Source: Lycium barbarum (taxonomy: Eukaryota; Streptophyta; Magnoliopsida; Solanales; Solanaceae). Taken from it: a DNA stretch of 64,000 nt. The position numbers and the translations under genes are program-made. Where the stretch lies: the NCBI RefSeq assembly GCF_019175385.1, contig NC_083339.1, forward strand, positions 77,520,307-77,584,306. Reading direction: 5' to 3'. The notes under the pieces were generated by a model. The model was not told where the DNA came from. It made no database searches and saw only the letters and a program-made list of their open reading frames with translations. This document shows, piece by piece, positions 1 to 64,000 of the stretch. How positions within the stretch are numbered: position 1 is the stretch's first letter; every line of letters starts with the position of its first letter.

Positions 1-599
1 TTGATCATTAGTTTCTCTTGAATTCTTGTGGAAGAAAGGTGGAGAGTTTTCTAGAGAGTTCTTGAGACAAGGGGAGTGAAAATGAAATGAAATAAAATGA
101 ACTTGGGTCCCCTTTTTATCAACTTAAAATCTATCCCGACTCGGTTTCACGGACACACATACGGTCCGTATAATTTATATGGGCCGTATGTGTGACCGTA
201 TGTTTGGTCCAGTGAAGGCTCCAGTTCTAGACAATTTCCGTATGTTGGACCGTATAATGCTCAACTTTCCGAAACTTGTTCTCGTCGATTCGTTTGGTCT
301 CCAATCCTTATGGAACCTTCTTAACACTTGTTTAACACTTCATTAACAATCTAAGGGACATTATAACTCTTCTTCTAAGACATCATTAAGCCATCATTAA
401 CTTGGTACCTCGTAATCCTTTCCGATTCACAATGTATACCTCACCTTCCTTGACAACTTTCTTCTCTTACCTCGGATGTCTTTGAAATCTCAATTAGAAC
501 TATTAAATACTACTTCTTACTTATGGAAACATCATATACTTCATACCCGTAATTAGTCTATTCACTGCGCAATGACATGGAATTTTTTGAGGTGTAACA
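1..599 (-). mobile_element. Element D, 3' LTR (partial, U3 end)
   Basis: This is the right-hand part of a minus-strand LTR. It ends at 599 with GAGGTGTAACA, the reverse complement of the LTR start TGTTACACCTC, and is followed directly by a polypurine tract and integrase. The window edge cuts it. It has a TATA-like stretch on the minus strand near 110-120 (GATAAAAAGGGG) and, further upstream in element sense, a cluster of CGGTCCGTA motifs. D is the oldest unit here, because B and E are both inserted in it. Confidence 0.85.
148..260 (-). promoter_or_regulatory. ACGGTCCGT-type motif array in D LTR
   Basis: Several copies of ACGGTCCGTA, GGGCCGTATG and GACCGTATG lie within about 110 bp, on both strands. 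The array is just upstream, in element sense, of the TATA-like stretch at 110-120. Equivalent arrays occur in the LTRs of B, C, E, K and, as a variant, H. A promoter or enhancer role is inferred from this position. Confidence 0.6.
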
Positions 600-636
600 T
601 TCTTCCCCCCTTTTAGAACATTTGTCCTCGAATGTT
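600..636 (-). other. Polypurine tract and adjacent palindrome of element D
   Basis: On the minus strand a G-rich purine run (602-614) abuts the LTR; it would prime plus-strand DNA synthesis. Next to it, 617-636 is an imperfect copy of the AACATTCGAGGACGAATGTT palindrome found beside the PPT of the other Tekay-type elements. Confidence 0.8.
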
Positions 637-910
637 AAGTGCTCGGGAATTCTATGAAAATTTTGCCAGAGTTTCCCCTTTAATATGGCACTACTGTGTT
701 GTCACAACAGCCCATAATAATAATGCCTCACAGGGCCACAACATAATAGCAATAAAGTTTGGCTACACACGACCCAAATGCATAAAAAGGAAAACATACA
801 TACCTCATAATCTTGATATTTCATCTTGGATCCTTTCTGGGGGCTGAACTAGGTGCGGCTAGTTGGATTTCATACTCTCTTACGCTTCCCAAGTCATTTT
901 TTCTCGGTTG

Positions 911-1888
911 TTATTTCTCCATAAGACTTTTAACTGAGGCTACCTCTTTGTTCCTGAGTCTCTGTACTTGCCTATCTAGTATGGCAATAGGTACCTCTTC
1001 ATAAGCCAACTTTTTCGTTACTTGAACATCATCTATCAGCACGATCCTAGTAGGATCTCTGACACACTTACGGAGCATTGAGACATGGAAAATCGGATGG
1101 ACTGGTTCCAGTTCTGAGGGTAAGTCCAATTCGTAAGCTACTTGACACACCTTGCGGACAATCGTGTAAGGTCTAATATATCGAGGGATTAACTTTCCCT
1201 TCTTACCAAATCTCATCACGCCTTTCATTGGTGACAGCTTCAGGAATACCCAATCATCAACTTGAAATTCTAAGTCTTGCCGACGGTTGTCCGCATAAGA
1301 TTTCTGGCGACTTTGGGCTGTTAATAGTCGGTCTCGGATCACCTTGACCTTTTCCTCCGCTTGTTGAATCAATTCAGGGCCTATTAGCTGTACCTCTCTT
1401 ACTTCAAACCACCCAATTAGGGATCTACACTTCCTTCCATATAGAGCTTCATACGGAGCCATCTGACTACTGGAATGATAGTTGTTGTTGTATGCAAACT
1501 CAATAAGGGGTAAGTGGTCATCCCAACTACCACCGAAATCTAGTACACATGCCCGTAGCATATCTTCCAAGGTCTGGATAGTACATTTGGCTTGCCCATC
1601 AGTTTGTGGATGAAATGTTGTGCTAAGCCTCACCTGAGTACCCAAACCTTCTTGGAAAGACTTCCAGAAGTTAGCCGTAAATTGTGCTCCTCTATCCGTG
1701 ATAATAGATATCGGGACACCATGAAGTCGCACAATCAACCTTGCATAATTTTCTGCTGAATATGTAGTTTTGACTGGAAGAAAATGAGCTGCTTTCGTGA
1801 GTCTGTCCACGATTACCCATATAGAGTCATACTTGCTGCAGGAACGAGGTAACCCCACAATAAAATCCATGTTGATCACTTCCTATTT
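911..1888 (-). pseudogene. Element D integrase core and C-terminal domain, broken
   Basis: Ty3/gypsy integrase, which would join element cDNA to host DNA. The first catalytic Asp (MDFIVGLP) and the second (ITDRGAQF) are visible. The Glu expected in DGQAERT is Lys (DGQAKCT), so the DDE triad is lost. Four residues are missing before VRLHGVP compared with element K. The C-terminal part (VHPIFHVSMLRK to RLRNKEVASVK) leads into a chromodomain-like tail but leaves frame near 911. Upstream, two Trp codons of the conserved IPTWKWE stretch are both TAG (about 1877-1888). No function can remain. Confidence 0.9.
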
Positions 1889-2479
1889 CTAGGTTGGAAT
1901 CTCCATGGCTTGCAATAATCCTCCAAGCTTTTGATGCTCGACTTTCACTTGCTGATAGTTTGGACATTGGGCTACAAATTTTGCAATGTCTTTCTTCATT
2001 CCATCCCTCCAATACATTAACTTAAGATCATGGTACATCTGTGTCGCACCGGGGTGAATAGAATACCGAGAATAATGAGCTTCTTCTAGAATTTGACGAC
2101 GTAATTTCGCAACATTCGAAACACATAGCCTGCCTCGGTATCTAAGAACTCCATCTATAGAAGTTTCAAATGAAGACTTCTCTTTTTCACGAAATGTGTC
2201 TCTATAGTGGCTCAACTGAGGATTTTCATATTGACGCTCTTTCATCTCCATGTCCAAGGATGAAACTGTTGGATTATTGATATCAATTCCTGCACTGCTT
2301 GAAGCAATTAGACGTACTCCAAGGCTAGCTAGCTGGTGGAGCTCACGAATTAATTCCTTCTTCTCCGGAGGAGCCTCACATAGGCTACACATTGATCTGC
2401 GGCTAAGTGCATCAGCTACTACATTTGCCTTTCCAGGGTGGTATAAAAAACTCACATCATAATCTTTCAATAATTCCAA
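1889..2479 (-). pseudogene. Element D RNase H C-terminus and integrase zinc-binding domain
   Basis: Starts in the RNase H/connection region ([26 protein letters not shown]) and runs into the integrase N-terminal HHCC domain ([17 protein letters not shown], then [10 protein letters not shown]). The last zinc ligand, Cys in CPNCQQ, has become Tyr. The reading frame is open for 196 codons and then hits the Trp-to-stop changes before the integrase core. It is separated from the upstream RNase H by a stop at about 2522, where a Gln codon reads TAA. Confidence 0.88.
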
Positions 2480-2524
2480 CCACCGCCTCTGCCACAGATT
2501 TAACTCCTTCTGCTTGAAGAGATA

Positions 2525-3238
2525 TTAGAGACTCTTGTGATCCGTATAGATGTCAACATGAACTCCATACAAGTAGTGTCTCCACATCTTTAGTGCATGA
2601 ATAACCGCGGCCAATTCAAGGTCATGGGTTGGGTAGTTCTTTTCATGTTTCCGCAACTGCCTCGAAGCATAGGCAATGACTTTACCGTGCTGCATCAACA
2701 CACATCCTAACCCAACACCAGAAGCATTACAATAGACAACATAACCATCTGGCCCTTCTGGGAGTGTCAAAACTGGGACTGAGGTTAATCTATCCTTCAA
2801 TTCTTGGAAACCACGTTCACAACCATCAATCCATTGAAACTTTGCTAATTTCTGAGTTAACTTCGTTAACGGTGCTGAGATAGATGAAATCCCTTCTACG
2901 AATCTTCTATAGTAACCCGCCAAACCCAAAAAACTACGAACTTCTGTAGGTGTTGTAGGCCTTGGCCAAGTCTTCATAGCTTCAATTTTCTGGGTATCAA
3001 CTCGAATGCCATCAGCTGAAATAATATGGCCCAGAAAAGTCACAGAATTTAGCCAAAACTCGCATTTTGAGAATTTTGCATACAATTCTCGAGTTCGAAG
3101 AATTCCCAGGACAATACGTAAATGGTCTGCATGATCTGATTCTGTGCGAGAGTATACCAGAATATCATCAATGAACACTATCACGACTAGATCCAAAAGA
3201 GGCCTCAATGCATTATTCATCAAATTCATAAATACTGC
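2525..3238 (-). pseudogene. Element D reverse transcriptase palm/thumb and RNase H
   Basis: Contains the RT catalytic motif as [10 protein letters not shown], the thumb ([27 protein letters not shown]) and RNase H ([23 protein letters not shown]). The first RNase H acid, normally Asp in YCDAS, is Asn here, so RNase H would be inactive. The N-terminal RT continues at 23972-24543: B (3239-23971) splits the gene at the codon region following MNLMNNA, and the 5-bp duplication ACTGC (3234-3238 and 23972-23976) marks the join. Confidence 0.92.
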
Positions 3239-3319
3239 TGATGTGCCGTGAATTTCGGCACATTTTATGCCTTTGTCACTAGAAGTGTTGCTTGTTTTTA
3301 AATGTTTTTACATCGTTTC
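3239..3319 (+). mobile_element. Element B 5' LTR, left piece
   Basis: The first 81 bp of B's LTR, matching 22498-22578 with few differences. It is split from the rest (13216-14525) by element A, whose TSD GTTTC is 3315-3319 and 13211-13215. Confidence 0.92.
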
Positions 3320-4978
3320 TGTTATACCCCGTACATTTATACGTCGAACTATTCGCAAGAAAATCGACTCGAGTTAAAGACGGAATCACTTTCGGACACA
3401 AAATAGAAATCTTTAATTTTCAATTATAATTAAAACATAAATTGTTTATAAATTTTATTTAGTGTAAAAAAAATATTGGAGATTGGTGATTAATTAATTG
3501 TGATTAGATTTTTAAGTGGGAATTAGTTATTAATTAAAAGTAATTAAGTTAATTAATTATATCATCTAGTGGGCCCCACCTGATTTTTAAATTAAAAAAA
3601 ATAATTAAAAAAAAAACAAAAAACAAAACAGAAAATGGTGAGTCACAAGGAGATGGCAACGTGTCAACTTAAAGGGAACCATATAAATGGTTGATTATTG
3701 AATCAACAAAACATTTCATTCTAAGAATAGAAAGTTTAAAAAAAGAAAGAAAGAATAAAACACCCATGGCTGCTCGGCCAGCCATGGTGATTGAAAAAAA
3801 AATGTGTGTTTTGTTGCTATTTTGATCATGATTCAAGTAAATTGCAAGTTCAAGGGGGTGATAGCAACGTTGGATATTGAATCGGGGAAGAAGAAATTGC
3901 GAAATTGGAGCAATTAAGGGCAGAAATTCGTCCGAGAAAATTAAGGTAAGATTTTCTTGTTTTATGGTGTAATTGTGTTAATAGTATTGTAATGGAATTA
4001 TTAGAATTGGATTGGACGAAATTGGAATTAAGAAAATGCATGAAATCGATGTTATGCGAAATTGTGGGTTGAAATGGATTAAGGAAAGTTGTTGGGTTGT
4101 TAGAATTGGTATGGGCTGAATTGGGAGAATTTATTATATATATTGTTGTTTTTGGTATTTCTATGTTGACAGGAGGACAATTAGAAATTCGGGTTAGGCG
4201 AATATATAGGGGAAATGCTGCCCGATTTTCGTTAAGTCCCTAACTAATGGAAAACCCTAAACGAGAATACATAAGCTGAAATATAGGTTCTATAAGAAAT
4301 GGGCTATATATTTGTAAACTAGAAAATATAGTTACTAACGATAGCGTTACTCTTATATTAAATAGGCTAAAAGAGCGTCGAGACGAACGGGTTACGAATA
4401 GCCGCTAACAGGTATGTAAAGCTGTCCCTTCTTTCTTTTGGCATGTCTTAGACTTAAGTGATGACTGATATGAACTTTGGGGTAATTCCATTCATAATAT
4501 TTGAGTGATATTCATTATTCTTATTCACTTCTTTATATTACAATTCCCAAGTGATTGAGCCTCCCTCTTCAGTTTTCTGTACGTTGGATAATAGTCGATA
4601 AATATCCGTTCCTATTCTTAGGAACTCTATGATAACTAGTGACTGGACTTCTATAAGGTGTTTCATACTATAGTGACATATGAATATGATCCTTAAGGCT
4701 TTGTGATATACTTATGATGACGTTCAAGGGATGTTTGATATGTTTCCGAGTGACATTCAAAAGGTATTTGATACGACTATTGTCTTGATTTTCAGATGGT
4801 AATTCGTGTTGATTATTATATTGAGTCTTGAAAATGTTTTAAAATTGCATATAGTTTCCCACTACTCTGCTCGTGCCTGCCTCAATATGTCTTTCACTGA
4901 GTCCCGGGGCAGGACACGTTTTCGTGCACAGTTTCACTGCATTGTTCACCGAGTCCCTCACTAGAGGGCCGGGACACG

Positions 4979-5001
4979 TTATATATATATATATATATAT
5001 A
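4979..5001 (+). repeat. TA dinucleotide microsatellite, left LTR of A
   Basis: About ten TA units, followed by GATATG/GATGATATG units to about 5040. The same place in the right LTR (12314-12368) holds more than twice as many units. Confidence 0.9.
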
Positions 5002-5248
5002 TGATATGGTGATGTGATGATATGATGATATGATGATATGTTATGGCGGCCAGGAGGGCATGTGATGACTTTATTCACCGAATCCCTCACTAGAGGGCCG
5101 GGACACGTTATATATATGATATATGATATTGATATGCATGATTTTCATTTCATAAGGCAAGTGTATCGATGTTTTAAAAGTCATACTTGTTTCTGGTAAT
5201 CTTTATTTCAGTTATGATCCTTTTACTGTATTTCATGCTTTACATACT

Positions 5249-5305
5249 CAGTACATATTCCGTACTGACCCCCTTTCTTCGGGGGGCTGCGTTTCATGCC
5301 CGCAG
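5249..5305 (+). other. Three-hairpin LTR module, element A left copy
   Basis: Stem 1 is CAGTAC/GTACTG (5249-5267). Stem 2 is CCCCC/GGGGG around TTTCTTC (5269-5285). Stem 3 is CTGCG/CGCAG (5287-5305). The module ends on GCAG|GTACAG, which resembles a splice acceptor. It occurs at the same relative place in all sufficiently complete Tekay-type LTRs here, with compensatory stem changes between families. Confidence 0.75.
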
Positions 5306-5438
5306 GTACAGATAGTCGATTTGGTGACCCTTCAGCATAGGACTTCTACTCAGCTGTTTTGGAGAGCTCCGTTGTTCCGGAGTCTAGAATTTTGGTTCAG
5401 ATCTTATAATGTATATGTATATGTTTATCCAGGGGTAC

Positions 5439-5457
5439 GGCGGGGCCCTGTCCCGTC
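5439..5457 (+). other. Fourth conserved LTR hairpin, GGCGGG/CCCGTC, element A
   Basis: Six-base stem with one G-T pair, around the loop GCCCTGT. The stem sequence differs between families (GGCGGG/CCCGCC in I, GACGGG/CCCGTC in F, AGCGGG/CCCGCT in C) while pairing is kept and the loop stays GYCCTGT. Confidence 0.7.
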
Positions 5458-5839
5458 ATATTTTGTTTTCGCTACTCTTAAAGGTCTGTAGACATATGTG
5501 TGGGTTGTGTATGGGTTCTGTTCAGCTGTGTCTATACGATGTGCCGTGGTATGATGTTCGTCTCTAGTAGCAGCCTTGTCGGCTTGCATACGGTATTGAT
5601 ATGTGATGGCAGCCTTGTCGGCTTGCGTATTATTTCATGATATGATTAGTTGTGCCTCCTCAGGAGACCGTTGATCTGGAAGTATATATATATATATATG
5701 ACGATGTTACGAACTTGGACTTCCTTTATAAGTTTTCGTATTGTCGTAGTTTCAGTTTGACGTTATATGTAACAGGTTGGTACACGGGTGCCCAGTTCGG
5801 GCACCAGTCACGGCTTACGGGGTTGGGTCGTGACAAAAG

Positions 5840-5851
5840 TGGTATCAGAGC
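5840..5851 (+). other. Element A primer-binding site (initiator Met tRNA)
   Basis: TGGTATCAGAGC lies four bases after the LTR. It is the standard PBS complementary to the 3' end of plant initiator methionine tRNA and fixes the element as plus-strand. Confidence 0.95.
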
Positions 5852-7130
5852 AGTTCATCCTCGGAGTGTCTACAGACCGTGTATTAAGTAGAGTCTTGTT
5901 TATCGGTGTGTACACAACACATCTATAAACAGGAAGCTACAGGACATTTAGGATGTTACCTTTCTTTCATATCTAAGATCGTGCGATAGAGCCCAGTCAT
6001 AGGAAATGAAATTCCTTATACTAACCTTTGATTTCAGCTGAAGAACGACATCGACAGAAGGAAGCGCCTGACGATATTGGAAGCTACAAAGTACACGGGT
6101 ACTTAACGGTGCGAAAGAGGCAGGTTGGATAAGGTAAGAATATTGAAGTATGATTGACATGTAAAGTTGAAGAATGAAAGAGAAGATGGATAGGAAAGTA
6201 TAACAGAATAGATCGTTAAAGGATCAGGTACGTCTCGAGGTAAGATATGTGAGGTAAGTCCCGACACTTTTATACTTTTTCTGGAAATTGGGAGCCCTGT
6301 GTGGCTATGACATGATATGATATATGCGTATATATGTTGGCCCGGTGAGGCATTGTTGGTATTTCCTGCGTGCAGGTTCAGGGATAGTAAGAAGTACAGA
6401 GGAAACTCTGCCCAAATTTTCCCAGGAACAGGAAAAATTGGAGAATGGGATATAAGTTCGTAATATGTCTTGAAAGTTGATACCGATAGGGAAAATTTAT
6501 TATGTTGGATTGAAGCTTTAAGAGATACCCCCCACGTCATCCGTAAGGGGTACCATTCTTATTTGGAAAATTTTATTTTGAAAAAGCATATGTGAGCAGC
6601 AAAGTTTGGAATTCATTTGAACGGACCAGAATACTTTGCAACCACATTTTACCTTAGAAAAAGGCTCACGTTGAAGGGCGAAAATGTCCAACCATTAAGT
6701 TTCACTTTATTGGAAGAGTAAAAAGCATACAACAAGTAGTTTGTAAACTAAATAGTTCGTTCATGACCCAAAAAAAATAATTCTGAGGGTAAACTATGTG
6801 AACTAAGCAATAGAAGTCTCGTGGTGCTTGTCGGATTCTAGTTCTTCGTGTGTGGCTTCGGAGGACGTTTCATGGTGACATAACCTTGGAGTGGGAATGT
6901 TCTGGTGTTCGTGAGGTAAAATTTCATCATGTCCTTGAGTTTATTAGTTTTTAATCAACTAATTGAAGATAGAATTTGTGGAAGGAAAACTCAAACTTGT
7001 GAGCTGTTATGGATCATGTGTTCCACGTGTTGTTGATGAAAAGCTAGGACAATTCGGAAGGTCTTGTGATACTAAGGGGTGATTTAGAAAAAGGTGGAAA
7101 AATTCAACAAGACATTTTATTGAAGTATCG
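5852..7130 (+). other. Element A leader and non-coding interior, gag missing
   Basis: The first ~170 bases resemble the leader of element I (43330-43490): both contain a GTCTTGTTTATCG stretch, AAACAGGAAGCTACAGGACA and a GATCGTGCGATAGAG stretch. After about 6020 the similarity stops where gag should begin. From there to about 7130 I see no coding remnant, only stop-rich sequence. Confidence 0.6.
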
Positions 7131-7473
7131 AGTGAACTGAGAAGTAGGAGATTCTGTTATAGCAAGGCAAGTATATAGAGATTGTTCGGTGATCATATGC
7201 AGTCGTTGCACCAAGGCAGATCTGATAGAGCTAGATATGACTGAATTTGATGTTATTATGGGTATGGATTGGTTAGCTTCTTGTTATAGTAACGTTGATT
7301 GTAGAGGCAAGATAGTCCGATTTTTGTTTCCAAGAGAGCCAATTATAGAGTGGATGAGAAATACAGCATCGCCGAGGGGTAAGTTTATTTCATACCTCAA
7401 GGCAAGGAAGATGGTCAGAGAAGGTTATATTGAGGTATCGACTAAGCTGATAAGCAGGGATAAGTCACGATGA
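7130..7473 (+). pseudogene. Element A protease-region remnant
   Basis: An open frame (7189-7473) reads CTKADLIELDMTEFDVIMGMDWLASC, then the PREPIIEW and [17 protein letters not shown] region, closely matching the protease C-terminus of element I (45180-45400). The protease catalytic DSG/DPG motif upstream is not present, and the match ends before RT begins. It is a deletion remnant and cannot encode an active protease. Confidence 0.88.
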
Positions 7474-10400
7474 GTTTATAATTAAAAGGAGTAGTAGTAT
7501 GATTAAGATAAAGCACGGAGGAGGAAGAGTTATGACAAGTTATGAAGGTATTGATAAGACAGCTTGTGAGATATTAAAGGATAAGATTGATCAGAAGGGG
7601 TGAAGGGTTAAAGTACGCCTAGCCTACAGAGTGTAATTAAAATATAGTAAGCATCGTGAATAAGATTAAGAAGTGATACGTTATAGGATGGATTACGAAC
7701 AAGATGTGATGTGAATACCATAAGGATTACTATAGAAATGAGTAAAGCCTAGCAAGGAAGTAACTAAAGAATATGATGTGATTAGTGCGAAATGGAAAGG
7801 CAAATGTAGAACGAATATGAAAGACTTACAAAGTCCTATAGGGGAAAGTTCAGGATAGAGATCAAATGGTAACGAAAGTGAAAACGAGCATAGGAAGAGA
7901 AGGAGTTAATAGTAGGAGGAAGATAAGAAGAAAACGAATGGGATTGCAGTGTAGTGATGCGTTATGACGTGTATAGCTTGGAAAACGAGTAATACGAGTG
8001 ACAAAATTGTGAAAGACCGAACTAAGGGAAGATGAGCAACGAGACAGAATGAATGCCAGAAATGACTGGATGATAAGAACAAATAGGGATGAACAGAATA
8101 TGTTTTGAAAATGAGAAAGGGGTTATGTAGAAATAGTGGTTACCGAAGGATACAGGAGTAGCATAAAATTCCTCGGGCATAAAATAAAAGATGGACATAG
8201 ACTGGAGAAATGAAAGGAATACTAAAGGAAACACCCTAGACAGACGTAATTAATTGAGTGTGAGTATAGAATAAAAGGGAAATATATAGCTACGAACTTA
8301 AGGTGTAGTATGACGAGAGGGTGATAAGACAAGACCACTATTAAAATGAATTTGACATGATTTTGAGTAAGTTAGAAGTTAGCATTGGGTATACAACAAG
8401 GGTAAAAGTGCAGGAGGCATAAAGGAGTATTGCGTATATGTGACTTCACCTCGGAAGAGAGTGAAATCCTTAAAGGAACAAGGATTGTAGATTTGCGAAA
8501 CAACTGATGTGTTGTGAGTTTATTAAAGGAAACAGATGACATTCGTTGGGATAAAGATAGTGTTATAAGAAAGGTTGGGACACTTATCATTAGAATATAA
8601 GTGCTACCAAATGGAGAATTTGAAATGACTATAAGCACTAGCTAATCACTAATCGGAATAAATGGAATGTGTCTTTGGACAAATTGCTACATTAATTGCA
8701 TTACTCGAGTACCAACCATCAGATAAGATTATGTACTATATATTGAGAGTTCTCATCGCCTCGTGATTGTGTTAGGGTTTCACACCTGGGTAATCTAAGT
8801 TATAGACGATATAAAGGAAGACATGGATATGGTGCAGTATACCAAATGTATTGGAAAAGGAATCATAGGAATTTGAGACAGTATACCAAATGTATTGGAA
8901 AAGAATCATAGGAAGTTGGAAATGGAGGCATAGAGCGGAATATAAATAGATAATAATGTAGGTACACCCTAAAGGGGGGAAGCGGATGAGAAAAATGGAA
9001 GTGTAAGATTAAATTAACTGATACTGCAATACGTTTAATGTGCATACTTAGACTTCAAGTGAGATCCCTTGCTCAGACAAGTTAGTAAAACTTGAAAGCC
9101 AGCAATAAGCGGATAGAAGCCAAGATGGTATTTGAGACAGTGCTGAGAATTATTGGTAAAGACTTTGGATAACACGACATTAGAAGGTGGAGGCTTACAA
9201 AGATGAGGAATACGACAAGAGAATGGTGACGAGTAACTTAAAAGGATGTTATAAAGAATAGCCAGGCTGTACTGGATTAGAGGTTAAGATGTTCAGAATG
9301 GAGTTATTGGCTAATGATATTGTGACACATAAATAGCAAAGGAGAAAGGACAGGAAATCTCTCGTATAGTGGGATATGAGAAAACTAAATGGTGAATAGA
9401 TGAAGGGGAAAAAGTATGGCGAAATAGACAGCAAGTGAGTGATAGTACAATAAGATATGTAGAGCAGAATAAGCCAGGAGAAGGAAAGACTATGACTAAG
9501 ATTGGATGCATTTTGTACAAATTGTATAGGAATAGTTATGCAACATACGAATACTTGTATACTAAGAATGAGACCAAGTGAATACTTGATAAGAAGAGTA
9601 ACAATTCAGTAACAACAATGCGGTTGCAATATTTTGGATACATCAAAGAGAGGTATAAGATGGTTTGAGACAAGATTACAGAAATATATTTAGTACTGAG
9701 GACAAAAGTCATAGTTAAGCCTTGATATCAGTTGAAAGATATAAGAGAAGGATATAGGGTCTGCATAAAGACAAGCGAGGTAACGCTAAGGCATTTAACT
9801 AGGCTGATTTGAGCACCTACACATACTTGTGTAAAGATTGCAATAGGATGCATGAAAGGAGAGTTAAGAGCAAATTTGAGCAAAGAGGCAATAAAAGAAT
9901 TTGAGTCAAAAAAATAAAGACACGACACGAGATTATATGCCTAAAGTATTACCAGTTACATTAAGAGAGAAAACAAGCGGGTTATTGGTTACTGGAGGAC
10001 AGTAAAGTTGTGATATGAGGGAACCCTAGCGCTAATTGATAGTCAACCCTATAGATCAAGATCAAGAAGTGAAAACAAGTAATAGTTAAAGACCTTTAAA
10101 AGAAAGTCAGAAAGTGACGCATGATGCTGAGGGTTCCGGAGTACGGACTGTCACAGCGGAGTAAAGCAGGGATATTACAGTACAAAATTTTAACCCCTGG
10201 GAAATTTCATTTTACTCGTAGAACCTGCAAAGGGTCCACAGGTTATCAGAGTCATACGACACTCTAGGGATATTAAAGTCTAATAAACCGACGAGGGACG
10301 TCTACACATTATAAAAAGCTCATTTAAAGATTGAGAGGTAAGATAAAAGAAACGATACCTTAAGGGGATAACTATAGGAGAAGCACAAGAAGGAAGTAAG

Positions 10401-10645
10401 ATTTCAACAGAAGAGCCCGTAATACAACTGACAACGGACTGCGAAGTAAGCGGAGAGTAAAGGCAATGAGGTGGAATTATCACCTCGGAAAGCAACACAA
10501 GGAGGAGATATTACAGGAATGACTTTGTAGAGATCTGGAATGCGTTATAGTGAATTATAACGAATCGACAAATAGAAGAGGTATGTGATGGGCATACTTA
10601 AATAAGAGAACACTTGAGAAGATACTGGGAGTTCAGGACAAGTTT
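7474..10645 (+). other. Element A interior of unknown origin, purine-rich on the plus strand
   Basis: About 3.2 kb occupy the place of RT, RNase H and INT. The plus strand is conspicuously rich in A and G and poor in C, all three forward frames have frequent stops, and none of the conserved pol motifs seen in I, E or K appears. I do not recognise it. It may be an anciently scrambled pol or an unrelated filler sequence. Confidence 0.55.
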
Positions 10646-10681
10646 AACATTCGAGGACGAATGTTCTAAAGGGGGGAAGGA
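10646..10681 (+). other. Element A PPT with adjacent perfect palindrome
   Basis: AACATTCGAGGACGAATGTT (10646-10665) is followed by the purine tract AAAGGGGGGAAGGA (10668-10681), which abuts the 3' LTR. The palindrome arms are 8 bp around AGGA. Confidence 0.92.
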
Positions 10682-12313
10682 AGTTATACCCCGTACATTT
10701 ATACGTCGAACTATTCGCAAGAAAATCGACTCGAGTTAAAGACGGAATCACTTTCGGACACAAAATAGAAATCTTTAATTTTCAATTATAATTAAAACAT
10801 AAATTGTTTATAAATTTTATTTAGTGTAAAAAAAATATTGGAGATTGGGGATTAATTAATTGTGATTAGATTTTTAAGTGGGAATTAGTTATTAATTAAA
10901 AGTAATTAAGTTAATTAATTATATCATCTAGTGGGCCCCACCCGATTTTTAAATTAAAAAAAAAACAAAAAACAAAACAGCAAATGGTGAGTCACAAGGA
11001 GATGGAAACGTGTCAACTTAAAGGGAACCATATAAATGGTTGATTATTGAATCAACAAAACATTTCATTCTAAGAATAGAAAGTTGAAAAAAAAGAAACA
11101 AAGAATAAAACACCCATGGCTGCTCGGCCAGCCATGGTGATTGAAAAAACAATGTGTGTTTTGTTGCTATTTTGATCACGATTCAAGTAAATTTCAAGTT
11201 CAAGGGGGTGATAGCAACGTTGGATATTGAATCGGGGAAGAAGAAATTGCGAAATTGGAGCAATTAAGGGCAGAAATTCCTCCGAGAAAATTAAGGTAAG
11301 ATTTTCTTGTTTTATGGTGTAATTGTGTTAATAGTATTGTAATGGAATTATTAGAATTGGATTGGACGAAATTGCATGAAATCGATGTTATGCGAAATTG
11401 TGGGTTGAAATGGATTAAGGAAAGTTGTTGGGTTGTTAGAATTGGTATGGGCTGAATTGGGAGAATTATTATATATATTGTTGTTTTTGGTATTTCTATG
11501 TTGACAGGAGGACAATTAGAAATTCGGGTTAGGCGAATATATAGGGGAAATGCTGCCCGATTTTCGTTAAGTCCCTAACTAATGGAAAACCCTAAGCGAG
11601 AATACATAAGCTGAAATATAGGTTCTATAAGAAATGGGTTATATATTTGTAAACTAGAAAATATAGTTACTAACGATAGCGTTACTCTTATATTAAATAG
11701 GCTAAAAGAGCGTCGAGACGAACGGGTTACGAATAGCCGCTAACAGGTATGTAAAGCTGTCCCTTCTTTCTTTTGGCATGTCTTAGACTTAAGTGATGAC
11801 TGATATGAACTTTGGGGTAATTCCATTCATAAGCTTTGAGTGATATTCATTATTCTTATTCACTTCTTGATATAACAATTCCCAAGTGATTGAGCCTCCC
11901 TCTTCAGTTTTCTGTACGTTGGATAATAGTTGATAAATATCCGTTCCTATTCTTAGGAACTCTATGATAACTAGTGACTGGACTTCTATAAGGTGTTTCA
12001 TACTATAGTGACATATGACTATGATCCTTAAGGCTTTGTGATATACTTATGATGACGTTCAAGGGATGTTTGATATGTTTCCGAGTGACATTCAAAAGGT
12101 ATTTGATACGACTATTGTCTTGATTTTCAAATGGTAATTCGTGTTGATTATTATATTGAGTCTTGAAAATGTTTTAAAATTGCATATAGTTTCCCACTAC
12201 TCTGCTCGTGCCTGCCTCAATATGTCTTTCACTGAGTCCCCGGCCAGGACACGTTTTCGTGCACAGTTTCACTGCATTGTTCACCGAGTCCCTCACTAGA
12301 GGGCCGGGACACG

Positions 12314-12368
<55 letters not shown>
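12314..12368 (+). repeat. Expanded TA microsatellite, right LTR of A
   Basis: About 27 TA units, against about ten in the left LTR, followed by GATGATATG units. The expansion took place after insertion. Confidence 0.9.
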
Positions 12369-12372
<4 letters not shown>

Positions 12373-12623
12373 ATGGTGATGTGATGATATGATGATATGA
12401 TGATATGATGATATGTTATGGCGGCCAGGAGGGCATATGATGACTTTATTCACCGAATCCCTCACTAGAGGGCCGGGACACGTTATATATATGATATATG
12501 ATATTGATACGCATGATTTTCATTTCATAAGGCAAGTGTATCGATGTTTTAAAAGTCATACTTGTTTCTGGTAATCTCTATTTCAGTTATGATCCTTTTA
12601 CTGTATTTCATGCTTTACATACT

Positions 12624-12680
12624 CAGTACATATTCCGTACTGACCCCCTTTCTTCGGGGGGCTGCGTTTCATGCCCGCAG
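12624..12680 (+). other. Three-hairpin LTR module, element A right copy
   Basis: Same 57-nt module as at 5249-5305, with the stems CAGTAC/GTACTG, CCCCC/GGGGG and CTGCG/CGCAG. Confidence 0.75.
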
Positions 12681-13215
12681 GTACAGATAGTCGGTTTGGT
12701 GACCCTTCAGCATAGGACTTCTACTCAGCTATTTTGGAGAGCTCCGTTTTTCCGGAGTCTAGACTTTTGGTTCAGATCTTATAATGTATATGTATATGTT
12801 TATCCAGGGGTACGGCCGGGCCCTGTCCCGTCATATTTTGTTATCGATACTCTTAAAGGTCTGTAGACATATGTGTGGGTTGTGTATGGGTTCTGTTCAG
12901 CTGTGTCTATACGATGTGCCGTGGTATGATGTTCGTCTCTAGTAGCAGCCTTGTCGGCTTGCATACGGTATTGATATGTGATGGCAGCCTTGTCGGCTTG
13001 CGTATTATTTCATAATATGATTAGTTGTGCCTCCTCAGGAGACCGTTGATCTGGAAGTATATATATATATATATGACGATGTTACGAACTTGGACTTCCT
13101 TTATAAGTTTTCGTATTGTCGTAGTATCAGTTTAACGTTATATGTAACAGGTTGGTACACGGGTGCCCAGTTCGGGCACCAGTCACGGCCTACGGGGTTG
13201 GGTCGTGACAGTTTC

Positions 13216-14525
13216 TGATGTTATTTTGGTGTTTTGTAGGGTTGGTTGACTAAGGAACGGAAATGATAACAAATGCTGAAAAACGGACAACTTGGAGCAA
13301 AAAGGACGGTCCGTAACTCGAGTTACGGACCGTAACATGATCTATACCAAAGAGGAAGATCCAGATACGTGCCGCTGTAAAGGACGGTCCGTAACTTAGG
13401 TTATGGGCCGTAACGTGTGCCGTAAGCTGAGGGAAATTTCTAGTAAGAAGCCTAAGTCGTGTCACTGGTTACGCCCAAAAGGATGACCCGTAACTCAGGT
13501 TACGGGGCGTAACATCATGGCGTAACTCATTGGCCACTGAAGACTGAGGCCATGATCCGCTGGAAGATACGGACCGTAACCTGTGTTACGGTCCGTAACG
13601 ATGCCGCGTAAGGGTGTTTTTGTCCAGAAACATGGCGCGATTTTTGGCCCTATAAATACTTAAAGTTAGGGTTTTAATTCATAATTCTGATTTTCTTTGG
13701 AGCATTAACTTAAGTCTTGAATATTTGAAGTGGTTGGAGCATTTAAAGCACCAACTTCACTTCCATTCCATATTGTATTAGCATCGTAAGTATCTTATGT
13801 TAACTTTTAAGCTTTCTTTGTTAACCAAAATAATGAGTAGGTAATTTTAATTCTAAGGTTGTGGATCCCATGATGGGTATTATGTGAATGGGTTTCTACT
13901 ATTGATATATGCATAATGGTTGTTAGTGTTTATTCTATCTTTGTGTGTTAGCGTTGGGTAATGATTGCAAGCATTAGCCTAAGCCATTATAATAACTTTT
14001 CTTGCGAAAGAGAGTCAGTATTGGTAAGATTGAATAACAATGACTCGGGGCGTTAACCCTCGTTTAATAGACTAACTTAGGGATAAGAACAAGTCTAAAT
14101 TGGCATTATTGGTCGCTTTTCGATTTCAACTCTTTTACATTTGGAAAAATCATAAAGAGGAAATACGACCTAACTGTTGGGAAACATTAGGAAGTCCTTA
14201 AGAGATCAAGTGCATACTCTTAGAATAACCATTAGAAATATATCACATTGAAACCTGAAGCATAATATCTAATCAAAATGGGGAACACAACCTTAGTCTC
14301 TCTCTCGCATTAAGTACAATTCAAGTCTAAGTATTCAATTACATTACTCAACAATTATTTCAAACTGTTCGGAAGAGGATCAAAGCCTTTAAAGATTAGT
14401 ATCGCATACAATTAGTACCCTTTTCTCTCCATATTCCCTGTGGGATTCGACCCCAACCTTGTTTGGGTTACTATATTTGACAATGTCCGCTTTACGCCAT
14501 TAATAGGTGTAATTTGAGCGTATCA
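13216..14525 (+). mobile_element. Element B 5' LTR, right piece
   Basis: Continuation of B's LTR after A. It holds the ACGGTCCGT palindrome array (13304-13602), a TATA box TATAAATAC at 13651-13659 and then the transcribed part. It ends GAGCGTATCA just before the PBS. Compared with the right LTR it lacks about 82 bp inside the palindrome array. Confidence 0.92.
13304..13602 (+). promoter_or_regulatory. Palindromic ACGGTCCGTAAC array and TATA promoter, B left LTR
   Basis: At least five ACGGTCCGTAAC/GTTACGGACCGT-type motifs. The first pair forms a perfect 28-bp palindrome (13306-13333) with 12-bp arms ACGGTCCGTAAC around TCGA. A TATA box follows about 50 bp after the last motif. A role as enhancer or as binding sites of a dimeric factor is inferred. 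Confidence 0.65.
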
Positions 14526-14530
14526 AATTT

Positions 14531-14548
14531 TGGCGCCGTTGCTGGGGA
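14531..14548 (+). other. Element B primer-binding site (Asp tRNA type)
   Basis: TGGCGCCGTTGCTGGGGA lies five bases after the LTR. This is the PBS typical of Athila/Tat-type elements, complementary to tRNA-Asp. Confidence 0.88.
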
Positions 14549-14623
14549 ATACGGTTTTGAAATTACTGATTGTGCGTACTCTTCTTTAAAACATTTTCTA
14601 TTCCATCACACCTTATTGCTGTT

Positions 14624-16632
14624 ATGGTGAACCAGGTGAACATAGCTGGAAGACAGAATCACAATCAAGGAAACCAAAGTGGACTCCAAGTGAACCCACC
14701 TGCACCAGAAGAGGACGAAGATGAGAATATATTTGCGGAATTCATCAATGAAGCTGATTATGCTTCTACTGTGGTCCCTCCTAGGACTGGAAATGCTACG
14801 TTCAAAATTGATAGTTCTATCTATCAGCTGCTGAAACTTGAAGGTTATTTCCGAAATTCTTTGGAGGATTGTCCACTTCGACATTTGAAGAACTTCCTGC
14901 ACGTGTGCGCTCAACAATCCCAAGGTGTTGTTTCTGCTGATGCACTGCGGTTACGGGTCTTCAAATATTCCTTGGCTGGCCAAGCAAGGGAGTGGTATGA
15001 AAAGCTTCCCAGCAATTCTATTCATACCTAGAGCGAGCTAGCCAACACATTTCTAAAGAAGTGGTTCCCACCGAGCAAAAAGACTGAACTTTGAGATAAG
15101 ATCTTTGAGTTCAAACAGCTCCCGGGGGAACAATTATATTCGGCATGGGAGCAGTTCAAGTACTATCTATCTCAATCTCCAACTCACGGGTTTCCGGATG
15201 CTATTCTCACTGAGAAATTCTACAAGGGCTTAGATACAATGAATCAGATTGCTGTCAATACTGCCGCGGGAGGATGCTTCATGGACACGTCATTTATCGT
15301 CATCACCCATTTTCTTGATCAACTCACCACCCATAATCAAGCTTGGTATTCAACTGATAGTGAGAGTCTCTCTTATGGTAGTCCATCACTAGCCGCCGTT
15401 GCAAAAGAAAACCATGAGAGAGATCATGCCTTTGCTCAATTGCAAACCACGGTGGATCTATTATCAAAGAAGTTGGCAGAAAAGGATGCACAAGGGGTAA
15501 ATGTTGTTGAGGAGTTACCACCTCATCCACAGGGAATGTATCAAGTCCCTGAGGGGATGTACCAAGATGGGAAACAACAGTATGAAGATGCTAACTATGT
15601 CAACAACTCGCAAGGGGGCTATCAAAGGCAAAATTATCAAGGTCCGGGCCATCACCATGGCAAAAGCCTCAACACCAATTTCAAGGGAACAATTATAGCA
15701 GAAATGATCAGGGAAATCCAAATCAAGGGAATTACAATAGCAACAATTATGGAAACAAGAGCTCGAACCCATATATTCCACCAAGGGGGCAAGCATTAAA
15801 TTCCCAACAGTGGAGAGACAATTCAGCTAGTAACTCTGCTAGCAATGTTGCTAATGATTCAGCGGAGCTGAAAAGTATGATGCAGAAAATGCTAATGACT
15901 CAGGACAGAACTGAGAGCACAATCAAGGGAAAGTCTCAGGTTCAACTATCTCATTCAGCTTCCATTCAGAAGCTTGAATCACAATTCAGAGACCTTTCCA
16001 GAGAAGTGCATACTCCTCAACGTGGACAACTACCAGGTGATACAGTTCCAAATCCGAAAGGTAGTGGGGTAAACTCTGTGGAGCATGTAGCTGTTATTAG
16101 CACCCGAAGTGGAAAAATACTTCAAGGTGCTGATAAAAAGGTGATTGATCTTGAGCCAATTGTTGAAGAAGAAGCACAACTAGATGTATCTGATGTTATT
16201 GTGGAGGAAGAAACAGAGGAGGAAGTCCCTATTATAGCTGAAGAGGAGCAAAATCTTGATAATCTCAAGGCACAAGGAGAAAAACATGAAAAGGGGAAGG
16301 CAAAACTTTCTGGCGCTCTATGCCCTTTAAGCCAAATGTTCAAATCTTCACCACCTTTTCCTCAAAGGCTAGTGAGGAAAACAGAAGATAAAAAGTATTT
16401 GCGATTTTATGATCAACTCAAGCAATTGACGATGAACATTTCTTTCATGGACGCTGTCCAAGAATTGCCTGGGTTTGCTAAGTATTTGAAGGATCTCTTA
16501 ACAAAGAAGAAGAATCCATTGAAACACGACACTATAGGTATCACTCATCGCGTTAGTGCTATTATTTCCAAGACCACAGTGCAAAAAAGGGAAGATCCTG
16601 GAGCATTCACCATTCCATGCACCATAGGGTAG
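14624..16632 (+). pseudogene. Element B gag (Athila-like), broken
   Basis: Structural protein that would form the particle. The N-terminal acidic region is followed by a retrotransposon-gag core (LEGYFRNSLEDCPLRHLKNF, YSLAGQAREWYEKLP). Stops occur at about 15029 (Trp to TAG) and 15092 (Arg to TGA). Near 15655 the frame shifts by one, after which an Asn/Gln/Gly-rich tail is readable, then a Glu-rich region (16150-16250) and the C-terminal linker ending at a TAG at 16630. The start chosen is the ATG at 14624; an in-frame ATG at 14570 would add 18 residues but lies only 22 bases after the PBS. Confidence 0.85.
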
Positions 16633-17562
16633 CAGTATTTTTCCAAGGTGTTGTGTGATAACGGAGCTAGCATAAATCTCATTCCCCTTGAGATTTTCTA
16701 GAGATCAGGATTAGGGATACCAAGGCCAACTACCATGAGGTTGCAGATGGCTGACAGATCGATAAAAAAGTCAGTTGGGGTAGTTGATGATGTGCTTGTT
16801 CAAATTGGGGAATTCCTACTGCCGACAGATTTCGTGATTCTTGACTGTGCTATTGATCAAGAAATTCCTAGTATTCTGGGGAGACCTTTCCTTGCTACAG
16901 GGAGGGCTCTTATGGATTCAGAAAAGAATGACATCAAGTTCCGGGTGAACGATGAGGAGGTGACTTTTCACGCCAGCAAGGGTATGAAATTGCCTAGTCT
17001 TTATCAAAGTATTTCAGTCATTAATTCTGTTGATGTGGTGGATAAAGCGGTAGAATACAAGATAGAGGAAGAATGCTTGGGTGAAGCATTATCGGCCATT
17101 TTGGTAAATTTTGATGCAGAAGAAATAGAGGGATATATTGAGACGGTGAATTCACTGACCGGTATGGGGTCTTACTCCTATGAGCCCAAGAAATTGTCTC
17201 TTGATTTAGAGAAACGAACAACTCCTCCGGCAAAACCGTCAATTATTGAGCCACCGAAGTTGGAGCTCAAGCAACTTCCATCCCATCTTCGGTATGAATT
17301 TCTTAGACCAAATGCCACCCTCCCAGTTATTGTGTCATCACTTTTGAATGAGGGCCAAACTTATAGACTCATCGCAGTTTTGAGGAAACATTTGAGAGCT
17401 TTGGGTTGGACTATTGCAGACATCCGGGGGATTCCCTCCGGAATTTGTGAGCACCAAATTCAGTTGGAGGAGGAAAGTTCACCAAGTGTTGAGCATCAGA
17501 GAAGATTGAATCCACCGATGCAAGAGGTGGTAAAGAAAGAGATTATTAAGTGGCTAGATGCT
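16633..17562 (+). pseudogene. Element B protease and RT N-terminus, interrupted by solo LTR C
   Basis: The retropepsin motif is readable as LCDNGASINLIP at about 16650-16690; Athila proteases usually have DLGA, so Asn at the second position is unusual. A TAG follows at about 16699. From 16735 the frame is open for 276 codons through FLLPTDFVILD and IPSILGRPFLATGRA to the RT lead-in (RRLNPPMQEVVKKEI, WLDA). C is inserted after the next bases, and the RT continues in the same frame at 20136. Confidence 0.88.
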
Positions 17563-17867
17563 TGTCACGACCCGACTAGGGGCCGCGACGGGCACCCGGT
17601 GCTATCCCACCCGGGCACCCCTTGACATACTTTCACATAACATCTAGGTGAGCCATATAGTAAAAACATACATTTCTATTCATCAATCATGCTAGTCCCT
17701 TTGGACAACAACCTCTTTATATCATCATAGGCATCTATGCCACATCAATGTACATGGGCCGACGAGGCCAACAAAATGGTATACAAAATATAGGCCGACA
17801 AGGCCAAACACATCTAACCACATACACATGTCTACGAGCCTCTACGAAAAGTATAACATATCACATA

Positions 17868-17886
17868 AGCGGGACAGGACCCCGCT
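17868..17886 (-). other. Fourth conserved LTR hairpin, AGCGGG/CCCGCT, in C
   Basis: Perfect six-base stem with the loop GTCCTGT in element sense. The two outer stem pairs differ from those in F (GACGGG/CCCGTC), yet remain paired. Confidence 0.7.
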
Positions 17887-18007
17887 ATGCCCATAATTAT
17901 GTACACAAAAGAATAAGTACCCAAAAGCTATGGCTCCGAAGGAAATGGAGCTTTGCTATGTAGTCTCTGAGAATGTAGCTATGGATCGAGCCTGTCTCCC
18001 TGTGCAC

Positions 18008-18064
18008 CTGCGGGCATGACGCAGCGTCCACAAACAAAAGGACCTCAATACAAAGAATGTACTG
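18008..18064 (-). other. Three-hairpin LTR module in solo LTR C
   Basis: In element sense stem 1 is CAGTAC/GTATTG (with a G-U pair), stem 2 is GTCC/GGAC around TTTTGTTTGT, and stem 3 is CTGCG/CGCAG. Stem 2 has different bases from A, F, I and L but is still paired. Confidence 0.75.
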
Positions 18065-19651
18065 AGTATGTAAAGCATGATCAATATCAATGTAGAAGCA
18101 TAATGTACATCGTAAGAAATAGTACAAGATGGGAGATGGTAATATTATCACCATGGACACTTACTTGCCTTTCATAGAAACTTTCCATTCTAATGTGTAA
18201 TTGTGCTCATACCTCCGTATCCGTATCCATGTTCGTACCCGTTCCATATTAGTACCTGTATTCATATACATATCCTTACTCACATTCATATTGTATACAT
18301 AATCATATCGCATATATTATCATATCATATACGTAGCATTTACATAACATACCCGACCCCGAAGGTTCGATGTTTCACGTACCCAATCATAGCTAGGCTC
18401 GGTGGTCATACATACCTGGCCAACCAAGGCTCAGTGTTACACATACCTAGCCCTACCAAGGCTCAGTGTTATCCGTACCCAACTGCAGTGGTGTGCGCGC
18501 GTTACGTAATCATATACATACTCTATACATATTCATATACATACATTCTACCCGACATCATAAGCTCGGGGTCTTATTATAGCCCTTTATTGGCACACAT
18601 GCCTACAATAGCTCGTAGGTATCTTTAACATCATACTATTCTCATCATCATTACTATCATTATCACTATCTTCGTTGTTATCATTACATCTATATTATAG
18701 GCCTACTCGTCGTATGAGGAACTTGGTACAGCCATAACGTATCAAGCATCGTGAGCTTACTAGCTCGGAAGGTCAAATCATTTGAAGAAATCATAGTCTT
18801 ATAGAAGGTTTAGACGTTTGGCCAAAGAACTATGCCTTATGAAAGAAGGGTTAGCCTTACATACCTTTTCGTTCGACTATTTACCACTTGCACGTTCTCT
18901 TTCAACGGTTGCGTTTATACCTTCATTAAAGTCATACTATCATTAGAATCGACAACTAGCACACATGGCTAAAGCTAGAGAAAATCGGACAGCATCTCCT
19001 TTATTTATACAACATTCCTCCATATCGTAATTCAACTCCCAAACGTCAACAATACATTCACAATACCATAACAATGGCCATTAATCATTTACGTTAACCA
19101 CATTATCTAGATTTCTCAATTCGCTCCCAATTCACCCATATTCATGGTCATATCACCCGACTTCGTCCATTCATATACAATGCCCATTTTCATGATCTTA
19201 ACATCATTTATAACACATTCATATCACAACACAACAAGAATCATGGTTCAATTCAAACTATCTCTCAAAATGTCACTATTCATCATTCATGACCCATTTT
19301 TCTATACTCATCTAATGTCCAAGCATTTTAACTCTCAAATACCTTAAACAACATATAAATACCATAAATCTTACCTTAGATGTTGTAGGAACGAGCCTTG
19401 GTCGAAATACTTCACTTGAGCAAAAACCCTAGCTTTCCTTCAATAAGATTTTCTTGACTTGAATAATCTTAATGGGTTTCCTTACACTTGATTCACTTGA
19501 TTTGTGTTGTTGATGTCTAAAAATCCTTGAAATCATGTGGAATAAATGTAGAGAGATGTTTTAGAGAGAGGGGATGAAATGTGGAAATGAAATAATAAAC
19601 TTGGGTCCCTTATTTAATGACTTAAAATCTGGTCTGGAGTGAACAACACAG

Positions 19652-19922
19652 TGGTCGTAAACTTGGTTTACGGTCCGTATTCCAGTTTATGGACCGTCCT
19701 TCGTGGTCGTATTTAGTCATAACAGAACCAGAAACTCAGGCTGATACGTGATGATTTACGGACACAGTTTACGGGCCGTAAAACCATTTTATGATCCGTA
19801 TTTTAGGTCGTATTTAACCATTTGATCATTTGGGAGAAAGTTGAAGTTTTTGGAAGCTGAAATACGACATGGCAGTTTACGGACCGTATACCACTTTACG
19901 GTCCGTATTTCATTTTACGACC
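19652..19922 (-). promoter_or_regulatory. ACGGTCCGT-type motif array in solo LTR C
   Basis: At least six TTACGGTCCGTAT/ATACGGACCGTAA-type motifs within 270 bp, just upstream in element sense of the TATA-like stretch near 19610. Confidence 0.62.
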
Positions 19923-20135
19923 AACTGGCCAGAATGCAAACCTGCAACTTCACATTTCCAAAACCTATAATTAGTCATTGTGGAGCATAACCTACCTTTC
20001 ATTGCAATTGCCTTTGAAATCTTACTTAGGTTCATCAAACATCGTTCCCTTCTTATAAAAACATCATATACTAGTATTCTTCGTTAGTCTATTCACTGTA
20101 CGTTCACGGGGGAATTCCCGAGGTGTAACAATGCT

Positions 20136-20291
20136 AGGGTGGTTTACCCGATTGCCAACAGTCCATGGGTAAGTCCAGTCCAGTGTGTGCCAAAGAAAGG
20201 GGGCATCACTGTTGTCCCTAATTCTAAAAATGAGTTGATTCTACAAGAACTGTCACCGGTTGGAGAGTGTGTATGGACTACAGGAAGTGGC
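20136..20291 (+). pseudogene. Element B RT fragment, truncated by an internal deletion
   Basis: Reads VVYPIANSPWVSPVQCVPKKGG in frame with 17562. A frameshift follows near 20240; in the next frame the RT motif TGWRVCMDYRK is recognisable and then ends abruptly at about 20291. The catalytic YxDD region, RNase H and integrase are missing. Confidence 0.85.
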
Positions 20292-20750
20292 TGTTGTGAC
20301 GGACCAGATTTTGAAAGTAAACATAGAGTTGGTACAAAGCTTATACCAGTCAGTTCAGAGTCTACTCGGGGATGATGATATCGAGGACACAGTTGATGAG
20401 GAGCAAGACGAGGAGTTGGATGAGGATACCCACTCTTTGGCTAAAGGGAAGCGCAGGAGAGCTACGCCAGATGATGAAAACCTCGATCCCATTCTCAAGA
20501 GTCTTAATCCGTTTGATGCTTTGCGCCCACAGAATGTAGAACATTGAAGAAGATTAGACATGAGTCCCGGCTGGGTTCTGACACCACTAGAGTGACTTCT
20601 AGCTCAGCCCATCCCATTGAGCCGGCTCACCATACTTCTGCTCCAACCACTGAGACTGGGACTTCTAGTGTTGGCCAGCCTGATACCACCATTGCTCCTA
20701 CCTCCGAGGTTACCCAACCTCATGATGCTGCAGCAGATCCAAGCGCCTAG
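20292..20750 (+). pseudogene. Element B 3' ORF fragment of unknown function
   Basis: Directly after the RT break an open frame continues to 20547 with a very acidic stretch (DDDIEDTVDEEQDEELDED) and a basic KGKRRR. In another frame to 20750 there is a Ser/Thr/Pro-rich sequence ending DAAADPSA. It is probably the end of a 3' ORF or pol C-terminus of the intact element, joined here by deletion. I do not recognise a domain, and there is no predicted membrane segment that would suggest an env-like protein. Confidence 0.5.
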
Positions 20751-22484
20751 TGTGCTCCAGGGAGGCCCTCCGTTCTATTGATGGATTATATAGATGCCTT
20801 GAGGGCAATGCATGTTTCTAAGCTGGGGGTATGAGTAATTGTTGGTATTGTTGGTATTGTTTTTGTATATCGGATATTGTTTGTTATTTTTTTTGTTTTT
20901 GTTGGTATTTTATCCTAAATTGTGATATTAAGTATCTGTTTAGGACAATTGTTATTGTTTTTTGTTTTTGTTGGTATTGTTTTTATCCTAAATTGTGATA
21001 TTAAGTATGTGTTTAGGACCCTCTTCGGTTGTTCTTTGCCATGTGTTCTTTTCCCGAAGAATGTTATTTTTATGTTGAACCTTTCATGTTTAGGATATTT
21101 AGTTAAGAGTAAAGTAATGATGACTTAAGTGGTGGTGGTCCGTGTTTCTAGCATATATAAAAGTGTTTTTACAAGTCAATGATATCCCTCCAAAAAATAA
21201 TATGTGATGTACATCAAGAATGGGTTGTTGATATTTACATGTATGGTTCTTTTAATGACATTGCAAATAAAGGGTGTCCATGTTTTTGAAATCTTCAAAC
21301 GGAAGTGAAGTCAGAGTATTTAAATAATCCTTATGCCATTGTGTTGTGAGTTCTTAGTTTCTAGTTGTGTATGATGCTTGTAATCTAGAACTTTCCCGGT
21401 TGGTCGTGCGTGAATTCTAAGCAGAGTTTGATTGTGAAGTGATCTTAGGCTTTCTTTGTATTGATTCCAAAGCCTGCTTATCTTAAATGAGCCTAGCCCG
21501 TACAGAAAATGATCCCTAGTCTCCCATTTTGAGCCTATATACTTTTTCTTTAATTAGCCGTGAACTAACCTCCTTCCCTTCTGTGAATAAACCCATTTGG
21601 CACCAAGTCCCTCCTTGACACTAAAGAATGACAAATGAGGCTAAAATCCTAAGTTTGGGGTGATAAGCGAAAGATGCGGATAATGAGGCTAAAAGCCTAA
21701 GTTGGGGGTGATAAGTGAAACATGCGGAAAATAAGGCCAAAGGCTTGTTGGGGGTGATCGTGAGTATTGCGGGGCATGATTCAGTGTGGGTATAAAAAAT
21801 AAAAAAAATAACAAAAAGTATATATATAGATATGTACATGTATATAGATATATAATTTCTAAATAAATCCACGCTGAAGCTGTAGGGTCAGAAATAAAAG
21901 GTAGAAAGGTGAATGAAGTCAAAATGAAGTGTCAAGGAGGGTGAGTCACCACTATCCAAATATTCATCCTACCCGTCCCTAAGCCAACGTTACAAGCCTA
22001 AAAAGTCCTAATGTGATCACAGTCAAACTGTTCAAAGTTGAAGGCATGGAAAATAAAGGCAAGCCTATGGTATGTGCACGCATGGTATGCAAATTTCTTT
22101 GTGAGTGTGAGTGTCCTTCTGTCTCTTTAGTCTTCTGTCCCATTTATTTTGTAAATGTGTGTTCGGACATTCTTTGGTCTATGTGAGGGCGTAAAGATTG
22201 TAGATTGCAAAGTAACTGGCTTTCCGGAAGTTGAAATTCATGTGCATAGAGACTCCCATACTATGATTGTGTAATTAATTGAGGTTGCATAGTGAATTGC
22301 AATTGTTCTGAAATGTGCGTCTTTTGTCACAAATAGGATGTGGATAAGAGCCCAACATTTTTCTTGGATTGAAGAGTCTATGTTAGAAACACATGCCAAA
22401 ACCACCGTAGTCATTCTTATTTTACTAGATGTCATGTGTTAGTAGTGAGTCTTGTTGAAGTTGCTAAAGGACAAGCAAAAGCTT
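20751..22484 (+). other. Element B 3' untranslated region with internal repeats
   Basis: Non-coding. It contains a T/G-rich direct duplication at about 20895-21018, both halves ending in TTATCCTAAATTGTGATATT and then AAGTATNTGTTTAGGA, and three PPT-like repeats (AAGTTTGGGG, AAGTTGGGGG, TTGTTGGGGG, each then TGAT) at about 21650-21765. I see no gene. Confidence 0.7.
21650..21765 (+). repeat. Three tandem PPT-like repeats in element B
   Basis: Units of about 55 bp containing GGCTAAAAGCCTAAGTTGGG-like sequence followed by GGTGATAAG. They resemble the real PPT and LTR junction of the element (AAGTTGGGGGTGT then TGATG at 22485-22502). Confidence 0.7.
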
Positions 22485-22497
22485 AAGTTGGGGGTGT
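22485..22497 (+). other. Element B polypurine tract
   Basis: AAGTTGGGGGTGT abuts the LTR start TGATGTGCCG. It would prime plus-strand synthesis. Confidence 0.8.
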
Positions 22498-23971
22498 TGA
22501 TGTGCCGTGAATTTTGGCACATTTTATGCCCTTGTCACTAGAAGTATTTCTTGTTTTTAAGTGTTTTTACATCGTTTCTGATGTTATTTTGGTGTTTTGT
22601 AGGGTTGGTTGACTACGGAACGGAAATGATAACAAATGCTGAAAAACAGACAACTTGGAGCAAAAAAGACGGTCCGTAACTCGAGTTACGGACCGTAACG
22701 TGATCCGTACCAGAGAGGAAGATCCAGATACGTGCCGCTATAAAGAACGGTCCGTAACTTAGGTTATGGGCCGTAATGTGTGTCGTAAGCTGAGGGAAAT
22801 TTCCAGTAAGAAGCCTAAGTCGTGTCACAGGTTACGCCCAGAAGGACGGCCCGTAACTCAGGTTACGGGGCGTAACGTCATGGCGTAACGCATTGGCCAC
22901 TGAAGACTGAGGCCATGATCCACTGGAAGATACGGACCGTAACCTGTATTACGGTCCGTCGAAAGAAGCCGTGACGGTTGACTTACTCAAGCTGACAAAG
23001 TACGAAACCGACGGACGGACCGTAACCTGTGTTATGGTCCATAACGATGCCGCGTAAGGGTGTTCTTGTCCAGAAACTTGGCGCGCTTTTTGGCCCTATA
23101 AATACTTAAAGTTAGGGTTTTAATTCATAATTCTGATTTTCTTTGGAGCATTAACTTAAGTCTTGAATATTTGAAGTGGTTGGAGCATTTAAAGCACCAA
23201 CTTCACTTCCATTCCATATTGTATTAGCATCGTAAGTATATTATGTTAACTTTTAAGCTTTCTTTGTTAACCAAAATAATGAGTAGCTAATTTTAATTCT
23301 AAGGTTGTGGATCCCATGATGGGTATTATGTGAATAGGTTTCTACTATTGATATATGCATAATGGTTGTTAGTGTTTAATCTATCTTTGTGCGTTAGCGT
23401 TGGGTAATGATTGCAAGCATTAGCCTAAGCCATTATACTAACTTTTCTTAGGAAAGAGAGTCAGTATTAGTAAGATTGAATAACAATGACTCGAGGCGTT
23501 AACCCTCGTTTAATAGACTAACTTAGGGATAGGAACAAGTCTGAATTGGCATTATTGGTCACTCTTTGATTTCAACTCTTTTACATTTGGAAAAATCATA
23601 AAGGGGAAATACGGCCTAACTGTTAGGAAACATTAGGAAGTCCTTAAGATATCAAGTGCATACTCTTCGAACAACCATTAGAAATATATCACATTGAAAC
23701 CTAAAGCATAACATCTAATCAAAACGGGGAACACAACCTTAGTCTCTCTCTCTCATTAAGTACAATTCAAGTCTAAGTATTCAATTACATTACTCAACAA
23801 TTATTTCAAACTGTTCGGAATAGGATCAAAGCCTTTAAAGACTAGTATCGCATACAATTAGTACCATTTTCTCTCCATATTCCCTGTGGGATTCGACCCC
23901 AACCTTGTTTGGGTTACTGTATTTGACAACGTCCGCTTTACGCCATTAATAGGTGTAATTTGAGCTTATCA
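22498..23971 (+). mobile_element. Element B 3' LTR
   Basis: 1474 bp, TGATGTGCCG to GAGCTTATCA. It matches the split left LTR but has about 82 extra bases near 22955-23035, between two ACGGTCCGT motifs. The palindrome array spans about 22668-23045; the first pair again forms a 28-bp palindrome (22669-22696). The TATA box is at 23097. Confidence 0.94.
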
Positions 23972-24851
23972 ACTGCCGAAACATTAGTTAACCCGAATGA
24001 CATTACTCAGAATTCATAATGACCATATCTCGTTCTGAAAGCTGTTTTGGGAATATCTTCTACTTTAACTCTCAATTGATGATAACCCAACCTTAGATCT
24101 ATTTTGGAAAACCACTTAGCACCCTGGTCAAACAAATCATCAATTCTTGGTAGTGGATATTTATTCTTTATCATCACCTTATTCAACTGCCTATAATCAA
24201 TGTACATCCGTAGAGAACCATCTTTCTTCCTCACAAACAAGACGGGTGCTCCCCATGGTGATGAACTGGGCTTAATGAATCCTTTTTCAAGTAAATCATT
24301 CAGTTGCGCCTTTAGCTCTTTCAATTCTGCAGGAGCCATTCGGTAAGGAGCAATATAAATAGGCTGGGTGTCTGGCAACACATCAATAGAAAAACCAATC
24401 TCTCTTTCCGGAGGAAGGCCTGGAAGTTCATCTGGAAATACATCCGAAAACTCATTCACTACCGGGACGGATTGGGAAGTTAGCGACTTTGCTTCGGTAT
24501 CATGAACTCGAACTAGGTGATAAATATAGCCTTTAGCTGTCATTTTTCTTACCTTAAGGTAGGAAATAAACCTACCCCTTGGAGATGTTGTATTACCTTT
24601 CTATTCAAGCATGGGTTCTCCCGAAAATTGAAATCGAACCACTTTCATTCGGCAATCAATATTGGCGTGACATGAGGCCAACCAATCCATACCCATAATC
24701 ACATCAAAATCTAACATTTCCAGCTCAACTAAATCAACTTTGGTCTGGCGATCACACACCACAATAACACAGTTCTTATATACTTGTCTAGCTATCACGG
24801 GATCACCAAATGGAGTAGAAACCTCAAAAGGTTTAATTGACTCGGGTTTCA
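23972..24851 (-). pseudogene. Element D protease C-terminus and RT N-terminus
   Basis: Continues D to the right of B. The minus strand reads FDVIMGMDWLASC (protease region, 24601-24851), then after a Trp-to-TAG at about 24604 the RT N-terminus (24007-24543): [65 protein letters not shown]. Two residues are missing in LFDQ-GAKWF and a TGA follows YEF at about 24004. The protease start is cut by element E at 24852; D's gag and 5' LTR must lie beyond the right end of the window. Confidence 0.9.
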
Positions 24852-25312
24852 TGTCACGACCCAACCGGAGGGCTGCGATGGGCACTCGGTGCTAGCCCAC
24901 CCGGGCACCTCTTAACATACATTTGCATTTACATCTAGGTGAGCCATATATTAAATCATACTATTTCCATTCATCAATCATACTAATCCCATTGGACAAC
25001 AATACCTTTATATCAACATTAGCAACTATGCCCATATCAATGTATATAAGCCGACGAGGCTAACAAAATGACATCCAAAATATAGGCCGACAAGGCCAAT
25101 TACATCTAACTATATACACATGTCTACGAGCCTCTAAGGAGAGTATGTCATATCATATATGTGGGACAGGACCCCGCTATGCCCATAAATATGTCCACAA
25201 AAGAATCAATACCAAAAGCTATAGCTCCGAATGAAATGGAGCTCCTCTATGTAGTCCTTGAGGAATATAGCTATGGATCAAGCCTGTCTCCCTGGTCACC
25301 TGCGGGCATGAC
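24852..25312 (-). mobile_element. Element E 3' LTR, left piece
   Basis: Starts TGTCACGACCC and resembles solo LTR C and the K LTR closely (CTAGGTGAGCCATATA, GACAAGGCCAA). It stops at ATGAC, within stem-loop 3 of the conserved hairpin module, where F is inserted. Confidence 0.92.
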
Positions 25313-25564
25313 TGTCACGACCCAACCCTGTAGGCCGTGACTCGTGTCCGAGCAGGACACCTTACGTACCCAATAACCCCAAACCAACATATAAATTAGA
25401 TATGCATATATAAAAGCCAAACGGAGTCGCAAGCTATCGTACATAAGCAGATGTAGCGCAAGAAAGCCGATAAGGCCGTCACAAAATACATATTCTCAGA
25501 ACATAAACACACAACCCACGTATGTGTCTACAGACCTCTACAAACAATACTAACAGAAACATAA

Positions 25565-25583
25565 GACGGGACAGGGCCCCGTC
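25565..25583 (-). other. Fourth conserved LTR hairpin, GACGGG/CCCGTC, element F left copy
   Basis: Perfect six-base stem around ACAGGGC on the plus strand, which is GCCCTGT in element sense. Compensatory difference from C and I. Confidence 0.7.
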
Positions 25584-25714
25584 ATACCCCTGAATAAACA
25601 TATACATATGTGATAGAAAAGTCTATACCAAAATATGGCTCCGGACAAAGGAGCACTCCAAAACAGTAGAGCAGATATCCTAAGCGGGCGGATCTCTGAA
25701 GTGGGTATCTGTAC

Positions 25715-25772
25715 CTGCGCGGCATGAAAACGCAGCCCCCGAAGAAAGGGGGTCAGTACGGAATATGTACTG
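25715..25772 (-). other. Three-hairpin LTR module, element F left copy
   Basis: In element sense: CAGTAC/GTACTG, CCCCC/GGGGG, then CTGCG and CGCAG with one extra GC in the third stem-loop. Confidence 0.72.
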
Positions 25773-28319
25773 AGTATGTAAAGAATGAAGTACAGTAAAC
25801 AAACTCATAACCGGAACAGAAAGTACAGAAAATGAGTGCAAAGTCCAGAATATCAAAATTCATACTTACAAAACATAAATAGTGTATGCAGAAACATATA
25901 TCAAATTTGGCCCCAATACGGGACTCGGTGAACAGAACGTGGCGCCACCCCATCACTGGCGCCACAACACATCATACTTCAGAGTAGGGAATAGCTCTGT
26001 AACATATCATAACATATCAGATGGCCGTATCATATCATATCACCAACATCAGAACATAGATGTACATGGCACATCATACTCCGGACCCATGTACATGTCA
26101 TACCTGCCCCCTCACATCGAGGCACGGCGAACAATGCAGTGGAATACGCTTGATAACAAATCCTGGCCCGGGCTCAGTGAAAGAAGCATTGAGGCATCCA
26201 CGAGCAGAGTAGTGAGAAACCAAATGCAGGGTAAAGTATAAAAACATTTACACAGACTCAATCGAAGAACCCAAACAACAGATCATTAGAAAGACGTCAG
26301 ACGATAATCGTAGTGCATACCTTTCGGATGTCACGGTGGATTATGTCAGAACAGAACTTCCGGATTCGTGGTACATATCAAAACATTTCATAGGACTTAA
26401 TGGAATATTTCAAACAGTTGTCGTTTAGGAATTAGAAGAGCAGCCAAGCGTTTGCTTTAGATATCGTTCGGGAACAATTCAATAGCACAATAGAAGTGGA
26501 TTCGGAAATAGGGGGCCCGCCTCGGGTGAACCGAGGTGGCGGGCACAAATTATGTGTAATAAACTTTATGGAGTCGCTTATGAGGGTTTTAAGGTAATCG
26601 GATTTTATTTACACAAGTTCTAGGTATTTAGACAACTTTTCTAACCATTTGCAACAAAATTAGTTCAATTCCACTGAATGGAACAAGGACAAGTTTAGAC
26701 GCAGGTTCCGAAGAGTAGAGTAGTCCCCGAGGTCCAAATTCAAACCTAATACATCTAGGACATGCCAAGAGAAGGAAAGGTGGAGCTTTACATACCTTTC
26801 TTGCCTTTTACGCTCGCCAAACGTCAAATCCCGTTTCGTCCGAAACCTACAAATGGTCACATCTAGCAAATGTTACTATAAGGCTTTTGGCATCCAATCT
26901 TGAATTAGTACTTGTCTACCGAAATTTCGACAGCACCTCCCCTATAAATACGACACCCCGAGAATTCAACTCGGCCAAAATAATTCAACAACAACCCAAC
27001 AACAACAATCACTACAAATCACAATATGTCACAATTAGACTTCTTTCCAACATAATGCAATAACTTTCATTCCGACTTCGCATTTTCAAATCAATACCAA
27101 CATGCTCATATTCATTACTAATCAAGATCACTACAATATAATTCGGAAACATTTCATATCATTTCTACAATATATTCACAAGATATACAAAATATACAAA
27201 CTTTCCACCAAAACCATAATTCATCCGAAACCTCTAATTTTCGACATAAATATCCATAACACATTTTCATCCTCCAATTTCATTAACAATAATCATAATT
27301 CGTGCCTTAACAATTTCATTTTTCATAATTACATAAATTTACCATAAAATCATAAAACTTCCCATAACAACTTAACAACCAATCTTTCATGCTAATATGG
27401 ACTAGCATCCTTCTAAATTCACCAACCAACATAACAATTCACATATAGCTATTTCATAATTTTTATTTCCGTAATGAAGTCGAAATTAATGCTAACAACA
27501 TCAATAGCAACATCCTCCACATTCTACAAGTTAACTACATCTATTTTCATCCAAAATTCTCTTCAAATCTCATTCCATAATTCACAATACCAACGGACGA
27601 ATTTATATCGCTATTTTTCCCGTTCTAATCCGTTAAAACTTTAAATAATCTTGTTAGCAATGAAAAGGAGCCTTATCCATACCTTAAGAATTCAGCCACC
27701 ACGTTATCACCCTCCTCCTTGGTTGATTTTTACCTCAAATTGAAGACAACGCGACATACAACACTTTTGTCTTCATGGGCTTCGGGATTCGGGGCTCGGA
27801 TTTTGATCAAAATTGATTTTTCTTCTTTCCAATGCTCTTTTCTCTCTCTCTCCAGAACTTTCTGTTCTTCTTTGTATGAATAATGAGGAGAAAGACCTGA
27901 AATTTCATTTAAAAGGGTGTGGGTAATGGGCCTAACCCGGTTGGGCCCGAGTTGGGCCTAGCCCACTGACCTTTCGACCTTAAAACGTCCATATCTCCTT
28001 GTACCGACGTCACCTAGGAACCCAGGACCTATGGTTGGAAAGCTAGTTCAATTATCTACAACTTCCATTTCTTGGTAATTTTCCAAATTCCAAACTTATA
28101 ATACCGTTGTTGCCCCTCAAAGTCAGGTCACCCAAAAACGTTTTCTTAAACATATTCGCTTGGAGGGCTTCCACTTTGATTTGGCCCAAGGGTCCTTCAT
28201 GAGTTGTGTTTAACTTTACATATGTGATTCATATAACTTGTCACATGTTCCAAAAAAATATCGATGTGTAGGCCCCACCCCAGCAAATAATCCGACGTTC
28301 AAAAATACGGGATATAACA

Positions 28320-28355
28320 TCCTCCCCCCCTTTAGAACATTCGTCCTCGAATGTT
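28320..28355 (-). other. Element F PPT with adjacent palindrome
   Basis: On the minus strand the purine tract AAAGGGGGGGAGGA abuts the LTR. The perfect palindrome AACATTCGAGGACGAATGTT (28336-28355) precedes it. Confidence 0.9.
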
Positions 28356-29242
28356 CAACTGGCCTCATGGGGTGTTATAATACTTCGGGACGGTCCCTCA
28401 TATAGTTATACTTCAAGAGGTCTCTTTCTTTCCTTCAAAATTTTTTAAATGTTACAATTGCCATCCCCTTTTTCGTACTCACTTTCTCTCCATTCCCGAA
28501 CATCGTGATACTAGGACTTTCTAGCCTTGACTAGTGGTGGGGCTAGTATCAGTCTACTTTGTAATATTTGTACCATGTCTTTCGCTTTGTTTCTCAAATT
28601 CTGTTCAGTTAATATCTTTCATACCTCGCGACACTGGCTGCTGAGGTCCACCTACCGGTCGGTACAGTCATGAATGGGGTGTCATATGCACATTTATACC
28701 TTTCCTACCATTTCTCTTACAAAACATTTCCCAAACGCTTATTTAAACTTACTCTCATTCCCAAGCTGCATTGCGCTATCTTCTTCCTTACCGGCTTATC
28801 TTGCCTTAATCTACCCGACTTCTCGAGGGTTTCTAATCACTTCACATATTCTAATTTCTTTTAGGTTACCCCAAATTCCCATCTGTCTCTTATACTCACA
28901 CTTATGAAAATTTTAGTATACTTCCCAGGGGTCACCCATCCCAGAATTTCTCTGGCCCTAGCACGCTTAACCTTGAAACTTTAATGCATTTCGGCACGTT
29001 AACATTGACATAATTGCATCGACTTCCCCACACAACTTTTCTCACACAGTCTAGGGCAAGCCGGGGTCTTAACAATTTCCGGATAATTATCGTAGCGGGT
29101 CCCACTCCGCTTTAAAAAGGGTCTTTTATTTCTCTAACTTAAGGAATTACCGAATTAGTCCTTTAAATCCTCAACATTCACCTTTTTATCCATAGAAATA
29201 GTTACCTCTCACGATCCTATTGCTTCGAATCTTATCAAGATT
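28356..29242 (-). other. Element F non-coding interior replacing pol
   Basis: About 890 bp between the PPT and the protease remnant. Apart from the 5S rRNA-like stretch I recognise nothing in it; it is C/T-rich on the plus strand and has no pol motif. Confidence 0.6.
28921..29020 (-). pseudogene. 5S rRNA-like sequence inside element F
   Basis: Read on the minus strand, this begins GATGCAATTATG where plant 5S rRNA has GATGCGATCATA, then 57 bases after that start reaches TTAAGCGTGCTAGGGC, followed by GGGATGGGTGACC and CTGGGAAGT. The spacing matches plant 5S rRNA, recalled from general knowledge, almost base for base, with one deletion in the CTCC before TGGGAAGT. Many differences in the first half are C-T or G-A type. 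The internal-promoter region (A box GTTAAGCGTGC, C box GGATGGGTGACC) is best preserved. The last ~18 bases of 5S are not recognisable, and no T-rich terminator is obvious. It has the same sense as F. It is not expected to make functional rRNA. Confidence 0.82.
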
Positions 29243-30430
29243 CTATAAGTCATTAGGAGGGAAAATATACCACAAAATAGAGCCTAAACCTGTCAATGTA
29301 TATATATTTCGAGAAAAGACCGATAATATACCTGCATTCGCGTCTGGTGGCGCCTCCGGGTCTTGTCGACTAGTCAAGGCAAAGATGCGATGCGAAGGGC
29401 CGCTGGAACTGGGAGCTCCGCCACGGCCTCTACCGCGGCCTGCTAGTGTCGGTGTACCTTGCCCCGTGGGGCGCATAGCCACAGATGAAGATGATGAACC
29501 AACAGCTGACCCCATAGGCTGAGCCATACCACCCGGGCCGCCCCTATACGGACACTCTCTCACAGCGTGGCCTTGACGGCCGCACGCAAAGCAGGCACCT
29601 GTAGCACGATAGCACTCTCCAGGGTGGTGCCTCCCGCAATAAGAACATTGAGGCATAGGTGGCCTCGACTGGCCAGAACCTCTGTCCGTCCGTGAGCCCG
29701 AAATCCTGGAGCTCTGGCCTATCCCTGAATGCCCTAGGCTATCAAACCTCCTGCCTGAAAACTGTAGAGGTGTACTCGGTGCCGACTGGGAAAGATGTCT
29801 GCTGAACTGCTGCTGCTGCTGAGGCTGCATACTCCGAAACTCTCCAGAATACCCAGTCGATCTGGCCCTCTTGGGCCGGCTCTCATCCTGACTCCTATCG
29901 GGCTGACGCCCTTTATGCCGGTCCTCCATGCCCTAGGCGTGCGCCTGTATACGAGCAATATCCATCCCGGACTGAGCGGCCATCACTAAACAACTATCGA
30001 TCAAATAATCATCCAGCCCCATTATATACCGATGCATCCTATCAGTCATAGTAGCTACCACAGCAGGTGCATACCTAGCCAATGAGTCAACCTCCAGGCT
30101 ATACTCCCGGACACTCCTACCATTCTGTCTCAATAGCAAAAATTTGTCGGCCCTAGCCCGCCGTAGCTCCGGAGGCAGAAAATAGCCAAGAAAGGCCTCA
30201 GTAAACTCGTCCCATACTGCTGGAATCTCGGAAGCTGGCGGTGAAGCCGTCCCCCGATCCGCAGCTGCTGCAATCCCCTCTGGGTGTGACGGTGTAGAGG
30301 AGCCCTCTGCCTGGGGCAAAATCTCAGGAATAATATATGCACGGGCCCTGGTAGTCCTCTGGGCCTAGCTAGTCTCCCTCGCTGCCACTGACTTGGCCTT
30401 CTGGGCCGCCGTCGCCTTTTTCGGAGGCAT
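29243..30430 (-). pseudogene. Element F gag with dead protease start
   Basis: Starts MPPKKATAAQKAK (ATG at 30430), as in element I. A TAG is at codon 22 (about 30365) and another stop at about 29930. About 80 or more residues of the gag core, present in I, are missing before AVWDEFTEAFLGYFLPPE. The zinc-binding part keeps CSYCGRRH-like and CFACGRQGHAVREC (CX2CX4HX4C). The protease catalytic motif DPGST of I is replaced by TGLGSI, so the active Asp is gone, and coding ends soon after. At best this is a gag-only remnant. Confidence 0.88.
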
Positions 30431-30619
30431 GACTGCAAATGTAACAATTCGTTAGGGAGGAATCATCCTGATAACACAGCTCTATCGCACGATCTAAGAC
30501 AAGAAAGAAGGGTAACATCCTAAATGCCCTGTAGCCTCCTGTTTATAGGTGTGGTGCACAACACATCGATAAACAAGACTCTACTAGACACGGTCTGTAG
30601 ACATTCCGAGAACCAAACC

Positions 30620-30631
30620 GCTCTGATACCA
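30620..30631 (-). other. Element F primer-binding site (initiator Met tRNA)
   Basis: The reverse complement reads TGGTATCAGAGC, four bases inside the 5' LTR that starts at 30636. Confidence 0.94.
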
Positions 30632-30635
30632 CTTC

Positions 30636-33632
30636 TGTCACGACCCAACCCCGTAGGCCGCGACTCGTGTCCGAGCAGGACACCTTACGTACCCAATAAC
30701 CCCAAACCAACATATAAATTAGATACGCATATATAAAAGCCAAACGGAGTCGCAAGCTATCGTACATAAGCAGATGTAGCGCAAGAAAGCCGATAAGGCC
30801 GTCACAAAATACATATTATCAGAACATATATACACAACCCACGTATGTGTCTACAGACCTCTACAAACAATACTAACAGAAACATAAGACGGGACAGGGC
30901 CCCGTCATACCCCTGAATAAACATATACATATGTGATAGAAAAGTCTATACCAAAATATGGCTCCGGACAAAGGAGCACTCCAAAACAGCAGAGCAGATA
31001 TCCTAAGCGGGCGGATCTCTGAAGTGGGTATCTGTACCTGCGCGGCATGAAAACGCAGCCCCCGAAGAAAGGGGGTCAGTACGGAATATGTACTGAGTAT
31101 GTTAAGCATGAAGTACAGTAACCAAAATCATAACCGGAACAGAAAGTACAGAAAATGAGTGCAAAGTCCAGAATATCAAAATTCATACTTACAAAACACA
31201 AATAGTGTATGCAGAAACATATATCAAATTCGGCCCCAATACGGGACTCGGTGAACAGAACGTGGCGCCACCCCATCACTGGCGCCGCAACACATCATAC
31301 TTCAGAGTAGGGAATAGCTCTGTAACATATCATAACATATCAGATGGCCGTATCATATCATATCACCAACATCAGAACATAGATGTACATGGCACATCAT
31401 ACTCCGGACCCATGTACATGTCATACCTGCCCCCTCACATCGAGGCACGGCGAACAATGCAGTGGAATACGCTTGATAACAAATCCTGGCCCGGGCTCAG
31501 TGAAAGAAGCATTGAGGCATCCACGAGTAGAGTAGTGAGAAACCAAATGCAGGGTAAAGTATAAAAACATTTACACAGACTCAATCGAAGAACCCAAACA
31601 ACAGATCATTAGAAAGACGTCAGACGATAATCGTAGTGCATACCTTTCGGATGTCACGGTGGATTATGTCAGAACAGAACTTCCGGATTCGTGGTACATA
31701 TCAAAACATTTCATAGGACTTAATGGAATATTTCAAACAGTTGTCGTTTAGGAATTAGAAGAGCAGCCAAGCGTTTGCTTTAGATATCGTTCGAAAACAA
31801 TTCAATAGCACAATAGAAGGGGATTCGGAAATAGTGGGCCTGCCTCGGGTCAACCGAGGTGGCGGGCACAAATTATGTGTAATAAACTTTATGGAGTCGC
31901 TTATGAGGGTTTTAAGGTAATCGGATTTTATTTACAAAAGTTCTAGGTATTTAGACAACTTTTCTAACCATTTGCAACAGAATTAGTTCAATTCCACTGA
32001 ATGGAACAAGGACAAGTTTAGACGCAGGTTCCGAAGAGTTGAGTAGTCCCCGAGGTCCAAATTCAAACCTAATACATCTAGGACATGCCAAGAGAAGGAA
32101 AGGTGGAGCTTTACATACCTTTCTTGCCTTTTACGCTCGCCAAACCTCAAATCCCGTTTCGTCCGAAACCTACAAATGGTCACATCTACCAAATGTTACT
32201 ATAAGGCTTTTGGCATCCAATCTTGAATTAGTACTTGTCTACCGAAATTTCGGCAGCACCTCCCCTATAAATACGACACCCCGAGAATTCAACTCGGCCA
32301 AAATAATTCAACAACAACCCAACAACAACACCAACAACAACAACAATCACTACAAATCACAATATGTCACAATTAGACTTCTTTCCAACATAATGCAATA
32401 GCTTTCATTCCGACTTCGCATTTTCAAATCAATACCAACATGCTCATATTCATTACTAATCAAGATCACTACAATATAATTCGGAAACATTTCATATCAT
32501 TTCTACAATATATTCACAAGATATACAAAATATACAAACTTTCCACCAAAACCATAATTCATCCGAAACCTCTAATTTTCGACATAAATATCCATAACAC
32601 ATTTTCATCCTCCAATTTCATTAACAATAATCATAATTCGTGCCTTAACAATTTCATTTTTCATAATTACATAAATTTACCATAAAATCATAAAACTTCC
32701 CATAACAACTTAACAACCAATCTTTCATGCTAATATGGACTAGCAACCTTCTAAATTCACCAACCAACATAACAATTCACATATAGCTATTTCATAATTT
32801 TTATTTCCGTAATGAAGTCGAAATTAATACTAACAACATCAATAGCAACATCCTCCACATTCTACAAGTTAACTACATCTATTTTCATCCAAAATTCTCT
32901 TCAAATCTCATTCCATAATTCACAATACCAACGGACGAATTTATATCACTATTTGTCCCGTTCTAATCCGTTAAAACTTTAAATAATCTTGTTTGCAATG
33001 AAAAGGAGCCTTATCCATACCTTAAGAATTCAGCCACCACGTTATCACCCTCCTCCTTGGTTGATTTTTACCTCAAATTGAAGACAACGCGACATACAAC
33101 ACTTTTGTCTTCATGGGCTTCGGGATTCGGGGCTCGGATTTTGATCAAAATTGATTTTTCTTCTTTCCAATGCTCTTTTCTCTCTCTCTCCAGAACTTTC
33201 TGGTCTTCTTTGTATGAATAATGAGGAGAAAGACCTGAAATTTCATTTAAAAGGGTGTGGGTAATGGGCCTAACCCGGTTGAGCCCGAGTTGGGCCTAGC
33301 CCACTGACCTTTCGACCTTAAAACATCCATATCTCCTTGTACCCACGTCACCTGGGAAGCCACGGCCTATGGTTGGACAGCTAGTTCAATTATCTACAAC
33401 TTCCATTTCTTGGTACTTTTCCAAATTCCAAACTTATAATACCGTTGTTGCCCCTCAAAGTCAGGTCACCCAAAAACGTTTTCTTAAAAATATTCGCTTG
33501 GAGGGCTTCCACTTTGATTTGGCCCAAGGGTCCTTCATGATTCATATAACTTGTCACATGTTCCAAACAAATATCGATGTGTGGGCTCCACCCCAGCAAA
33601 TAATCCGACGTTCAAAAATACGGGATATAACA
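30636..33632 (-). mobile_element. Element F 5' LTR
   Basis: 2997 bp, nearly identical to 25313-28319. Visible differences include an extra ACAACAACACCA-type unit near 32325 and a ~16-bp deletion near 33540. Hairpin module 31038-31095; fourth hairpin 30888-30906. Confidence 0.95.
31038..31095 (-). other. Three-hairpin LTR module, element F right copy
   Basis: Same as 25715-25772. Confidence 0.72.
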
Positions 33633-33637
33633 ATGAC

Positions 33638-35536
33638 GCAGCGTTCACAAACAAAAGGACGTCAGTACGAAGAATGTACTGAGTATGTAATGCATGATCA
33701 ATATCATTATAGAAGCATAATAAGCAACATAAGAAATAGCATAAGATGGGAGATAGTAGTATCATCATCATAAGCACTTACTTGCCTTTCAAAGGGACTC
33801 TCCATTTCTAATGCATGACTGTGTACATACATCCATATCCGTATCCGTATTCATATCCGTGCTCATTTATGTTTCGTATCCATAATCGTATTCATATACA
33901 TATTCTTATTCGTATTCGTATCACATTCGTATTCATACTAATATCTATATCATATACATATCATTTACATAGCATACCCGACCACGAAGGTTCAGTGTTT
34001 CACGTACCCGACCATGGTTAGGCTCGGTTATCATACATACCTGGCCAACCAAGGCTTCATCATTATCGTCGTTCATTACATCTATCCTTATAGGATTATA
34101 TTTCATATGAGGAATTTAGTACAATCGTAATACATATCAAGAATTATAAGCTTTGTAGCTTTTTGAAGATAGAATCATTGGGAGAGCATCATAGGCTCAT
34201 AGAAGAATAGATATTTGGCCAAAGAACCATGCCTTATGAAAGAAGGGTTAGCCTTACATACCTTTCCGTTCAACTATTTTATCACTTGCACGTTCTCCTT
34301 CAATGCTCACGTTTCTACCTTCATTAGAGTTATACTATCATTAGAAAAACGATAGCTAGCATACATGACTAAGGCTAGAGAAAATTGGATAGCATCTCCT
34401 TTATTTATACGACTTCCTCCATATCATATATCAACTCCCAAACATCAATAATATCATTCGCAACATCATAATAATAGTCTTTATTCATCCACATTATCCA
34501 TATCTCTCAATTCATTTCAAATTATCAATATCCATGGTCATAGCACACTATTATATCCACTCATATACAACGTCTATCCCATGTTCTTAATGGCCTACAT
34601 AACATGATTATAATCATAGCATATCAAGAATCATTACTCAACCCAAGCTACTACTCACAAACATCACTATTCTCATATTCAAGACCCATTTTCTATATCC
34701 TTTTACAATCCAAGTGTTTCAACTTTCAAATACCTTAAAAAACATGAAAATACCATAAATCTTTCCTTAGATGGTGTAGGGATGAACCTTGGGTGAAAAT
34801 ACTTCACTTGAACCAAACCTTGGTTCTCCTCCAATGGAATTTCTTGTGGTCCTCTAACCCTTGGAAGCTTTCTAACACATAAACACTTGATTCTAGTCTT
34901 TGATCTTTGTGTTCTCTTGGACTTGAGTGGAATATGCTTAGAGAAGGGTTTTTGAGCTCTCAACACTTGTAGAATATGAAAAATGAAGTAAAAGAACCCA
35001 AGGCATCTATTTATACAAACACTAAAAATCTGCCCGTCGGGACTTCCACGGACACTTATACGGTCCGTATAGTATTGTACGGTCCGTATAAGTGGTCATG
35101 GTTCAGGAACCAGAAAATCATCTCCCTGCTGGGAGTTATATGGACACCTTATACGGACTGTATAAAGTTATACAGACCGTATAACTGGTCGTATAACTCC
35201 ATTCCTCTTAAATGGTTTCCATCGTTTTGTTCAATCTCCAATCCTTATGGAACCTTCTTAACACTTGTATAATACTTCATTAACAATCTAAGGGACGTTA
35301 TAACTCTTCTCCAAACATCATTAAGTAATCATTAACTCGATACTCGCAATTCCCTTTCGATACCTATCGTATGCCTTGCCTTCTCTTGGTAAACTTTCCC
35401 CTCTTATCTCGAACATCTTTGAAATCTTAATTAGGGTAATCAAATGTCATTCCTTACTTATCGAAATACCGTATACTTCGTGCTCTTCTTTATTCTATTC
35501 ATTGTGCATCAACGAAAAATTTTCCGAGGTGTAACA
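33638..35536 (-). mobile_element. Element E 3' LTR, right piece
   Basis: Continues E's LTR after F, beginning inside the hairpin module (stems 1 and 2 at 33638-33681) and ending CCGAGGTGTAACA before the PPT. It has, in element sense, GGTATGTAAGGC near 34260, a TATAAATAG box at 35006-35014 and an ACGGTCCGT array at 35048-35196. E's LTR totals about 2.36 kb without F. Confidence 0.92.
35048..35196 (-). promoter_or_regulatory. ACGGTCCGT-type motif array and TATA box, E LTR
   Basis: Motifs such as ATACGGTCCGTAT, TACGGTCCGTATA and ATACAGACCGTAT lie within 150 bp. In element sense a good TATA box, TATAAATAG (35006-35014), follows about 35 bp downstream. Confidence 0.65.
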
Positions 35537-35572
35537 TTCTTCCCCCCTTAAGAACATTCATCCTCGAATGTT
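35537..35572 (-). other. Element E PPT with adjacent palindrome
   Basis: Purine tract AAGGGGGGAA on the minus strand beside the LTR; the near-perfect palindrome (AACATTCA/CGAATGTT arms) is at 35553-35572. Confidence 0.85.
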
Positions 35573-35830
35573 CTTAGGGATTTTATAAAAATTTCGCCAG
35601 AGTTTCCCCTATAATATGGCACTACCATCCTGTCATAACAACCCATAATAACAATGCCTCATAGGGCCACAACATAATAGCAATAGAGTTTGGCCACACA
35701 CGACCCAAAAGCATAAAAGGAAAACATACATACCTCATGATCTTGACGTCTCATCTTGGATCTCTTCTAGGGGCTGAAATAAATGCGGGTACTTGGATCT
35801 CATAATTTTTTCCGCTTCCCATGTCATTTA

Positions 35831-36690
35831 TTATCGTTTATTGTTTCTCCATAAAACCTTAACTGAGGCCACCTCTTTATTTCTAAGCCTCCGTACTTGC
35901 CTATCTAATATGGCAATGGGTACCTCTTCATAAGTCAGCTTTTCCATCATTTGAACATCATTTACTGGCACGATCCTAGTAAGATCTCCAACACATTTAC
36001 GAAGCATCGAGACATGGAAAACTGGGTGAACTGACTCCAAATCAGGAGGTAGATCTAATTCATAGGCCACTTTGCCTACCTTGCGCACAATCTCATAAGG
36101 CCCAATGTATCGGGGACTAAGTTTCCCCTTCTTGCCAAATCTCATTACACCCTTCATTGGTGACACTTTTAAGAATACCCAATCTTTCACTTGGAACTCT
36201 AAGTCCCTTCGACGATTATCCGCATAGGACTTTTGATGACTTTGAGCTGCTAATAACCGATCTTGTATGAGCTTGACTTTCTCTCTGGCTTGCTGGACCA
36301 AGTCTGGCCCTATCAATTCAGTCTCTCTTACCTCAAACCACCCAATTGGGGATCTACACTTTCGCCCATATAAAGCCTCATACGGTGCCATTTGAATGCT
36401 AGAATGATAACTATTATTATAAGCAAATTCAATGAGGGGTAAGTGATCATCCCAATTACCTCCAAAATCTATCATACATGCCCGTAACATATCCTTAAGA
36501 GTCTGAATGGTACGTTCAGCTTGTCCATCAGTCTACGGATGAAATGTCGTGCTAAGGCTCACTTGAGTTCCCAAACCCTCTTGGAAGGACTTCCAGAACT
36601 TAGCTATAAACTGAGTCCCTCTATCACAGATAATAGATGCTGGGACACCATGGAGTCGCACTATCTCTTTAACATAAAGCTTTGCATAAT
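35831..36690 (-). pseudogene. Element E integrase, second Asp to chromodomain-like tail
   Basis: Minus-strand frame with GWDDHLPLIEFAYNN-type sequence, the GPF/Y-like SPRYIGPYEIVRKVGKVAYELDL, and the tail IAILDRQVRRLRNKEVASVKVLW, which resembles the plant chromointegrase chromodomain. The catalytic Glu (GQAERT) and second Asp are readable. A CAG-to-TAG change at about 36532 breaks the frame. The gene is cut at 36690 by solo LTR H and resumes at 39292. Confidence 0.9.
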
Positions 36691-36869
36691 TGTTACACCT
36701 CAGAATTTTGGGTTGCTGAATGGTGAATGGACACGTAAGTTAAGGTGTACATGATGTCCCTACAAGTAAGAAGGGATGCTTAATGATTCTAATTAAGATT
36801 CCAAAGACATTTGAGGCAAGGAATGAAAGTTTGTCAAATGAAACTTCACTACAGTTCTGCGAAAGGGGG

Positions 36870-37105
36870 GTTCGACAGTCGTTCTTTGTACTCTCGTACG
36901 GGTCGACGCCTCGTTGATTGTGCCGTAGAATTTATTTAGCACAAAGACCATTCGACGGAGCAGATCAACGCTCCGTCGATCAGTTCGATGGACAGTCCTT
37001 CTCATCGTAGAATGGAAGGAAATGAAAGGTTGCTCACTGGAAATTTCACGACTTCGACGGTCAGATCGACGCTCCGTCGATCTAATCAAAGCTTCATCGT
37101 TCGTA
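36870..37105 (+). promoter_or_regulatory. Variant CGACGGAGCGTCGATC array and TATA box in H
   Basis: Repeated CGACGCTCCGTCGATC, GACGGTC and related palindromic motifs within 240 bp. They sit where other LTRs carry ACGGTCCGT arrays, about 35 bp before TATAAAAAGAG. Confidence 0.55.
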
Positions 37106-38389
37106 CCGTATAATCCTCGTCGGGCAGCTTTGATTTTTTTATAAAAAGAGACCCCAAGTCCTCATTTTTCATTTTCACTCATTCTCCAACTCTCTCCAAA
37201 CCTCTAGAACCTTCTCCATACCATTTCAACACATATCCATGGGAATCAAGGAGTAAACACCAAGAATTAGTAGAATCTAGTGCAAAAGTACTCCCTAGGG
37301 TTTATGGGAACCAAGAATCTCTTTGGTGTTGAAGTGGGGTTTTCCCCATGTGAAGTATTTACATCCAAAGTCCATTCCTACATCATCAAAGGTAAGTTTT
37401 AAGTTCAATTCATGTTATTAAGGTATTGAAAGGTTGAAACACTTGGATTGTGGAAGGAGATAGAAAATGGGTCACGAATGTGTGAATAGTGTCATTGTTG
37501 AGTAGTAGTTTGGGGTGAATTATGAATATTGGTATGTTGTGATTGTAAGTATGTTGTGAACGACATTTAGAACATGGAATAAGTATTATATGTGATAAAA
37601 TGCAATAATGAACTATGATCATGATTATGGAGAAATTGGAGTGAAACTACGAAATGTGGGTAATGTAGATGAATGATGATTGTTGCTTGTGATATTGTGA
37701 ATGTTGTTATGAATGTTTGGGAGTTGATATAGAATATGGGGAAAGTAGTATAAACAAAGGAAATGCTGCCCAATTTTCTTTAGCTTTAGTAAGCACGTTT
37801 AAGTAATCGATTAGTTAATGTTAATGCGAATTATCTTGAAGGTAGAAACGTGGGCATTGAAGGAGAAAAAGCAAGCGATATATTAGTTAAACGAACAAGG
37901 TATGTAAGGCTAGTCCCTTCTTTCTATGGCATGAATCCGATGGCATGATTTTTCCTTCTTCTCCATGAATCCTCTATATCCCGGAAAGCTAAGAGTCTAT
38001 GTTCATGAATATCTACATGAGATAAGAGAGACATTACGAGCCCAATAATGATGATGATGAGCTTAAGTCTAATGATTCTAGAGTTCATGATACGATGTTC
38101 TTATATAGTTAATGATGTCGTTTATTGTATACACTCACCTTATATACTATTTCCTTCAAGGTGAGGTAGAATAATTATAAATGCTCCATAAGGGAATAGG
38201 GGGTTCACAACCTTTTGTCACCCGACATGGCCATAGTTGCCTTCAAGTTCTAATGTATGTTTCTAATGATAAATGTGTAATGATGCTAAGTTATGATACT
38301 TCTATGAGATGATCAATAATGCAAGTTTATAATATGCCTATGCCATGTACGAAAATGTTGAGTTACAATGGGTATATGACGATACGAGT

Positions 38390-38560
38390 CCCCCGTGCCC
38401 AAGAGGCCAGACATGTCACCGCTAAGGCGGGCTGCTTATGATTCAACCGTGCCTAAATGGCCGAGCATGTCACCACTAAGGCGGGCTGCTTATGATTCCA
38501 CCGTGCCTAGAAGGCCGGACATGATCACCACTAGTGGGCGGCATATGATGGTTACTGGGA
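38390..38560 (+). repeat. ~63-bp tandem repeat, about 2.7 copies, in H
   Basis: Units contain CCGTGCCYARRWGGCC, then ACATGTCACC and CTAAGGCGGGCTGCTTATGA. The third copy is partial and diverged. Confidence 0.85.
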
Positions 38561-38745
38561 CGCGGGTTAACGATGAGGATTATGATGCGATGCTATTTGC
38601 TCTATGACAACACATGTACTATGATTATATAAATATACGATATATGTATGAAATGTATTCACCTATGAAACTCATGCAGGTTATATCTTCCTCCTATGGC
38701 TTATGATTCTTCTATTATGTTCATTTCATTCTTGCCTTACATACT

Positions 38746-38802
38746 CAGTACAATGTTCGTACTGACGTCTGTTTTCTTTGGACGCTGTGGTCATGCCCAC
38801 AG
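38746..38802 (+). other. Three-hairpin LTR module in solo LTR H
   Basis: Stem 1 CAGTAC/GTACTG. Stem 2 CGTC/GACG. Stem 3 CTGTG/CACAG, a two-sided change from CTGCG/CGCAG of other families. It ends CACAG|GTAGACAG. Confidence 0.76.
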
Positions 38803-39049
38803 GTAGACAGGGAGGTGAGCTTGATCCAGACTCGTAGGAGCTGTTAGCTGACTTGAGAGCACTCCATTATTCCGGAGGTGCCTTTGATCATTCTTTTATG
38901 TATATATGTATATTTTGGGCATGACTGGGTCCTGTCCCGTCCTTATGTCTAGCACTCTAGTAGAGGCTCGTAGATACGCAGGTGTGGGTAGTATGGTCTC
39001 ACAATATTTCTAATGTATATGTTTATATTATTTTGATAGCCGAAGGGCT

Positions 39050-39132
<83 letters not shown>
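39050..39132 (+). repeat. Compound TA then GT microsatellite in H
   Basis: About 20 TA units followed by about 20 GT units. Confidence 0.92.
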
Positions 39133-39135
<3 letters not shown>

Positions 39136-39291
39136 GTAATTATGTTTCCAAATGAAAAATTATTTTCCTATGATCTGGGTGTTATATTAATGAATGTACG
39201 CCTAATGAGTATGATAAGTAATAGAATGAGTGGTGCTCGGTGGATAGCCCTGGGTACCCGTCATGGCCCCTAACCGGGTCGTGACAATAAT

Positions 39292-39712
39292 CTTCCGCCA
39301 CATATGTCGTTCTGACTGGTAAGAAATGAGCTGACTTCGTGAGTCTATCCACAATCACCCATATAGAAGCATACTTACGACGAGAACGGGGTAAGCCTGT
39401 AATGAAGTCCATGTTAATTACTTCCCACTTCCAAGTTGGAATTTCTATAGCTTGTATCAATCTGCCCGGCTTTTGCTGCTCGATTTTCACTTGTTGACAG
39501 TTGGGACATTGAGCTACGAATCTTGCTATATCTTTCTTCATCCCATTCCACCAATATATAGACTTAAGATCATGGTACATTTTTGTTGCTCCAGGGTGGA
39601 TAGAATAACGGGAACAATGAACTTCTCTTAATATTTGGTGGCGTAAACCAGCCACGTCAGGAACACATACTCTGCCTCGGCATCGGAGAACTCCATCTCC
39701 TGCAATCTCAAA
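39292..39712 (-). pseudogene. Element E integrase N-terminal part
   Basis: Zinc domain complete: [17 protein letters not shown] with [10 protein letters not shown]. The first catalytic region is INMDFITGLP; the frame is open from about 39655 to the H insertion. A TCA-to-TGA stop precedes it at about 39716. Confidence 0.9.
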
Positions 39713-40135
39713 TCATGACTCCTCATTCTGAGGGAGTGTATCTCTGTAATGCATTAGCATGGGATCTTCGTATTGTCGCTCTTTCGCTTCTACATCTAGC
39801 GACGAGACTGCTGAATTCTTAATTGTAGTTCCCCTGCTACTTGAGTCCACTACTCGAATTCCAAGGCTAGCTAACTGCTGGAGCTCACGAGCCATTTCTC
39901 TCTTCTCTGGTCGTACATCATACAAACTTCCTATGGATCTACGGCTAAGAGCGTCAGCCATAACATTTGCCTTTCCAGGGTGATATAGGATATCAACATC
40001 ATAATCTTTTAGCAATTCCAACCATCGTCGTTGCCGCAAATTCAACTCTTTCTACTTGAAGATATACTGAAGGCTCTTATGATCTGTATAAATATCCATA
40101 TGGACACCATATAAATAATGTCTCCACATCTTTAA
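39713..40135 (-). pseudogene. Element E RNase H C-terminus and INT linker
   Basis: Reads [20 protein letters not shown] and ADALSRRS to the linker. A CAG-to-TAG change lies just before LNLRQRR at about 40055. The RNase H is cut at 40135 by element I; the rest continues at 51694. The duplication TTTAA (40131-40135 and 51689-51693) marks the site. Confidence 0.9.
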
Positions 40136-40545
40136 TGTTATATCCCATATTTTCATACATTGGGACGTTTTAAAATAAACGCGACAAGTTAAAAACAAGA
40201 CTATCTTAAGGTACGAAGTAGAGATTTTAACTTCCGGTTTCGTTTCGAGTCACAATTCACCTACAATTTCGTTGGCATGAAAGTATTAATTGAAAATGGG
40301 GATTAAATTAACCATGGTTAGATTAATAAGTGGGATTGGGAACAAAAAAATCAGCCCATTATTTAAAGCCATGTTTGGCCGTGTAGAATAATGGAGTGGT
40401 CAAAGATTCTTGACCCAAGTTAGTGTAGTACACATGGCCAAAATATGGAGTGAATACATAATGTGAAAAAAATCTGATTCACTCCACATTCCACAACTCA
40501 TTTCAACACTTACAAGTTGAAAATACATAGTGAGAGAAAGAGAAG

Positions 40546-40569
40546 CTCTCGGCTAGAGCTAGCCGAGAG
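40546..40569 (+). other. Leader palindrome in I left LTR
   Basis: CTCTCGGCTA, GAGC, TAGCCGAGAG. A (CCATGGCTG/CAGCCATGG, 3764-3787) and L (ATTCGG/CCGAAT, about 61682-61693) have different hairpins at the equivalent place. Confidence 0.75.
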
Positions 40570-42708
40570 TGGTGAGGTGAGTTCAATCCAAAAGAAAATC
40601 AGCTTTCTTCCTCAAATCAACTCCTCATTTAGTGTACAAGAATATTTAGTAGTTGTTGAAAATAAACAAGGAAGTGTAGCACCTCAATAGAGTTGAAGTT
40701 TCGGCCAAGGTGAAGAACAAGATTGAAAGGTAAGAATGCTTATTGTTCTTGTGTTGTATGATGATTTGAATGTATAGTTCATGCATGTTGTTGTTGGATT
40801 GTTGTTGTAGTTGAAGTAGAGAGTGAGCCGTGAGTGAGGTGAAGTCATGATTGATTTCATTTTGCATGTATTGTTGATGAATTGAATATGTACCAACATA
40901 GGTAAATGAACAAAGATTGTAGAAGTTGGTTGTGATGTTGCATGTTGGATATTGGGCTGTTTTTCTTGAATTGAAAATGAGCCGTGTGTTGAAGGTTCTA
41001 ATGAAGTCATGCTTTATCTTCTTTAACATGTATTGGGAATGGATTGAATGTATTGTAGTTGGATAAACGGATAAAAATCATGAAATCGTGGGAAGGGTGT
41101 TGTAGCCGTGAAAAAGGGACTGTTTTCGGGGAGATTTAGGGACTGTTTTGTGTCACCTTTGGATTGTTGTTGTTATGGACATTATGGTGTATTGTATGCA
41201 TGTTGGATATGTGAATTGAGGTGTTAAAGAAATGAATTATGTTGAAGTGTATAGGCAGTCCAAAACCGTGGACAGTTTTGATGTTAGAAGTGAATTTGTG
41301 TGTGTTGAATGTTGATTCTTGTTGCAAACGTTTAGTGAAAGTAAAGTGCATTGATTCAAGTTGAAACTGAAATGATGGTGGGCTGTTGTAGGAATGAAAA
41401 TGAGGTTAAAACAGTTCCAAGAATCATGAAAGTAATGTCATTAAACGTGTTGTTGTTGTTGCAAGTTAAAACTGGAAAATTGCTAAGTGAGAATGGAAAT
41501 GCTATGTGTGTTGTTTAGCCGTGTGTATGAAACAGTTTTGAATGGTGTAGGGACTGCCCAAGCTCCCTAAGTCATGTTTAAACAAGTCTTGATTAATATA
41601 TGAAAGAACGATTAGCAATGTTAGCTTGTAACGCTTGTTGGTTTGAATGCGAACGAAACGTCGTTTAATTGTTAGAAAGGAATTGTGAGTGTCACAATAC
41701 GTATTGAATGCCCTTGTAGACTAATTGTAGATCTTTATATCTTGATATAGGATAAGTGTTTTTGGGCAGCATGTACAAGTTAGAATACAACTAAACGCTA
41801 AAGGTATGTAAAGCCTATTCCTTCTTTCTTTTGGCATGTCCTAGACGTAAGTATGAAACGATATGAACCTTGGGGTAAATTCTATTCTCTAGTTCCATGC
41901 ATGACTTATGATTCTATATTTCATTAAGGCCATTGTCATGTGCCTACAATATGAGTGACTAATGAATAATGTATGAAGGTTCCTATTCTTAAAGGATTGC
42001 ACAATTAGAGACATACTTGACTTTCAAAAGCTACACCAAATTAAAGTGATATATGTACATGAAATCTGAAACGTTTCTTGTGATAGGTTGTTATGAGACT
42101 TGAAATGAACTGAAAATGAATATCATTTTAACACTTTAGAGCTGGTCAGTTGCTTATCCATTGAGTCTCAAAATATGAATTGCATATATGTGGTTGCTTA
42201 TTATTCTGCTCGTGCTTATCGCTATATCCTTCACTGAGTCCCGGGCCAGGATACGTTTTCGTGCGCATGTTTACTATATTATTACCGAGTCCCTCATTAA
42301 AGGGCCGGGACACGTTATATATATATATATGATGATGATGTGATGATATAATGATATGATGATATGATGATGTGATGATATGATGATATGGAGATGATGG
42401 TGGCCAGGAGGGCATATTCCTTATTACCGAGTCCCTCAGGAAAGGGCCGGGACACGTCTATGTTTATGTTATGATGCTATGATTTTAGATTACCGAGTCC
42501 CTCATTAAAGGGTCGGGACACGTTATATATGTTATATACAGAATGATTATGCAGCTTTGATTACAAAACTCTATAATGATAATGATATGAGAATGATACA
42601 GATGAATTATGCTCATAGGCAAGTTTTAAGAAATTCTGGTTGTTGCTCTGAGTCCTACATACTTTTTCTCCTTATGAGTCTATTACTACATTTCATGCTT
42701 TACATGCT

Positions 42709-42764
42709 CAGTACATATTCCGTACTGACCCCCTTTCTTCGGGGGGCTGCGTTCATGCCCGCAG
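42709..42764 (+). other. Three-hairpin LTR module, element I left copy
   Basis: Stems CAGTAC/GTACTG, CCCCC/GGGGG and CTGCG/CGCAG, ending GCAG|GTACAG. Confidence 0.75.
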
Positions 42765-42896
42765 GTACAGACGCTCGTTTCGAAGATCCGCCAGCTTAGG
42801 ATACCTATTCAGCTATTTTGGACTGCTCCCTTGTTCCGGAGCCTAGCTTGTGGTATAACTCCCTTATGTTGTATTCATATGTGTTTGTTTGGGTAC

Positions 42897-42915
42897 GGCG
42901 GGGCCCTGTCCCGCC
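42897..42915 (+). other. Fourth conserved LTR hairpin, GGCGGG/CCCGCC, element I
   Basis: Perfect six-base stem around GCCCTGT. Confidence 0.7.
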
Positions 42916-43317
42916 ATATGATACGGTCATTACTCTTAGAGGTCTGTGGACATCGGTGTGGGTCTGTTTGTAGTTGTTGATGCGTTTTATGTCTATGGCT
43001 TATGTTTGGGGCGTACCCATTCGTAATGGCAGCCTTGTCGGCTTGCATATATATGTATGTTTGGTATTTTGTATATCGTGGAAGCCTTGTCGGCTTGCGT
43101 AGTAATATATATATCTATGTGGTTATTTAAAAGTGCAACTCCTCAGGAGACAGGTGCCTAAGACACACAAAACTTTGACAGATTTAAAATACTCCCTATC
43201 TTTTTATATACAAATGAGATCATGACATGCTAATTGTAAATGACTATAGTTAACAGAAAATATGAGTGTCCAACTCGGGCACTAGTCACGGCCTACGGGG
43301 TTGGGTCGTGACAAAAG

Positions 43318-43329
43318 TGGTATCAGAGC
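43318..43329 (+). other. Element I primer-binding site (initiator Met tRNA)
   Basis: TGGTATCAGAGC, four bases after the LTR. Confidence 0.95.
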
Positions 43330-43519
43330 GGTTCAATCCTCGGAGCGTCTACAGACCATGTCGAGTAGAGTCTTGTTTATCGATGTGTTGTGGACCACAT
43401 TTATAAACAGGAAGCTACAGGACATTTGGGATGTCATCTTTCCTTCTCATTCTAGATCGTGCGATAGAGTTGTGTTATCAGGATAAATCTTTCCCTAACA
43501 GATTGTTATATTTACAGCG

Positions 43520-45000
43520 ATGCCTCCAAAGAAGGCGACGGCCGCCCAGAAGGGCAAGGCGGTAGTTGGAGAGATCAGTGGGACCCGGAGGGTCACTAGA
43601 GCTTATTCCCAATATGTGCCTGAGATTAGGCTTCAGTCAGCGAGCTCCGCTACACCATCATTATCAGAGGAGCCTAGGGCAGCAGCAGCTGCGGATCAGG
43701 AGACAGAATTACCACCAGCTCCTGAAGCTCCAGCACCTGAGCCTCCAGCCCCCCAGCCAGGGGCGGAAGATAGGGCTATGCGTGACGCAGTACAGTTATT
43801 GACCAGGTTGGTATCGGGACAAGCTCGCAGACGCGGGTTAGAAGGTGGTTATGCGGATAGACACGACAGTTTGAGCGTCCGTGATTTTCTAACTTGTAAA
43901 CCCCCAGAGTTCTATGGGTCAAAGCCCGCAGAGGATCCACAGGAGTTTATTCGATAGATGCTGTGTACGTTGCGGGTGACTAAGGCTTCCGAAACTGAGT
44001 CGGTTGAATTGGCTTCATATCAGTTGCGTGATATAGCAGTAAATTGGTATGAGTCCTGGGAGTTGTCCAGGGGTGAAGATGCTCCACCAGCGGTATGGGA
44101 CGAGTTTGTAGAAGCTTTTCTGGGTCATTTCCTACCTCCAGAGATGAGGCGAGCCAGAGTTGACAGATTTATACACCTGAAGCAGAATGGTAGAAGTGTT
44201 CGAGATTATAGCCTCGAGTTTGATTCACTGGCTAGGTACGCGCCCGCTATGGTAGCTGACATGGCAGATAGGGTACATCGTTAGGTAATGGGGCTGGACA
44301 ATTACTTGATTGATAGTTGTATGGCAATGGCTTCCCAGCCCAGTATAGATATCGCCCGAGTGCAGGCATATGCACAGGGGGTTGAAGATCGACAGAGAGG
44401 GCGCCGATTTGATAGGGAGCAGGAAAGGGGTCAGCATAAGAGGGCTAGATCAGCGGGGTACTCTTCTGGCGACTTTCCGGGCAGGCAGCCCCAACAGCAG
44501 TATAGTAGATATCCTTCCCAGCCGGCACGGAGTGCACCTTCATAATTTACTGGTAGGAGGTTTGATAGCACGGGGTATTCGGGAACCGGTCAAAGCTCCA
44601 TGACTTCAGGGTTCCAGATGCACAGGAATTCAGGCCAGATGAGACCACCTATACCCCCGTGTCCTCGATGTGGCAGACGCCATCCAGGGGAATGCCGTTT
44701 CATGACTGGTGCTTGTTTCACTTGTGGCCGTCAGGGCCATACTATGAGGGAGTGTCGATTTGGAGGTGGTGCAGGTGGCCCAGCTCAGCCTACGGGGTCT
44801 GTCGCGGGTTCTTCTTCTTCTTCAGTTGCTATGCGCCCTATGGGGCAAGGTATTCCGACACCAGCAGGCCGTGGCAGAGGCCGTGGAGGGGCTTCCAGTT
44901 CTGGCGGTCCTTCAAACCGCCTATATGCTTTAGCCAGCAGGCAGGATCAGGAAGCGTCGCCAAATGTGGTCACAGGTATACTATCGATTTTCTCCCGAGA
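43520..45000 (+). pseudogene. Element I gag, broken by stops
   Basis: Starts MPPKKATAAQKGKAV. The Pro/Ala-rich N-terminus is followed by the retrotransposon-gag core (FLTCKPPEFYGSKPAEDPQEF, YQLRDIAVNWYESWE, FVEAFLGHFLPPEMRRAR, YSLEFDSLARYAPAM) and a zinc-binding tail (CPRCGRRHPGEC, then CFTCGRQGHTMREC, a CX2CX4HX4C knuckle). In-frame stops are at 43955 (TAG), 44282 (TAG) and 44543 (TAA); each is explained by a single C-to-T change in a Gln codon. Gag would coat the RNA and form the particle. Confidence 0.92.
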
Positions 45001-45379
45001 CGTTTATGCATTGATAGATCCAGGCTCCACATTATCATATATTTCCCCTTTTGTTGCTAGTAAAATTTGGATAAAATCTGAATCTATAGAACTATTTGAG
45101 GTAGCTACACCAGTAGGGGATTTTGTCTTAGCAGAGCTAGTATATAAAGATTGTTCGGTAGTCATATGTAATCGTTGTACCAAAGCAGATTTGATAGAGT
45201 TAGCCATGACTGAGTTCGATGTTATTATGGGGATGGATTGATTAGCTTCCTGCTATGCTAACGTTGATTGCCGAGGCAAAGTAGTTCGGTTTCAGTTCCC
45301 AGGGGAACCAATTATAGAGTGGAGGGGGAATACAGCATCGCCTAGGGGTAGGTTTATTTCATACCTCAAGGCAAGGAAG
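45001..45379 (+). pseudogene. Element I protease region
   Basis: The retropepsin active site reads ALIDPGSTLSYISPF, with the catalytic Asp present. Downstream, FDVIMGMD is followed by TGA at 45239 where other copies have Trp (MDWLAS). The protease would cut the gag-pol polyprotein. The region continues without a gap into RT. Confidence 0.92.
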
Positions 45380-46680
45380 ATGGTTAGAAAGGGCTACATT
45401 TATCACCTGGTTCGTGTGCATGACTTGAAAGCAGAAACACCGACTCTACAATCTGTCCCGGTGGTTAATGAATTTCCAGGTGTATTCCCAGATGAACTTC
45501 CAGGCCTTCCTCCTGAACGTGAGATAGAGTTCACTATAGATGTATTGCCAGACACTCGGCCTATATCTATTCCTCCTTACAGAATGGCACCTGCAGAACT
45601 GAAAGAATTGAAGGAGCAACTGAGAGATTTGCTGGAAAAGGGTTTTATTAGGCCCAGTACATCACCTTGGGGAGCACCAGTGTTATTTGTACGAAAGAAG
45701 GATGGGTCGCTGCGAATGTGCATTGATTATAGGCAGCTGAACAAAGTCACCATAAAGAACAGATATCCCCTCCCCAGGATTGATGATTTATTTGACCAGT
45801 TGCAGGGTGCTAAATGTTTTTCAAAGATAGACTTGCGGTCAGGTTATCACCAGGTGCGGGTAAGGGAAGCAGATATTCCGAAGACTGCATTCAGGACCCG
45901 ATACGGGCATTACTAGTTTAAAGTGATGTCCTTTGGGTTGACCAATGCTCCAGCAGTATTTATGGACTTGATGAACAGGGTGTTTAAGCCATTCCTTGAC
46001 TTGTTTGTGATTGTATTCATTGATGATATTCTGGTCTATTCACGATCGGAGGAAGAGCATGCAGATCACTTGAGGACGGTACTCAGGATACTCCAGCACC
46101 AGAAATTATATGCTAAGTTTTCTAAATGTGAATTCTGGTTGACTTTAGTAGCATTTCTGGGGCATATTGTTGGAGTAGATAGTATTCGGGTAGACTCGCA
46201 GAAAATTGAGGCCGTCAAAACCTGGCCTAGACCGACGACGCCTACTGAGGTACGTAGCTTTCTGGGGCTGGCAGGGTATTACAGGAGATTTGTAGAAAAG
46301 TTTGCTTCTATTTCAGCGCCTTTAACAAGGCTAACACAGAAAGCAGCTAAATTCCAGTGGACCGATGCTTGTGAACGGAGTTTCCAAGTATTGAAAGATA
46401 AGTTGACTACAGCTCCAGTCCTAACTCTTCCTGAAGGGCCAAATGGCTATGTTGTTTATTGTGATGCTTCCGGTGTTGGGTTGGGTTGCGTGTTGATGTA
46501 GCACGGCAGAGTTATAGCCTATGCCTCCCGACAACTCAGGAAACATGAAAGAAATTATCCTACACATGACCTGGAGTTGGCAGCAGTGATACATGCCTTG
46601 AAGATATGGAGACATTACCTATATGGCGTGCATGTTGATATTTATACAGATCATAAAAGTCTCCAGTATATCTTTAAGCA
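45380..46680 (+). pseudogene. Element I reverse transcriptase and RNase H
   Basis: The RT fingers and palm are readable ([80 protein letters not shown] with the catalytic Asp pair). The thumb and RNase H follow ([39 protein letters not shown]), with the catalytic acids kept. Stops are at 45914 (TAG in place of a Glu codon) and 46499 (TAG in place of Gln). Copies element RNA into cDNA in the family. Confidence 0.94.
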
Positions 46681-48390
46681 GAAGGAGCTGAATTTGCGGC
46701 AAAGGAGATGGCTGGAGTTGCTGAAAGATTATGATGTCGATATTCTATATCACCCAGGGAAGGATAATGTTGTAGCAGATGCACTCAGCTGTAAATCTAT
46801 GGCTAGTTTAGCAAGCGTACATCCAGGAAAGAAAGGGGTAGTCCGTGAGATTCATCAGCTAGCTAGTCTTGGAGTTCGGTTGGCTGATTCTGATAATGGT
46901 AGCGTTTTGGTGCGAGGTGTTGCTGAGCCCTCTATTGTAGAAGAGGTAAAGAAGCGTCAATATGAGGACCCTGTTCTGGTACATTATAGAGATACAGCAC
47001 TTCAGAAGGAGGAGACCCCATTTAAGATGTCAGCCGATGGAGTACTACGATACAGAGACAGATTATGTGTACCTGAGGTTGCAGGGTTACGGCAGCAGGT
47101 AATGAGGGAAGCACACTGTGCTCGTTATTCTATTCACCCGGGATCGACAAAAATGTATCATGATCTTAGGTATTTGTACTGGTGGGATGGTATGAAAAAG
47201 GACATAGCAGAATTCGTGGCTCAGTGTCCGAATTGCCAACAGGTCAAGATAGAGCACCAGAAAACTGGAGGGCTATTGCAGGAGATGGAAATTCCAACCT
47301 AGAAATGGGAGGTAATTAATATGGATTTCGTCACAGGTTTCCCTCGCACCCCGCGGAAGTATGACTCTATCTGGGTTATTGTTGATAGATTGACAAAATC
47401 AGCCCACTTTCTTCCAGTCAGGACTACGTACTCAGCTGAGGATTATGCCCGATTGTATCTTAAGGTGATAGTGAGACTTCATGGAGTTCCCACAGCGATT
47501 ATCTCGGATAGAGGGGCCCAGTTTACAGCTAACTTCTGGAGATCCTTCCAGGAGGGATTGAGGACGCAGGTGAGTCTCAGCACCGCATTTCATCCTCGGA
47601 CTGACGGGCAGGCCGAGCGTACCATCCAGACGCTACAGGATATGTTACGGGCCTGTGTCATTGATTTTAGGGGAAGCTGGATGATCACTTGCCACTTATC
47701 GAGTTTTCTTATAATAACAGTTACCACTCTAGCATTCAGATGGCACCGTACGAAGCCTTGTATGGCAGGAAATGCAGATCCCCTGTAGGCTGGTTTGATG
47801 TTGGCGAGACTAAGCTGATAGGACCAGATATGGTTCAGCAGGCTGTTGATAAGGTGAAACTTATTCAGGAAAGATTACTGACAGCTCAGAGTCGGCAGAA
47901 GGCATATGCAGATAATCGACGTCGACACTTGGAATTTCAGGTTGGCGATTGGGTGTTCTTGAAAGTGTCACCCATGAAGGGTGTTATGAGATTCGGCAAG
48001 AAAGGGAAGTTGAGCCCGAGATACATTGGACCTTACCAGATTATCCGTAAGGTAGGCCAAGTTGCCTACGAGTTAGATCTACCAGCAGATTTAGAAGCAG
48101 TACATCCGGTCTTCCATGTGTCAATGCTTCGGAAGTATATAGGCGATCCTTCCAGGGTGTTCCCTACAGATGATATTCAGGTAACTGAGGAGCTATCATA
48201 CGAAGAACAACCTATTGCCATACTTGATCGACAAATCAGGAGGTTACGAACAAAAGATATGGCGTCGGTTAAAGTGTTGTGGCAGAACAATAATAGGGAG
48301 GAGATGACTTGGGAGGCTGAAGAGGAGATGAAAAAGAAATATCCTCACTTGTTTTCCACATCTACAGGTAATTTAAACTCCCTTGCTTGA
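46681..48390 (+). pseudogene. Element I integrase with chromodomain-like C-terminus
   Basis: The zinc domain [17 protein letters not shown] with [10 protein letters not shown] is complete. Catalytic motifs are MDFVTGFP, ISDRGAQF and DGQAERT (DDE intact). A TAG at 47300 replaces a Trp, and loss of one G near 47681 shifts the frame; the rest reads from 47689. The C-terminus holds SPRYIGPYQIIRKVGQVAYE and a chromodomain-like tail (IAILDRQIRRLRTKDMASVK, TWEAEEEMKKKYPHLF). Such tails bind methylated histone H3 in studied chromoviruses, which would favour insertion in heterochromatin. Confidence 0.93.
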
Positions 48391-48475
48391 TTGTGTTAAT
48401 TGTCTGCTCAATTTATATGTTAGCAATAAGGAAAACCCTCCCCAAAACTCTTATAGAATCCAACGGGATAAAATC

Positions 48476-48511
48476 AACATTCGAGGATGAATGTTCTAAA
48501 GGGGGGGAGGA
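48476..48511 (+). other. Element I PPT with adjacent palindrome
   Basis: AACATTCGAGGATGAATGTT (48476-48495), with one mismatch in the palindrome, then AAAGGGGGGGAGGA (48498-48511) next to the LTR. The palindrome lies about 90 bases after the pol stop. Confidence 0.92.
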
Positions 48512-51500
48512 TGTTATATCCCATATTTTCATACATTGGGACGTTTTAAAATAAATGCGACAAGTTAAAGACAAGACTATCTTAAGGTACGAAGTAGAGA
48601 TTTTAACTTCCGGTTTCGTTTCGAGTCACAATTCACCTACAATTTCGTTGGCATGAAAGTATTAATGGAAAATGGGGATTAAATTAACCATGGTTAGATT
48701 AATAAGTGGGATTGGGAACAAAAAAATCAGCCCATTATTTAGAGCCATGTTTGGCCGTGTGAATAATGGAGTGGTCAAAGATTCTTGACCCAAGTTAGTG
48801 TAGTACACATGGCCAAAATATGGAGTGAATACATAATGTGAAAAAAATCTGATTCACTCCACATTCCACAACTCACTTCAACACTTACAAGTTGAAAATA
48901 CATAGTGAGAGAAAGAGAAGCTCTCGGCTAGAGCTAGCCGAGAGTGGTGAGGTGAGTTCAATCCAAAATAAAATCCGCTTTCTTCCTCAAATCAACTCCT
49001 CATTTAGTGTACAAGAATATGTAGTAGTTGTTGAAAAGAAACAAGGAAGTGTAGCACCTCAATAGAGTTGAAGTTTCGGCCAAGGTGAAGAACAAGATTG
49101 AAAGGTAAGAATGCTTATTGTTCTTGTGTTGTATGATGATTTGAATGTATAGTTCATGCATGTTGTTGTTGGATTGTTGTTGTAGTTGAAGTATAGAGTG
49201 AGCCGTGAGTGAGGTGAAGTCATGATTGATTTCATTTTGCATGTATTGTTGATGAATTGAATATGTACCAACATAGGTAAATGAACAAAGATTGTAGAAG
49301 TTGGTTGTGATGTTGCATGTTGGATATTGGGCTGTTTTTCTTGAATTGAAAATGAGCCGTGTGTTGAAGGTTCTAATGAAGTCATGCTTTATCTACTTGA
49401 ACATGTATTGGGAATGGATTGAATGTATTGTAGTTGGATAAACGGATAAAAATCATGAAATCGTGGGAAGGGTGTTGTAGCCGTGAAAAAGGGACTGGTT
49501 TAGGGGAGATTTAGGGACTGTTTTGTGTCACCTTTGGATTGTTGTTGTTATGGACATTATGGTGTATTGTATGCATGTTGAATATGTGAATTGAGGTGTT
49601 AAAGAAATGAATTATGTTGAAGTGTATAGGCAGTCCAAAACCGTGGACAGTTTTGATGTTAGAAGTGAATTTGTGTGTGTTGAATGTTGATTCTTGTTGC
49701 AAACGTTTAGTGAAAGTAAAGTGCATTGATTCAAGTTGAAACTGAAATGATGGTGGGCTGTTGTAGGAATGAAAATGAGGTTAAAACAGTTCCAAGAATC
49801 ATGAAAGTAATGTCATTAAACGTGTTGTTGTTGTTGCAAGTTAAAACTGGAAAATTGCTAAGTGAGAATGGAAATGCTATGTGTGTTGTTTAGCCGTGTG
49901 TATGAAACAGTTTTGAATGGTGTAGGGACTGCCCAAGCTCCCTAAGTCATGTTTAAACAAGTCTTGATTAATATATGAAAGAACGATTAGCAATGTTAGC
50001 TTGTAACGCTAGTTGGTTTGAATGCGAACGAAACGTCGTTTAATTGTTAGAAAGGAATTGTGAGTGTCACAATACGTATTGAATGCCCTTGTAGACTAAT
50101 TGTAGATCTTTATATCTTGATATAGGATAAGTGTTTTTGGGCAGCAAGTACAAGTTAGAATACAACTAAACGCTAAAGGTATGTAAAGCCTATTCCTTCT
50201 TTCTTTTGGCATGTCCTAGACGTAAGTATGAAACGATATGAACCTTGGGGTAAATTCTATTCTCTAGTTCCATGCATGACTTATGATTCTATATTTCATT
50301 AAGGCCATTGTCATGTGCCTACAATATGAGTGACTAATGAATAATTTATGAAGGTTCCTATTCTTAAAGGATTGCACAATTAGAGACATACTTGACTTTC
50401 AAAAGCTACACCAAATTAAAGTGATATATGTACATGAAATCTGAAACGTTTCTTGTGATAGGTTGTTATGAGACTTGAAATGAACTGAAAATGAATATCA
50501 TTTTAACACTTTAGAGCTGGTCAGTTGCTTATCCATTGAGTCTCAAAAGATGAATTGCATATATGTGGTTGCTTATTATTCTGCTCGTGCTTATCGCTAT
50601 ATCCTTCACTGAGTCCCGGGCCAGGATACGTTTTCGTGCGCATGTTTACTATATTATTACCGAGTCCCTCATTAAAGGGCCGGGACACGTTATATATATA
50701 TATATGATGATGATGTGATGATATAATGATATGATGATATGATGATGTGATGATATGATGATATGGAGATGATGGTGGCCAGGAGGGCATATTCCTTATT
50801 ACCAAGTCCCTCAGGAAAGGGCCGGGACACGTCTATGTTTATGTTATGATGCTATGATTTTAGATTACCGAGTCCCTCATTAAAGGGTCGGGACACGTTA
50901 TATATGTTATATACAGAATGATTATGCAGCTTTGATTACAAAACTCTATAATGATAATGATATGAGAATGATACAGATGAATTATGCTCATAGGCAAGTT
51001 TTAAGAAATTCTGGTTGTTGCTCTGAGTCCTACATACTTTTTCTCCTTATGAGTCTATTACTACATTTCATGCTTTACATGCTCAGTACATATTCCGTAC
51101 TGACCCCCTTTCTTCGGGGGGCTGCGTTCATGCCCGCAGGTACAGACGCTCGTTTCGGAGATCCGCCAGCTTAGGATACCTATTCAGCTATTTTGGACTG
51201 CTCCCTTGTTCCGGAGCCTAGCTTGTGGTATAACTCCCTTATGTTGTATTCATATGTGTTTGTTTGGGTACGGCGGGGCCCTGTCCCGCCATATGATACG
51301 GTCATTACTCTTAGAGGTCTGTGGACATCGGTGTGGGTCTGTTTGTAGTTGTTGATGCATTTTATGTCTATGGCTTATGTTTGGGGCGTTCCCATTCGTA
51401 ATGGCAGCCTTGTCGGCTTGCATATATATGTATGTTTGGTATTTTGTATATCGTGGCAGCCTTGTCGGCTTGCGTAGTAATATATATATCTATGTGGTTA

Positions 51501-51688
51501 TTTAAAAGTGCAACTCCTCAGGAGACAGGTGCCTAAGACACACAAAACTTTAACAGATTTAAAATACTCCCTATCTTTTTATATACAAATGAGATCATGA
51601 CATGCTAATTGTAAATGACTATAGTTAACAGACAATATGAGTGTCCAACTCGGGCACTAGTCACGGCCTACGGGGTTGGGTCGTGACA
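48512..51688 (+). mobile_element. Element I 3' LTR
   Basis: Nearly identical to 40136-43313, with the same leader palindrome (48921-48944), donor-like GT at 49105 and 50179, and the hairpin module at 51084-51139. Confidence 0.96.
51084..51139 (+). other. Three-hairpin LTR module, element I right copy
   Basis: Same as 42709-42764. Confidence 0.75.
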
Positions 51689-51693
51689 TTTAA

Positions 51694-52906
51694 TGCATGA
51701 ATCACTGCAGCCAATTCTAGATCATGGGTTGGGTAATTTTTCTCATGTTTTCGTAATTGCCTTGAAGCATACGCAATCACCTTACTGTGTTGCATCAACA
51801 CACAGCCTAGCCCAATGCCTGAAGCATCGCAATAAACAACATAACCTTCCAATCCCTCTGGAAGTGTCAGGACTGGGGCAGAAGTCAATCTATCCTTTAG
51901 CTCTTGGAAACTACGTTCACAAGCATCTGTCCATTGAAACTTAGCTAATTTCTGGGTCAGCTTTGTGAGGTGCAGAAATAGAAGAAAAACCTTCAACAAA
52001 TCTCCTGTAATAACCTGCTAAGCCCAGAAAGCTATGAACCTCCGTAGGAGTTGTGGGCCATGGCCAAGTCTTCACGGCCTCAATCTTTTGGCTATCTACC
52101 CGAATACCATAGGCTGCAACAATATGCCCTAAAAATGTCACTGAGTTCAACCAAAACTCACACTTAGAAAATTTTGCAAACCACTCTCGAGCTTGAAGAA
52201 CTCTAAGGACGACACGTAAATGATCCGCATGTTCTGCCTCGGATCTAGAATACACCAAGATATCGTCGATGAATACAATCACAAATAGATCTAAAAAGGG
52301 CCTGAACACATTGTTCATCAAATCCATAAATACTGCCGGCGCATTAGTTAGTCCAAATGACATTACCCGGAACTCAAAATGGTCATATCTTGTTCTAAAG
52401 GCTGTCTTAGGGATATCTTTCTCCTTAACTCTCACTTGATGATACTCGGACCTCAAATCTATCTTTGAAAACCATTTGGCACCTTCTAATTGGTCAAATA
52501 AGTCATCAATCCTCGGAAGAGGATATTTGTTCTTAATCGTCACCTTATTCAATTGCCGACAATCAATGCACATTCTCAAGGAGCCATTTTCTTTTGGACA
52601 AACAATACGGGTGCTCCCCACGGGGATGAACTAAGCCTAATAAAGCCTTTCTCAAGCAATTCTTTCAATTTCTCCTTCAACTCTTTCAATTCTGCGGGAG
52701 CCATTCTATAAGGAGGAATAGATATAGGCTTTTTCTGGCAACACATCAATCGCAAAATCAATCTCCCGCTCGGGAGGAAGGCCTGGAAGCTCTTTCGGGA
52801 ACCCATTCGGAAACTCATTTACTACAGGAACTGACTGAAGAGTCGGCGGTTCAGCTTCTACATCTTGAACCCAAACTAGATGATAAATGCATCCTTTCGT
52901 GATCAT
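51694..52906 (-). pseudogene. Element E reverse transcriptase and RNase H N-terminus
   Basis: RNase H ([26 protein letters not shown]) is followed upstream by RT ([65 protein letters not shown]). Frameshifts occur near 51970 (two bases lost in the SAPLTK region), near 52600 (VRKKDGS region) and near 52733 (bases lost in the LPDTKP region). The catalytic pairs are present, but the frame is broken at least three times. Confidence 0.9.
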
Positions 52907-53528
52907 ATTCCTCCTTTAGATAGGAAATAAACCTACCTTTTGGTGACGCAGCATTCTCTTTCCATTCTAAAACTGGTTCTCCCAGAAATTGGAAACGAAC
53001 CATTTTCATTCTACAATCAACATTGGCATAGCAAGAAGTCAACCAATCCATGCCCATAATAACATCAAAGTCTACCATTTTTAACTCATGCAAGTCAATC
53101 ATAGTATGACGGTCACTAACCATAACTATACAGTTTCTATATACTCGGCTAGCTATTACCGATTCACCAACGGGTGTAGACACCTCAAAAGGTTTGATCG
53201 ACTCCAGTTCGACTCTAAACCGACCCGCAATATATGGAGTAACATATGACAATGTGGAGCCCAGATCTATCAAGGCATATACATCATGAGAAAATACCGA
53301 TAATATACCTGTGACCACATCAGGAGAAGACTCAAGATCTTGGCGTCCAGCCAAAGCATAAATATGGTGCTGAGGACCGCTAGAACTGGGGACTCTCCCT
53401 CTGCCTCTACCATGGCCGACTGGCGCATGTGAACCTGGCCCCATAGAGCGAACAGATGATGAAGATCCGGCTACCGACCTTGTAGGCTGGGTCCTACCTC
53501 TACCACGAACTGAGGGGCAATCACGCAT
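52907..53528 (-). pseudogene. Element E protease and gag C-terminus
   Basis: The protease motif is ALIDLGSTLSYVTPYIAG (Leu where I has Pro), followed by FDVIMGMDWLTSC and RMKMVRFQF. Upstream is the Gly/Arg-rich gag tail (VGHGRGRGRVPSSSGP). The frame is open for 225 codons. The protease would be embedded in the gag-pol polyprotein. Confidence 0.9.
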
Positions 53529-54253
53529 AATATGGCCTGGTCGACCACATGAATAGCATTCCTCTGAACCTAATCGTCATGGACCCCAATGTAACTTCCC
53601 ACACTGGGAACATCGTGGCACGAGTAGCCTCTCCTGACCCGAATCACCTCTGAACTGAGATCCCGAAAAGCTCTAACTCGGTCTGGAATAAGTAGATCTA
53701 TCAAGTCTCTGGCCTGAAAACTGTGGAGGCGCACTAGTCATAGAATGGCCTGAATGCCTTGAGAATGGCTGTCTGTGCCCGCCTCCATACTCACTCACCG
53801 GACACAAAGATCTAGCCCTCTGGCTATGTCCCCTATCATGCTCACGCTCACTTCTTTGTTGTTGTAGGTTTTCTTCTAAATTTTGAGCATGGACCTGAAT
53901 GCGTGAAATATCCATATTGTCCTGAAGGGACGCAGTCAAGCACCTATCTATCAAATGTGGCCCTAGGCCCTTCACAAATCGGTGCACTCGGTCACCCATA
54001 TCCGCTACCATGCCCGAAGCATACCTAGCCAAATAATTGAAGCGGAGACTATACTCTAAAGCACTCATGCTTACATGCCTCAAATTCAAGAACTTATCGG
54101 CTCTAGCTCGCCGAACCTCTAGAGGCAAATAATGTCGGAGGAAAGCATCTACAAATTCTTGCCATACCGGGGGAGGCGCATTGGCTCCCCGTGAATCCAT
54201 CCAAATCGTGTACCAACGAACCGCAACATCCCTCAATCTATAGGACGTTAATT
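53529..54253 (-). pseudogene. Element E gag core, cut by element K
   Basis: Reads RLRDVAVRWYTIWMDSRGANAPPPVW, FVDAFLRHYLPLEVRRARAD and YSLRFNYLARYASGMVADM, then a Gln/Arg-rich stretch and the knuckle ECYSCGRPGHIMRDC. Stops lie near 53672 and about 53577. At 54254 the K LTR begins; the gag N-terminus and E's 5' LTR are outside the window. Confidence 0.9.
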
Positions 54254-54697
54254 TGTCACGACACGACTAGGGGCCGCGACGGGCACCCGGTGCTATCCCA
54301 CCCGGGCACCCCTTATCATACACTTACTCTTACATCTAGGTGAGCCACATAATAAAATATACATTTCTACTCATCAATCGTACTAGTCCCATTGGACGAT
54401 AACACCTTTATATCAACATTGGCGTCTATGCCATACCCATGTACATAAGCCGACGAGGCTACAAAAGGATATACAAAATATAGGCCGACAAGGCCAAACA
54501 TATCTAACCATATACACATGTCTACGAACCTATAAGGAGAGTATACCATATCATACAGGCGGGACAGGACCACGCTATGCCCATAATTACGTACACAAAA
54601 GAATAAGTACCCAAAAGCCATAACTCTGAATGAAGTGAAGCTCTGCTTTGTAGTCTCTGAGAAAGTAGCTATGGATCAAGTCTGTCTCCTTGGGCAC

Positions 54698-54754
54698 CTG
54701 CGGGCATGACGCAACGTCCACAAACAAAAGGACGTCAGTACGAAAAATGTACTG
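54698..54754 (-). other. Three-hairpin LTR module, element K
   Basis: In element sense: CAGTAC/GTACTG, CGTCC/GGACG around TTTTGTTTGT, and TTGCG/CGCAG (one G-U pair). Confidence 0.75.
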
Positions 54755-55238
54755 AGCATGTAAAGCATGATCAATGTCAATATAGAAGCATAATAAGAAA
54801 TATGAGAAGTAGCATAGGATGGGAGATAGTGGAATCATCGTCAAAACCACTTACTTGCCTTACATAGGAACCTTCCATTTCGAGAGCGTGATTGTGTGCA
54901 TACATCCATATCCACATCCATATTCATATCCGTACTCATTTACATATCCCTATTCGTATTCATATCATGTACGTATTCTTATTCATAATCGTATCATATT
55001 CGTATTCGTACTCATATCTATATCATAAACCTATCCATGGCATATAAATATTCATATCATACACATACCATTGACATAGCATACCCGACCCCGAAGGTTC
55101 GATGTTTCACGTACCCGACCATAGCTAGGCTCGGTGATCATTCATACCTGGCCAACCAAGGCTCAGTGTTACACATACCTAGCCCTACCAAGGCTCAGTG
55201 TTGTTCGTACCCAACTGCAGTGGTGCGCGCGCATCGTC

Positions 55239-55245
<7 letters not shown>

Positions 55246-55282
<37 letters not shown>
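55246..55282 (-). repeat. AT microsatellite in K LTR
   Basis: About 18 AT units, absent at the equivalent place of C. Confidence 0.9.
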
Positions 55283-55286
<4 letters not shown>

Positions 55287-56412
55287 TACCCGGCCATACA
55301 AGCCCGGGGTTTCATAATTGCCATACATAGGCACACATACATATTATCTCATAAGCATCTTTAGTATTATCATTACCATCATCATTGTCATCGTTATCGT
55401 CGTCGCTATTACCATTATAGTCGTCATCAATATCATTTTCACTATTATCGTCATTCATTACATCTACCTTTATAGGCTTACTCCTCATCGGAGGAACTTA
55501 GTACAATCGTATTAAATATCGAGGATCATGAGCTCAATAGCTCGAAAGATAGAATCATTCGAAGGACGTCATAGACTTATGGAAGATTTAGATGTTTGGC
55601 CAAAGAACCATGCCATATTAAAGAAGGGTTAGCCTTACATACCTTTCCGTTCAACTATTTACCACTTGCACGTTCTCCTCCGAAGCTCACGTTTCTACCT
55701 TCATTAAAGTCATACTATTATTAGAATCGATAGCTAGCATACATGACTAAAACTAGAGAAAATCAGACAGTATCTCCTTTATTTATACGACATTCCTCCA
55801 TAGCGTATATCAACTCCCAAACGCCAATAATACATTCACAATACTATAACAATGATCATTATTCATCCACATTACCCACATTTCTCAATTTACTTTCAAT
55901 CACCCATATCCATGGTCATAGCACACGACTACGTTCATTCACATACATTGCTTATCCCATGTTTTTCAACGTCATTTATAAGATGTTTATATCACAACAC
56001 ATCAAGAATCATGACTCAATTCAAACTATTACTCAAAATGGCACTATTCCATATTCATGACCCATTTTTCTATACCCTTCTACAATCCAAGTATTTCAAC
56101 TCTCAAATACCTTAAACAACATAGAAATACCATAAATCTTACCTTAGATGTTGTAGGAACAAGCCTTGGTTGGTAATACTCCACTTGAGCAAAAACCCTA
56201 GTTCATCTCCAATGAGATTTCTTGACTTGAATGATCCTTAATGGGTTTTCTTACACTTGATGCACTTAATTCATGTTGTTGATCACTAATAACTCTTGAA
56301 TTCTTGTGGAATAAATGTAGAGAGATGTTTTAGAGAGAAGGGGTGTGATATGGAAATGAAATGAAATGAACTTGTATCCCTCATTTAATAAGCCAAACCT
56401 GCCCCCGACCAG

Positions 56413-56534
56413 ATATACGAACCAACATACGGTCCGTATATTTGGTCCAGAAAAGTATGCCATTCTGGGCTGATTATACGGTCCCAACATACGGACCGTA
56501 TAATTTATACGACCAGTATGTTTGGCCGTATAAT
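56413..56534 (-). promoter_or_regulatory. ACGGTCCGT-type motif array in K LTR
   Basis: CATACGGTCCGTATA, CATACGGACCGTATA and half motifs within 120 bp, just upstream in element sense of the TATA-like TTATTAAATGAGGG near 56385. Confidence 0.62.
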
Positions 56535-56876
56535 CCCCAGTGATTCCGAATCTCGTTTCGTCGACTCGTTTGATCTCCAATCCTTATGGAACCTTCTTAG
56601 CACTTGTTAAACACCTCAATACCAATCTAAGGGACGTTATCACTCTTTTCCAAGGCATCATTAAATCCCCATTAACTCGTTACTCTTAATTCCTTTCCGA
56701 TACCTATCGTATGCCTTGCCTTCTCTTGGCCAACTTTCTTCCCCCATCTCTAGCATCTTTGAAATCTTAACTAGAGTCATTGAATGTCATTTCTTACTCA
56801 TTGAAGTACCGTATACTCGTACTCTTCACCAGTCTATTCACTTGTGCATAAACGGAAGATTTTCCGAGGTGTAACA

Positions 56877-56912
56877 TTCTTCCCCCCATAAGAACATTCG
56901 TCCTCGAATGTT
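56877..56912 (-). other. Element K PPT with adjacent palindrome
   Basis: Purine tract on the minus strand beside the LTR; the perfect palindrome (8-bp arms AACATTCG/CGAATGTT) is at 56893-56912. Confidence 0.9.
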
Positions 56913-57193
56913 AAGCACTCGGGGATTCTACGAAAATTTTGCCAGAGTTTCCCCTATAATATAGCACTACCCTCCTGTCACAACAACCCATAATAACAAT
57001 GCCTCACAGGGCCACAACATAATAGCAATAGAATTTGGCCACACACGACCAAGAAGCATAAAAGGAAAACATACATACCTTATGATCTTGATGTCTCATC
57101 TTGGCCCTCTTCCGGGGGTTGAAATAAGTGCGGGTACTTGGATCGCATGATTTCTTCCGCTTCCCATGTCATTTCTTCTGGTTTACTGCTTCT

Positions 57194-58290
57194 CTATAAA
57201 ACCTTAACTGAGGCCACTTCTTTGTTTCTAAGCCTCTGTACTTGCCTATCTAGTATGGCAATGGGTACCTCTTTATAAGTCAACTTCTCTGTCACTTGTA
57301 CATCATCTATTGGCACGATCCTGGTAGGATCTCCAACGCATTTTCGAAGTATCGAGACATGAAAAACTGGATGGACTGACTCCAAATCCGGAGGTAGATC
57401 TAACTCATAGCCCACTTTGCCTACTTTGCGCACAATCTCATAAGGCCCAATATATCGGGGACTAAGCATCCCGTTTTTTTGCCAAATCTCATAACGCCCT
57501 TCATTGGCGACACTTGCAAGAATACCCAATCTTTAACTTGGAACTCTAAGTCTCTTCGACGATTATCCGCATAGGACTTTTGACGACTTTGGGCTGCTAA
57601 CAACCGATCTTGTATGAGCTTAACCTTCTCTATGGCTTGTTGGACCAAGTCTGGCCCTATCAATTTAGTGTCTCCTACCTTAAACCACCCAATTGGGGAT
57701 CTACACTTTCGCCCATATAAAGCTTCATACGGTGCCATTTGAATGCTAGAATGATAACTATTATTGTAAGCAAATTCAATGAGTGGCAAATGATCATCCC
57801 AATTACCTCCAAAATCTATCATACCTGCCCGTAACATATCTTCAAGAGTCTGAATGGTGCGTTCAGCTTGCCCATCGGTCTGCGGATGGAATGCCGTGCT
57901 AAGGCTCACTTGGGTCCCTAGACCCTCTTGGAAAGACTTCCAAAAGTTGCCTGTAAACTTAGTCCCTCTGTCAGAGATAATAGATACTGGAATACCATGG
58001 AGCCTCACTATCTCTTTAACATAAAGCTTTGCATAGTCTTCTGCCGCATACGTCGTTCTGACTGGTAAGAAATGAGCTAACTTTGTGATTCTATCCACAA
58101 TCACCCATATAGAATCATACTTACGTCGAGAACGGGGTAAGCCTGTAATGAAGTCCATGTTAATGACTTCCCACTTCCAAGTTGGGATTTCTATAGCTTG
58201 CAACAATCCACCCAGCTTTTGGTGCTCGATTTTTACTTGTTGACAGTTGGGACATTGAGCTACGAATTCCGCTATGTCCTTCTTCATCCC
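57194..58290 (-). pseudogene. Element K integrase with chromodomain-like tail
   Basis: The zinc-domain CPNCQQVK and all three catalytic motifs (MDFITGLP, ISDRGTKF, DGQAERT) are present. The frame shifts near 57472, where GKKGKL-type sequence has become a run of A on the minus strand. The remainder to 57194 reads SPRYIGPYEIVRKVGKVGYE and the chromodomain-like tail. A Trp-to-TAG change at about 58293 separates it from RNase H. Confidence 0.92.
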
Positions 58291-58296
58291 ATTCCA

Positions 58297-59150
58297 CTAA
58301 TATATAGACTTAAGATCATGATACATTTTCGTCGCTCCGGGGTGGATAGAATAACGGGAACAATGAGCTTCTCTCAATATCTGGTGGCGTAAACCTGCCA
58401 CATCAGGAATGCATAATCTGCCTCGGCATCGAAGAACTCCGTCTTCGGAAATATCAAATGATGACTCCCCTTTTTTAGGGAGGGTATCTCTGTAATGCCT
58501 TAGCATGGAATCTTCGTATTGTCGCTCTTTCATTTCCGCTACTAGCGACGAGACTGCTGAATTCTGAATAGTAGTTCCCCTGCTACCTGAGTCCACTACC
58601 CGAACTCCTAGGCTAGCTAACTGCTGGAGCTCACGATCCATTTCTCTTTTCTCTGGCTGGACATCACACAAACTTCCCATAGATCTACGGCTAAGAGCAT
58701 CAGCCACAACATTCGCTTTCCCGGGGTGGTACAAGATATCAACATCATAATCCTTTAGCAGTTCCAACCATCGTCGTTGCCGCAAATTCAACTCTTTCTG
58801 CTTGAAGATATACTGAAGACTCTTATGATCTGTATAAATGTCCACATGGACGCCATATAAATAATGTCTCCATATCTTTAATGCATGAACCACGGCAGCC
58901 GATTCTAGATCGTGGGTTGGATAATTCTTTTCATATTTCCGTAATTGCCTTGAAGCATACGCAATCACCTTGCCATGTTGCATCAATACACAGCCTAGCC
59001 CAATGCCCGAAGCATCGCAATAAACAACATATCCTTCCAATCCTTCTGGAAGTGTCAGGACAGGGGCAGAAGTCAATCTACCTTTTAGCTCTTGGAAGCT
59101 ACGTTCACAATCATCTGTCCATTGAAACTTTGCTGATTTCTGGGTCAATT
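58297..59150 (-). pseudogene. Element K RNase H and INT zinc-domain start
   Basis: [47 protein letters not shown] and ADALSRRS lead to [17 protein letters not shown]. One open frame with the catalytic acids kept. It is joined to RT through a one-base insertion near 59150. Confidence 0.92.
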
Positions 59151-60100
59151 TTTGTGAGTAGTGCAGAAATAGAGGAAAAACCTTCAAGAAATCTCCTGTA
59201 ATAACCTGCTAAGCCCAGAAAGCTACGAACCTCCGTAAGGGTTGTAGGCCTTGGCCAAGTCTTCACGGCCTCAATCATTTGGCTATCCACTCGAATACCA
59301 TCGGTTGCAAAAATGTTCCCCAAAAACGTCACTGAGCTCAACCAAAACTCACATTTAGAAAACTTTGCAAACAACTCTCGAGTTCGAAGAACTCTAAGGA
59401 CAGTACGCAAATGATCCGCATGCTTTGCCTCGGATCTAGAGTACACCAAGATATCGTCGATAAATACAATCACAAACAGATCTGGGAAGGGCCTGAACAC
59501 GTTGTTCATCAAATCCATAAATATCGTCGGTGCATTAGTTAGCCCAAATGACATTACTCGGAACTCGAAATGACCATATCTTGTTCTGAAGGTTGTCTTA
59601 GGGATATCTTTCTCCATAACTCTCACTTGGTGATACCCGGAACTCAAATCTATCTTTGAAAACCATTTGGCACCTTGTAATTGATCAAATAAGTCATCAA
59701 TCCTCGGGAGAGGATATTTGTTCTTAATCGTCACCTTATTCAATTGCCGATAATCAATGCACATTTTAAAAGAGCCATATTTCTTTCGGACGAACAATAC
59801 GGGTGCTCCCCACGGGGATGAACTAGGCCTAATAAAGCCTTTCTCAAGCAAGTCTTTCAATTGCTCCTTCAACTCTTTCAATTCTGCGGGAGCCATTCTA
59901 TAAGGAGGAATAGATATAGGCTTAGTGTCTGGCAATACATCAATAGCGAAATCAATCTCCTGCTTGGGAGGAAGGCCTGGAAGCTCTTCTGGAAACACAT
60001 CCGGAACTTCATTCACCACGGGAACTGACTGAAGAGTGGGCGATTCAGCTTCTACATCTTGAACCCGAACTAGATGATAGATACAACCTTTCGTGATCAT
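59111..60100 (-). pseudogene. Element K reverse transcriptase
   Basis: A 329-codon open frame: [108 protein letters not shown]. The catalytic FIDD is intact. The frame is lost at the start of the RNase H by a one-base insertion. It is the longest open RT segment here. Confidence 0.92.
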
Positions 60101-60540
60101 TTTCCTTGCCTTTAGATAGGAAATAAACCTACCTCTTCGAGACGCAGTGTTCCCTTTCCATTATAAAACTGGTTCTCCCGAAAATTGGAAACGAACCATT
60201 TTCATTCTACAATCGACATTGGCACAGCAAAAAGCCAACCAATCCATGCCCATAATAACATCAAAGTCTACCATTTTTAGCTCATGCAAGTCAACCACAG
60301 TACGACGATCACAAATCACAATTATACAGTTTCTATATACTCGACTGGCTATTATCGATTCACCAACAGGTGTAGACACCTCAAAAGGTTTGATCGACTC
60401 TGGTTTGACTCTAAATCAACCCGCAATATATGGAGTAACATATGACAATGTGGATCCCGGATCAATCAAAGCATATACATCATGAGAAAATACCGATAAT
60501 GTACCTGTGACCACATCAGGAGAAGACTCAAGATCTTGGC
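60101..60540 (-). pseudogene. Element K protease region
   Basis: Reads ELKMVDFDVIMGMDWLAFCC, then RMKMVRFQFSGEPVL and a TAA at about 60163 in place of Glu. The active-site part DPGS is readable near 60450. A TGA near 60416 replaces an Arg, and another near 60542 separates it from gag. Confidence 0.85.
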
Positions 60541-61300
60541 GTCAAGCCAAAGCATAAATACGGTGCTGAGGACCGCTAGAACTGGGGACTCTCCCCCTGC
60601 CTCTACCATGGCCGACTGGCGCATGTGAACCTAGTCCCATAGGGCGTACAGACGCTAAAGATCTGGCTAACGACCCTGAAGGCTGGGTCCTACCTCTACC
60701 ATGAATCGAAGGGCAATTACGCATAATATGGCCTAGTCGACCACATGAATAACAATCCTCTTAACCCGATCGACACTGACCCCAATGTAACTTCCAACAC
60801 TGGAACATCGTGTTACGGGTGGCCTCGCCTGACCTGAATCACCTCTGAACTGAGACCCCGAAAAACTCTGACTCGGCCCGCAACGAGTAGATCTATCAAA
60901 TATCTGTCCTGAAAACCGTGGAGGTGCACTGGTCATAGAATAGCCTGAATGCCTAGAAAACTACTGCTTGTGCCCACCTCTGAACTCACTCATCGGACCC
61001 GAAGATCTGGCCCTCTTGCTATGTCCCCTATCATGCTCACGTTCACTTCTTTGCTATTGCAGACTTTCTTCTAAGTTCTGAGCATGGGCCTGAATGCGTG
61101 CAATATGCATATTATCCTGAAGGGATGCAGTCAAGCACCTATCCATCAAATGTGGCCCTAGGCCTTTCACAAATCAGTGCACTCGGTCACCCATATCTGC
61201 TACTATGGTCGAAGCATACCTAGCCAAAGAATTGAAGCGGAGACCATACTCTAAAGCACTCATGCTACCTTGACTTAAATTAAAGAACTTATCGGCTCTA
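60541..61300 (-). pseudogene. Element K gag C-terminal part, cut by element L
   Basis: Gly/Arg-rich tail VGHGRGRGRVPSSSGP, the SIHGRGRTQP stretch and, after stops near 60725 and 60760, TSAPPRFSGQ. Further upstream (to 61300) the core is recognisable by comparison with E but contains several stops. It ends at 61300, where L begins. Confidence 0.85.
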
Positions 61301-64000
61301 TGTTATATCCCGTGTTTTCGTATAATTGGAAATCGTGAAATAATTATGACTCGGGTGTTAGAAGGACCTAATTTAATTTTTGTGAATATGACTATGTTGG
61401 TTGTGAAATCTTTAATGCTAAGCCCTCGGGGAAGGCCGAGGATAAATTTGGAATTTCGGAAATTAGTTTCGGGAATTACAAATCGGGACTTTTCAAGAAG
61501 TGGGCCAAAGAAATAAAAAAAAAATTACAATTGAAGCCCAAAGGAAAGAGAGGGGCCGGCCAAGCCCATTTTAAAAGGGTCATGTGCTATGCACATGACC
61601 CCAAAAGGATATATATCACTTGAAGTCTTAGTAATTTAGATCAAATCAAAAAAAAATCAAGAACACACAAAGGAAAGGGGCATTCGGCCGAATAGTGAAG
61701 AGAAAGAAAGAAAAATTCCAAGCTTTCTTGTGATCCAAAAATCTTGTTCTTCTCATATTTGTGAAGTACTCAAGGCCCTCTTCAACGGGGTATAATTAGT
61801 TTGGCGAAAAATCGACGTTTGCGACAAGTCGGGGTTTCAAGGAAAGGTATGAATTTTGTCCCCTTTTTGTTATAGAATTGATGTGAATGTGTTAAGCATT
61901 GGAAGTAGATGGAGATCCCGTAATTTTAACGCAAATAGAAAGTCGTGGGTGTGTGTGTGTAGTGTGTTTGGCCGTGAGTTATGGAAGGAAAGAAATGGTT
62001 TGAATTGATCTTGTTTAAGTTGGCATAATGTGTTGTTGTGACCCTTAGATCGTAATTGATTGATTGTTGAATTAAATTGGCGGTTGAAAACGAATTCGGA
62101 TATTATCGGAAAGTGTATATCCTTGGTATTCTTATGTATATCAATGTATATTTTGGGGTGCTATAGACTTTAGATATGAATCTATATCGATGTTGACGAA
62201 TTCGGATTGAAACGACGTTAGTTAGAATGTTCGTCGTGAATTTTAATGTTTTGAAGAATTATGGAACTAATGGATTTTGGTGCAATTTCGTGTATGGTTT
62301 GAATTGTAATGAGAATGTGGTTGTATAAGTTTGAATGTGGGAATGAATACAAATAGGTAGATATAGAATTGGAATTTTGAAAGTTTGAATGGAAAGTTGC
62401 CAACTTTAGAAATCATGTAGAACTTTAAAGCTAGAATGGCTTGATTGTTGTTTATATTGTTTGGTTGATGTGTGGGCTGTTGTGGTTGGTTAATTTGAGC
62501 CGAGCTACGCCTCGGGGATGTTAGATTTATAGGGGAAGTGCTGCCGAAATTTCGGTAGGCAAATATGGAGTTAAAGGCATTTTTGAGCCTAAGAATCTCA
62601 TTTGGTAACTTTGACCATTTGCAGATTTTTGACGAAACGGGACGGGACTTTTGGAGGAGCTTACGACATCTGAGAGGTATGTAAATCTTCCCAATTCTTT
62701 ATTTGGCATATCTTAGTGTGTTAGTTGAATATGAGACCTTCCGGAGCATTTCTGCTCCTCGAAACCCGATCCACAGGAAAGTTACTATTCATTCAATTCG
62801 ATTGAAGCCTAAAGGCTCCCTTTTGGCTAGAATGCCATTATTCGTCCGAAACCTATCGAAATGTAGTCGGGTAACCTAGAAATGATTATGTATGACCCTT
62901 GGCATATAACTGCTCGTAAAAATATGTTCGCCACCTCACTTCGACTCGAGGTGGGTCCGCTACCCCAAAATGCCCGATTTGCCCTTCGGGCCATCTTTGA
63001 GAATAGAGTTGAACGTACCACTTCTGATCTTTGGAACATCCTTCCACGGGGTATGTTTGGACTATTCGATGCACTAATCCAGGTTTTGAACTATATGGAC
63101 CATTTTGGAATCGTTTTGCAAAATGAAACCTTATGTCGACTAAGTATTCGACTATTTTGTAATAGGATATGATTTATGAGTTTACTTTGTTTTGAAACAC
63201 TATTTCGAAATACGATTTGCATTTGTTTGCTCACGACTCTGCTCGTGCCTTATTATGACTTCGTTCACCGGTTCCCGGGCCGGTTTTGATTCGTGCGTTT
63301 TATGATAATTCGGCCGTATGCTGTGTTACGGTTCCCAAGGCTTCGCCATAGGGCCGGGTTCCGTTTGGAGTTATGCTGTGATATGGCTCGGGATGCGATA
63401 CGCTCACCGATGATTATGATTATGTTCGGGGATGTACGGAGATTTGAAACCTTCTGGTGTTATGCTGTGTGTGGTGCCAGCGTCGGAGTGGCGACCACGT
63501 TCTTAAGCGTTTGCATGATTTTATTTGCATAAAATATATGTATATGATTCCGATACAGATTTTGACATACCAGTTTGTACCCCACTTTGACATTTGATTT
63601 GCTTTCGGTTTTGATCCATAATTCTGTACTCCGTGCTTTACATACTCAGTACATATTTCGTACTGACCCCCTCTCTCCGGGGGCTGCGTTTTATGCCCGC
63701 AGGTGCAGACATCGGTGATCCTCCGCAGTAGGCTTCACTTCTTGCTTTCCGGAGTACTTTTACTTGATCCGGAGCCCACTCTTGGTACAGACTCCTCCAC
63801 TTTGTATATGTACTTTGTATATTTGACAGTTTGGGTACGGCGGGGCCCTGTCTCGCCATATGTCATGTTTTGAATTCGTAGAGGTCTGTAGTCATCTTTG
63901 TGGGGCGAGGGTCCTATGTGTATGTTGTCTGATTTTGCTTTCGGGTCTTAAAGCGGTCTGTTTGATATGATGGCCCCAAATGGCCCTTTTGTATATATTT
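61301..64000 (+). mobile_element. Element L, 5' LTR (or solo LTR), continues past the window
   Basis: Starts TGTTATATCCCG after CTCTA (61296-61300), in K's gag. No PBS is reached by 64000, so its size and nature are unknown. It is related to A, F and I. It has a GGCC-centred leader hairpin (about 61682-61693), donor-like AAAG|GTATGA (GT at 61847), the block ATTTATAGGGGAAGTGCTGCC near 62525, donor-like GAG|GTATGTAAAT (GT at 62677), the hairpin module (63647-63702) and the fourth hairpin with one G-U pair (63839-63857). Confidence 0.9.
63647..63702 (+). other. Three-hairpin LTR module, element L
   Basis: Stems CAGTAC/GTACTG, CCCCC/GGGGG around TCTCTCC, and CTGCG/CGCAG, ending GCAG|GTGCAG. Confidence 0.75.

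What the first reader, a model, noticed from the sequence alone, without database searches (positions are those of the whole stretch)
28921..29020. A 5S rRNA gene copy carried inside a Ty3/gypsy element
Seen: the minus strand of F's interior aligns with plant 5S rRNA over about 100 bases with nearly unchanged spacing (57 bases from GATGC to TTAAGCG, as in 5S, then one single-base deletion). The A-box GTTAAGCGTGC and C-box GGATGGGTGACC are the best-preserved parts, and many other differences are C-T or G-A type. It has the same sense as the element and lies where pol should be. Known: Cassandra-type TRIM elements carry 5S sequences in their LTRs. Here it is in the interior of a Tekay-type element, which I do not know as a described case. 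Inference: captured 5S RNA, with the RNA polymerase III promoter possibly retained, may have given this deletion derivative an extra promoter, or it is a chance template-switch product.
Basis: partly seen in the sequence, partly recalled or inferred. Interest (0 to 1): 0.88.

Follow-up and report, generated by a model that had tools for sequence, protein, structure and literature searches.

The report
5S promoter inside gag-only Ty3 elements
A family of goji-berry jumping genes that lost their enzyme genes carries a piece of the ribosomal 5S RNA gene inside them, and the part of it that works as a gene switch has been kept almost unchanged while the surrounding sequence decayed.

Summary
Confirmed and extended. 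Window 28920-29020 (minus strand) is homologous to positions 2-103 of the host's own 5S rRNA gene (nhmmer E=3.1e-13, only hit in the window). Rfam RF00001 does not detect it, probably because the RNA fold is lost. It lies inside element F, a Ty3/gypsy element (25313-33632, duplicated target ATGAC) that keeps gag but has an 838-bp block with the 5S where pol should be. It is not a one-off: 20 of 20 fetched copies found by 5S similarity have it downstream of gag in the same sense, and so do 15 of 26 examined copies found by gag alone; 7 of those 26 carry pol there and no 5S. An exact 35-base core pattern occurs 364 times in the genome (control 0). Between subfamilies the internal control region (5S 48-103) differs at 1 of 56 columns, against 11 of 47 in the first half of the 5S and 72 of 258 in the flanks (p=3e-6). 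Best reading: a nonautonomous lineage captured 5S rRNA sequence and selection kept its Pol III promoter. Pol III activity is untested. It resembles Cassandra, but the 5S is in the interior of a long gag-bearing element, not in a TRIM's LTR.

The parts
25308..25312 (.). target-site duplication ATGAC, left copy
   Evidence: direct reading; the homologous unoccupied site near 54706 has one ATGAC
33633..33637 (.). target-site duplication ATGAC, right copy
30636..33632 (-). 5' LTR of element F (TG...CA)
   Evidence: 97.1% identical to the 3' LTR over 3023 aligned columns; termini read
30620..30631 (-). primer binding site TGGTATCAGAGC (tRNA-Met type; assignment recalled)
   Evidence: direct reading
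29199..30634 (-). gag and start of protease, homologous to the pol-bearing relative at 40135-51688
   Evidence: blastn to 43315-43735 and 44087-45107; Retrotrans_gag PF03732 E=9.1e-12 in the open stretch 29933-30364; broken by stops in this copy
28361..29198 (-). 838-bp block that takes the place of pol; no other significant match in the window
28920..29020 (-). 5S rRNA-derived segment, 5S positions 2-103
28961..28971 (-). A box GTTAAGCGTGC, identical to host 5S (5S 50-60; box borders recalled)
28950..28955 (-). intermediate element position (5S 67-72; borders recalled), one difference from host, shared by the four groups compared
28930..28941 (-). C box GGATGGGTGACC, identical to host 5S; F-type copies lack one C of the C-run that follows
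28907..28910 (-). TTTT 111 bases from 29020, possible weak Pol III stop; not kept in all copies
28320..28333 (-). polypurine tract AAAGGGGGGGAGGA
   Evidence: direct reading; adjoining 28320-28360 matches the same place in other elements of the window
25313..28319 (-). 3' LTR of element F

Best explanation
Element F belongs to a nonautonomous lineage of Ty3/gypsy elements whose nearest pol-bearing relative in the window has a chromodomain-like integrase end. Most of pol was lost, gag was kept, and a sense copy of 5S rRNA sequence (5S +1 to about 103) was taken up between gag and the polypurine tract. Shown: anatomy, homology to the host 5S gene, the same position in several subfamilies, absence from the pol-bearing relatives examined, and preservation of the internal control region (A box, intermediate element, C box) against decay of the first half of the 5S, of the flanks and of the RNA fold. 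Inferred: the module is kept because the DNA binds TFIIIA and, through TFIIIC and TFIIIB, recruits RNA polymerase III inside the element. That would give a short sense RNA (about 110-115 nt to the first TTTT in F, or up to the T-run in the 3' LTR) and/or an open, Pol III-occupied stretch that helps the element escape silencing. Which benefit applies is open. Also inferred: capture went through RNA, because homology starts at the transcript's first base and no 5S spacer is seen on either side.
For: Host 5S profile E=3.1e-13. 20 of 20 copies fetched (of 40 scored 5S hits) have it downstream of gag/protease sequence in element sense; LTR pairs flank it in 17 of these 20. In a set picked by gag only (40 scored, 26 examined), 15 of 26 carry it and 7 of 26 have protease into RT-frame sequence there instead. 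364 exact matches to a 35-base core pattern, control 0; 171 matches to a second pattern, control 0; the two of these read, L073 and L076, have the same flanks. Columns where subfamily majorities differ: 1 of 56 in 5S 48-103, 11 of 47 in 5S 1-47, 38 of 131 upstream, 34 of 127 downstream, Fisher p=3.3e-6; divergence-to-polymorphism contrast p=0.005 against the rest, p=0.008 against 5S 1-47; columns variable within groups 18 of 56 in the core and 16 of 47 in 5S 1-47, so the core does not mutate less than the first half. Pairwise, gag-found copies against F: 5S 48-103 6.4%, 5S 1-47 19.9%, A box 0.6%, C box 1.2%, flanks 13-26%. L072 and L073 match the host at 35 and 34 of 47 and 48 and 50 of 55: along the series the first half decays while the promoter half stays.
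Against: No transcription or binding data. Upstream motifs of plant 5S genes (TATA-like near -28, C at -1; recalled) are not seen; the base before +1 is T. The TTTT stop is not kept in several copies, e.g. L022-L024, L050. All 11 F-type copies compared lack one C just after the C-box core, and L072 and L073 also lack one base there. Within groups the flanks vary more (59 of 131 and 75 of 127 columns) than the core (18 of 56), so part of the contrast with the flanks may be mutational. With only two groups (gag-found against F-type) the column contrast stays (p=0.004; against 5S 1-47 p=0.022) but divergence-to-polymorphism is not significant (p=0.13). F-type copies and subfamilies B and E were found by 5S similarity, which favours conserved 5S. 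L072 alone shows no significant difference between the halves (p=0.13); L072-L075 were picked by an exact core pattern and say nothing about core conservation.
Confidence: 0.6

Rival explanations
1. Passenger: a neutral template-switch product carried along by a successful nonautonomous lineage, with no function.
For: LTR elements pick up host RNA now and then (general knowledge); first half, fold and terminator have decayed; after insertion, core and first half vary alike among copies (18 of 56 and 16 of 47 columns); the two-group divergence-to-polymorphism test is not significant.
Against: 1 of 56 against 83 of 305 columns differ between subfamilies; the conserved stretch coincides with the internal control region; the module persists although the rest of the 3' interior shrank differently in the subfamilies compared.
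Confidence: 0.18
2. The 5S module came from a Cassandra TRIM (its LTR or RNA), not directly from 5S rRNA or rDNA.
For: Same promoter core; Cassandra also varies mainly between the boxes (PMC10853983, section 11), where this module differs from the host (5S 63, 68, 73, 75, 77, 80).
Against: Homology reaches 5S +1, with 35 of 47 matches in the first half in L072, beyond the ~70-bp core common to all Cassandras. A pattern meant to catch Cassandra-type cores gave 171 hits; the two read carry this same module, the others were not read. No Cassandra sequence was compared. Some Cassandras have more than 100 nt of similarity (PMC10853983), so this is not excluded.
Confidence: 0.1
3. The segment acts as RNA: a 5S-like fold in the genomic RNA that binds ribosomal protein L5 or TFIIIA and aids nuclear export or packaging.
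For: 5S RNA is bound and exported by these proteins (recalled); the segment is in sense orientation inside the element.
Against: Fold no better than shuffles in three copies (z +0.99, -0.65, +1.55) while the host 5S is at -1.66; RF00001 finds nothing; the 3' arm of helix I is missing since homology stops at 103.
Confidence: 0.07
4. Apparent conservation is produced by sampling or alignment.
For: Part of the copies was found by 5S similarity; groups B and E have 2 and 1 copies.
Against: The gag-picked set shows the same contrast against F, and within-group variability in the core equals that of 5S 1-47.
Confidence: 0.05

Closest known systems
Cassandra TRIM retrotransposons (PMC10853983: outline and sections 3, 11 and 21 read; PMC7215508: passages seen)
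   Same: Nonautonomous plant LTR retrotransposons carrying the 5S internal control region; boxes kept, spacers between boxes vary; methionine-type PBS; some copies form LTR-interior tandem arrays
   Different: Cassandra: 563-968 bp, no coding remains, 5S in the middle of the LTRs. Here: F is 8.3 kb with 3-kb LTRs without 5S, gag remains, one 5S in the interior
Tekay/Del-type chromoviruses of Solanaceae (lineage label partly recalled; PMC7076952 passages seen)
   Same: gag, PBS and PPT layout and long LTRs; the relative E has SH3_Tf2-1 and a chromodomain-like tail, of which L021-type copies keep a remnant
   Different: pol is missing or reduced to a remnant; a 5S-bearing block stands there
Gag-only nonautonomous LTR elements (TR-GAG; definition recalled, term seen only in a search listing)
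   Same: gag kept, pol lost
   Different: much longer than the TR-GAG size I recall (<4 kb); no 5S promoter is part of that class as I recall it
5S-derived SINEs (SINE3) of animals (recalled)
   Same: 5S-derived internal Pol III promoter in a mobile element
   Different: LTR element with TSD, PBS, PPT and gag; 5S not at the 5' end

Membership tests
Cassandra TRIM | 5S-derived region inside the LTR | tested here: not met
   single segment at 28920-29020 in the interior; no other 5S match in the window, LTRs included
Cassandra TRIM | short element without coding remains | tested here: not met
   F spans 25313-33632 and keeps a gag domain
Cassandra TRIM | A box, intermediate element and C box present in a core of about 70 bp | tested here: met
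   one IE position differs from the host
Cassandra TRIM | methionine-type PBS and PPT | tested here: met
   TGGTATCAGAGC at 30620-30631 and purine tract 28320-28333; tRNA assignment recalled
Cassandra TRIM | Pol III transcription from the 5S promoter | not testable with these tools
   no RNA data held
LTR retrotransposon | paired LTRs, PBS, PPT, target-site duplication | tested here: met
Tekay/chromovirus lineage | chromodomain at the integrase C-terminus | tested here: inconclusive
   absent from F; its 5S-less relative E has Chromo at 24.2 bits, just under the 25.1 cutoff, and SH3_Tf2-1; L021 keeps a remnant homologous to that end
Tekay/chromovirus lineage | reverse-transcriptase phylogeny | not tested
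   F has no RT; no tree against named lineages was built
5S rRNA gene (RF00001) | 5S secondary structure | tested here: not met
   no RF00001 match to E=10 over 26000-32000; fold not better than shuffles
5S rDNA repeat unit | 5S spacer around the gene | tested here: not met
   flanks do not resemble the host 5S spacer in the alignment; homology spans 1-103 only
Gag-only nonautonomous element | gag without pol | tested here: met
   between subfamilies gag differs most at third codon positions in 5 of 6 comparisons (F against C 0.235, against 0.187 and 0.148 at first and second), not in C against L027; not within groups

The most novel reading that the evidence does not exclude
A second, independent taking-over of the 5S Pol III promoter by LTR retrotransposons: a nonautonomous, gag-bearing Ty3 lineage of chromodomain type captured 5S rRNA into its interior and has kept a working internal Pol III promoter by selection through several subfamilies, so that the element has Pol II LTR promoters and an internal Pol III promoter at once.
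Probability: 0.5. Interest if true: 0.82.

Novelty: new variant of a known kind. Interest (0 to 1): 0.7.

Why it matters
Whether LTR retrotransposons took up the 5S promoter once or several times is discussed as open in the Cassandra literature, whose authors favour a single origin (PMC10853983, section 21). A family with its 5S in the interior, reaching to 5S +1, and sitting in a different type of element would be evidence for another origin. It is also a natural test of what a Pol III promoter does for an LTR element when it cannot start the full genomic RNA. Close pol-bearing relatives without 5S live in the same genome as a built-in comparison. Hundreds of 5S-like copies also matter for annotation and for probes meant to count 5S rDNA.

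Tried and rejected
Rfam on the window: no 5S; kept as a result against RNA function. Viral contig scans with 5S or module patterns: 0 matches. The idea that the 838-bp block is an LTR of another element: apart from the module itself only short matches in the window and the 20 loci; its origin stays open. Single or multiple capture from a gag tree of 26 rows: pol-bearing relatives L069-L071 nest among the 5S-bearing subfamilies but the forks are open, so not decided. Cassandra as source: see rivals. Literature: nine searches listed, by title and abstract start, no 5S in the interior of a Ty3 element; only open-licence papers are held, two papers asked for by DOI (recalled as the original Cassandra paper and the TR-GAG paper) are not held, and searches were malformed.

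Full report
Observation. The minus strand of 28920-29020 is a degenerate but unmistakable copy of 5S rRNA positions 2-103. Local alignment scores 85 against a maximum of 30 in 1000 shuffles over the same stretch and 39 in 40 shuffles over the whole window. A profile from the host's own 5S genes gives this single hit in the window, E=3.1e-13. The second half, which holds the internal control region, matches the host at 47 of 55 positions, the first half at 27 of 46. Rfam RF00001 does not see it, even at E=10 over 26000-32000, and the RNA does not fold better than shuffles. So this is a 5S-derived DNA sequence, not a 5S RNA gene.

Element. It lies in element F: LTRs 30636-33632 and 25313-28319, 97.1% identical, ATGAC duplicated on both sides and the unoccupied site preserved in a related copy near 54706. 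A recent insertion: about 1-2 million years with recalled rates. gag and the start of protease are homologous to the pol-bearing element at 40135-51688; the next 838 bp (29198-28361) are not, and only the last bases before the LTR match again. The 5S lies in this block, in element sense.

Host. The genome held for the window has 1.67 Gb. Its contig C5 has exactly the length (143,530,904) of a contig from which a source lists a Lycium barbarum protein (P0069), so the host is taken to be Lycium barbarum, goji (Solanaceae). Another Lycium barbarum contig listed there (171,835,435; P0065) is close to but not equal to C1 (171,831,605). True 5S genes of the host were read from loci on C6 and C11.

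Family. A search with the 141-bp segment scored 40 of 3402 candidates, 87-100% identical. I fetched 20 of the 40 with about 10 kb each. In 20 of 20 the 5S lies in element sense, downstream of gag/protease sequence and of the same upstream flank (only 227 bp of gag/protease in L025). LTR pairs flank it in 17 of 20 (not found so in L010, L025, L026). L021 keeps a degenerate integrase end homologous to E 47760-48510 further downstream; L027 keeps less, F only 76 bp. So the 3' interior shrank to different degrees around a retained 5S module.

Sampling without the 5S. To remove the bias of finding copies by their 5S, I searched with a piece of gag from L021 (40 scored of 5045 candidates). Of these 40, 26 were examined at the expected place: 20 new 401-base pieces and 6 loci already held. 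15 of 26 carry the 5S. 7 of 26 (L059-L064, L066) carry protease into RT-frame sequence there and no 5S. 4 of 26 have other sequence there (L049, L051; L054 and L065 after the start of the module). The pol-bearing ones are 86-89% identical to the query in gag; they are the obvious candidates for autonomous partners (inference).

Selection. Between subfamilies the internal control region is kept: group majorities differ at 1 of 56 columns, against 11 of 47 in 5S 1-47, 38 of 131 upstream and 34 of 127 downstream (Fisher p=3.3e-6 against all the rest, p=0.001 against 5S 1-47). Columns variable within groups are 18 of 56 in the core and 16 of 47 in 5S 1-47, but 59 of 131 and 75 of 127 in the flanks; so the core does not mutate less than the first half of the 5S, though less than the flanks. 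The divergence-to-polymorphism contrast, which allows for this, gives p=0.005 against the rest and p=0.008 against 5S 1-47. Restricted to two groups the column contrast holds (p=0.004; p=0.022 against 5S 1-47) but the divergence-to-polymorphism test does not (p=0.13). Four groups were compared (15 gag-found, 11 F-type, 2 and 1 copies); L025 and the 11 gag-found loci without 5S were left out. In gag-found copies against F, A box and C box differ by 0.6% and 1.2%, the spacer 73-79 by 21%. An earlier profile on 5S-found copies gave 2.5% between subfamilies in the core against 14% in 5S 1-47 and 12-29% around, but that set is biased. Published Cassandras likewise vary between the boxes (PMC10853983, section 11). 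The conserved block is the promoter, not the RNA.

History. L072 and L073 are intermediates: same flanking module, 35 and 34 of 47 and 48 and 50 of 55 matches to the host 5S, starting at 5S +1. L076 is a further lineage with the same module. So the first half of the 5S decays along the series. The start at +1, the end near 103 and the absence of 5S spacer suggest capture of 5S RNA by template switching (inference). Exact core patterns occur 364 and 171 times, controls 0 and 0; the two sets overlap slightly (L073 is in both).

Mechanism. Most likely the segment is kept as a TFIIIA-dependent Pol III promoter. In F a transcript from 29020 would meet TTTT after 111 bases and TTTTT after 716, in the 3' LTR. 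It cannot be the genomic RNA, so the benefit must be indirect: a short sense RNA, or Pol III factors keeping the element accessible. Against: upstream 5S gene motifs (recalled) are missing, the stop is not conserved, and F-type copies lost one C behind the C-box core. None of this has been measured.

Known or new. Cassandra is the known precedent for 5S promoters in LTR elements; F fails its defining features of LTR location and TRIM size, and meets the promoter core. Nine literature searches listed no case like this one; the library is incomplete. I read the outline and sections 3, 11 and 21 of PMC10853983 and saw passages of PMC7215508 and PMC7076952; the other papers only as listings.

Noticed in passing
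G000:C2:46036069-46058131; C4:77521154-77532669; L015 and L016: Copies with the 5S core stand in regular series (six at about 4.4 kb, three at about 5.7 kb), in L015 and L016 as LTR-interior-LTR-interior runs, like the tandem arrays reported for Cassandra.
   Followed up: partly
window 40135-51688: A pol-bearing Ty3 element with 3.2-kb LTRs 99.2% identical, so a very recent insertion, with split frames; the flanks match across the site to another element of the window.
   Followed up: partly
window 3321-13210: Another LTR pair (3321-5835 and 10683-13210, 95.9% identical); stretches of these LTRs match F's LTRs at 79-86%.
   Followed up: no
L029 (G000:C11 near 94.07 Mb): A second 5S rDNA locus with variant genes and truncated 3' pieces of 5S between full-length copies.
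   Followed up: no
L009-L028, gag region: Some 5S-bearing copies keep long open gag stretches (up to 517 codons), and gag differs most at third codon positions in 5 of 6 subfamily comparisons, so these elements may make Gag.
   Followed up: partly
window, gag of F (about 30220): F lacks about 354 bp inside gag that 9 of the 10 other F-type loci have (L013 lacks the region).
   Followed up: no
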